From: Verrucomicrobiota bacterium
GTDB taxonomy: Bacteria > Verrucomicrobiota > Verrucomicrobiia > Opitutales > Opitutaceae
DNA: 43,062 nt
Assembly: GCA_030601755.1 (NCBI GenBank)
Contig: JAUWBF010000024.1
Span: forward strand, 1-43,062
Direction: 5' to 3'
Below are positions 1 through 43,062 of this stretch, piece after piece (the stretch's first letter is position 1; each line of letters begins with the position of its first letter). Under the pieces are notes generated by a model. It saw nothing but the letters and a program-made list of their open reading frames with translations, was not told the origin of the DNA and searched no databases. A program made the translations under genes and the position numbers.

Positions 1-2
1 GT

Positions 3-929
3 ATGGCTCGAAAGCTGAGATATGAGCAGGAGGGCGGGTTGTATCATGTGATCAACCGAGGGAATTATCGTCATGCGGTGTTTGGGACGGTGGGTGCGGC
101 GCAGGCGTTTGAGACGGCGCTGTGGGAGACGGTGAAGCAGTATGGTTGGCGGGTGCATGGTTATGTGCTGATGACCAATCACTACCATCTGGCGTTGGAG
201 ACGCCGCAGGCAAATTTGGTGACGGGAATGCACCGGTTGCAGAGTGCGTTCGCGACGCGGTTTAACCGGTTTAGGTCGGAGCGGGGGCACCTGTTTCAGG
301 GGCGCTATCAGGCGCTGGCCGTGGAGGACGCGGCGGCATTGTCTGTGGTGGTGGATTACATTCACCTCAATCCGGTGCGGGCGGGGATCGTGACGGTGGA
401 GCAGTTGGCGGGGTTTCGCTGGGGGAGTTTGCGCCGGTTTCTACGTGGGGAGCGGCCGGGCGGTCTGGTGGGCGATTTGGTAATGCCTCACTGGGGGATG
501 ACGGACGACCCGCAGGGGTGGGCGGACTATTTGCGGCGGCTTGAGCATCTCGCCGCGGACGAGGCGGAGCAGGCACGGCTCGGGTTTGGGGAAATGTGCA
601 AGGGCTGGGCAATCGGCACCGCAGGGTGGAAGCGCTCGATCGCCAAGAGCCTTGATGCGTTGTCATTGGCGGGTATCGGCCAAGACGAGGCGAAGGATCT
701 GCGCGAGGCGGCTTGGCATGCTGTGCTGGATGACGGTTTGCGCAAACGAGGGAAAGGCCGAGGAGATCTCTTGCCGCTGAAGTCTCGTCAACGGACAGAG
801 GTTTGGCGGTGGGAGCTGGCGGTGGAATTGCGGGCGACAGGTGCTGCCTACGCGTGGATCGCAGACACGCTGGGCTACGCGAGCGCCAACAGCCTGCGAT
901 TCAAGATGTATAAGCTGGGGATAAACTAA
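3..929 (+). CDS. REP-associated tyrosine transposase (RAYT), Y1/HUH family
   Basis: Single-strand DNA transposase of the IS200/IS605-like Y1 superfamily, in the branch that mobilises or maintains REP hairpins. The ATG at 3 gives 308 residues. The HUH metal motif is NHYHLAL (His60 and His62), and the likely nucleophile is Tyr119 in DYIHLNPVRAG, both typical of TnpA-REP proteins. LFQGRYQALAVE lies between them. The C-terminal half (after about 165) is a helical extension ending in a helix-turn-helix-like stretch (WIADTLGYASANSLRFK), as in longer RAYTs. The gene starts at the window edge, so its upstream context is unseen. REP-like hairpins occur elsewhere in the window (19354-19441, 23246-23343, 7292-7323, 42058-42207) and are candidate substrates; that link is inference. 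Confidence 0.93.
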   Translation: MARKLRYEQEGGLYHVINRGNYRHAVFGTVGAAQAFETALWETVKQYGWRVHGYVLMTNHYHLALETPQANLVTGMHRLQSAFATRFNRFRSERGHLFQGRYQALAVEDAAALSVVVDYIHLNPVRAGIVTVEQLAGFRWGSLRRFLRGERPGGLVGDLVMPHWGMTDDPQGWADYLRRLEHLAADEAEQARLGFGEMCKGWAIGTAGWKRSIAKSLDALSLAGIGQDEAKDLREAAWHAVLDDGLRKRGKGRGDLLPLKSRQRTEVWRWELAVELRATGAAYAWIADTLGYASANSLRFKMYKLGIN

Positions 930-939
930 CAAATTACGG

Positions 940-952
940 CCTGACCCCATTC
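940..952 (+). repeat. Short direct repeat, left copy (CCTGACCCCATTC)
   Basis: The 13-base sequence CCTGACCCCATTC lies just after the RAYT stop codon. It recurs with one change (CCTGACTCCATTC) at 1471-1483, just after the DUF2442 gene. The two copies bracket the DUF4160/DUF2442 pair, so they may mark the ends of an inserted unit or be RAYT-associated tail sequences. Confidence 0.5.
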
Positions 953-996
953 TCTAAAATGGCTATCTCACCTTAAATACGTTCCACTGCCTCACG

Positions 997-1233
997 TTGA
1001 GTCCGACCATCTTCCAATATCGCAACTTCCGGTTCTTTTTCTTCTCTCGTGAGGAGCCGAGAATGCACGTCCATGTTTACACGCCCAACGGAGAAGCTAA
1101 GTTCTGGCTGACCCCGAAAGTGGAGCTGGCCATCAACGCCGGACTGAAAACTGCTGAACTTAAGACCGCTCAAACCCAAATCCTCCGCCATGAAGACGAA
1201 ATCAAAGCCGCGTGGAAAAAACACTTCGGTTGA
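997..1233 (+). CDS. DUF4160 family protein
   Basis: Small protein (78 residues) of the DUF4160 family. Recognisable features are the N-terminal SPTIFQYRNFRFFFFS strand, the conserved EEPRMHVHVYTPNGEAKFWL core and the C-terminal IKAAWKKHFG helix. The only usable start is TTG at 997, because an in-frame TAA lies at 955-957 and no ATG intervenes. The last 44 bases overlap the DUF2442 gene, and the two families are typically encoded as neighbours. The pair is often regarded as a toxin-antitoxin-like module, but no activity is established from this sequence. It sits in accessory DNA next to a transposase. Confidence 0.85.
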   Translation: MSPTIFQYRNFRFFFFSREEPRMHVHVYTPNGEAKFWLTPKVELAINAGLKTAELKTAQTQILRHEDEIKAAWKKHFG

Positions 1234-1456
1234 GGTGACTCACATCTCGACCCAAGGCCTGTGGCTCTTGGTCGGAGACAAGGAATACCTGCTGCCCTTC
1301 GCCGAATATCCGTGGTTCGCCGAGGCCAAGGTCGCGGATATCCACAACGTCGAGCTTCTGCACGGTATGCACCTCCGCTGGCCGACGCTGGATGTGGATT
1401 TGGAGCTGGGCTCTCTCTCGGATGCTGAGAGCTATCCTCTCATTTACCGGGACTAA
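1190..1456 (+). CDS. DUF2442 family protein
   Basis: Protein of 88 residues with the DUF2442 fold. The core reads VEVTHISTQGLWLLVGDKEY followed by LLPFAEYPWFAEAKVADI and a tail LRWPTLDVDLELGSL, which match the family's conserved blocks. The first roughly 14 residues (MKTKSKPRGKNTSV) are basic and lie entirely in the 44-base overlap with the upstream DUF4160 gene, so the two genes are very likely translationally coupled. The family co-occurs with DUF4160 and is suspected to be the partner (antitoxin-like) component; this is inference. Confidence 0.85.
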   Translation: MKTKSKPRGKNTSVEVTHISTQGLWLLVGDKEYLLPFAEYPWFAEAKVADIHNVELLHGMHLRWPTLDVDLELGSLSDAESYPLIYRD

Positions 1457-1470
1457 TTGGCGATTTGCGC

Positions 1471-1483
1471 CCTGACTCCATTC
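1471..1483 (+). repeat. Short direct repeat, right copy (CCTGACTCCATTC)
   Basis: Second copy of the 13-base repeat at 940-952 (12 of 13 identical), placed shortly after the DUF2442 stop codon. Spacing between the copies is 531 bases, just enough to contain the two-gene DUF module. Confidence 0.5.
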
Positions 1484-1543
1484 GTGAGATAGTAGTTCGT
1501 AGATTGGCTTTGCCTTAATTACTGATTGGCAAAAGCTTCGGCC

Positions 1544-2017
1544 ATGCGATTGCCCCGTAGGCTTTGCGTCGTCCTGTTCGTGCTATTTGCATTGGCCGTT
1601 GAATCTGTTGCGCGGTCTTGCCACTCAATCCGCCGATAGAGCGCGTTTTAACGGCGGCGGATGGACGCAGTCTGGATGCGCGCATCGTTGGCGTGTCGTC
1701 TGACAGCGTGGAACTCGTGCGCAAGGCTGACATGGCGCGGTTCACACTGCCGTTTGACCGCTTGAGCGAGCAGGACCAAACGTATTTGGCAGAGCTTCAT
1801 CGTCAGCTGATGGCGAGTCTGCCGCTTCCCGACACGGAGTTTCTGAAGCTGGTGCGAAAGGATTTCGTGTGCGCGGCGGCCGACCGAAAGAAGACCGAAC
1901 CGCTGCCGTCCAACGCGTTTGCAAAGGATCGTTGGCTGCTGCTCGCCGTGCACGATTATGAATATAGCAGCGGCACGGCGCCGTGGGCCGGCCGTCACTT
2001 GGACCACCTGAATGTCG
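1544..2017 (+). pseudogene. Frameshifted and truncated secreted SHD1-domain protein
   Basis: Remnant of a secreted protein. An ATG at 1544 opens a clear signal peptide (MRLPRRLCVVLFVLFALA, then VESVA) but that frame stops at 1637-1639. The mature domain continues in another frame from about 1618: ERVLTAADGRSLDARIVGV, then FTLPFDRLSEQDQTYL. This is an SLA1-homology-domain-1-like motif common in secreted proteins of Verrucomicrobia and Planctomycetes. One indel between about 1600 and 1640 would restore a single gene. The domain frame (open from TTG 1618 to 2061) runs on through [14 protein letters not shown] and then loses protein-like character near 2017, where chemotaxis-receptor sequence starts in another frame. 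The gene is therefore both frameshifted and cut off at its 3' end. Confidence 0.7.
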
Positions 2018-2708
2018 GGGAATTAACTCCGAGGCGGTGGCCGCCGCCTGCCAGGAGCTGACGGCGTGCAGCGGCGAGATATCCCGCCGCACGCGTGAAT
2101 CCAACGAACTGACCCACCGCGCCGTCAGTGAGGCGGAGCGTGCGCGTCAGGCGATGGAGGCGCTGGGCGAGGCCGCCCGCCGCATCGGCACCGTGGTGGA
2201 TGTGATCGGCAAGATCGCCCGCCAGACCAATCTGCTCGCGCTCAACGCCACCATCGAGGCCGCCCGCGCCGGCGAGCACGGGCGCAGCTTCGCGGTCGTG
2301 GCCGGCGAGGTGAAAAACCTTTCCCGCGACACCGCCGCCGCGACCGAAAAGATCGCGGAGCAGGTGCAGTCCATGCGCGAGGCCACCGCCAACGTCACCG
2401 AGGTCATCGGCGGCGTGGGCGAGTCGATCACGCGCATCGATTCGGTGGCGTCGGCCATTGCCGCCTCAATCAACGAGCAGGTGACGGCGACCGAGGAAAT
2501 CGCCCGTCGCATCGCCGACGTGGCCCAGTCGACCTTGGGGATTTCCGTCAAGATGGCTCGGGTGAACGACGCCGCGGCCGGGCTCGACCGGGCCTCCGGC
2601 GAATTGCGCTTGGCCACGACCGCACTGACCGAGGACACCGGGGCCCTGCGGCGTGAGACCGCCGCGCTCGTGGGCGACGAGAAACAGGCGCCGCGGGCGG
2701 CCGCTTGA
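2018..2708 (+). pseudogene. Methyl-accepting chemotaxis protein, signalling domain only (5'-truncated)
   Basis: About 225 residues of the cytoplasmic coiled-coil signalling domain of a chemoreceptor. The hairpin tip is intact ([20 protein letters not shown], then [17 protein letters not shown]), the site that contacts CheA and CheW. No sensor domain, membrane segment or HAMP domain precedes it. Homology begins abruptly near 2018 ([12 protein letters not shown]) right after the broken SHD1 gene. A GTG at 1983 could initiate a soluble fragment, but its first residues derive from the neighbouring remnant. This is most simply a receptor whose 5' part was deleted or displaced by the accessory DNA to the left. 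A short soluble receptor is possible but less likely. Confidence 0.75.
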
Positions 2709-2756
2709 TCCCGTCACGCCATCGGCGAACCGGTCGCGCACCCCCGCCGTTCCCGC

Positions 2757-3131
2757 TCAGCGCGCACCGGTCACCCAGGCCAGCGCGGTCTCCTCGTCGG
2801 AGAAAACCTGGATCTCGATCTGCGGGTGCGTGTTGAGGGTCTGAAACATCCGCAAAAAGCCGAATTGATGCGGCTGACGCGCGACCAATGCCGACCACAC
2901 CGGGTTTTTGAGCGTGGTCGCCCGGCGGCGCGCGGCGATGGATTCCATGCCCAGAAAGTCCAGGTCGATGATGGTGTCGTGACCCAGGATGCAGATCCGG
3001 TTGGGCGACGGATCGCAGGACTGCTCCAATTCTTCCAGGCGGGTGATGAGTTCGGCCAAATCCCTCCGGCGGATGGTGCCGGTGAGGTGGGTGTGGATGA
3101 CACCGTCGATGAGCTGGATGGTGTGGGGCAT
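2757..3131 (-). CDS. Small STAS/SpoIIAA-like protein (paralogue A)
   Basis: Soluble protein of 124 residues without signal peptide or membrane segment. Its layout, an N-terminal strand pair (IQLIDGVIHTHLTGTI), a helix, a middle strand (NRICILGHDTIIDLDF) and a final FGFLRMFQTLNTHPQIEIQV followed by FSDEETALAWV, resembles SpoIIAA-like/STAS-fold proteins; that family call is tentative. It is clearly homologous to the product at 17169-17564, which shares FGF-RM-QTLNTHP and the AWV ending. It is convergent with the truncated chemoreceptor. STAS-like proteins often act in signalling or membrane association, but no role is shown here. Confidence 0.7.
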   Translation of the reverse strand: MPHTIQLIDGVIHTHLTGTIRRRDLAELITRLEELEQSCDPSPNRICILGHDTIIDLDFLGMESIAARRRATTLKNPVWSALVARQPHQFGFLRMFQTLNTHPQIEIQVFSDEETALAWVTGAR

Positions 3132-3292
3132 GCTCGCGTCAGCCGTCTGACAGGGGAGGGGAGACGAGTCAACCGGCGGCCGGCGTCGTTCTGTCGTCGG
3201 GTCGGCGCGGCGTCGGGGTGTGGGATCATTTTGCCCGATTCTTTTGGGGCCGGCGCTTAAGTTTTCCCAGGCAGGGTCGATGGGGGCGAGGC

Positions 3293-3961
3293 ATGCAAAT
3301 TCACTGGGTTCTCTTGGTCGCGGGGCTGGTTTTGTTGATCTGCCCGCTGGACGTTTTTCTGCGCGGCAACGTGTCCGTGCGCAGCTACCAGAGGTTGTGC
3401 GAGCGGCGCGGGCGGACGGGTCGCCGGTGGTGGCTGCAACCGAGTTTGTTGGTCGATGTGCCGAGGGCTTTCGCGGGTGGCTGGCTGGTGCGGAATGCCT
3501 GGACGATCGAGCCGCCGCTGGAGGGCATCGGCAGACATTTGCCGCTGGCGATTTCCGTGGCGGTCATGGGGCTGGCCTTGCTCGTGCAAATGCGCACCTC
3601 GCGCAAGGCGGGGGTGGTGTTGGCGCCGGTGGGGTTTAGCGCGGGTCTGGTGTTCGCGGTGCTGCCCGTGTGGGTCGCGGCCTTGGTGGTCGTGCTCGCG
3701 GTGGTGTCGTTGGTCGGGTTTCGCGGATGGTCGGCGTATTTCTTGAGCGGCGCGCTGGGGGCCGGTGCCTTGGGTTTCATGGCGCTGCGGCTCGACGCGT
3801 GGATGGTCGCGGCGGTGGTGCTCATGCTGGAGCCGTTGCTCGTGAGCCTGCTGGTCGGTCGTGAACTGGTGCTGCCGTTTTCCCGTGGGCGACGCTCGGC
3901 GGACGAGTCGACCGGTCTTTTGGGGCCGAGCCGAAATCCGCAAATACTGGCCTGCCGCTGA
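3293..3961 (+). CDS. Polytopic membrane protein of unknown function
   Basis: Protein of 222 residues, starting at the ATG at 3293 behind a purine-rich stretch (GGGGGCGAGG). It has about six hydrophobic segments: WVLLVAGLVLLICPLDVFL at the N-terminus, then LPLAISVAVMGLALLV, VVLAPVGFSAGLVFAVLPVW, ALVVVLAVVSLVGF, YFLSGALGAGALGFMAL and WMVAAVVLMLEPLLVSLLVG. Basic loops (RSYQRLCERRGRTGRRW; MRTSRKAG) suggest a cytoplasmic side. I do not recognise the family. It stands alone between the STAS-like gene and the DUF2293 gene. Confidence 0.75.
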   Translation: MQIHWVLLVAGLVLLICPLDVFLRGNVSVRSYQRLCERRGRTGRRWWLQPSLLVDVPRAFAGGWLVRNAWTIEPPLEGIGRHLPLAISVAVMGLALLVQMRTSRKAGVVLAPVGFSAGLVFAVLPVWVAALVVVLAVVSLVGFRGWSAYFLSGALGAGALGFMALRLDAWMVAAVVLMLEPLLVSLLVGRELVLPFSRGRRSADESTGLLGPSRNPQILACR

Positions 3962-4089
3962 GCGCGGTCGGGCGGTCGCCGCAGGTGGCTGCCTAGGCGG
4001 GCGTAGGGGGGCGTTTGGGAAATGACGGGCTGAGTTATCCGCCGCGGATTGTTTCGACGTCGGCGGGCGGGGCGTTTTCGTGGCGGGCC

Positions 4090-4794
4090 ATGCCGACCGA
4101 AACCCGTGAAGTTCGCCCCTGTGCCAAGCCCGGCCACGTCATCGCCGCCGACACCCGCGTGCTGGCCATCCCGGCGGGGTGGGCACTGTTGCCGCCGGGC
4201 GACGCGGCGCTGAGCCGCCGAGTAAAGGAGGCGGGGCCGAGTTGGACCGTCATCGAGATGAAAGGCCGCAAACGTTTCTCGCGCGGCATCTGGGCTCCGG
4301 CCGAGCGCATCGCGTCGCTCCGGGCCGAGCGGGCGCTGGAGTTGCGGGATCCGGCCTATCAGCGTCGACTCGCGGCCGGTCGCAACCGTCGCGCCGCCGA
4401 GCAGGCCGCCTACGTCGAGGAGTTTTACGCGGCGGTGCTGGCTTGGCTGGATTTTCACCCGGAGCGGGCCGACGACGCCGCGGCGATGGCGCGTCTGATC
4501 ACCGACCATGCGGTGCCCGTCGGCAGCGGCACCGTGGCTCGCACCGAGCGCATCCCGATCGAGCAGCGCGCCGAGGCCGCGGTGATCGCCTGGATGCGCC
4601 ACCAGACGACCGGCTACGACCATATGGTCATACCCCGCGAGAAGGGGCGCCGACGCGAGGTGCGCCGCATGCTGGCGCAACGCTCGGTGCAACTGCTGTC
4701 GCGTTATCGTCAGGGGTTGCCGGTGGACGCGGCGTCCTGCCCGTTGGCGCGTGCGCTGGCGCCCCATCGGGCGCGGGCGACTGGGTCCGTTTGA
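4090..4794 (+). CDS. DUF2293 domain protein
   Basis: Protein of 234 residues when started at the ATG at 4090; an upstream TTG at 4015 is in frame but less likely. The C-terminal part is a DUF2293 domain: FHPERADDAAAMARLITDHA, VGSGTVARTERIP, AVIAWMRHQTTGYDHM and GRRREVRRMLAQRSVQLL, rich in conserved His, Arg and Lys. The N-terminal part (GWALLPPGDAALSRRVKEAG) and an Arg-rich central helix precede it. The basic character hints at nucleic-acid contact, but the family has no assigned function. No operon partner is evident; katG follows after 194 bases. Confidence 0.82.
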   Translation: MPTETREVRPCAKPGHVIAADTRVLAIPAGWALLPPGDAALSRRVKEAGPSWTVIEMKGRKRFSRGIWAPAERIASLRAERALELRDPAYQRRLAAGRNRRAAEQAAYVEEFYAAVLAWLDFHPERADDAAAMARLITDHAVPVGSGTVARTERIPIEQRAEAAVIAWMRHQTTGYDHMVIPREKGRRREVRRMLAQRSVQLLSRYRQGLPVDAASCPLARALAPHRARATGSV

Positions 4795-4799
4795 GCTGA

Positions 4800-7253
<2,454 letters not shown>

Positions 7254-7291
7254 CCCGTCGCAGAGCGGGCCGCCGGGCGGGCCGGCGGTTC

Positions 7292-7323
7292 GGCCAAGGA
7301 GCGCCGCTTTCCAAGCGGCGTCG
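7292..7323 (+). repeat. REP-like hairpin, GGAG type
   Basis: Sequence GGCCAAGGAG followed by the stem CGCCGCTT-TCC-AAGCGGCG. The same element occurs on the other strand at 42176-42207 with the stem base pairs swapped but pairing kept. A GGAG or GTAG tetranucleotide before a short hairpin is the hallmark of RAYT-associated REPs. Placed 39 bases after katG, it may also act as a terminator. Confidence 0.6.
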
Positions 7324-7378
7324 TTGCCTCACGGTAACCGCAGGCCGGGGAGATTGTATTCAAGAAGTAATGACGAGC

Positions 7379-7411
7379 GACGGCGCTGGGTTCGTGCGAA
7401 CCAGCGTCGTT
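7379..7411. terminator. Hairpin between convergent katG and hemerythrin genes
   Basis: Stem CGCTGG(G)TTCG pairs with CGAACCAGCG around a TG loop, with a partly paired extension (GACG/CGTT). There is no T-run directly after it. Its position between convergent genes suggests a bidirectional transcription barrier; a further REP-type element is the alternative. Confidence 0.4.
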
Positions 7412-7417
7412 ACGTTC

Positions 7418-7459
7418 GTCGCCGTCGCCGTCGCCGTCACTGTCGCTGTCACCGTCAAC
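7418..7459 (+). repeat. Hexanucleotide tandem repeat (GTCGCC-like)
   Basis: Seven successive six-base units of the form GTCRCY: three exact GTCGCC, then GTCACT, GTCGCT, GTCACC and GTCAAC. It is intergenic, beside the hemerythrin stop codon. Such tracts can vary in length by slippage. Confidence 0.6.
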
Positions 7460-7473
7460 TCCACACGTCGCCG

Positions 7474-7887
7474 TCACCGCGCGGCGCCGTGGTGGGCGGA
7501 GCAGCCGCGCAGGCCGGTGTCGATCTTCATGATGTGCGACTGCACCCATTGGTAGAGCGAGGTGTGCAGGTCGCGCAGCTTGATCATGGAGGCACCCGCG
7601 CCGATGCGCAGCTTGGCCGATACGAACATGTGGATGAACTGCGTGTGGGCCGCCTTGTTGGCCGTGGCCATGGGGCAGCGGGCCTCGTGCATGCACTTTT
7701 CCTCGTGGGCGAAGTGCTTCGCGGTGTAGGTGCCGAGGAAGGTCATGAACGCCTGCGCGGCGGCGACGTCGATGTGGTCGGCCTTGAGCATGTCGCCGAG
7801 TTTGTTGAGCTCGGTGATGAGCACGCGGTGTTCGTCGTCGACTTGCTTGACGCCGGTTTCCAGGGCGGAGGTCAAGGTGAGTTGCAT
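7474..7887 (-). CDS. Bacteriohemerythrin-like oxygen/iron-binding protein
   Basis: Four-helix-bundle hemerythrin domain protein of 137 residues, cytoplasmic. The start is taken at 7887 (MQLTLTSALETGVKQVDDEH), where family homology begins. Expected di-iron ligands are seen at His20, His58 and Glu62 (KHFAHEEK), His81, His118 and Asp123 (SHIMKID). The first His of the usual HxxxH pair is Asn77 here (TANKAAH), so one of seven ligands is apparently replaced. Extra Cys65 and Cys71 flank this loop. The family stores or senses O2. Altered ligation could change affinity, metal content or make it a sensor. It is convergent with katG. Confidence 0.9.
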   Translation of the reverse strand: MQLTLTSALETGVKQVDDEHRVLITELNKLGDMLKADHIDVAAAQAFMTFLGTYTAKHFAHEEKCMHEARCPMATANKAAHTQFIHMFVSAKLRIGAGASMIKLRDLHTSLYQWVQSHIMKIDTGLRGCSAHHGAAR

Positions 7888-8037
7888 GGACTGTGCATCG
7901 GCTCGCGGCGGACGCGGATTGAGCACCCATTTTGCGGGCGCGGCGAGATTTACGCGGCATTCGCCGGCGGTGTCGCGTCGATGGTCGGCGCGATGGGAGG
8001 GCGGGGGAGGGGCGGCGATGCGTCGTCCCGCCCGCGC

Positions 8038-8532
8038 TCAGTCGTGGTAGGAGACGTAGACGAGTTCCTCGCCCTGCAGCTTGACGCTGCCGGTGGTAAG
8101 GTTGCCGTCGTCGAGCCGCCCGTCGATCATCGTGAGCAGCTTCGGGTCGATCTTGTAGCCGTTGAGCGGAGTGAGCACGACGCCGCCCTGGTTGTAGTCC
8201 ACGAGCGAGCTGCGCAGGTCGAAGTAGTAGGCGGTGTCCTTGTGGATCGGATGGTTGAAAATCCGCAGGGGCAGTTCCTCGGGATCAAAGCCCTCGGGCA
8301 CGGTGCCGGTTCCCTTCTCGTTGTAGAGCCCGTCGGGCAGGGCGGGATTCTGCATGATGAGCACGTTGAAGTGGTCACCGACGACCTTGAAATCGTTCAC
8401 CACGCGCACCGCCAAGGCGTTCTGATAGGACTTGATCGCGAACGGAATCCCGATCGACGCCAAAACACCGATGATCACGACCGCGATCATGATCTCCACC
8501 ACGGTGAATCCGCGAGGGTTGCGTGTTTTCAT
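8038..8532 (-). CDS. Type IV pilin / pseudopilin-like prepilin
   Basis: Prepilin of 164 residues with a short basic leader and the class III cleavage site: MKTRNPRG then FTVVEIMIAVVIIGVLASIG. Cleavage by prepilin peptidase would be between Gly8 and Phe9, and Glu5 of the mature protein (VVE) is present. One hydrophobic helix is followed by a globular, Asp/Tyr-rich C-terminal domain (HKDTAYYFDLRSSLVDYNQG). Its size fits either a minor pilin or a type II secretion pseudopilin. No other pilus genes are nearby, so it is an orphan copy. Confidence 0.9.
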   Translation of the reverse strand: MKTRNPRGFTVVEIMIAVVIIGVLASIGIPFAIKSYQNALAVRVVNDFKVVGDHFNVLIMQNPALPDGLYNEKGTGTVPEGFDPEELPLRIFNHPIHKDTAYYFDLRSSLVDYNQGGVVLTPLNGYKIDPKLLTMIDGRLDDGNLTTGSVKLQGEELVYVSYHD

Positions 8533-8552
8533 GAGGCGCAGATGTCAAAAAT

Positions 8553-8580
8553 CGGTTAAAAATGGTCAACGCCTTAACCG
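8553..8580. promoter_or_regulatory. Inverted repeat upstream of the pilin gene
   Basis: CGGTTAA and TTAACCG form a perfect 7-base inverted repeat separated by 14 bases, 20 bases upstream of the prepilin start. It lies in AT-richer DNA between two divergent genes, so it could be a regulator binding site. No regulator family can be assigned. Confidence 0.3.
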
Positions 8581-8712
8581 CCCTCCGTTGGCGGGGGCGT
8601 GTGCCGCAAGGGGTTAGAAAAATTAAATATGTAAAAAGCCGTTCATCATCTGCATGAAGCGAATTACTTTGTGCGCCGGCCCATGGGGTTTGGCCACCGT
8701 CGTCACAGCCGC

Positions 8713-8765
8713 CGCGCTGAAAGCGGCGCGGGCGAGCCAAGGGTATGGTGACCCTGAGCCATCAA
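8713..8765 (+). promoter_or_regulatory. Structured 5' leader of the PAS protein gene
   Basis: Two consecutive hairpins lie in the leader before the ATG at 8828: one around GCGCTGAAAGCGGCGCGGG with a GAAA loop, and a second GGGT-ATGGTG-ACCC flanked by GAGCC/GAGCC. The whole gap 8533-8827 otherwise holds only AT-rich promoter-like DNA (near 8620) and the inverted repeat at 8553. The leader resembles a structured regulatory RNA only in general form; I cannot match it to a known riboswitch. Confidence 0.3.
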
Positions 8766-8827
8766 CGCGCGGTTCGGTTGCGTCCAAGGATTGTCAGCGC
8801 CCGTATATTCATCAAAACGACCTGAAA

Positions 8828-9403
8828 ATGCTGTCCGCCACCCTCGAGGAACTCGCCGCCGACTACGTATCCGGAGCCATGACGGCCCCGGAGCGCGAGA
8901 GCTTTGAGGTGCTGCTGGAGTATCGCGTCGAGTTGCGTCGTCACGTCGACCGCCTGCGGGAGGCGGCGGCCGAGTTGACGCGCACCGCCTCGCCCGCCGG
9001 TCCGGCGCCGACCGCCGCGCTGCGGGCGCGCATCCTCGCCAACCTCGGCCCGCGCCCCTCGCGTCCCGCCGAGCCCGACGCCTTGGTCGTGGCCACGCCC
9101 GACCGCCGCATCGAGTGGGTCAACCCCGCCTTTTCCGCCATGTGCGGCTACGATCTTGATGAACTGCGCGGGCGCGTGCCGGGGGAGTTATTGCAGGGCC
9201 CCGCCACCGATCCGCTCGCGGTTTTTCGCATGCGCGAAGCGCTGACCGCCGCCCGGCCATGCCGCGAAACCCTCGTCAACTACCACCGGGACGGCTCCGC
9301 CTACACGGTCGATGTGCGCATCGACCCCATCCTGGATGACGCCGGCGAGCCGCTCTTCTTCGTCGCCCGCGAACGCAAGCTCGCCGACCTGACGACCGCC
9401 TGA
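8828..9403 (+). CDS. Anti-sigma-like N-terminus fused to a PAS domain
   Basis: Soluble protein of 191 residues. The start at ATG 8828 (MLSATLEELAADYVSGAMTA) is chosen because the upstream in-frame extension to 8654 is not protein-like. Residues 1-75 resemble the N-terminal region of anti-sigma factors of the RskA/ChrR sort (LEELAADYVSGAMTAPERES, then ALRARILANLG), but no zinc-binding His/Cys pair is visible. Residues 85-185 form a PAS domain (EWVNPAFSAMCGYDLDELRG, LLQGPATDP, ETLVNYHRDGSAYTVDVRI). LOV flavin chemistry is unlikely because no Cys lies before LLQG. This could be a PAS-gated sigma-factor antagonist, but no sigma gene is adjacent. Confidence 0.75.
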   Translation: MLSATLEELAADYVSGAMTAPERESFEVLLEYRVELRRHVDRLREAAAELTRTASPAGPAPTAALRARILANLGPRPSRPAEPDALVVATPDRRIEWVNPAFSAMCGYDLDELRGRVPGELLQGPATDPLAVFRMREALTAARPCRETLVNYHRDGSAYTVDVRIDPILDDAGEPLFFVARERKLADLTTA

Positions 9404-9560
9404 GGCGTCTCCGCCATCTGCGCGCTTTCGCCCTCCGCCGCCGTCTCCGCCGCCATCCACCGCACCCGGTGGCCCCGCGCGCCGGCGAGCACCGCACACG
9501 TCAAAACGGGCTTTGCGCTCGCACCGCTTGGCCGCATCGTCTCACTGCATCGCCTCCACC

Positions 9561-11717
9561 GTGACCCGACCCGACGACAGTCAAAAGATTTATTCCCGCG
9601 AGCCCCTCTGGGACCCGGCCCGCTGGCTGCCCACGACCCGCGACGAGGTCGAGGCGCGCGGCTGGGACCAGCTCGACGTCATCATCGTCTCGGGCGACGC
9701 CTACGTGGACCATCCCGCCTTCGGCACCGCCGCCGTCGGCCGCATGCTCGAGGCCGAGGGACTCAAGGTCGCCATCATCGCCCAGCCCAACTGGCGCGAC
9801 GACCTGCGCGATTTCAAAAAGTTCGGCCCGCCCCGCCTCTTCTTCGGCGTCACCTCCGGTTGCATGGACTCCATGGTCAACCGCTACACCGCGGCCAAGA
9901 AGCTCCGCAGCGAGGACGCCTACACGCCCGGCGGCCAACACGGTTTCAGACCCGACTACGCGGTCACTGTTTACTCGAACATCCTCAAGGACCTCTACCC
10001 CGACGTGCCCGTCATGATCGGCGGCATCGAGGCCAGCCTGCGCCGCGTCACCCACTTCGACTACTGGTCAGACCAGCTCAAACCCTCCATCCTCGCCGAC
10101 AGCCGCGCCGACCTGCTCGTCTACGGCATGGGCGAACTCCCGCTCCGCGAGTGTGTGCGCCTGCTCAAGCGCGGCGTGCCCTTCGCCTCGCTGACCACCA
10201 TCCCCCAGACCGCGGTGCTCATGCCGCCCGGCAAGGACGCCCCTAAGAACAAGAGCTGGGACGACTTCACGCTCCACTCGCACGACGACTGCCTCGTCGA
10301 TCGCGAGCACTACGCGCGCAACTTCAAGGACATCGAAACCGAGTCCAACCGCGTGAAGGCCCGCCGCCTCTTCCAGCAAATCGGCGACCGCCTCCTCGTG
10401 GTCAACCCGCCGTTCCCGACCATGAGCGAGGAGCAGATCGACGCCGCCTTCGACCTGCCCTACACGCGCCTGCCGCACCCCAAGTATCGCAAGCGCGGGC
10501 CCATCCCCGCCTACGAGATGATCAAGCACTCGATCAACATGCACCGCGGGTGTTTTGGCGGGTGCAGCTTCTGCACGATCTCCGCGCACCAAGGCAAGTT
10601 CGTCGCCTCCCGCTCCAAGGCCTCCATCCTCCGCGAGGTTGAGTCCATCAAACAGATGCCCGACTTCCGCGGCACCATCAGCGACCTCGGCGGCCCCTCC
10701 GCCAACATGTATAAGATGAAGGGCAAGCAGCAGTGGATCTGCGACGAGTGCGTGCGTCCCTCCTGCATCTGGCCCGACGTCTGCCGCAACCTCGACACCG
10801 ACCACACCGCCCTCCTCGACATCTACGAAAGCGTGCGCAACACCGACGGCATCAAGCACGCCCACGTCGCCAGCGGCATCCGCTACGACCTCTTCCTGCA
10901 CGACAAGGGCGCCACGCCCGAGGTAAAGGCCAGCCACGAGAAATACATCGAGGAACTCGCCGCCCACCACGTGCCCGGTCGCATCAAGGTCGCCCCCGAG
11001 CACACCAGCGACCACGTGCTGCGCGTCATGCGCAAACCCACCTTCAACCTCTTCTACAAATTCAAGGAGAAGTTCGATGCCGCCTCCAAAAAAGCCGGCA
11101 AGCCCGCCCAGCCCGTCATCCCCTATTTCATCAGTTCGCACCCTGGTTCGCGTCCCGAGGACATGGCCGAGCTCGCCCTCAAGACCAAGGACCTCGGTTT
11201 CCGCCTCGAGCAGGTGCAGGACTTCACGCCCACGCCCATGACCGTGGCAACCGAGATCTACGTCACCGGCATGCACCCCTACGACGGCAAGGAGCTCGAG
11301 GTCGCCCGTTCGCCCGAGGACAAGCAGACCCAGCGCAGCTTCTTCTTCTGGTATAAGCCCGAGATGAAGAAGACCCTGCGGACCACGCTCAACAAGCTCG
11401 GCCTCAAGGACGTCGCCGCCCGCCTGCTCGACGGCAAACAAAAGACCGTCGACGTCACCCCGCCGCCCCACATCACCCCCTGCGGCGGCGGCCAGCCCGG
11501 CCAACGCCTCGCCGCCGCCCTCGGCAAAAAAGGCGCGCAGTCTCACGGAAAACCCGGCGCGCAGACCGCCCCCTGCGGTATGGAGATTCCCGATACGGCC
11601 GACGCTTCCACCGTGCCCGGCTACCGCCAGCTCGGTCCCAAGCCCGTCTCCAAGCCGTCCCGCGGCCCCGCCCCCAAGCCCGCCAGGCAGTTCTTCCAAA
11701 AGACGCGTCGCAAGTGA
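9561..11717 (+). CDS. ygiQ: YgiQ family radical SAM protein (UPF0313)
   Basis: Radical SAM protein of 718 residues when started at GTG 9561; a TTG at 9513 would add 16 residues. The UPF0313 N-terminal domain is followed by the radical SAM core with the CxxxCxxC motif in HRGCFGGCSFCTISAHQGK. Further cysteines (CDECVRPSCIWPDVC) may bind a second cluster or zinc. The Lys/Pro-rich tail after about 620 (KPVSKPSRGPAPKPARQFF) is typical of the family and probably disordered. Length matches E. coli YgiQ. The reaction is not established for the family. It is monocistronic, 67 bases before the blaI start. Confidence 0.93.
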   Translation: MTRPDDSQKIYSREPLWDPARWLPTTRDEVEARGWDQLDVIIVSGDAYVDHPAFGTAAVGRMLEAEGLKVAIIAQPNWRDDLRDFKKFGPPRLFFGVTSGCMDSMVNRYTAAKKLRSEDAYTPGGQHGFRPDYAVTVYSNILKDLYPDVPVMIGGIEASLRRVTHFDYWSDQLKPSILADSRADLLVYGMGELPLRECVRLLKRGVPFASLTTIPQTAVLMPPGKDAPKNKSWDDFTLHSHDDCLVDREHYARNFKDIETESNRVKARRLFQQIGDRLLVVNPPFPTMSEEQIDAAFDLPYTRLPHPKYRKRGPIPAYEMIKHSINMHRGCFGGCSFCTISAHQGKFVASRSKASILREVESIKQMPDFRGTISDLGGPSANMYKMKGKQQWICDECVRPSCIWPDVCRNLDTDHTALLDIYESVRNTDGIKHAHVASGIRYDLFLHDKGATPEVKASHEKYIEELAAHHVPGRIKVAPEHTSDHVLRVMRKPTFNLFYKFKEKFDAASKKAGKPAQPVIPYFISSHPGSRPEDMAELALKTKDLGFRLEQVQDFTPTPMTVATEIYVTGMHPYDGKELEVARSPEDKQTQRSFFFWYKPEMKKTLRTTLNKLGLKDVAARLLDGKQKTVDVTPPPHITPCGGGQPGQRLAAALGKKGAQSHGKPGAQTAPCGMEIPDTADASTVPGYRQLGPKPVSKPSRGPAPKPARQFFQKTRRK

Positions 11718-11766
11718 GCGATGGGCGCTGCCGGCGTTTGTGGCGTTGACAGTGGTGCGGGTATTC

Positions 11767-11784
11767 CTACTAATCAATTAGTAG
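11767..11784. promoter_or_regulatory. Perfect palindrome at the blaI start: probable BlaI operator
   Basis: CTACTAATCAATTAGTAG is a perfect 8+2+8 palindrome ending immediately before the blaI ATG at 11785. BlaI/MecI repressors bind short dyads in their own promoters, so autoregulation is the natural reading. No Shine-Dalgarno sequence is visible between the palindrome and the ATG, suggesting leaderless or weak initiation. Confidence 0.75.
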
Positions 11785-12168
11785 ATGAGCGCCGCGCCCA
11801 CTCCGTCCGACCTTGAGTTGAAATTGTTGCAAGCCTTGTGGCGGGCCGGTCCCGGCACGGCGCGTGAGCTGCTTGAAGCTTTGGATGATGGCAAGGCGCG
11901 TGCCTACACCACCGTCCTCACCACGCTGCAGATCATGGAGCGCAAGGGCTTCGTCTCACGCACCCGGCAGGGGCAGAGTGATCGCTGGCGGGCGGTGTTG
12001 CGTGAGAAGCGAACGGTGGGCGGTTATTGGAAACAGTTGTTGTCGCGCGTTGCCGGCGGGCGTCCGTCGGTGGCGGTCCAGCACTTGCTGGATGTCGGCA
12101 AGGTGGACGAGACGGAGCTCGCGGAGATAGAGCGTGTCATTCGCGAGTATCGGGAGAAGCGTCAATGA
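11785..12168 (+). CDS. BlaI/MecI-family transcriptional repressor
   Basis: Winged-helix repressor of 127 residues. The N-terminal DNA-binding half has the family pattern (SDLELKLLQALWRAGPGTAR, AYTTVLTTLQIMERKGFVSR) and the C-terminal helices provide dimerisation and the site that the partner protease normally cleaves. It overlaps the M56 peptidase gene by four bases (ATGA at 12165-12168), which implies translational coupling, as in blaI-blaR1 pairs. In this lineage such pairs are numerous and usually not linked to beta-lactam resistance; no beta-lactamase gene is nearby. It probably represses its own operon through the palindrome at 11767-11784. Confidence 0.93.
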   Translation: MSAAPTPSDLELKLLQALWRAGPGTARELLEALDDGKARAYTTVLTTLQIMERKGFVSRTRQGQSDRWRAVLREKRTVGGYWKQLLSRVAGGRPSVAVQHLLDVGKVDETELAEIERVIREYREKRQ

Positions 12169-15100
12169 GCCCGCTGCTGACGTCTTTGCTGCATTCGCTT
12201 TGGATAGGCTTGGTGCTGTGGCTGGTGCTGCGGGTCACGTTGCGCGGCGGAAGGCTTTCGACGGAGGCGAGGCATGGACTGGCGGTGGGGGCGACGGTCC
12301 TGCTGTTTACGGGCTGGGGCATGGCTTGGATGATGGCGAGCGCCGGGGCCGGAGGGACGACGATGGTGGCCACTGTCGTGGTGCCGCCAGAGTCAGTTCT
12401 TGTGGTGAATCAGGCGGTGTCCGTCGCGGCCCCGGCGGAAGCGCCGATCATGGCCTTGGCGCGGGAGAGGAGCGCGGGTGTGGGGGAGCGGTTGCGCCGC
12501 CTTGATCGCATGGTCATGGTGCAATGGTGCCTGGAATGGGCGTGGGCACTCGGAGTTTGTTTTGGACTGGCTCGTCTGGTCCATGGGCTGCGCGCGGGCG
12601 GCACGCGGTGGCTGGGAAGTCAAACCGTCGGCGAGCTGCCGGCGGTCTGGTTGTCGGCGTGGCAAGGCCGGCTTGAGGTAATCGCCGCGCGATTGAAGGC
12701 GCGACTGGTGGCGATCGAGGCGGCCGGCGCGCCGATGGTGGTTGGTTTGCTGGAACCTGTGATCGTGGTGCCGTTGGCCAGTTGCGCGGGTATCACGCCG
12801 GAGATGGCCCGGGTGGCTCTGGCTCACGAGTTGGCGCACGTCGCGCGTCGTGACTGGCTGGTGGAGATCGGGCTGCGTGTGGTCGAGGCGGTGTTGTTCT
12901 TCAACCCCTTCGTTTGGTTGCTGACCGCGCGCGTGCGTGAGGAGCGCGAGGCCTGTTGCGATGCGTGGGCTTGCGAGCGTTTGCAGTGCTCGGGAGAGGC
13001 GGTCGCCGAGTCGTTGGCCGCCTGGGCGCGCCGATTGACGGAGTCTGAACCGGCTGCGACGGGCGCTCTGGGGCTGGAGGGAGGCCTGCTGCGGCGGGTT
13101 GAGCGTTTGCTGGGTGGCGTGTCGGCGGGGCGTGCGCTGACCTGGCGGGGGACGGTCGGCGTGCTTGCGCTGATCCTGTGCGGATTGGCGGCGTATGGCG
13201 TGGCGTTGCGGTGGGGAGCGCGCTCTCTGAGCGACGCAGAACGGGTGGCCCTGCTCGATGACGTGGCGGCACCCCATGTCGCGGCCAATCCTTGGGTCCC
13301 GCAGCCCGTCAGCGAGGTTCGCCCGGAGCGCATTGTGTCGGGTCGCGTGGTCGATGAGCGTGGTCGTCCGGTGGCGGAGGCGCGGATTTCCATTTGGACC
13401 GGGGATCATCGCACGAGCGGTTCGGTGAAGACCGACGTCGATGGCAACTTCGCGGCGCGGCGTGCGTTCGCCGGTCCGGCGGAACTGCGGGTGCAGGCGG
13501 ACGGCGTCGCGATGCGGCGGGCTTACGTCAACGCCGATGAGGCGGAGTTGGCCGATGCGATCATCATGCCCGATGGATTGTCAGTGCCGGTGCGGGTGCT
13601 TGACGAGGCGGGCGGCCCGGTGGCGGGAGCGAGGGTGGATTGGAACTTGGACGTATTCGCGCCTCGCGATGCGGATCAAGCGGTCAGCGATCGCGACGGG
13701 CGTGTGGTGATTCCGCATTTGCCCATGGACATACCGGTTTACGTGCGCGCCGAGGCGGATGGCTATGCGGCGGTCGGCATCGGTCCTCTGACGAGCGACC
13801 AACTCGCTGGCCGCACGCCGGCGGAGATCCGCATGATACCTGGTCGCTCCGTGACGCTACGCGTGGTTGCCGATGACGGCGGCAACCCGGTGGCCAAGGC
13901 GCGGGTGCGGGTGGAGAGTTTGCAGCCGCGTTGGTCGCCCGGGGTGTATCCGCACCCGAGTTGGAACTACCGGGGCCTGTCGACGGATGCCGAGGGCAGT
14001 GTGGTGCTAAACCACCTGCGGCCGGACACGTCTTATCGGCTGAGAGTCGAAGCGCCCATGCTGACAGATGTTGAACTCCCCTTGGTCAACGCCCCGGCGG
14101 TCGAACAGGAAGTGCGGTTGCGCAAAGGCGGCAAGATCACGGTAAAATTGAAAAACCTTCCCGAGGAATTTCGGTCGGACTCGATGACGCTTTGGCTGGA
14201 GCAAGGGGGCGGACGGTGGGCCGCGCCGCTTCGGCCCCAGTCCGACGGCACCACCAGTGTTGTATTGTCATTGCGTGATGCCGGGCCGGTGACGTTGCGC
14301 TTCGCGGACGAGCGTTGGGCGGCCTGGACCGTGCGGGCCAAGTCGGTGGCTGAGTTGGGCGAGGTCGTGGAGTTCGATTTTTCCCAACCGCCTGCGGATG
14401 CCGTCGAGGTAAAGCGGCACCGTGTCGCGATCCGCTTCATGGACGGCAGTCGGGAGGTTTTTCCCTCCGGCCGGTTTTTTATCCACCGAAAGGCGACTGA
14501 GCGCTCTTGGGACGGCGACGCGTTTGCATTGGAGCCCGGCAAAGCGCTCCATGCCGAGTGGCCCGCCGGCACGCGGCTGAGGTTGACCGACGCCAGCCAA
14601 ATGATCGGTGCCAAAGTATCGCCCGACGCCATCGATGAACAACGTGAGTTCGTCGTCGATGAGCGTCTCACGGAAATCGTCGTGCCGGTCACCCCGGCCG
14701 GCCTCGTGCGTGCCCAGGTGCGCAGTGCCGATGGAGAACTCTTGCGCTCGGCTGGCATCAGCGGTGCCAACGAAACGGACAATGAGTCCAGAAAGCGCTA
14801 CATCGTCTTCACCGGCAATCAGTCCATGGGCGAGTGGCAGATATCCGGACCGGTGGAGTTCTCGTTTTGGCGCACGCCGATCTGGGCGGCGGAAGGACTG
14901 GTCTTCGCTCGGGGGCCGGCGGTCAAAGTGTCTGAGCGTCAGCCTGTGGTCGACGTGGTGGTTACGTTGCCGAAGACACGCACCTATCGGGTTTATATCA
15001 CCGATGATGAGGGTAAGCCGTTGCCTGCGGTGGTCTGCACCATCACGGCTCGCTTTGACAGCGACATGCACCGGTCGGTCCCTTTCGGACACCTGCAGCG

Positions 15101-15566
15101 AACGAGCGCCGGGGACGGGGCCGTGACTTTCGAGGCGGGCGTGGATTTTCCTCAATGGGACGGCCTTCGGCTTCTGGTCGAGGCCTCCCGTTCGGGATAC
15201 GCCAGAGTGAATCGGGAATTCGCGGCGCGAGACTTGTCTGGACGACCGGTCATTGTCATGCCGCCGGCGGCCATCTTCCGCGCGCGTATCGTCGATCCGA
15301 ATACATCGGCTGGTGTCGCTGGCATTAGCATCAACTATAGTTACACCAAAATCCCGAACGGAAGCTATGCACGTCACGGCACCGGCCCGGTTAGCGACGT
15401 CGACGGCTGGTTCACCTTTACGGATCTGATGCCCGATCAACCTTTCGTCTTTTCATACAGCGTCCCGAACGCGCTGGGCAGCCTATGGCTGGAGCCTGAA
15501 AAGAAAGGCGACCTCACCGCTGCGGATTCCGGTGTGACGATTTATACCAAACCCGTGCCGCGTTGA
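12165..15566 (+). CDS. M56 (BlaR1-type) membrane peptidase with carboxypeptidase-regulatory repeats
   Basis: Protein of 1133 residues, start at ATG 12165 coupled to blaI. The N-terminal region has membrane helices (SLWIGLVLWLVLRV; GATVLLFTGWGMAWMM; one near 130) and the zinc-metalloprotease motif HELAH (221-225), with a downstream Glu in REEREACCDAW as probable third ligand. A further helix (LTWRGTVGVLALILCGLAAY) leads to about 700 extracytoplasmic residues of beta-sandwich repeats, e.g. VSGRVVDERGRPVAEARISI and VRVLDEAGGPVAGARVDW, of the carboxypeptidase regulatory type. It lacks the penicillin-binding sensor domain of BlaR1, so the stimulus is probably not a beta-lactam; the repeats may sense an envelope or polysaccharide signal. 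Cleaving BlaI is the inferred output. Confidence 0.9.
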   Translation: MSPLLTSLLHSLWIGLVLWLVLRVTLRGGRLSTEARHGLAVGATVLLFTGWGMAWMMASAGAGGTTMVATVVVPPESVLVVNQAVSVAAPAEAPIMALARERSAGVGERLRRLDRMVMVQWCLEWAWALGVCFGLARLVHGLRAGGTRWLGSQTVGELPAVWLSAWQGRLEVIAARLKARLVAIEAAGAPMVVGLLEPVIVVPLASCAGITPEMARVALAHELAHVARRDWLVEIGLRVVEAVLFFNPFVWLLTARVREEREACCDAWACERLQCSGEAVAESLAAWARRLTESEPAATGALGLEGGLLRRVERLLGGVSAGRALTWRGTVGVLALILCGLAAYGVALRWGARSLSDAERVALLDDVAAPHVAANPWVPQPVSEVRPERIVSGRVVDERGRPVAEARISIWTGDHRTSGSVKTDVDGNFAARRAFAGPAELRVQADGVAMRRAYVNADEAELADAIIMPDGLSVPVRVLDEAGGPVAGARVDWNLDVFAPRDADQAVSDRDGRVVIPHLPMDIPVYVRAEADGYAAVGIGPLTSDQLAGRTPAEIRMIPGRSVTLRVVADDGGNPVAKARVRVESLQPRWSPGVYPHPSWNYRGLSTDAEGSVVLNHLRPDTSYRLRVEAPMLTDVELPLVNAPAVEQEVRLRKGGKITVKLKNLPEEFRSDSMTLWLEQGGGRWAAPLRPQSDGTTSVVLSLRDAGPVTLRFADERWAAWTVRAKSVAELGEVVEFDFSQPPADAVEVKRHRVAIRFMDGSREVFPSGRFFIHRKATERSWDGDAFALEPGKALHAEWPAGTRLRLTDASQMIGAKVSPDAIDEQREFVVDERLTEIVVPVTPAGLVRAQVRSADGELLRSAGISGANETDNESRKRYIVFTGNQSMGEWQISGPVEFSFWRTPIWAAEGLVFARGPAVKVSERQPVVDVVVTLPKTRTYRVYITDDEGKPLPAVVCTITARFDSDMHRSVPFGHLQRTSAGDGAVTFEAGVDFPQWDGLRLLVEASRSGYARVNREFAARDLSGRPVIVMPPAAIFRARIVDPNTSAGVAGISINYSYTKIPNGSYARHGTGPVSDVDGWFTFTDLMPDQPFVFSYSVPNALGSLWLEPEKKGDLTAADSGVTIYTKPVPR

Positions 15567-15680
15567 CATCGTGACAATTTGCCGTTGTCGGGACGCGTTG
15601 TTGTTCTGCAACGCTTTGCGCGCCGCGCTTGCCAGCGATCATCCGTTCGGGCTGACTCCGCCGATTTTCCCGACCACGCC

Positions 15681-17096
15681 ATGAGCCTTAAAGTCAGCAT
15701 CATCTCCCTCGGTTGCGCCAAGAACCTCGTCGACAGCGAGGTCATGATCGGCCACCTGCACCAGGCCGGCATGTCCGTGATCCCCGAGGCCGACAAGGCC
15801 GACGTCGTGGTGGTCAACACCTGCTCGTTCATCGACTCGTCCAAGGAGGAATCGATCAACCACATCCTCGAGGTCAACCAGCAGCGCGGCATGCGCAAAC
15901 GCAACCAGGCGCAGAAGCTCATCGTCGCCGGCTGCATGGCCCAGCGCTTCAACAAGGACCTGCCCGACGCCCTCCCCGAGGTCGACGCGTTCATCGGCCT
16001 CGACCAGGTCACCAAGATCGTCCCGATCATCGACGACATCTACGCCAAGGAACGCGCCGCCGGCGACAAGCCCGTCACCTTCCACGAGGGCCGCTCGACC
16101 TGGATTCCCGACTACGACACGCCGCGATTCCGCCTCACTCCGAAGCACTTTGCCTACATCAAGATCGCCGAGGGCTGCAACCATCCCTGCACTTTCTGCA
16201 TCATCCCGCAGATCCGCGGCCGCCACCGCTCGCGCACCGTCGAGTCCGTCGTCAAGGAAGCCCGCCAACTCGTCGCCGAGGGCGTCAAAGAGATCAATCT
16301 CATCTCCCAGGACACGACCTACTTCGGCATGGACACCTGGGAGCAGCGTCCCAACCCCCGCACGCCCGTCGACTCCGGCCGCGGCACCGCGCTCACCACG
16401 CTGCTGCGCGAACTCAACGCCATTGAAGGGGATTTCTGGATACGCCTGCTCTACACCCACCCCGCGCACTGGTCCGACGAACTGATAAAAACCATCGCCG
16501 AGTGCCCCAAGGTCGCCCGCTACATCGACATCCCGCTGCAGCACATCAGCGACCACATGCTGGGAAAAATGCAGCGCGAGACCAGCGGCGACTACATCCG
16601 CGATCTCATTGCCCGCATCCGCGCCGGCATCCCCGGCATCGCGGTGCGCACCACCTTCATCGTCGGCTTTCCCGGCGAGACCAAGGCCGACGTCGACGAG
16701 CTGGCCGAGTTCATCGAGCAGACCAAGTTCGAGCGCCTCGGCGTCTTCCGCTACTCGCAGGAGGACGGCACCCGCGCCGCCAAGATGGAGGAGCAGGTCG
16801 CCAAGAAGACCAAGGAGTCGCGCTGGCACCGTTTGATGGCCTTGCAGAAGGACATCGCCGCGCAGGTCAGCGCGAGCTACGTTGGCAAGGCCCTTCGCGT
16901 GTTGGTCGAGGAACCCGGCGTGGCCCGCGGCGAGGCCGACGCCCCCGACATCGACGGTCGCGTCTACGTGGACAAAAAACTCAAGGTCGGCGAATTCCAC
17001 GACGTCGTCATCACCGGCTTCCACGAATACGACCTGCTGGCCCTGCCGCCCGGCGTCGAGCCGCGCGAATACAAGGTCGCCAAGCAGGCGCAGTAA
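15681..17096 (+). CDS. rimO: Ribosomal protein S12 methylthiotransferase RimO
   Basis: Radical SAM methylthiotransferase of 471 residues that adds a methylthio group to the conserved Asp of ribosomal protein S12. The start at ATG 15681 gives MSLKVSIISLGCAKNLVDSE. The UPF0004 domain has its three Cys (LGCAKN, NTCSFID, AGCMAQRF) for the auxiliary 4Fe-4S cluster. The radical SAM motif is AEGCNHPCTFCIIPQIRGRH. A C-terminal TRAM domain follows (LRVLVEEPGVA to DVVITGFHEYDLLA). LGCAKNLVDSE distinguishes RimO from MiaB. It is a stand-alone gene after the M56 operon. Confidence 0.96.
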   Translation: MSLKVSIISLGCAKNLVDSEVMIGHLHQAGMSVIPEADKADVVVVNTCSFIDSSKEESINHILEVNQQRGMRKRNQAQKLIVAGCMAQRFNKDLPDALPEVDAFIGLDQVTKIVPIIDDIYAKERAAGDKPVTFHEGRSTWIPDYDTPRFRLTPKHFAYIKIAEGCNHPCTFCIIPQIRGRHRSRTVESVVKEARQLVAEGVKEINLISQDTTYFGMDTWEQRPNPRTPVDSGRGTALTTLLRELNAIEGDFWIRLLYTHPAHWSDELIKTIAECPKVARYIDIPLQHISDHMLGKMQRETSGDYIRDLIARIRAGIPGIAVRTTFIVGFPGETKADVDELAEFIEQTKFERLGVFRYSQEDGTRAAKMEEQVAKKTKESRWHRLMALQKDIAAQVSASYVGKALRVLVEEPGVARGEADAPDIDGRVYVDKKLKVGEFHDVVITGFHEYDLLALPPGVEPREYKVAKQAQ

Positions 17097-17168
17097 GCGG
17101 CGGCCCGTCGCATGCACCGTCGGCGTGACGAGACGTTTGTCGCGCGCCTCGTCACGACGCCGCGTCTG

Positions 17169-17564
17169 TCACAGGATCGAGCCGCCCGACCCGGGGCCGC
17201 CCTTCACCCAGGCGACGGCCTTCTCCTTTTCCCGAAACACCCCGATCTGGATCAGCGGATGGGTGTTGAGCGTCTGCAGCATGCGCGCGAAACCGAATTG
17301 CCCGGCGGTCGGCGTCACGATGGCGGAGCGCACCGGGTTGCGCAGCGTCACGCCCCGGCAGCTCTCGGCCAAGCTGTCGATGTCCATGAAGTTGGCCCGG
17401 ATGTCGGTCTCCGAGTCCAGCACGCACAAGGTGGGCGGCGAATGATCCTGGGCGCGCTCCAGCGCAACCATCGCGCGGACGACCTCGGACATCTGCGAAA
17501 GATCCACCGAACCGCGGAAGATCGCTTCGATGATGCCTGAATGTAAGCGCGTTTGGACGGCCAT
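17169..17564 (-). CDS. Small STAS/SpoIIAA-like protein (paralogue B)
   Basis: Soluble protein of 131 residues, homologous over its whole length to the product at 2757-3131. Shared blocks include TLRNPVRSAIV versus TLKNPVWSALV, and GQFGFARMLQTLNTHPLIQI versus HQFGFLRMFQTLNTHPQIEI. It ends in a Gly/Ser-rich tail (GGPGSGGSIL) absent from paralogue A. The STAS-like fold is inferred from the strand-helix pattern. It is divergent from the esterase gene at 17672 and convergent with rimO, so it appears to be a single-gene unit. Function unknown. Confidence 0.72.
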   Translation of the reverse strand: MAVQTRLHSGIIEAIFRGSVDLSQMSEVVRAMVALERAQDHSPPTLCVLDSETDIRANFMDIDSLAESCRGVTLRNPVRSAIVTPTAGQFGFARMLQTLNTHPLIQIGVFREKEKAVAWVKGGPGSGGSIL

Positions 17565-17671
17565 GGCTTGATTGCGCAGTGTGGTGCGGGGCGACGGCCG
17601 GCGTCAATCGACGCGGAGACGCGATTCGCTTCGCCAACGCCGGGATGTGCATGCAAGCGTGGTCCGCAGTC

Positions 17672-18637
17672 ATGCGACACGATTTCCCCTTTGATCCCAC
17701 CGGAGGTTATTCCGCCGAGGCCCTGATTGCCGGCCCGGTCGCCCCGTTGCCGCCCGAACCGCCCGACTTCGCGTCTTTCTGGCGGGCTACGTTTTCCGAG
17801 GCGATGGCCGCTTCGCTCGACTGGCACCTGGAGCCGTCGGTCAGCCATCCGGGCAACGAAGGGTGGGAGGTCTTCGACGTCAGCTTTGCCGGCATGGCCG
17901 GCGAGCACCGTGTGGGCGGTTGGCTCGTCAAGCCGCGCGGCCGCCCTGTCCGGCGCGGCTTGGTCTGGGGTCATGGCTACGGCGGCCGCGACGAGCCGCA
18001 GTTTAATCTGCCGGGCGATGATGTGGCGGCGATTTTCCCCGTCTGCACCGGCCTGCCGACCCGCAGCCCGCATCCGACCATCGGTGACAACGGCGGCTCG
18101 CACGTGATCTCGGGCATCGAGTCTCGCGAAACCTACTCGCATCGCTATTCGGTCATGGACATCTGGCGCGCGGCGTCGGTGCTGCTCGAGGCCGTGCCGG
18201 AGACGGCCGCGCGACTCGACTACCGCGGCGGCAGCTTCGGCGGAGGCATCGGGGCGCTGGCCTTGCCGTGGGACGATCGTTTCGTGGCGGCGCACCTCAC
18301 CGTGCCGAGTTTTGGCAACCACGACGTCCGCCTCGGTCTGCAATGCACCGGCAGCGGCGAAAGCGTGCGCCAGCTGTTTCAAGCGCGCCCGGAAATCCGT
18401 TCAGTGCTGGCCTACTTTGACTCGGCGGTGGCCGCGACCCACATCCGGATCCCGGTGCACGTCGGCGCGGCGGTGTTCGATCCCGCGGTGACGCCGCCTG
18501 GGCAATTTGCGGTCTATCATGCACTGGGCGGCCCCAAGCGGTTGTTCGTGCAAAGCACCGGGCATTTCGACCACGCTGGCACCCCCGCGGAAAACGAACG
18601 CATGGAGACGGAAATCCGGGACTTTCTCGCAGGCTGA
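17672..18637 (+). CDS. Acetyl xylan esterase-like hydrolase (AXE1, CE7 family)
   Basis: Alpha/beta-hydrolase of 321 residues, start at ATG 17672 (MRHDFPFDPTGGYSAEALIA). Catalytic triad candidates are Ser188 in RGGSFGGG, Asp270 in AVFDPAVTPPG and His298 in STGHFDHAG (His301 is an alternative). The oxyanion-region motif LVWGHGYGGRDEPQ also fits AXE1/cephalosporin C deacetylase enzymes. No signal peptide is visible, so it acts inside the cell, probably removing acetyl groups from imported xylo-oligosaccharides or related esters. Residues from 17645 or 17651 could extend the N-terminus by a few amino acids. No carbohydrate operon surrounds it. Confidence 0.85.
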   Translation: MRHDFPFDPTGGYSAEALIAGPVAPLPPEPPDFASFWRATFSEAMAASLDWHLEPSVSHPGNEGWEVFDVSFAGMAGEHRVGGWLVKPRGRPVRRGLVWGHGYGGRDEPQFNLPGDDVAAIFPVCTGLPTRSPHPTIGDNGGSHVISGIESRETYSHRYSVMDIWRAASVLLEAVPETAARLDYRGGSFGGGIGALALPWDDRFVAAHLTVPSFGNHDVRLGLQCTGSGESVRQLFQARPEIRSVLAYFDSAVAATHIRIPVHVGAAVFDPAVTPPGQFAVYHALGGPKRLFVQSTGHFDHAGTPAENERMETEIRDFLAG

Positions 18638-18718
18638 GTCGCGCCGGGGCGTCCGGTGGCGGTGCCCTCGTGTTTCGGGCGTTGCGCTTTGCCCTCCGGC
18701 CCTGTGGGGTGGGCGCTT

Positions 18719-19342
18719 ATGTCTTCACCCGAACTCTCCCTCGACACCACCGACCAGCGCGTCAGCTACGGCATCGCCATGAACATGGGCGCCAACATCG
18801 CCCGCCAAGGTGGCGTCGAAATCGACATGACCGCCTTCTTCGCCGGCCTGCAGGACGGCCTCAACGGCGCCAAGCCCCGCGTCAGCCAGGAAGACCTCCA
18901 GGCCGCCTTCCAGGAGGCCCAAGGGCGCATCGAGAAGATCAACTCCCAGCGCTCCGCCGCGCAGGCTCAGGCCGGCCAGGATTTCCTCGCCAAGAACAAG
19001 GTCCGCCCGGGCGTCGTCACCACCGCCTCCGGCCTGCAATACGAGATCCTTCGCGAAGGCTCCGGCGCCAAGCCCAAGTCCAGCCAGAGCGTCGAGGTCC
19101 ACTATCACGGCACCCTCATCGACGGCACCGTGTTCGACAGCTCCGTGCAGCGCGGCGAGACCATCTCGTTTCCCGTCACCGGCGTCATCCCCGGCTGGGT
19201 CGAGGCTCTGCAGCTCATGAGCGTCGGCTCCAAGTGGAAGCTCTACATCCCCTCCGACCTCGCCTACGGCGACCGCGGCCAAGGCCCGATCCCGCCCGCC
19301 AGCACCCTCATCTTCGAGGTCGAACTGATCGGCATCGAGTAA
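18719..19342 (+). CDS. FKBP-type peptidyl-prolyl isomerase (FkpA/Mip-like)
   Basis: Isomerase of 207 residues, start at ATG 18719 ([20 protein letters not shown]). An N-terminal helical dimerisation region with the Mip/FkpA pattern ([15 protein letters not shown], long helix 50-85) is followed by a C-terminal FKBP domain ([55 protein letters not shown]) with the usual active-site aromatics. Homologues are mostly periplasmic, but no signal peptide is seen here, suggesting a cytoplasmic chaperone-isomerase. A REP pair follows 11 bases after the stop codon. Confidence 0.92.
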
Positions 19343-19353
19343 AGGAATCGTTT

Positions 19354-19441
19354 GTAGGGGCCTCGCTTGCGAGGCCCGTTTGACGAACGCGGTCGATTTG
19401 CATCGTCGACATCGAACGGGCTTCGCGAGCGAAGCCCCTAC
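19354..19441. repeat. BIME: two inverted GTAG-type REP hairpins (copy 1)
   Basis: Two 27-base units face each other. The left unit (19354-19380) is GTAG followed by the stem GGGCCTCGC/GCGAGGCCC and GTT. The right unit (19415-19441) is its inverse with stem GGGCTTCGC/GCGAAGCCC, a compensatory change. A 34-base spacer separates them. This is the classic layout of a bacterial interspersed mosaic element and is the kind of DNA that RAYT proteins act on. A second copy lies at 23246-23343. It separates the FKBP gene from purT and could fold into a large cruciform or terminate transcription. Confidence 0.85.
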
Positions 19442-19508
19442 GTCAAAGCCCGGCCGGCCGGTGATCGCACTGGCAAGCCGGGCTTTTTTGCGTTCGCTTG
19501 GCGGCGTC

Positions 19509-20702
19509 ATGTTGCAACCCGGAACCTTCGCACCGCCTTCCTCACCACGCGCCACCCGCGTCCTCATGCTGGGCTCGGGAGAACTGGGCAAAGAGGTCGT
19601 GATCGAGCTGCAACGCCTCGGCTGCGAGGTGATCGCCTGCGACCGCTACCCCAACGCGCCCGCCATGCAGGTGGCGCATCGTTCGCACGTCTTCTCGATG
19701 CTCGACGGCGAGGCGCTCCGCCGTGTGATCGCCGAGGAAAAGCCCGACCTCGTCGTGCCCGAAATCGAGGCCATCGCCACCGACGTGCTCGTTGAACTCG
19801 AGGCGGCCGGACAACGCGTCATCCCGACCGCGCGCGCCGCCCGCCTGACCATGAACCGCGAGGGCATACGCCGGCTCGCCGCCGAGGAGCTGGGGCTGCC
19901 GACCTCGCCGTATCGCTTCGTCGCCACCGAGGCTGAGGCGCTCGCTGCGGGTGACGAGCTGGGCTTCCCCTGCGTGCTCAAACCGCTGATGTCGTCGAGC
20001 GGCCACGGCCAGAGCGTCGTGAAGACCGCCGCCGACATGGCCGCCGCCTGGCGCTACGCGCAGGAAGGCGCGCGCTCCGGCGCGGGGCGTTGCATCGTCG
20101 AGGGCTTTATCAAATTTGACTACGAGATCACCGTGCTGACGGTCTCCGCGGTGAACGGCATCCAGTGCTGCCCGCCGGTCGGCCACGTGCAGATCGACGG
20201 CGACTACCGCGAGAGCTGGCAGCCGTGCGCGATGTCGCCGGCGGCGTGGGCCGAGGCGCAGCGCGTGGCCAAGGCCGTCGTCGCCAACCTCGGCGGCCAC
20301 GGCTTATTCGGCGTCGAGTGTTTCGTGCGCGGCGACGAGGTGATGTTCAGCGAGGTGAGCCCGCGTCCGCACGACACGGGCCTCGTCACCATCGGCAGTC
20401 AGGCGTGGTCGGAATTCGCGCTGCACGCCCGCGCGATCCTCGGGTTGCCGGTGCCACCGGTGTATTTGGTTCGTCCCTACGCGCACAGCGTCGCGCTGCT
20501 CGGCCACGGCGACGGCGTTCCGGTTGTGTCCGGTGTCGCCGAGGCGCTGGCCGTTCCCGAGAGCCAGCTGCGCATTTTCGGCAAGCCCGTTTGCAAGGGC
20601 CACCGCCGCCTCGCGGTCGCCGTCGCCACCGGCGACACCGCCGACGAGGCCCGCGACCGCGCCCGCGCAACCGCCGCCGCCATCCGGATCACCGTTTCCT
20701 GA
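19509..20702 (+). CDS. purT: Formate-dependent phosphoribosylglycinamide formyltransferase PurT
   Basis: ATP-grasp enzyme of 397 residues that formylates GAR using formate and ATP in step 3 of purine synthesis. The start at ATG 19509 is chosen because the in-frame extension upstream to 19380 is encoded by the BIME. Motifs are [20 protein letters not shown] (N-terminal nucleotide-binding fold), [20 protein letters not shown] (ATP-grasp Lys and Gly-loop), [16 protein letters not shown] and [20 protein letters not shown] (metal-binding Glu). Length is typical. Use of formate by PurT fits an organism with fermentative metabolism, but the link is loose. It is followed by a 109-bp hairpin element. 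Confidence 0.95.
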
Positions 20703-20742
20703 CCCTCTAGCCGTGCCCGCCGCAGCACTCCGTCGAAAACCC

Positions 20743-20851
20743 CCGGAAAAAGACTAACCAGCTACGTTAGTTTTTATTTCGAATTTGGACGGTTTCGGGC
20801 CCCGCCTCCGAGGTGGAAAAAGGCTAACGTAGCTGGTTAGTCTTTTTCTGG
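20743..20851. repeat. 109-bp hairpin repeat element (copy 1)
   Basis: Two 28-base arms, 20743-20770 and 20824-20851, are inverted repeats of each other (27 of 28 identical). Each contains GACTAAC-N7-GTTAG with an A-run on one side, and the 7-base centre is CAGCTAC on the left and its complement GTAGCTG on the right. The 53-base middle begins TTTTTATTTCG and ends GAAAAAGG. An element of identical length lies at 22563-22671. Each arm is itself a small hairpin with A/T-rich flanks, so it could also serve as a bidirectional terminator. It occupies most of the gap between purT and cvfB. Confidence 0.85.
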
Positions 20852-20920
20852 GCTGGTCCGGTGAAACGGCGGTGGATTTGGCTCCTCACGGGCGGGGGAA
20901 GGGCGCAGGGTGGGGGCCAC

Positions 20921-21757
20921 ATGGCTCACATCGGCAAACGCAACACGCTCACCGTCCTTCGCTCCGCGCCTCCGGGCTACTACCTCGACGCAGGCACGCT
21001 CGGCGAGGTGTTGCTGCCGGGCTCGTTGATCCCGCCCGGCGCGAAGGTCGGCGACGCGCTGGAGGTGTTTTTGTATCGGGATTCCGAGGACAGGTTGGTC
21101 GCGACCACGGAGCTGCCTTACGCGCAGGTCGGCGAGTTCGCGTGCCTGCGCGTGGTCGGACTGTCGCCGCGCATCGGTGTGTTTCTGGACATCGGCCTCG
21201 CCAAGGACCTGCTGCTGCCAATGCGCGAATTGAAGACCGAGGGCGTGCGCACGGGCGACTGGCTGATCGTCTTTGTGACGCTCGACGAGCGCACCCAGCG
21301 CCTGATGGCCAGCGAGCGCCTGCAACGTCATCTCAGCCCCGACCGGCCGACCTACGCCGAGGGACAGGCGGTGAAGTTGCTCGTCACCGGCGAGACGCCG
21401 CTCGGCTACAAGGCGATCGTGGAAAACGCCCACGTCGGCCTGCTCTACCGCTCCGATCTCGCCGGTCCGCTGGGCAAGGGCGAACGCTTCGACGGCTTCG
21501 TGCGCACGGTGCGCGAGGACGGCAAGCTGGATCTCGCGCTCGACCAAGCCGGGCACACGCGCATCGACACCAACGCCGAACGCGTGATGACCGCGCTCAC
21601 CAAGGCGGGCGGCCGCCTGCCGTTTCACGACGACAGCTCGCCGGAGGAAATCCGCGAGGCCTTCGGCATGAGCAAGAAGGCCTTCAAGCAGGCCATCGGT
21701 TCGCTCTTCAAGGCCCGCCGGATCGTGATCACGCAGCACGGCATCCGCGTCGTGTGA
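20921..21757 (+). CDS. CvfB-like S1-domain RNA-binding protein
   Basis: Cytoplasmic protein of 278 residues related to CvfB/YitL. The start at ATG 20921 (MAHIGKRNTLTVLRSAPPGY) follows a G-rich ribosome-binding stretch. Several S1-like OB-folds are present: GYYLDAGTLGEVLLPGSLIP, then ACLRVVGLSPRIGVFLDIGL, and KAIVENAHVGLLYRSDL. The C-terminal winged helix has the family signature (LPFHDDSSPEEIREAFGMSK, KKAFKQAIGSLFKARRIVI). CvfB binds RNA and influences gene expression in firmicutes; the role here is unknown. It is convergent with radC, and both genes are enclosed by the two 109-bp elements. Confidence 0.9.
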   Translation: MAHIGKRNTLTVLRSAPPGYYLDAGTLGEVLLPGSLIPPGAKVGDALEVFLYRDSEDRLVATTELPYAQVGEFACLRVVGLSPRIGVFLDIGLAKDLLLPMRELKTEGVRTGDWLIVFVTLDERTQRLMASERLQRHLSPDRPTYAEGQAVKLLVTGETPLGYKAIVENAHVGLLYRSDLAGPLGKGERFDGFVRTVREDGKLDLALDQAGHTRIDTNAERVMTALTKAGGRLPFHDDSSPEEIREAFGMSKKAFKQAIGSLFKARRIVITQHGIRVV

Positions 21758-21773
21758 CGCCGGACACGAGCAC

Positions 21774-22508
21774 CTACAGCACGCCCGCCTCGCGGAAGCT
21801 GTAGTAACCCAGCCCGAGCGGGTCGACCTCGGCGCGGCCGATGATCACGTGGTCGAGCAACGGTATCTGCACCGCCTCCGCTGCCTCGCGCAGCTGTCGG
21901 GTGGAGCGCAGGTCGGCGCTGCTCGGGGCGGGGTCGCCGGACGGGTGGTTGTGCGCGCAGACGATGGCCGACGCGGCCTCCTGGATGGCGATGCGAAACA
22001 CCTCGCGCGGGTGCACGAGCGCGCTGCTCGCGATGCCCGAGGTGGCCTCGACGCAGCGTTGCAGGCGGTTTTTGCGGTCGAGGCAGAGCACCCAGAATTT
22101 CTCCACCGCGAGGCCCATCGCGAGGGGTTGGATCTGCGCGACGATGGCTTCGGGGCAGTCGACCATCGGGGACTGGCCGAGCCCCTGCAGGGCGACGCGT
22201 TTGGCGACCTCCATGACCGTGACCAGTTGCAACGCCTTGACCGGACCGATGCCCTTGAGCCGGCGAAAGTCTTTGGCCGTCCAGCGGGTCAACTTGGCGA
22301 GTGAGCCGGCCTCGGCCAGCAGGCGTCCGGCGAGCGTGAGCACGTCCTGACCGGCGGTGCCGCTGCGCAGCAGCATGGCGAGCAGCTCGGTGTCGGAGAG
22401 GTGGGACGGGCCGAGGCGCTGGAGCCGTTCCTGGGGCCGTTCGTCGACCGCGAGGCTGCGCAGGCGGTTGTTGTCGTCGAGTTTTGGATACGGCGTCGGC
22501 TCCGGCAT
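21774..22508 (-). CDS. radC: RadC/YsnA-family JAB-domain protein
   Basis: Protein of 244 residues with start at 22508 (MPEPTPYPKLDDNNRLRSLA); an ATG at 22523 adds five. An N-terminal helix-hairpin-helix region (LSDTELLAMLLRSGTAGQDV; FRRLKGIGPVKALQL) precedes the MPN/JAB metalloprotease-like domain with its conserved HxHPS motif (VCAHNHPSGDPAPSSADL) and upstream Glu (PREVF). Residues match a complete, potentially metal-binding site. Despite the name, the family's link to DNA repair is doubtful and its function is unsettled. Here it converges on cvfB with a 16-base gap. Confidence 0.94.
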   Translation of the reverse strand: MPEPTPYPKLDDNNRLRSLAVDERPQERLQRLGPSHLSDTELLAMLLRSGTAGQDVLTLAGRLLAEAGSLAKLTRWTAKDFRRLKGIGPVKALQLVTVMEVAKRVALQGLGQSPMVDCPEAIVAQIQPLAMGLAVEKFWVLCLDRKNRLQRCVEATSGIASSALVHPREVFRIAIQEAASAIVCAHNHPSGDPAPSSADLRSTRQLREAAEAVQIPLLDHVIIGRAEVDPLGLGYYSFREAGVL

Positions 22509-22562
22509 GACGAAACCGAGCAATGCCCGCGCGCGCCCCGCCGCGCAACCGCCAAACCACGC

Positions 22563-22671
22563 CCGGAAAAAGACTAACCAGACACGTTAGTTTTTATTTC
22601 GGATTTAGGCGGATATGGACCGCTTGGCAGAGGGAGAAAAAGGCTAACCAGACACGTTAGTCTTTTTCGGG
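22563..22671. repeat. 109-bp hairpin repeat element (copy 2)
   Basis: Same length and layout as 20743-20851. Arms are 22563-22590 and 22644-22671; the 53-base middle again starts TTTTTATTTCG and ends GAAAAAGG. Here the 7-base centre is CAGACAC in both arms on the same strand, that is direct rather than inverted as in copy 1. Both elements have the same orientation relative to the window. The right arm supplies the last codons and the stop codon of the gene at 22657-23148. Confidence 0.85.
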
Positions 22672-23148
22672 CGGACGCGGGGTTTTGTCGCGGGCGATGG
22701 CGAGGATGTGGCGGGAGAAGTCGGGGTCCTCGCCTTCGAGAAGGGCGGGCAGGACTTCGCGGAAATCGGGGCGGCGGCACCACTCGCGCATGTAGTCCTC
22801 CCAGGTTTGCCAGAGGCGGGCGGCCTGCCGGCTCATGCGCTCTTCGTAGACGAGAATGTAGGCCTGCTCGAAGATGGAGACGAGGACCTCGAAGAGGATG
22901 TTGCGACGCTCGATCTGCTCCGGGGTGAGGTCGACGGGGGGACGGGCGCGGCTCATGAGGCCGAGGTCGGCGTGCTGGAGGCAGAGTTGCAGGAACTGGG
23001 TGTAGCGGTCGGAGAGGCGCAGGTAGAGCTCCTCGTCGTCGTTGAGGCGCTCTTTGCGCTGCTCGATGATGAAGACGGCGATGGCGAGCGGCAGACCGAT
23101 GACGGTCACCACGTAGCTGAGGGCCTCCAGCCATTCGAGCGTGCTCAT
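22657..23148 (-). CDS. Membrane-anchored hypothetical protein
   Basis: Protein of 163 residues with one N-terminal hydrophobic segment (ALSYVVTVIGLPLAIAVFII) and a soluble, mostly helical remainder rich in Arg, Glu and Trp (LWQTWEDYMREWCRRPDFRE). I do not recognise a named family, though the layout of one membrane helix followed by a helical cytoplasmic tail is common in small DUF proteins. The final residues RPPEKD and the TAA stop are encoded by the arm of the 109-bp element, so that element sets the C-terminus. It may be the last gene of the leftward operon or, given the BIME upstream, a separate unit. Confidence 0.75.
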   Translation of the reverse strand: MSTLEWLEALSYVVTVIGLPLAIAVFIIEQRKERLNDDEELYLRLSDRYTQFLQLCLQHADLGLMSRARPPVDLTPEQIERRNILFEVLVSIFEQAYILVYEERMSRQAARLWQTWEDYMREWCRRPDFREVLPALLEGEDPDFSRHILAIARDKTPRPPEKD

Positions 23149-23245
23149 GCTAGGATCACGATAACCGGCGACGGATGCCGGTCAAACCGGCCTCGGCCGT
23201 CCGAGGTCGACTTCGGCGAGGAGGTTCGGGGAAGGGGGGCAGCGC

Positions 23246-23343
23246 GTAGGGGCCTCGCTCGCGAGGCCCGTTGCGCGCTGGCTGGAGGTTGACGGTCTAT
23301 CTGCAGTATGGCGATGAACGGGCCTCGCAAGCGAGGCCCCTAC
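23246..23343. repeat. BIME: two inverted GTAG-type REP hairpins (copy 2)
   Basis: Left unit 23246-23272 and right unit 23317-23343, each 27 bases. They read GTAG plus the stem GGGCCTCGC/GCGAGGCCC plus GTT, facing each other over a 44-base spacer. The loops differ (TC and AA). They are nearly identical to the units at 19354-19441, whereas the spacers are unrelated. The right unit ends five bases from the stop codon of the CoA-transferase gene, where it may help terminate the leftward operon. Confidence 0.85.
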
Positions 23344-23348
23344 GCGTC

Positions 23349-24845
23349 TCAGGCCTGCCACTCGGTGGCGGACATGGCGCCGGTCTTGAGGAACTGCTCG
23401 TGCATGCGGAAGGCGTTGCGCAGGGTCTGCGGGGTGTGGCCGTCCTTGGTGAGTTCGACGTAGCGCATGAGGGTGTCGCGGAACTCGGGGTGCGCGCACT
23501 TCTCCACGATGAGTCGGGCGCGCTCGAGCGGGTCCTTGCCGCGGAGGTCGGCCACGCCTTGCTCGGTGACGACGATCTGCACGGAGTGCTCGCTGTGGTC
23601 CATGTGGGAGACGAGCGGGACGATGGTGCTGATCTTGCCGCCCTTGGCGGAGGAGGGGCAGGTGAAGATCGAGATGTAGGCGTTGCGCGTGAAGTCGCCG
23701 GAGCCGCCGATGCCGTTCATGAGGTTGGAGCCCATGACGTGGGTCGAGTTCACGTTGCCAAACACGTCGAGCTCGATGGCGGTGTTGATGGTAATGATGC
23801 CGAGGCGGCGGACGATCTCGGGGTTGTTGGTGATTTCCTGCGGGCGCAGCAGGATGCGCGGGCGGAAGAACTCGAGGTCGTCGTAGAACTTCTGCAGCAC
23901 GGGCTGCGCGACGGTGAGCGAGGTGCCGGTGGCGAAGCGGATCTTGCCGCTGCGCACGAGGTCGATGACGGAGTCCTGGATGACCTCGGAATACATCTCG
24001 AAGGGCGGGATGTCGGGGTTGGTTCCGAGGGCGCCGAGCACGGCGTTGGCGATGTTGCCGACGCCGGACTGGAGCGGCAGGAACTCGCGGGGCACGCGGC
24101 CGACGGTGATCTCGTTGGCCAGGAAATCGGCGACGTTGGCGCCTATGCGGGCGGTCACGGGGTCGGTGGGGTCGAAGCCGCCGGTCTCGTCGGGCAGATC
24201 GGTGTAGACGACGGCGGCGATCTTCGCCGGGTCGACCTTGACCACGGGGCTGCCGATGCGGTCGGTGGCGCGCACGATGGGGATGGGCTGGCGGTAGGGC
24301 GGGTCGAGCGGCTCGTAGATGTCGTGGAAGCCGCGCAGGCGGGGCGAGTGAAAGGCGTTGACCTCGACGATGATTTTTTTGGCGCAGCGCAGGAAGGTGG
24401 GCGAGGCGCCGACCGAGGTGGTGAGCACGATCTGGCCGTCGGGGGTGATGTCGGCGGCTTCGACGATGGCCCAGTCGAACTCGCCGAGGAAACCGCAGCG
24501 CACCTGCTGGGGCAGGTGGGAGAGGTGCATGTCGAAGAACTTGGTTTTGCCGGCGTTGATGTTGGCGCGGAGGTGCTTGTTGCTCTGGTAGGGCGTGCGC
24601 CAGGAGATGGCGTCGGCGCGGGCGAGTTCACCATCGAGCGAGTCGCCGGTGGAGGCGCCGGTGACGACGGCGACTTGGAAGGGACGACCGGCCTGGTGCT
24701 CGGCGGAGGCGCGCGCGGCGAGGGCCTTGGGCACGGCCTTGGCGGCGCCGGCGGGGGTGAAACCGCTGAAGCCGATGGTGGCACCGTGATGGATCATCGC
24801 GGCGGCCTCTTCCGGGGAGAGCACAGGATAGGTCGTGGGAGTCAT
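23349..24845 (-). CDS. Succinate/propionate CoA-transferase (acetyl-CoA hydrolase family)
   Basis: Enzyme of 498 residues in the Cat1/AarC/ScpC family. It would move CoA from propionyl-CoA to succinate (or acetate), closing the propionate cycle; cytoplasmic. The catalytic Glu is Glu287 in FEMYSEVIQDSVIDL, which forms the glutamyl-CoA thioester in this family. Conserved glycine-rich stretches are SGVGNIANAVLGAL and NGIGGSGDF, and the C-terminal VVTEQGVADLRGKDP is intact. Location at the end of the methylmalonyl-CoA operon favours propionyl-CoA:succinate transfer over acetyl-CoA hydrolysis, but the substrate cannot be fixed from sequence. Confidence 0.92.
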   Translation of the reverse strand: MTPTTYPVLSPEEAAAMIHHGATIGFSGFTPAGAAKAVPKALAARASAEHQAGRPFQVAVVTGASTGDSLDGELARADAISWRTPYQSNKHLRANINAGKTKFFDMHLSHLPQQVRCGFLGEFDWAIVEAADITPDGQIVLTTSVGASPTFLRCAKKIIVEVNAFHSPRLRGFHDIYEPLDPPYRQPIPIVRATDRIGSPVVKVDPAKIAAVVYTDLPDETGGFDPTDPVTARIGANVADFLANEITVGRVPREFLPLQSGVGNIANAVLGALGTNPDIPPFEMYSEVIQDSVIDLVRSGKIRFATGTSLTVAQPVLQKFYDDLEFFRPRILLRPQEITNNPEIVRRLGIITINTAIELDVFGNVNSTHVMGSNLMNGIGGSGDFTRNAYISIFTCPSSAKGGKISTIVPLVSHMDHSEHSVQIVVTEQGVADLRGKDPLERARLIVEKCAHPEFRDTLMRYVELTKDGHTPQTLRNAFRMHEQFLKTGAMSATEWQA

Positions 24846-24893
24846 GGCGAATAGGGAGATGCGAAAAGGGAAGATGGGAGATGGCTGATGGCC

Positions 24894-25658
24894 TCAGAAG
24901 GCCTCGCGCAGGCGGGCGACCTGCAACGGGGAGAGAACATGACGCGCACCGTCGTCGGCGTCGAGCTGGAGGCGGCCTTGCGCGTCGACGGCGGTCAGGC
25001 GGCCGACGAGCGGCGTGGCGCGGTTGTCGAGGTCGATGGAGACGCGCGCGCCGGTCCAGGCGGTGTTGAGCGTGGGCAACAGGTCCGCGACGGAGCGGTC
25101 GGCGACGAGGTGCTGGGCGTGGGCGAGGCGGGCGAGGATGGTGTCGAGCACGACGGCGCGGGTGGGCGCTGGGGAGAGCAGGTCGGCTAGGCGCGTGGTC
25201 TGGCCGGCGAGAGTGTCGTCGTGGAGCTCGGGGCGGTTGACGAGGTTGAGCCCGAGGCCGACGACGGCGGTGTCGGGCCGGAAGCGTTCGACGAGGATGC
25301 CGGCGAGCTTGGCGCGGCCGACCATGACGTCGTTGGGCCAGCGTAGCCGGATGTTGAATACGCCGAGGTCGGCGAGGGCGGCGCGCACGGCCCAGCCGGC
25401 GGCGAGCGGCAGGATGGCCCAGTCGGCGACGGGGCCGGGGGTGGGCAGCACGGCGGAGAGCCAGAGGCCGCCCTCGTCGGAGACCCAGGCGCGGCGGTGG
25501 CGTCCGCGGCCGCCGGTCTGGCGGTCGGCGACGACTGCGTGCCAGCCGGGCAGGGGGGCGGCGAGGTCGTTGGTCGAGACGGCCTTGGTGTGCAGGTGCA
25601 GCGTCCACTCCGGCGTGGCCGGGGAGAGAGGAGAGGCGGTGACGTGCGGCGCGACCAT
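24894..25658 (-). CDS. birA: Biotin protein ligase (BirA, catalytic type without HTH)
   Basis: Ligase of 254 residues that attaches biotin to carrier lysines through biotinyl-AMP. The start at ATG 25658 (MVAPHVTASPLSPATPEWTL) gives a class I enzyme without the N-terminal repressor domain. The adenylation loop is GGRGRHRRAWVSDEGGLW, and RLRWPNDVMVGRAKLAGILV contains the biotin-contacting Lys. The BPL C-terminal domain follows (LVGRLTAVDAQGRLQLDADD). It is 20 bases downstream of an oadB-type gene and in the same operon as the biotin carrier at 29063-29464, its obvious substrate. Confidence 0.92.
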   Translation of the reverse strand: MVAPHVTASPLSPATPEWTLHLHTKAVSTNDLAAPLPGWHAVVADRQTGGRGRHRRAWVSDEGGLWLSAVLPTPGPVADWAILPLAAGWAVRAALADLGVFNIRLRWPNDVMVGRAKLAGILVERFRPDTAVVGLGLNLVNRPELHDDTLAGQTTRLADLLSPAPTRAVVLDTILARLAHAQHLVADRSVADLLPTLNTAWTGARVSIDLDNRATPLVGRLTAVDAQGRLQLDADDGARHVLSPLQVARLREAF

Positions 25659-25678
25659 GGCGGAAGGGGAGTTGGCGG

Positions 25679-26932
25679 TCAGTTGGCGAACGATGAGATG
25701 AAGTAGCCCGCGGCGACGGCGGTGCCGATGACGCCGGCGACGTTGGGGCCCATGGCGTGCATGAGCAGGTAGTTGCCGGAGTCGTATTTCTGGCCCTCGT
25801 TGTGGGAGACGCGGGCGGCCATGGGCACGGCGGAGACACCGGCCGAGCCGATGAGCGGGTTGATGGGGTATTTTTTCGAGAAGCAGTTCATGAGCTTCGC
25901 CACGAGCACGCCGGAGGCGGTGGAGACGCAGAAGGCGACGACGCCGAGCACGATGATCTTGAGCGTGCCGCCGGCGAGGAAGCTGTCGGCGCGCATGGTG
26001 AGGCCGACGCTGGTGCCGAGGAAGATGGTGAGCACGTTGATGATCTCGTTTTGCGCGGACTTCACGAGGCGCTCGGTGACACCGCATTCGCGGAGGAAGT
26101 TGCCGAGCATGAGCATGGCAATCAGCGCGGAGGCGTCGGGCACGAGGAGGATGCAGACCATCATGACGAGCACCGCGAAGATGAGCTTTTCCAGCTTGGA
26201 GACCTTGCGCAGGGACTTCATGCGGATCTTGCGCTCCTTGTCGGTGGTGAGCAGCCGCATGATCGGCGGCTGGATGAGCGGCACAAGCGACATGTAGCTG
26301 TAGGCCGCGACGGCGATGGCGCCGAGGAGTTCGGGAGCGAGCTTGTTGGACAGGAAGATGGCGGTGGGGCCGTCGGCGCCGCCGATGATGCCGATGGCGG
26401 CGGCTTGCTTGGAGGTGAAGCCCATCAGCGACGCGCCCATGAAGGTGATGAACAGGCCGGCCTGCGCGGCGGCGCCGAGGAACAGCGTGCGCGGCATGGC
26501 GATGAGCGGACCGAAGTCGGTTAGCGCCCCGACGCCGAGGAAGATCAAAGGGGGGAACAGCTCGAGCTTGATACCTTGCGAGATGAAGTCGTAGAGGCCG
26601 CCCTCGACCTTCTCGACCTTGTAGGTTTGCGAGGCGTGGGCCGGGGTGTGAGCCGCAGGGGCGTCGGGCGATGCCTGATGCGGCGACATCTCGACGTTGA
26701 ACGTCGCTGTCTCATAGACGCCGTCGGGGCGCAGCTCGCTGGTGATGACGCCGCGGGTGGGCAGGTTGGCGATGAGCGCGCCGAAGGCGATGGGCACGAG
26801 CAGCAGGGGCTCGAAGCCCTTGGCGACTGCGAGCCAGAGCAGGACCGCGACCACGCCCCACATCACGAGCATTTGCCAGGTGATGAATTGGAAGCCGGTG
26901 GTGGTGAGGTAATCGAGGAGGTTCTGCAACAT
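25679..26932 (-). CDS. Na+-pumping decarboxylase beta subunit, OadB/MmdB type
   Basis: Integral membrane carboxybiotin decarboxylase of 417 residues, which couples CO2 release from carboxybiotin to Na+ export. The key Asp motif is IGIIGGADGPTAIFL (Asp203 in Klebsiella OadB). Region IV is complete: NPLIGSAGVSAVPMAARV carries the Asn, Gly, Ser and Arg equivalents of 373, 377, 382 and 389, followed by HAMGPNVAGVIGTA. An unusual hydrophilic loop of about 50 residues follows the second N-terminal helix (roughly 60-110, Ala/Pro/His-rich). This is the canonical pump subunit of the operon and differs clearly from the second beta-type gene at 27635. Confidence 0.94.
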   Translation of the reverse strand: MLQNLLDYLTTTGFQFITWQMLVMWGVVAVLLWLAVAKGFEPLLLVPIAFGALIANLPTRGVITSELRPDGVYETATFNVEMSPHQASPDAPAAHTPAHASQTYKVEKVEGGLYDFISQGIKLELFPPLIFLGVGALTDFGPLIAMPRTLFLGAAAQAGLFITFMGASLMGFTSKQAAAIGIIGGADGPTAIFLSNKLAPELLGAIAVAAYSYMSLVPLIQPPIMRLLTTDKERKIRMKSLRKVSKLEKLIFAVLVMMVCILLVPDASALIAMLMLGNFLRECGVTERLVKSAQNEIINVLTIFLGTSVGLTMRADSFLAGGTLKIIVLGVVAFCVSTASGVLVAKLMNCFSKKYPINPLIGSAGVSAVPMAARVSHNEGQKYDSGNYLLMHAMGPNVAGVIGTAVAAGYFISSFAN

Positions 26933-26959
26933 GGCCGTGGGGTCTGTATTCGGAGGGGG

Positions 26960-27370
26960 TTAACGAGGGCGGTGGGAGGCGAAGATCTGCCGGCGGCCTT
27001 CCATGGCCCAGTGCGCGTTGTGAGGCATGGGCGAGATGGCGACGATGCGGTGGCCGGCGCCGACGGTGAGGTGCACGGCGGCGGCGATCAGCGCGACGAG
27101 TTCGGGCGCGAGGGCGTCGTCCGCGGAGGGAGCAGGCTTCGCGGCCGGAGTGGCCGGTGCGCCTGGGCAGACGATGGTGGTCGTCTTGCTTGCGGAAGCC
27201 GCGGACTTGGATCTGAGCGCGAAGATCTTTCCGAGAATCTCGAGCAGGAACCAGATGCTGCCCAGCACGAGGAACACGACGACCAGACCGCTCAGCTGGA
27301 AGCTGATGGTCTCGGAAATCTCCGGGTGTTCGGGCAAGGCGGCGAGAGGGAGGGTGAGGGCGGTATTCAA
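26960..27370 (-). CDS. OadG-like small subunit of the decarboxylase (paralogue B)
   Basis: Protein of 136 residues with one membrane helix (LSGLVVVFLVLGSIWFLLEI), a Ala/Pro/Ser-rich linker and a C-terminal soluble piece (LAPELVALIAAAVHLTVGAG, ending HWAMEGRRQIFASHRPR). Topology matches OadG/MmdD subunits, which tether the carboxyltransferase to the membrane beta subunit. It is paralogous to 29490-29876, sharing PEL-A-I-AAV and the ending W-(A/M)-EGRRQI-SH. It precedes the canonical oadB gene by 27 bases, suggesting the two form a functional pair. Confidence 0.8.
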   Translation of the reverse strand: MNTALTLPLAALPEHPEISETISFQLSGLVVVFLVLGSIWFLLEILGKIFALRSKSAASASKTTTIVCPGAPATPAAKPAPSADDALAPELVALIAAAVHLTVGAGHRIVAISPMPHNAHWAMEGRRQIFASHRPR

Positions 27371-27419
27371 GGCAAGAACGGGTTGGAGGTTGTCTTGACG
27401 GACGGTTGGGACGGGCCGC

Positions 27420-27638
27420 TTAGCTTTCGGGAGAGGAGGTCTCCTCCCTTTGGATGCGTTTGCGGACTCCGAGCATGATCACGCCGAGGCCGACGACCGC
27501 GACGAGGCGGCCGGCGAACACGACGAGACGAGAGTGGCCGTCGATCCACTCCGGCCCGAGGCGGGCCAGCACCACGCCGCACAGGGCGATGGTCGTGCCG
27601 GCCAGCCACGGCAGGGGATTGACGGAGAGATTCTTCAT
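27420..27638 (-). CDS. Small membrane protein (72 aa) of the decarboxylase operon
   Basis: Protein of 72 residues with two hydrophobic segments (LPWLAGTTIALCGVVLARLG and VVFAGRLVAVVGLGVIMLG) and a charged tail (VRKRIQREETSSPES). Its ATG overlaps the stop codon of the upstream oadB-type gene (ATGA, 27635-27638), so it is translationally coupled to it. I do not recognise a family. Its place between the two pump modules suggests an accessory subunit or assembly factor, by context only. Confidence 0.75.
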   Translation of the reverse strand: MKNLSVNPLPWLAGTTIALCGVVLARLGPEWIDGHSRLVVFAGRLVAVVGLGVIMLGVRKRIQREETSSPES

Positions 27639-28897
27639 TGGTCGAGGAGCGGGATGAGCGTGACGAAGATGCCGGTGAAGATCGCCGAGGTGATCACGCC
27701 GCTGATGCTGGCGCCGAGGGCCTCGGGCAGGATGATCGAATCGGGTGCGACCTTGCTTACCTCCTTCTGGGCGACCTTGGCGGTGCTGGGCACGCAGCTG
27801 ATGCCGGCGATGCCGATGACGGGGTTGATCTTGCGGCCGCTCAGCAGGTAGGCGATGAAACCGGCGCAGATGCCGCCCACGCCGGAGAGGAAAAGCGCGA
27901 GGATGCCGAGGACGAGCAGGATGACGACCTTGGGATTTAGGATGGTCGAGGCCTCGCAGAGCACGCCGAGCAGCAGGCCGAGAAAGAGGGTGGCGCCGTA
28001 GAGCAGAGGGCCGTCGATGACCTGCATGAAGACCTTGATGCCGGACTCGCGCACGGCGACGCCGATGAAGAGCGAGAAGAACAGCGGCGCGGCCGAGGGG
28101 AACAGCAGGCAGAGCACCGCGCAACCGACGACGGCGAAGGCGAGCTTTTCGTCGGCGGTGACCTTGAGGGTCTTCTTGGGCGGCATCTTGATCGCGCGCA
28201 GCTTGGCCGGCACGAGGAAGCGGATCAGGTAGGGGAAGCCGCCGTAGGTGAGTCCCAAATACAGGTAGGCGACCACGGTGATCGGCACGAAGAGGTGCTT
28301 GGCCAGCGTGAGCGAGGTGAAGAGCACCATGGGGCCGTCGGCACCGCCGACCATGGCGATCGAGGCGGCCTCGCCGGGCGTGAGGCCGAGGGCGATGGCG
28401 ATGGGGAAGGTGGCGACGGTGCCGAACTCGGCGCCGAGCGCGATGAACATGCTGAGGAACGGGCGGGCGAGCAGGAAACCGACGTCGAGCAAGACGCCGA
28501 TGCCCATGAACACGAAGCAGGCGATCAGGCCGTTGCTGAAGGCGAACGTGTAGACCGGCTGGAGGAAATCCACCTGCATGAGGTAGATCAGGTTGTCGGT
28601 CTGCTGCACGAGCGGCGCCATGAAGAGCGTGCCGTGGACCTTGTCGCCGGAGTTGACCGCCGACTCGGTGACGGCGGCGGCGGTGGTCGGATCAAGGAAG
28701 AGCACGCCGGCGTTGACCGCGATCATGCCGAGGCCCATGGGGATCATCAGCAGGGGCTCGAGCACGCCCTTCTTGCCGAAGTAGACGAGAAACGCGCCCA
28801 GGACCATCAGGCCGATCCGGCCCGCGAGGATCAGCGGGTCGGAGTCGATGAGGGTCGTGATGCCCTGGAAGAGGTCGAGGATCTGGGAGGCGTGCAT
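27635..28897 (-). CDS. Second, divergent OadB-type carboxybiotin decarboxylase subunit
   Basis: Membrane protein of 420 residues in the Na+-translocating decarboxylase beta family. The Asp motif is kept (IAMVGGADGPMVLF). In region IV, NPVIGIAGISCVPSTAKV keeps the Asn, Gly and Ser equivalents of Klebsiella 373, 377 and 382 but has Lys for Arg389, and the later HAMGPNVAGVIG block reads EALGASISGVIT. It lacks the long hydrophilic loop of the other copy. The sequence GFPYLIRFLVPAKLRAI recalls carboxybiotin decarboxylases linked to other acyl substrates (MadB/GcdB types); this assignment is tentative. It is coupled to the 72-residue gene downstream and preceded by the 41-residue gene. Confidence 0.9.
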   Translation of the reverse strand: MHASQILDLFQGITTLIDSDPLILAGRIGLMVLGAFLVYFGKKGVLEPLLMIPMGLGMIAVNAGVLFLDPTTAAAVTESAVNSGDKVHGTLFMAPLVQQTDNLIYLMQVDFLQPVYTFAFSNGLIACFVFMGIGVLLDVGFLLARPFLSMFIALGAEFGTVATFPIAIALGLTPGEAASIAMVGGADGPMVLFTSLTLAKHLFVPITVVAYLYLGLTYGGFPYLIRFLVPAKLRAIKMPPKKTLKVTADEKLAFAVVGCAVLCLLFPSAAPLFFSLFIGVAVRESGIKVFMQVIDGPLLYGATLFLGLLLGVLCEASTILNPKVVILLVLGILALFLSGVGGICAGFIAYLLSGRKINPVIGIAGISCVPSTAKVAQKEVSKVAPDSIILPEALGASISGVITSAIFTGIFVTLIPLLDQ

Positions 28898-28924
28898 GGC
28901 GGGCGTGGGGATGGCGCGGCGGTC

Positions 28925-29050
28925 TCAGCGCGCCCCGCCGGAGAACCGGCGGAGCAGGCCGAAGAGTCCTTTGATCATCAGCGCGACCATCATCGAGATG
29001 CCGAAGGCCAGTGCGTAGACGCCGAGTGACAAAAGGAGCGCGGATTTCAC
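28925..29050 (-). CDS. Very small membrane protein (41 aa), possible epsilon-type subunit
   Basis: A 41-residue ORF starts at GTG 29050 and ends with TGA at 28925. The sequence has one hydrophobic helix (LLLSLGVYALAFGISMMVAL) and a basic tail (GLFGLLRRFSGGAR). It fits between the biotin carrier gene (12-base gap) and the second oadB-type gene (27-base gap) and has no competing ORF. Small single-helix subunits (epsilon of Veillonella methylmalonyl-CoA decarboxylase, about 55 residues) are known in these pumps, so an equivalent role is plausible. No sequence identity is claimed. Confidence 0.65.
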   Translation of the reverse strand: MKSALLLSLGVYALAFGISMMVALMIKGLFGLLRRFSGGAR

Positions 29051-29062
29051 GGTGATGCGGGA

Positions 29063-29464
29063 TCAGGCGATGGTGAGCAGAGGGGCGCCCTCCTCGATGC
29101 CGTCGCCGGGGTTGGCGTGGATGGCGGACACCTTGCCGGCCTTGGGCGCGTAGATGTAGGTGTTCATCTTCATGGCCTCGACGGTGGCGACCTGAGCGCC
29201 CTCGGCGACGGTGTCGCCGACCTTCACGTCGATGGAGACGACCTTGCCCGCGAGCGGGCTGGGCACATCGCCGGGACCGGCGGAGGCCGCGGCCGCGGGG
29301 GCCGGTGCGGCGGCCACGGGGGCGGTGACCGGCGCGACCGGGCGCGGGGCGATCGAGGCGGACGCCGGGGGGCGGGCCGCGGAGAGGGAAGCGGAGGAAT
29401 CCTCCATCACTTCGACGAGCACTTCGTAGGTTTTGCCTTCGACGGTAACACGTAGTTTTTTCAT
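29063..29464 (-). CDS. Biotin carboxyl carrier subunit (MmdC/OadA C-terminal type)
   Basis: Carrier of 133 residues. The N-terminus (MKKLRVTVEGKTYEVLVEV) is followed by an Ala/Pro-rich flexible linker (about 28-65) and a biotinyl domain with the attachment motif VEAMKMNTYIYAPKAG, biotin on Lys99. It shuttles CO2 from MmdA to the membrane decarboxylase subunits. Only one carrier gene is present although there are two beta-type subunits, so both would have to share it. birA lies in the same operon. Confidence 0.95.
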   Translation of the reverse strand: MKKLRVTVEGKTYEVLVEVMEDSSASLSAARPPASASIAPRPVAPVTAPVAAAPAPAAAASAGPGDVPSPLAGKVVSIDVKVGDTVAEGAQVATVEAMKMNTYIYAPKAGKVSAIHANPGDGIEEGAPLLTIA

Positions 29465-29489
29465 GGTGACAAATTGGGGTTCGGTTGAG

Positions 29490-29876
29490 TTAGCGGAGCT
29501 TGTGGGATGAATAGATCTGGCGGCGGCCCTCGACGGCCCACTGGAGCATGAGGCCCTCGACGGACGGAGGCTTGACCGGAACGGGGCGCACCGAGGCGAT
29601 GCGCGCGCCGGGGCCGAGGTCGCTGTTGACCGCGGCGCAGATGGCGGCGAGCAGCTCGGGCCGCAGCCCCGATGAGGCCGGGGTGGCGGCGCGGCCGGGG
29701 GCGATTTTTTCCAAGGCCGGCGGATGGGTCGCGGCGAGCCAGCGTCCGAAGGCGGCGACGGCGCACACGAAGACGGCGACGCCGGCGAGGATGACGAGCA
29801 ACGCCAGCCACTGGTTCCCGAACAGCGGGTGCCCGGGGGAGACGGCCAGCGGAGGAGTTGCCAGAAGCGGTGTCAT
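29490..29876 (-). CDS. OadG-like small subunit of the decarboxylase (paralogue A)
   Basis: Protein of 128 residues with one membrane helix (WLALLVILAGVAVFVCAVAA), a short linker and a soluble C-terminal piece (LRPELLAAICAAVNSDLGPG, ending QWAVEGRRQIYSSHKLR). It is the paralogue of 26960-27370 and has the gamma/delta subunit topology, joining the soluble carboxyltransferase to the membrane. It lies between mmdA and the biotin carrier gene, the usual position of mmdD. Confidence 0.82.
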   Translation of the reverse strand: MTPLLATPPLAVSPGHPLFGNQWLALLVILAGVAVFVCAVAAFGRWLAATHPPALEKIAPGRAATPASSGLRPELLAAICAAVNSDLGPGARIASVRPVPVKPPSVEGLMLQWAVEGRRQIYSSHKLR

Positions 29877-29909
29877 GATCGTTTGAATACGGAGTTGGCG
29901 GCCGTGCGG

Positions 29910-31463
29910 TCAGAGCGGGATGTTGCCGTGCTTCTTGGGCGGGCGGGTCTCGCGCTTGGAGAGCGTGTTGCGCAGGGCCATGGCGACGACCGAGCGGGTC
30001 TGGGCGGGCTCGATGACGTCGGTGATCATGGCCTTGCCGGCGGCGCGGTAGGGCGAGGCGAATTTTTCGCGGTAGTCCTTGGCGAAGGCGGCGTCGGCGG
30101 CCTTGGGATCCTCGGCGGCGGCGATCTCGCGCTTGTAGAGAATCTTGACCGCGCCCTCGGCGCCCATGACGGCGATCTCGGCGGTGGGCCAGGCGAAGAC
30201 GAGGTCGGCGCCCATATCGCGGCTGCACATGGCGAGGTAGGCGCCGCCGTAGGCCTTGCGCAGGACGACGGTGATCTTCGGCACGGTGGCGGCCGCGTAG
30301 GCGAAGAGCATCTTGGCGCCGTGGCGGATGATGCCGCCGCGCTCCTGGGCGAGGCCGGGCATGAAGCCGGGGACGTCCACGAGGGTGACGAGCGGGATGT
30401 TGAAGATGTTGCAGAAGCGGATGAAGCGGGAGCTCTTGTCGGAGGCGTCGATGTCGAGCGTGCCGGCCTTCACGGTGGGCTGGTTGGCGATGATGCCGAC
30501 GACCATGCCCTCGATGCGGGCGAAGCCGACGACGATGTTCTTCGCGAACTCCTGGTGGACCTCGAGGAAGTCGCCGCCGTCGACGAGGCGGGCGATGACC
30601 TGGAGCACGTCGAGCGGGGCCTTGGGGTTGTCGGGCACGAGCTCGTTCATGCCGGGATCGGAGCTGATGGTGAGCCCGCCGGTGAGCTGGTGGGGCGGGT
30701 CCATCACGTTGTTGGAGGGAAGGAACGAGTGGAGCTTGCGGGCGATCTCGAGCGCGTGGTGCTCGTCCTCGGCGATGAAGTGGACGTTGCCGCTGACCGA
30801 GGCGTGGGCCGCGGCGGTGGCGAACTGGTCAAGCGAGGCGGTCTGGCCGGTGGCGGCCTTGATGACCTCGGGTCCGCAGATGAACATGTTCGCGTTGTTG
30901 CGCGTCATGATCAGGAAGTCGGTGAGGGCGGGGGAGTAGGCCGCGCCGCCGGCGCACGGGCCGGCGATGATCGAGATCTGCGGGACCACGCCGGAAAGGA
31001 GAACGTTCTTGAAGAACACCTGGCCGTAGCCGGAGAGGGACTCGTCGCCCTCCTGAATGCGCGCGCCGCCCGAGTCGTTGATACCGACGACGGGCATGCC
31101 GGCCTGCTGGGCGTATTCCATCAGGTCGCAGATTTTCTTGGCGTGGATGCGACCGACGGCGCCGCCGCCGACGGTGAAGTCCTGGCTGTAGGCCGCGACC
31201 GGACGGCCGTCGACGTAACCCACGCCGGTCACCACGCCGTCGCCGGGCATCGACTTGCCGGCCATGCCGAAGTCGACGCACTGCTGCTGCGCGTGCATGC
31301 CGATCTCCATGAAGGTGCCGGGCTCGAAGAAGGCCAGCAGGCGCTCGCGGGCGCTCATGAGACCCTTCTGATGACGGGCCTCAATCTTGTCTTGGCCGCC
31401 GCCGAGCAGGGCGGTCTCGCGATAAGCGGCCAGTTGGTCGAGCAATTCTTTGGCGATGGGCAT
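29910..31463 (-). CDS. mmdA: Methylmalonyl-CoA decarboxylase alpha subunit (carboxyltransferase)
   Basis: Carboxyltransferase of 517 residues that moves the carboxyl group of (S)-methylmalonyl-CoA to biotin. Both crotonase-like halves are present: GINDSGGARIQEGDESLSGY and IIAGPCAGGAAYSPALTDFL (N-terminal, acyl-CoA side), then VDVPGFMPGLAQERGGIIRH and KAYGGAYLAMCSRDMGADL (C-terminal, biotin side). The KKHGNIPL ending is typical of MmdA/PccB. PccB of propionyl-CoA carboxylase is nearly indistinguishable; no biotin carboxylase (PccA) is present, while pump subunits are, which favours decarboxylation. First structural gene after the epimerase. Confidence 0.94.
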   Translation of the reverse strand: MPIAKELLDQLAAYRETALLGGGQDKIEARHQKGLMSARERLLAFFEPGTFMEIGMHAQQQCVDFGMAGKSMPGDGVVTGVGYVDGRPVAAYSQDFTVGGGAVGRIHAKKICDLMEYAQQAGMPVVGINDSGGARIQEGDESLSGYGQVFFKNVLLSGVVPQISIIAGPCAGGAAYSPALTDFLIMTRNNANMFICGPEVIKAATGQTASLDQFATAAAHASVSGNVHFIAEDEHHALEIARKLHSFLPSNNVMDPPHQLTGGLTISSDPGMNELVPDNPKAPLDVLQVIARLVDGGDFLEVHQEFAKNIVVGFARIEGMVVGIIANQPTVKAGTLDIDASDKSSRFIRFCNIFNIPLVTLVDVPGFMPGLAQERGGIIRHGAKMLFAYAAATVPKITVVLRKAYGGAYLAMCSRDMGADLVFAWPTAEIAVMGAEGAVKILYKREIAAAEDPKAADAAFAKDYREKFASPYRAAGKAMITDVIEPAQTRSVVAMALRNTLSKRETRPPKKHGNIPL

Positions 31464-31503
31464 GGCGGTAAGGGGGCGGGCGGTTGCGCGGGCTGGGCGG
31501 GAA

Positions 31504-31911
31504 TCAGTCGGCCTTGGGCATGCAGAACTCGGTCAGCACGCCGTGGGTGGACTTGGGGTGGAGGAAGGCGACGAGCTTGCCGGCGGCGCCCTCGAAGGGG
31601 ACCTCGTGGATGAGCTTCACGCCGGCGTTGGCTGCGCCCTTGAGCTGGGCGGCGATGTCGTCGGTGGCGAAGGCCACGTGGTGAATGCCCTCGCCATTTT
31701 TCTCGAGGAACTTGGCGATGGGGCTTTCCGGGGAGGTGGGTTCGAGCAGCTCGATGTGCGTCTCGCCGGCGGAGAAAAAGGCGGTGCGCACCTTTTGCGA
31801 GGGGACTTCCTCGCGGTGCTCGCAGTGCAGGCCGAGCGCGTTTTCGTAGTAGGCGACCGTTTCGTCCAGGGAGCGGACGGCGATGCCGAGGTGGTCGATG
31901 CGGGTGATCAT
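31504..31911 (-). CDS. mce: Methylmalonyl-CoA epimerase
   Basis: Vicinal-oxygen-chelate enzyme of 135 residues that interconverts (R)- and (S)-methylmalonyl-CoA, linking the mutase to the decarboxylase. The start at ATG 31911 gives MITRIDHLGIAVRSLDETVA. Metal ligands are His in IDHLGIAV, His in GIHHVAFATDD and Glu near the end (VLTEFCMPKAD). Length is standard. It is the first gene of the leftward operon, divergent from mutA across 184 bases. Confidence 0.95.
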   Translation of the reverse strand: MITRIDHLGIAVRSLDETVAYYENALGLHCEHREEVPSQKVRTAFFSAGETHIELLEPTSPESPIAKFLEKNGEGIHHVAFATDDIAAQLKGAANAGVKLIHEVPFEGAAGKLVAFLHPKSTHGVLTEFCMPKAD

Positions 31912-31987
31912 GGCGTTGGTAAAATCGACTGGTTGCGGTTGTCGCTGATCAGTGTGCCCGAAAGCGTTCCGCGCAGCTTCGCATCCC

Positions 31988-32015
31988 TTGGTCAAAGGCA
32001 GTCATCCTTTGCCAA
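31988..32015. promoter_or_regulatory. Inverted repeat in the divergent mce/mutA promoter region
   Basis: TTGGTCAAAGG pairs with CCTTTGCCAA (one unpaired T) around the 7-base centre CAGTCAT. It lies between the divergently transcribed mce operon and mutAB, where a shared regulator could act. TTTGCCAAA also recalls the TTTGCAAA half-sites of PccR/RamB-type regulators of propionate genes, but only one half-site is seen. Confidence 0.4.
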
Positions 32016-32048
32016 AATCTGCGGAGAGCGTTCACCGGCGTTCGGATA

Positions 32049-32071
32049 TAGTTGTCATGTAAACTCAACTA
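32049..32071. promoter_or_regulatory. Second inverted repeat upstream of mutA
   Basis: TAGTTG and CAACTA form a perfect 6-base dyad separated by 11 bases, ending 25 bases before the mutA start. The region is locally AT-rich, so the dyad may overlap the mutA promoter. No binding protein can be named. Confidence 0.35.
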
Positions 32072-32095
32072 CAACTGTCCCCGAACCCGTTCGCC

Positions 32096-34006
32096 ATGGT
32101 CATGTCCACCGCCACCGAATCACCGGCCGACGCCGCTCTCAGCGAGAGCCTGGCCCGCTGGAGAAAAACCGTAGAGGCGGAACTCAAGGGAGTTCCCTTC
32201 GAAAAGAAACTGGTGACGCGCACCCCCGAGGGCATCGCGCTGCAGCCGCTCTACACCCGCGCCGACCTCTCCGGTCTCGGCACCGCGCCGGCGACCGTCC
32301 CGGGCCAGGCACCGTTTCTGCGCGGTGTTCGCGCCGACGGCTATAAGCACAAGTCATGGGAGGTCGCGCAGGAAATCACCGCCGCCACTCCGGCCGAGTT
32401 CAACCGCCGCCTGCTCGCCGACCTCATGCTCGGGCAGGACAGCGTGGTGCTCCCCTCCGTCGCCTCCTGCTGGCGCAAGGAAGATCTCGCCGCCGCGCTC
32501 AACGAGGTCGCGCTCGACGCCATCCCGCTGCATGTCGCCGCGGGCGTTCGCGCCGGCTACGTCGCCGAGCCGCTGCTCGAGCTCGTCAAATCCCGCGGCC
32601 TCGACCCCGCCAAGCTCACCGGCAGCGTCACCGTCGACCTGTTCGCCGGCTGGCTCCGCTGCGGCAGCCTGATTGCTCCGCTCGACGAACTCTTCGACGA
32701 TCTCGCCTCCTGGGTGAAGAAGGCCGACGCGACCGCTCCCGCGCTGCGCACCATCGGCGTCGACGCCACGCCCTGGGCCGACGCCGGCGCCTCCGCCGAC
32801 CAGGAACTGGCCTTCGCGCTCGCCACCGGCGCTGCCCTGCTCAAGGCCCTCGCCGCCCGTGGCGTCGAGCCGGCCAAGGCCGCCGCGAAGATCCGCTTCT
32901 CCTTCGCCATCGGGCCGCAGTTCTTCACCGAGATCGCCAAGTTCCGCGCTTTCCGCCTGCTCTGGTCGCGCGTGCTGGCCGGCTTCGGCGTTCCACTTGT
33001 TCCCGCCAACATGCCCGCGGTCAACGCCCGCACCGGCCGCTGGAACAAGACCCTCCACGACGCCCACGTGAACATGCTGCGCGTCACCACCGAGGCCCTC
33101 TCCGCCGTGCTCGGCGGCGTCGACAGCCTGCACGTCGCGCCCTTCAACGAACTCTCCGGCGCCACCGACGACTTCTCGCGCCGCATCGCGCGCAACGTCC
33201 ACACGCTCCTCGCCGAGGAGTTCGGCTTCACCGAGACCGCCGACCCCGCGGGCGGCTCCTGGTATGTCGAGAAACTCACCGACGAGCTCGCCCGCCAGTC
33301 CTGGAAACGCTTCCAGGAGGTCGAGGCCAACGGCGGCCTGCCCGCCGCCCTCCGCGCCGGCCTGCCCCAGCGCCTCGTCAACAAGGTCGCCGCCGACAAG
33401 GCCGCCGCCCTCGACAGTCGCCGCGCCGGCCTCATCGGCACCAACCTCTTCCCCAACCTCAACGAGACCCCGCTCGCCGCTCCCGCCTCCGACAATCACG
33501 GTCGCTGCTTCACCGGCTGCGACGCCATCGCCGCCCTCGTGCCGGTGCGCGCCGCCCAGCCTTTCGAGCAACTCCGCGCCGCCGCCAAGTCCTTCGAAAA
33601 GCAGAACGGCAAGGCCCCGACCGTCTTCCTCGCCAAGATGGGCCCCGTCAAACAGCACAAGCCCCGCGCCGACTTCAGCGCCGGCTTCTTCTCGGTCGGC
33701 GGATTCAAGGCCGCCGGCAAGGAGACCTTCACCGACGCCGTCGCCGCCGCCAAGGCCGCCGCCGCCTCCGGCGCGCAGGTCGCGGTGCTCTGCTCGACCG
33801 ACGACACCTACCCGGAGATCGCGCCGGTATTCGCCAAGGAACTACGCGCCGTCGCCCCGGCGGTGACCATCATCCTCGCCGGCATGCCCGCCGACGAGAC
33901 GCTCGCCGCGACCTACAAGGCCGCCGGCTTCGACGACTTCATCCACGTGAAGTCAAACGTCCGCGCCACCCTCGCCAACCTGCTCAAGAAAATCGGAGCC
34001 CTCTGA
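32096..34006 (+). CDS. mutA: Methylmalonyl-CoA mutase small (beta) subunit
   Basis: Non-catalytic partner of the B12-dependent mutase, 636 residues. ATG codons at 32096 and 32102 are both possible starts. The TIM-barrel part resembles the large subunit ([54 protein letters not shown]). The C-terminal domain has the B12-domain fold but not the DxHxxG cobalt-ligand motif: the equivalent stretch reads [19 protein letters not shown]. That loss is normal for this subunit. It is one base upstream of mutB and forms an operon with it. Confidence 0.95.
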
Positions 34007-34007
34007 G

Positions 34008-36167
<2,160 letters not shown>

Positions 36168-36196
36168 CATCGCCAAGCCAATCACCACCACACTTT

Positions 36197-36273
36197 GCAG
36201 GGCGCGATCGCCGCGCGGCGGGCTTTAGTTGCTTTCCCCTCCGTCGTTCCCAACCGCGCCCTGCATCTTTTTT
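36197..36273 (+). terminator. Long-stem terminator after mutB
   Basis: GCAGGGCGCG (36197-36206) and CGCGCCCTGC (36255-36264) are perfect inverted repeats separated by 48 bases and followed by the T-run ATCTTTTTT. The outer stem plus T-run resembles an intrinsic terminator with an unusually large loop. Position 30 bases after mutB fits the end of the mutAB transcript. Confidence 0.55.
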
Positions 36274-36287
36274 GAACCGGAGTTATA

Positions 36288-36478
36288 GCCACAGAGAGCA
36301 CCGAGCTCGGACACAGAGAACACAGAGCCAATCCACCCGATCCAGTTAGCAATTTTTGGCCACAAAAAGCACAGAAGACGCAAAAGTTCAGAAACCCATT
36401 TTGCGCTTTTTGTGCCTTCTGTGGCCCAACTCCGTAACTCCGTGAACTCTGTGTCCGAGCTCAGTGTTCTCTGTGGCC
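36288..36478. repeat. Nested fold-back repeat (copy 1, upstream of meaB)
   Basis: Outer arms 36288-36318 and 36447-36478 and inner arms 36358-36385 and 36399-36426 form two nested inverted repeats. The outer arms consist of CACAGAG-like short words around CGAGCTCGGACACAGAG; the inner arms read GGCCACAAAAAGCACAGAAG and onward. It fills most of the 331-base gap 36168-36498 together with the mutB terminator. No transposase is encoded, so it is a non-coding element such as a MITE-like or fold-back repeat. It ends 20 bases before the meaB start and must affect meaB's leader. Confidence 0.75.
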
Positions 36479-36498
36479 CAAAATCCGACACCTTGACC

Positions 36499-37602
36499 AT
36501 GAACCCGCCGCCTCCCTCCGACCGACCCGAGTGGGTGCCGCCCGACGCCGGCCCCGGGTTCACCACGCGCATCATGCCCGCGACCTCGGCGCCCGGAGCC
36601 ACGCCGGGCAACGTGCCGCGCCGTCGTTCGCCGCCGGATGTCGACACGCTCGCGGCCGGCGTGCTCGCCCGTGATCCCGCGTTGCTCGGCCGCGCCATCA
36701 CGCTCGTCGAGAGCAACGCGCCGGCGCATCAGGCGTTGGCCCAGCAACTCCTTTCAAAGCTCCTGCCGCACACCGGCAAGGCGCGCCGCATTGGCATCAC
36801 CGGCATCCCCGGCGCCGGCAAGAGCACGTTCATTGAGGCGTTTGGCGACCACCTGTGCGAACAGGGACACCGCGTCGCCGTGCTCGCGGTCGATCCGTCC
36901 AGCTCGGTCCACGGCGGCAGCATCCTCGCCGACAAGGTCCGCATGGAAAAACTTGGCCGCCGCACGGAGGCCTTCATTCGCCCGTCGCCCTCGGCTGGCT
37001 CGCTGGGTGGCGTCACCCGCAAGAGCCGCGAGGTCATCCTCGTGTGTGAAGCCGCCGGATACGACACCATCATCGTCGAGACGGTCGGCGTCGGCCAAAA
37101 CGAAGTCGCGGTGCGCTCGATGGTCGACCTCTTCATGGTCGTGATGATCGCCGGCGCCGGCGACGAGATGCAGGGCATCAAAAAAGGCGTGGTCGAGCTC
37201 GGCGACCTGTTCGTCGTCAACAAGGCCGACGGCGACAACCTCCCCCGCTGCACCGCCGCCCAGTCCGAACTCAAGCGTGTGCTGCACTACATCCAGCCCG
37301 CCACACCCGGCTGGGAGACGCCGGTGTTGACCGCCTCCGCCCGCGAAGGCACGGGTGTGCCCGACGTCGCCGCGACGGTCGACGCCTTCATGCGGAACGT
37401 CGCCGGCTCCGGCATCCTCGCCAAACGCCGCCGCAAGCAGACGGTCGAGTGGATGCACGCGCTCATCGCCGAGGGCTTGCGCACACGTTTCTACGAATCC
37501 CCCGAAGTGCAGGCCAAGCTCGAGGCCACCGAGCGCGCCGTCGCCGACGGACGCCTGCCGGTCGTCGCCGCCGCGCAGGCGCTGCTCGACGCGACAGGAT
37601 AA
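36499..37602 (+). CDS. meaB: MeaB/ArgK-family GTPase chaperone of methylmalonyl-CoA mutase
   Basis: G3E-type GTPase of 367 residues that gates cofactor loading and protects the B12 mutase. The start at ATG 36499 (MNPPPPSDRPEWVPPDAGPG) is chosen because the upstream in-frame sequence is fold-back repeat. Walker A is GITGIPGAGKSTFIE; VLAVDPSSSVHGGSILADKV follows; switch region DTIIVETVGVGQNEVAVRSM; base-recognition motif VVNKADGDN. The N-terminal roughly 45 residues are Pro-rich and look disordered. It belongs with mutAB functionally, although the repeat and terminator between them suggest separate transcription. Confidence 0.95.
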   Translation: MNPPPPSDRPEWVPPDAGPGFTTRIMPATSAPGATPGNVPRRRSPPDVDTLAAGVLARDPALLGRAITLVESNAPAHQALAQQLLSKLLPHTGKARRIGITGIPGAGKSTFIEAFGDHLCEQGHRVAVLAVDPSSSVHGGSILADKVRMEKLGRRTEAFIRPSPSAGSLGGVTRKSREVILVCEAAGYDTIIVETVGVGQNEVAVRSMVDLFMVVMIAGAGDEMQGIKKGVVELGDLFVVNKADGDNLPRCTAAQSELKRVLHYIQPATPGWETPVLTASAREGTGVPDVAATVDAFMRNVAGSGILAKRRRKQTVEWMHALIAEGLRTRFYESPEVQAKLEATERAVADGRLPVVAAAQALLDATG

Positions 37603-37617
37603 CGCAGCGGATCGGAG

Positions 37618-37808
37618 TTTTAACGCAAAGACGCAAAGGCGCGGAGTTCGCAAAGGTTCCGAGTCGGGGAAAGCGGAGCTTGGCCATAGAATGCACAAAA
37701 GACGCAAAAACCTGAGCATACCCTTATGCGCTTTCTGTGCCTTTTGCGGCCGATGTCTCTGTTCTGGAAATCTCAGGAACCTTAGCGACTTAGCGCCTTT
37801 GCGTTAAA
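37618..37808. repeat. Nested fold-back repeat (copy 2, downstream of meaB)
   Basis: Outer arms start TTTAACGCAAAG (37618) and end CTTTGCGTTAAA (37808), with further imperfect pairing through CGCAAAGGTTCC (37649-37660) and GGAACCTTAGCG. The inner arms (about 37682-37710 and 37725-37750) are homologous to the inner arms of copy 1: GGCCATAGAATGCACAAAAG on the left and CTGTGCCTTTTGCGGCC on the right. Total length (191) equals that of copy 1. It fills the gap between meaB and the MazG-like gene. Confidence 0.75.
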
Positions 37809-37827
37809 CCGATCGAGATTGCCGGCC

Positions 37828-38229
37828 ATGGATTTAACGGCAGTCTCCGCGGGCATGGCCGACTTTTCGGATACGTCCACCACGCTGGCTGAAATCAAAG
37901 AGCGCATCCTCGCGTTCGCGAAGGAGCGCGACTGGGAGCAGTTTCACGCGCCGAAGAACCTGAGCATGGCGCTCGCCGCTGAGGCCGGCGAATTGATGGA
38001 GCACTTCCTGTGGGCGACCAGCGAAGCCTCGCGCGATGTAGTGAAAGACCCCGCAAAGCGCGCCAAGATCGAGGAAGAGTTGTCCGACGTGATCATCTAC
38101 GCCCTCGAGTTCGCCAACATGACCGGCATCGACGTCGCCAAGGCCATCGAGAAAAAAATGGCCGCCAACGCTGCCAAATACCCCGTCGAAAAAGCCAAGG
38201 GCCGCTCGGACAAGTATACGGAGCTGTGA
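37828..38229 (+). CDS. MazG-like nucleotide pyrophosphohydrolase
   Basis: All-alpha NTP pyrophosphohydrolase of 133 residues, start at ATG 37828; MADFSD at 37855 is an alternative. The conserved metal-binding helices are visible: MALAAEAGELMEHFLW (ExxE) and KIEEELSDVIIYALEFAN (ExxD), and WEQFHAPKNLSMAL and the tail KAIEKKMAANAAKYPVEKAK are typical of the short MazG/dCTPase-like branch. It would hydrolyse non-canonical or excess (d)NTPs to monophosphates. No cognate toxin gene is adjacent, so housekeeping sanitation is more likely than toxin control. Confidence 0.9.
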   Translation: MDLTAVSAGMADFSDTSTTLAEIKERILAFAKERDWEQFHAPKNLSMALAAEAGELMEHFLWATSEASRDVVKDPAKRAKIEEELSDVIIYALEFANMTGIDVAKAIEKKMAANAAKYPVEKAKGRSDKYTEL

Positions 38230-38339
38230 AGCTCCTGCTGCATTGGCAGTAACGCTTGTGTAGTGCCGGAATTTGGTTCGTGCCGTCCGCGGTGGAGCGG
38301 GTTGCCTTGTCGAGTGGAGGGATTTGCATCCCGCCGACA

Positions 38340-39175
38340 TCAACGGACGGCGGGATCGACCAATCGCCCGAGGGTCTTGCAGTCGTCGACCGTCTGTCGC
38401 GCCCATTTCGCATCGACCAAGTAGGTGCTGTCGCCGATGTCGTTGGGAGTCGGCACGACGTCTTTCTGCAGATCGAGGACCCGTCGTGAGAATGACAGGT
38501 CGGGGATGCGTCCTTCCCGGTCTATTTCCCAAAGGATCAGTTGTTGTCCCTCCTGCCAATAAACCCAGGCATAGTCCGGTCACCCCGCTGTCTGGTGATT
38601 GGGCCAACGTAAAAACGATCGGTCATGCGGTGTCCGGCTTCGTCGAGCAGTGTGTCAAGCGCGGTCAGGCAGTCGGCCGTTGGTGGCGGCGGTGCCATGC
38701 GCGTGCCGTTGGCGGGTAATATCCGATCACCCGCGGGCGGGAGTGTCAGCGGCTCGCTCCATAAGCGCGGCGCGTCGGCGGCGGGCTCAGCGTGGTTGGC
38801 GAAGCCCACGCGCAACGGCTCGGGCTTGCTGTCGAATCCCGCGGCCGGCTTGGTGGGACAGAGGGGGAACTCGAAGGTCATGGATTCGCCTTCGGCCAGT
38901 GTTTGCTTCGTCCTGAAGTTGGCGAGGCATTCCCACGGCATGATTTGCCAGCCGCTGTTTTCTGTGGGTTGCCAGCTTTGATACCAACTGCAGCTCATGA
39001 AGCGGAGTTCCTCGTTGCCGGGGCCGTGGTTGCGGATCGTGGCTCGCACCAGAATGGCGCTTTGTCCGTTTTCAAATCGACCGGTCGCCATGACGCGTGC
39101 CTCCATGGAGAGCTCCGCCGACAGGGTCGTGACGAGCACAAGGAAGCCGACCGACATGCGCGTGCTGTAGGCCAT
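38340..39175 (-). pseudogene. Secreted hypothetical protein, interrupted by a frameshift
   Basis: Reading leftward from ATG 39175, an N-terminal signal peptide (MAYSTRMSVGFLVLVTTLSA) is followed by about 190 residues with a beta-sandwich look (ATIRNHGPGNEELRFMSCSW, then SMTFEFPLCPTKPAAGF). That frame ends at 38537. A second frame, open from 38579 to the TGA at 38340, continues with strongly protein-like sequence (DYAWVYWQEGQQLILWEIDR, DSTYLVDAKWARQTVDDC). A single indel near 38575-38585 joins them into roughly 278 residues. Whether the shift is real or a sequencing error cannot be told here. Family unknown. It is five bases downstream of the small membrane-protein gene, so both are probably one operon. 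Confidence 0.75.
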
Positions 39176-39180
39176 GAGAG

Positions 39181-39495
39181 TTAGTCGAGCACCACCCGCA
39201 CCCCGCCGAAGCGGCGGGCGAGGGCGTTGTAGAGCCAGGCGAGGATGAAGCCGGTGATCAGGCCGCCGAGGGCGTTGACGAACGGATACGCCATTATCGC
39301 GGCGAGGTGAAAATGGCCGACGGCGCGGTAGCTGAAAAAGCCTTTCAAATGCACGGCCTGGCCCGCGACTCCCGCGATCAGCGCGAGCACGGCGGGCAAC
39401 AGCGAGAGCACGAAGGCGGCGAGGCCGAGGATTTTTGCCAAGTCGCCGGGGTCGATGCGGCGAAGGCGGACGGGACGGCGTGGGGCGGAGGTCAT
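39181..39495 (-). CDS. Small membrane protein
   Basis: Protein of 104 residues, start at ATG 39495 (MTSAPRRPVRLRRIDPGDLA). A basic N-terminus is followed by two or three hydrophobic segments (ILGLAAFVLSLLPAVLALIA; HLAAIMAYPFVNALGGLITG; FILAWLYNALARRFG). It resembles small integral membrane proteins of unknown function, and I do not assign a family. It is the first gene of a two-gene leftward unit with the frameshifted secreted-protein gene. Confidence 0.75.
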   Translation of the reverse strand: MTSAPRRPVRLRRIDPGDLAKILGLAAFVLSLLPAVLALIAGVAGQAVHLKGFFSYRAVGHFHLAAIMAYPFVNALGGLITGFILAWLYNALARRFGGVRVVLD

Positions 39496-39595
39496 GGCGA
39501 GTGAACGGGCTCCGAGCCAATCCCGCTTGGTCGCTTCGGGCAACGTCTGATGCGGGGCACCCGTTGACGGCATTTCTGACACCTTCGATTGGTTC

Positions 39596-39675
39596 ACAAA
39601 AGATAACGAAGAAAACGAATGCTCTCCGGTGGACGATGACCTCCATACCTCTTCGTTGTCTTCGTTTTCTTTTGT
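39596..39675. repeat. Fold-back repeat of short AACGAAGAA-like words
   Basis: Arms 39596-39619 and 39652-39675 are inverted repeats with 22 of 24 bases matching, beginning ACAAAAGATAACGAAGAAAA. The spacer is 32 bases. It is simpler than the nested elements at 36288 and 37618 but built on the same principle of A-rich short words. It lies in the divergent gap 39496-39799 between the small membrane protein and the histidine kinase; the rest of that gap holds nothing recognisable. Confidence 0.65.
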
Positions 39676-39799
39676 AGAAAACCTCGGCGGGGCGGGCGGC
39701 GGCCGTCGGGCGGGGCGGGGCGGGACGGCGTGAGCCACATCGTCGCCGCGCAGGGCGGTGATTGAAGTGAACACCCTAGGCGGGGGGAATACACTTGGC

Positions 39800-42016
39800 A
39801 TGTTTTTTACATTCACGTCGTTTGCGGACGTGCCTTGGCAGATCACCGGGTTTTTGTTCTCCGCCGTTTTCGAGCTCGTGATGCTCGCGTTGGTGCGCGC
39901 GCGGTTGAGGTCGCCGGCGTCGGGGCCGTTTTGCCTGGCGCTCTTGCTGAACGCGTTTTGGGCGCTGGGCTACGCGGTCGACCTGGCGTTGCCGACGCTC
40001 GAGGGCAAGCAGCTGGCCTTTCAACTGCGGTGCAGCGTGCTGTGTTTCTACGCGCCGGCCTGGCTGGAGCTGGCGCATCGCATGACGCGCGGGCGGCCGT
40101 TGCTGCGGGGTTGGACGGCGGCGGGCGTGCTGCTGGTGCCGTTGGTGTCGCTGGCGCTGCTGTGGTTCCCGGGGCCGGGGCAGAGTCCGCTGCTGCGCCA
40201 CTCGTTCTGGATCGACACGTCGGGCGGGCTGGCGGTGCTGCGCAACGCGCTGGGGCCGATGGGGCAGGTGTATTATTTCTACAACTACGCGGTGTGGGTC
40301 GTCATCTTCCTGCTGTTTTATCCGCGCCGCAGCCACACGCGCTGGGAGCGACGCGGACGGCTGACGTTCCTGTGCGCGGCGTTCATCGGCTGGACGGCGG
40401 ACCTGCTGCATTTGTTCGGGGTGACCTCGCCGGCGGGGCTCAACTACGCGCCGATGCTGTTTCCGATCACGAGCACGCTGATCGCCTACGCGTTGCTGCG
40501 CCACCGCATGCTCAACCTCGCGCCGGTGGCGCGGTCGGCGCTGATCGAGCGGCTCGAGGACCGCATCGTGGTGCTGGACGCGGCGGGGCGGGTGGTGGAT
40601 TGCAACGAGGCCGCGGCGCGGACGCTGGGCTTGGCGCGGCGCGACGCGGTTGGCGGTCGGGCGGCGGGCGAGGTCTTCGCGGCGTGGCCGGGACTGGTGG
40701 CGTTTGTGAACGGGTCGGGCGACGATCCCCTGGAGCTTGCCATCGGGCCGGCGGTGTTCGAGGCCTCGTCGATCCCGGTGTTGGAGGAGGGCGACAAGCG
40801 GCCGCGGGCGCGGGTGCTGGTGTTGCGCGACATCACGCGTCGCAAGGAGGCCGAGAACCAGTTGCGGCAGGCGAAGGACGCGGCCGAGGCGGCGGAGCGG
40901 GCGCAGTCGCGTTTCCTGGCGACGATGAGCCACGAGCTGCGCACGCCGCTGAACGGCGTGGTGGGTTTCATCCAGTTGCTCAAAAACGCGCCGCTCGACA
41001 GCGAGCAGGGCGAATACCTGCGGCTGCTCGACCAGAGCACGCGGTCGCTGCTGGTGATCATCAACGACGTGCTCGACTACTCCAAGATCGCGGCCGACCA
41101 GATGGACATCGAGCGGGTGGTGTGCGGGCCGCGCGCGCTGGCCGACGAGGCGCAGCGGTTGTTTCAGCCGACGGCGGCTGGCGCGGGTCTGACGCTGGAA
41201 ACGCGGGTCGCCCACGAGGTGCCGGAGGCGGTGATCGGCGACCCGGTGCGCCTGCAGCAGATCCTCGCCAACCTGCTGGGCAACGCGATCAAGTTCACGA
41301 AGGAGGGCGGGGTGATTCTGGAGATCGGCGCGCCGCGGGAGGGCGTGCTGGAGTTTCGCGTCACCGACACGGGCATCGGCATCGACCTAGAGCAACAGGC
41401 GCGGATCTTCGCGCCGTTCAGCCAGGCGGACGCGTCGACCACGCGGCGGTTTGGCGGCACGGGGCTGGGGCTGTCGATCACGCGCCGGCTTTGCGAGCTG
41501 ATGGGCGGCTCGTTGACGCTGACCAGCGAGCCGGGGCGCGGCTCGACGTTCGTGGCGACAGTGCGGGCCGCGCGCACGGCGCCCGTCGCGGCGGTGGTCG
41601 CCCCAGTGGACTTGGGAGCGGCGGTCGAGGCGCCGCGGCGTCGTCTGCGGCTGCTGGTGCTCGAGGACAACGCGGTCAACCAGCGGGTGATGCGCGCGTT
41701 TCTGAACCGGCTGGGTCACGAGGCGCGGTTCGTCGACGACGGCAGCAAGGGGCTGGCGGCGCTGGCGGAGGAGCGGTTCGACGCGCTGCTGATGGACATC
41801 GAGATGCCGGTGATGGACGGCTATGAAACGACCCGTCGCATCCGCGAGGGCGAGGCCGCCGGCGTGGAGGGCGACGCGCGGGCCTACATCATCGCGTTGA
41901 CGGCCCACGCGCTGCGCGGCGAACGGGAGCGGTGTCTGGCGGCGGGCATGGACGATTTTCTGAGCAAGCCGCTGTCGATGGACGCGCTGAAGCTGGCGCT
42001 GTCACGGGTGCCGTAG
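39800..42016 (+). CDS. Hybrid sensor histidine kinase with 7TM N-terminal region
   Basis: Membrane kinase of 738 residues, start at ATG 39800; in-frame GTG codons at 39758 and 39767 would add up to 14. The first roughly 225 residues hold about seven hydrophobic segments of the histidine kinase N-terminal 7TM type (e.g. ITGFLFSAVFELVMLALVRA, YYFYNYAVWVVIFLLFY). A PAS domain follows (LEDRIVVLDAAGRVVDCNEA), then HisKA with the H-box FLATMSHELRTPLNGVVGF, HATPase (ANLLGNAIKFTKEG; VTDTGIGIDLEQQARIFAPF; GGTGLGLSITRRL) and a receiver domain with phospho-acceptor Asp in LLMDIEMPVMDGYETTRRI. No separate response regulator is adjacent, so an internal or remote phosphorelay is likely. Input signal unknown. 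Confidence 0.93.
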   Translation: MFFTFTSFADVPWQITGFLFSAVFELVMLALVRARLRSPASGPFCLALLLNAFWALGYAVDLALPTLEGKQLAFQLRCSVLCFYAPAWLELAHRMTRGRPLLRGWTAAGVLLVPLVSLALLWFPGPGQSPLLRHSFWIDTSGGLAVLRNALGPMGQVYYFYNYAVWVVIFLLFYPRRSHTRWERRGRLTFLCAAFIGWTADLLHLFGVTSPAGLNYAPMLFPITSTLIAYALLRHRMLNLAPVARSALIERLEDRIVVLDAAGRVVDCNEAAARTLGLARRDAVGGRAAGEVFAAWPGLVAFVNGSGDDPLELAIGPAVFEASSIPVLEEGDKRPRARVLVLRDITRRKEAENQLRQAKDAAEAAERAQSRFLATMSHELRTPLNGVVGFIQLLKNAPLDSEQGEYLRLLDQSTRSLLVIINDVLDYSKIAADQMDIERVVCGPRALADEAQRLFQPTAAGAGLTLETRVAHEVPEAVIGDPVRLQQILANLLGNAIKFTKEGGVILEIGAPREGVLEFRVTDTGIGIDLEQQARIFAPFSQADASTTRRFGGTGLGLSITRRLCELMGGSLTLTSEPGRGSTFVATVRAARTAPVAAVVAPVDLGAAVEAPRRRLRLLVLEDNAVNQRVMRAFLNRLGHEARFVDDGSKGLAALAEERFDALLMDIEMPVMDGYETTRRIREGEAAGVEGDARAYIIALTAHALRGERERCLAAGMDDFLSKPLSMDALKLALSRVP

Positions 42017-42057
42017 GGCGGCGTAGTGATTTGTCTGATACGGATTGGCGGGCTGTC

Positions 42058-42207
42058 GTGGAGGGATCCCCGAGCTCACGCTCGGGGCCACAAGGCGAGG
42101 AGGGCGGGCACTCGTGCCCGCCCTCTTGGTCGCTTGTTTATTGGGCCCGGTGGTCCGGGCGGTTGGCCGTCGGTCTGGCGCCGGTTGAAAACCGGCGCTC
42201 CTTGGCC
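42058..42207. repeat. Cluster of three REP-like hairpins
   Basis: Three palindromic units lie between convergent genes. 42058-42091 has the stem CCCCGAGC-TCAC-GCTCGGGG with flanking GTGG/CCAC. 42099-42125 is GGAG then GGCGGGCAC-TC-GTGCCCGCC. 42176-42207 (inverted) is GGAG then CGCCGGTTTTCAACCGGCG and matches the hairpin at 7292-7323. GGAG before a hairpin is a REP hallmark. They probably also act as transcription barriers for the kinase gene and the convergent secreted-protein gene. Confidence 0.65.
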
Positions 42208-42215
42208 ACGGGGGC

Positions 42216-43049
42216 TTAGCTGCGGTCCGAGGGGAGGTCGGAGCCGGTGCTCACCTGGGAGCGGAAGCGCATGCCGTTGTCGACGGCAACCGCGTGGGCG
42301 TCCTCGAGCGCTTCGGCGTATTCCTCGTAGCGCTCGGCGAGTTCCTCGCGGGCGTTGTCCCAGCGGGCGGCGGTGGCGCCGCGGCTTTCGGTGATGGCGC
42401 CGTTCAGCTCGCGCTCGGCCTGCTCGACCTCGCGGATGGCTTTGTCGATGTCCTTGCGACCGTCGGCGTCGGTGGTGGTGCCGGTGCGGAGGGCGAGGAC
42501 GATCTGCTTGCCTTGGCTCATGCCGGACTCGGCCATGTTGATGGCGCGGTCGCGGTTGGCGAACTCGGCGGACTCGATGTCGCGGGTGGTGGTGCGGGTG
42601 TTGAGTCGCATGGCGACGGCGTTGTCGCGGTTGAGGTCGACCTGGGTTGCGGGGGTGCGGTCCTCAATGTAGTCGCGGTCGGCGTAGTTGAGGTTGGGCT
42701 CCTGCTGGCGGTCATGCTCGGTGCCCGTGTAGCGGTGGGTGGTGGCGTCGGGTTGGTTGGCGCGATCAAGCGCCTCGGCGCGGGACTCGTTGGGCTCGCG
42801 GGCAACGCCGTTGGGCGTGCGGGAGGAGCGGTCGACCATGGGGCCGGTGCGGGTCTGGCCGTCGGCGGAGTGGCCGGAGCGGTCGATGGAGGAGTGATCG
42901 GCCGCGACGTCGGTGCGGGCGACGTTGGAGTCCTGCGCGCGGTTGCGCTCGTAGTCGCTGTCGCCGCCGGCGTGCAGGGCGAAGGGCAGGGCCACGAGGG
43001 CGGCGAAGGTGACGAGGTAGGTCTTGGCGGTGTGGTGGGTCGTATTCAT
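42216..43049 (-). CDS. Secreted, charged helical protein of unknown function
   Basis: Protein of 277 residues with an N-terminal signal peptide (TYLVTFAALVALPFALHAGG). Residues 30-140 are very hydrophilic, rich in Asp, Arg, Asn and Thr and probably disordered. The C-terminal 130 residues form long charged helices (DIDKAIREVEQAERELNGAI, WDNAREELAERYEEYAEALE), likely a coiled coil. No enzymatic motif is visible and I do not recognise the family. Acting in the periplasm or cell surface as a structural or stress-related protein is a guess. The start codon is 13 bases from the window end, so the promoter is not seen. Confidence 0.75.
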   Translation of the reverse strand: MNTTHHTAKTYLVTFAALVALPFALHAGGDSDYERNRAQDSNVARTDVAADHSSIDRSGHSADGQTRTGPMVDRSSRTPNGVAREPNESRAEALDRANQPDATTHRYTGTEHDRQQEPNLNYADRDYIEDRTPATQVDLNRDNAVAMRLNTRTTTRDIESAEFANRDRAINMAESGMSQGKQIVLALRTGTTTDADGRKDIDKAIREVEQAERELNGAITESRGATAARWDNAREELAERYEEYAEALEDAHAVAVDNGMRFRSQVSTGSDLPSDRS

Positions 43050-43062
43050 GGGATGTCAGGGG

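Follow-up and report, generated by a model that had tools for sequence, protein, structure and literature searches.

Cro/CI (XRE) repressors bind operators of 17 bp. Palindromic repeats of bacteria are usually credited to RAYT transposases or are left without a cause. PMC3733652 describes GTAG REPs as abundant in Opitutus terrae and reports REP copies within genes of that species; it also files the Rickettsia palindromic elements RPE-4 and RPE-6, which are REP-sized, with the tagged repeats.

Here we describe a window of 43,062 nucleotides, the whole stretch of DNA that was analysed (contig JAUWBF010000024.1, Opitutaceae). The initial annotation had noticed in it two 109-bp hairpin elements around the convergent genes cvfB and radC, and had proposed either a new class of non-autonomous repeat or paired bidirectional terminators.

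The two elements of the window

Two 109-bp elements with similar arms and a 53-bp middle are indeed present around the convergent cvfB-radC pair, element 1 in the gap between the purT-like and cvfB-like genes and element 2 in the gap between radC and a 163-aa ORF, the order being purT-like (+), element 1, cvfB-like (+), radC (-), element 2 and 163-aa ORF (-) (Table 1). The ORF has no Pfam match at E 0.001, and its stop codon lies inside the right core of element 2.

Table 1. Positions of the elements, their parts and the genes discussed (window coordinates, or locus:coordinates where a locus is given)
Feature	Position	Strand	Remarks
purT-like gene (ATP-grasp, PurT_C)	19509-20702	+	upstream of element 1; start codon provisional
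Element 1 (family-1 pair)	20743-20851	.	109 bp; 70 bp core to core
Left core of element 1, CTAAC-CAGCTAC-GTTAG	20754-20770	+	
Middle of element 1	20771-20823	.	53 bp
Right core of element 1	20824-20840	-	loop inverted relative to left core
cvfB-like gene (S1_2, CvfB_WH)	20921-21757	+	
radC (RadC JAB domain, UPF0758_N)	21774-22523	-	
Element 2 (family-1 pair)	22563-22671	.	109 bp; 70 bp core to core
Left core of element 2, CTAAC-CAGACAC-GTTAG	22574-22590	+	
Middle of element 2	22591-22643	.	53 bp
Right core of element 2	22644-22660	+	orientation as left core
163-aa ORF	22657-23148	-	ends inside element 2
HTH1, 142 aa	L022:3085-3513		bracketed by two family-1 sites
HTH2, 141 aa	L065:1065-1490	complement	starts 10 nt away from a family-2 pair (distance to nearer core)

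Alignment of the two elements revealed that 85 of the 109 positions were identical, with 38 of 53 in the middles and 21 of 36 in the inner 36 bp of the middles, a value as high in none of 20,000 shuffles. In the flanks identity falls to 16/40 and 9/40, and the likeness ends at the edges. Since the elements are alike edge to edge and not beyond, a whole pair has been copied together with its middle.

Each element consists of two 17-bp near-palindromes, CTAAC-CAGNYAY-GTTAG, with an A-rich left edge and a T-rich right edge. The description of the elements is refined by their asymmetric 7-bp loops, which face each other in element 1 (CAGCTAC and GTAGCTG) and share one direction in element 2 (CAGACAC twice). 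As the loop orientations differ between the elements, each arm is a complete small palindrome; a long hairpin spanning the whole of element 2 would be imperfect, with 74% complementarity versus 91% for element 1. CTAAC-N7-GTTAG with at most one mismatch occurs four times in the window versus 0.16 expected, and an Rfam search of positions 20500-22900 gave one match, at 19.4 bits versus a gathering score of 200, and none above threshold.

Family 1 in the genome

The search for further copies that the annotation had proposed yielded 43 exact CTAAC-N7-GTTAG sites in this genome (family 1) versus 3 for the reversed pattern, and 43 (23+20) versus 0 when CAG was required, CAG following CTAAC on one strand at 43/43 sites. 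The loops are CAGCTAC (17 sites), CAGATAC (17), CAGACAC (4), CAGATAT (2), and CAGACAT, CAGTTAC and CAGATAA (1 each). The two strands fold alike, with mean energies of -14.4 and -14.6 kcal/mol; the 21-nt core, with an inner stem of 5 bp, has a mean of -4.7 kcal/mol. Paired edge positions covary (0.205 versus 0.135 in column shuffles, 0/500 as high), a sign of strand folding or of some process that makes palindromes, and not of half-sites that are independent of each other.

All 43 sites lie outside the genes predicted by a home-made gene caller. The gaps that hold them are 25 tandem, 8 convergent and 8 divergent, with one neighbour missing for 2, in line with the 68 tandem, 17 convergent and 16 divergent gaps of at least 40 nt in the same loci, a background that includes the gaps holding family-1 sites. 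For 24/43 sites, versus 444/860 random noncoding places, the gene end closest by is a 3' end; 1/33 sites lies within 30 nt of a start versus 136/648 random places, and 6/35 overlap a stop codon versus 15/664. The sites seem to keep away from starts and not to be placed at 3' ends in particular. The caller had misplaced the start of the gene for HTH1, so that one family-1 site is actually 9 nt away from a likely start. For 17 of the 43 sites there is no second exact site within 500 bp, one of the 17 having a decayed partner.

That the elements enclose exactly one convergent gene pair, cvfB-radC, as the annotation had noted, is probably incidental, since family-1 pairs elsewhere in the genome occupy gaps of all three types (tandem, convergent, divergent). 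The two elements are an ordinary instance of the dispersed palindrome, and are unlikely to serve cvfB or radC in any special way.

In 372 genomes of the order, among which this genome is the sole member of its genus, family 1 gave nothing convincing outside this genome. CTAACCAGNNNNGTTAG was found here and once each in five other genomes; four of these five matches have a loop outside CAGNYAY (the fifth, in G252, fits), and as a paired base just beyond the core occurs in 0/5, all look like chance. The family-1 pattern with A/T edges was not found in genome contigs or viral contigs, sets in which this genome is possibly not included.

Families 2 and 3

Family 2, GTAACC-YAWTR-GGTTAC, has 32 sites in this genome versus 0 for the controls. 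Of the 77 genomes of the taxonomic family, 24 (this one included) carry it, at 1-52 sites each, and of 295 genomes from other families of the order none does, all controls being 0; the five genomes of one genus carry 0, 13, 0, 52 and 3 copies. Of the 37 stretches found by a scan of genome contigs, 28 bear the titles Opitutus, Opitutaceae or Verrucomicrobia, and the other nine come from Butyrivibrio (3), Bacteroidetes (2), Polaribacter, Flavobacterium, Paludibacteraceae and one Rhodobacterales record. Outside the Opitutus, Opitutaceae and Verrucomicrobia titles, operators or terminators of the ordinary kind can take the form of a family-2-like palindrome. The contig titled Rhodobacterales 32-66-7 (L193) carries both family-2 and family-3 palindromes and may be mis-binned Opitutaceae DNA.

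The outer arms of family 2 vary by lineage in the relatives with pairing kept, the first two outer positions being paired in 0.89 and 0.80 of 76 sites versus 0.46 and 0.30 when arms were shuffled. A third 17-bp family, GTCACTTA-N-TAAGTGAC, occupies at least seven places in the loci of this genome. The families of this genome, three or more in number, differ in their cores and have one plan in common, namely a 17-bp near-palindromic core inside an A/T-edged palindrome of about 25-35 bp, present singly or as two with a short middle. Among the matches listed from open-licence PMC papers, none was by its title about palindromic repeats of this kind, and the four full cores had 0 occurrences.

Insertion and copying

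Five of the 30 family-2 sites examined (32 in the genome) lie in frame inside predicted genes, one in a TatD-like, two in a PabB-like, one in a DinG-like helicase and one in a GH2-like gene. The TatD-like protein has 10 extra residues (AKSNPIGYSF) at the family-2 unit, a single palindrome of 30 bp and not a pair, and 14/14 aligned homologues of relatives are without them; this one family-2 unit has been inserted into a new place. No target duplication was definable, by inspection, at this single clean insertion. Empty sites, which the annotation had suggested looking for, were thus seen for the TatD-like gene and not for PabB or the GH2 enzyme, where comparison with homologues gave no clean gap at the family-2 sites. 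In the hypervariable linker of the helicase the exact family-2 core was found in 5 of 29 relatives compared, four times as pairs, and also in one named MAG.

Comparison of 109 proteins of this genome with the 37 stretches revealed three places common to other species. A single family-1 site here (L010) stands at the same junction as a family-2 pair in ZE-03apr19-77 (L186), as if one family had been replaced by the other; one family-2 junction is common to RX2 bin 19, and the helicase family-2 site is common to 339R. That the dispersed palindrome has spread is well supported and, in our judgement, very probable, and the proposal of a new class of non-autonomous repeat gains support from the many copies, the several families, the one clean insertion and the patchy spread.

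Spacing of the pairs

The spacings of 24 of 25 family-2 pairs fall at 44-45, 53-58, 66-68 or 77-79 bp, that is in steps of about 11 bp; a spacing of 120 bp composed of two shorter ones was left out of the 25. The values were 45, 56 (four times), 57, 67 and 68 in this genome, 44, 45 and 93 in the named MAGs, 45, 54, 54 and 78 in the helicase linkers, and 45 (three times), 53, 54, 56 (partner with one mismatch), 58, 66, 77 and 79 in other loci of relatives. The best period is 11.5 bp with R 0.78, as high in 0/3000 uniform sets, shared ancestry of the pairs meaning that the spacings are partly inherited and represent fewer than 25 independent events, and five of the pairs lying inside genes with spacings that are multiples of 3. 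Leaving out this genome gave R 0.71 (n=17, p 0.0007), a single entry for each genome and spacing gave R 0.75 (n=21, 0/3000), and taking each distinct value once gave R 0.71 (n=14, p 0.005). For family 1 the test is weak (n=13, p 0.013 with scanned period).

The period of 11.5 bp is near the repeats of 11.08 and 11.60 bp given for in-vivo looping in PMC1762422, and the spacing signal ties the family-2 pairs to double-stranded DNA. Paired sites would lie on approximately the same face of the helix, where protein dimers could touch or loop the intervening DNA.

HTH-like proteins adjoining the sites

Self-comparison of the proteins that adjoin sites linked two HTH-like paralogues, HTH1 at family 1 and HTH2 at family 2, which are 55% identical. 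The ATG of HTH1 (L022:3085) lies 9 nt past the first family-1 core and its stop codon lies within the second. HTH2 matches Pfam HTH_3 at E 4e-4 (20.8 bits, under the cut-off of 23), while HTH1 matches only YdaS_toxin (E 0.026). The AlphaFold model of HTH2 is poor (pLDDT 62.6), and its best PDB matches, all at E 0.46 or worse, include Cro/CI-type HTH proteins. The gene for HTH1 is situated about 1.2 kb from dnaN (L022:4740-5864).

Homologues of HTH1 and HTH2 were absent from the loci of relatives, which represent a small part of each genome; no HTH was found near dnaN in G126 and G172, relatives without family 2, and HTH2 had no match in plasmid and viral searches. The contig ends examined in five further relatives that carry family 2, and in one that does not, contained no dnaN. 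In three Butyrivibrio contigs GTAACCNANTNGGTTAC, a family-2-like palindrome, lies upstream of a gene with HTH_3 and nucleotidyltransferase domains, the HTH_3 matches being above the cut-off (E 2e-10, 1e-9 and 7e-11), with a second imperfect palindrome 29-30 bp off in each contig. The Butyrivibrio arrangement may be taken as an independent analogy for a link between palindrome and HTH protein.

Other repeats and motifs

GTAG-type repeats, GTAGGGGCCTCGC-GCGAGGCCC, occur in the window at 19354-19380, 23243-23272 and 23317-23346, the last two as an inverted pair; by description they resemble the GTAG REPs reported from Opitutus terrae in PMC3733652. A Y1_Tnp (RAYT-like) transposase gene lies at the very start of the contig (42-365), and positions 1-1500 around it hold no family-1, -2 or -3 sites. 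Two inverted repeat pairs, 36278-36327/36438-36487 with 50-nt arms and 37619-37663/37764-37808 with 45-nt arms, contain CACAGAG-rich and AACGCAAAGACGCAAAGG-rich sequence and are perhaps other dispersed repeats.

In the loci of this genome CAGAGG is present in the middle of 8/8 family-2 pairs and 3/13 family-1 pairs, and TTTTCAGAGG in 4/8 and 1/13, respectively; random stretches of the window contain CAGAGG at a frequency of 0.01 for a length of 40 bp and 0.04 for 120 bp. TTTTCAGAGG(T/G)AAAA was observed both within the middles of hairpin pairs and on its own (L102, L104, L105, L113 and others). TTTCAGAGGTAAA occurs in 25/80 genomes of the taxonomic family, and in 30 loci examined (29 from relatives) it lies 4-31 nt past a tRNA gene in five and beside dnaN in two.

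Discussion

The elements are best explained as pairs of REP/RPE-like dispersed palindromes, without the GTAG tag or a seen RAYT link, that are putative operators for HTH proteins, a reading for which we find the case evenly balanced. The 17-bp cores would be operators, each family having its own paralogue among small HTH proteins of the Cro/CI type, and each protein would probably be autoregulated through the site adjoining its own start codon. That the HTH-like proteins next to the sites bind them is a considered conjecture from gene adjacency that stands about an even chance of being right. The asymmetric loop of family 1 is odd for a site of a symmetric dimer and counts against the operator reading, as do the covariation of the family-1 arms, the absence of HTH homologues from the few loci of relatives compared, the weak domain match of HTH1 and the poor model of HTH2. 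A fuller version is possible though doubtful: mobile palindromes unrelated to RAYT/REP, each family the operator of its own Cro/CI-like protein, could co-evolve with that protein, shifts of specificity giving rise to a new family such as family 1, with the protein bridging the phased pairs and perhaps aiding the spread of copies. No transposase linked to the palindromes was found in the loci examined.

If the elements were REPIN-like, with a RAYT (Y1 tyrosine transposase) mobilising them in the form of single-stranded hairpins, the pair would be the mobile unit. The pairing around a middle, the ability of both strands to form hairpins, the mostly extragenic location and the covariation of the arms would all suit such an origin, and three Y1_Tnp genes are present in the genome. 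However, family-1, -2 or -3 sites were found in none of the three Y1_Tnp stretches examined, two of which lack a flank, as one begins a contig and the other lies close to the end of one. GTAG occurs within 16 nt at 0/43, 0/30 and 0/7 sites of families 1, 2 and 3 (background 0.05), and the separate GTAG-type repeats of the window would suit RAYTs. The insertion in the TatD-like gene consists of one palindrome and not of a pair, and helical phasing would be unexpected for a single-stranded intermediate. We consider movement by a RAYT unlikely.

Bidirectional intrinsic terminators, doubled in pairs, are a weak rival and an improbable main role. The symmetry of A-tract, stem and T-tract, the folding energies on the two strands, the scarcity of family-1 sites near starts and their frequent overlap with stops are what terminators might show, but convergent gaps are not enriched, the share of sites nearest to a 3' end is that of random places, and the 5-bp inner stem is weak. 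The many single family-1 sites and the family-2 sites inside genes likewise speak against the terminator proposal of the annotation. Termination does not require a conserved loop, which also counts against it. A terminator scan of 13000-32000 gave 12 candidates versus 11.3 expected and none at the elements, under a rule (three G-C pairs in the stem) that could hardly see them.

Chromosome-organising sites of the kind of matS or of Noc/SlmA sites, with HTH proteins shaping the nucleoid, seem very unlikely. The abundance of 17-bp palindromes, with tens in a genome both within genes and between them, the phased family-2 pairs and the position of the HTH1 gene near dnaN would fit such a role, but genomes of a single genus differ in copy number between 0 and 52, and the sites are distributed along the contig in G154 (all five) and in G196 (the ten listed of 36), unlike G164, in which the eight listed of 13 family-2 sites fall in two zones. 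The boxes do not appear to fit the consensus of attC or of tyrosine-recombinase core sites.

Returning to the dispersed palindromes as putative operators, the families described here have no seen RAYT link and, for two of them, a candidate protein. Binding of the cores by the HTH proteins, if true, would show that such repeats can be operators. The clean in-frame insertion lies in a gene of known fold, and the patchy congeners suit studies of gain and loss.

Like REP/REPIN-RAYT systems, the sites are short palindromes, mostly extragenic, single or in doublets with a middle. They differ in the absence of the GTAG tag, in the occurrence of CGTC at only 3/43, 2/30 and 0/7 sites of families 1, 2 and 3 (below the background of 0.21), in the absence of a RAYT beside the palindromes in the stretches examined, and in the helical spacing of family-2 pairs and the HTH-like genes at sites. 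The REPIN unit is an inverted doublet; the pairs here occur in inverted and in direct orientation, and many sites are single. With bacterial MITEs they share a palindromic and dispersed nature; on inspection no parent IS was seen and, at the one clean insertion, no target duplication was definable. The Rickettsia palindromic elements are similar in being palindromic units in frame within protein genes that add a peptide. In-frame insertion of this kind is found here in the TatD-like gene and in the helicase linker copies, and is not clean in PabB and GH2; the elements described in PMC10969869 are about 150 bp long versus 30 bp for the TatD unit, and RPE-4 and RPE-6, compared by their description in PMC3733652, are filed there with repeats whose tag is absent here.

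Tens of sites per genome, most of them away from starts, distinguish these palindromes from the operators of Cro/CI (XRE) repressors, with which they share the length and symmetry of the site and the HTH-like start that adjoins it.
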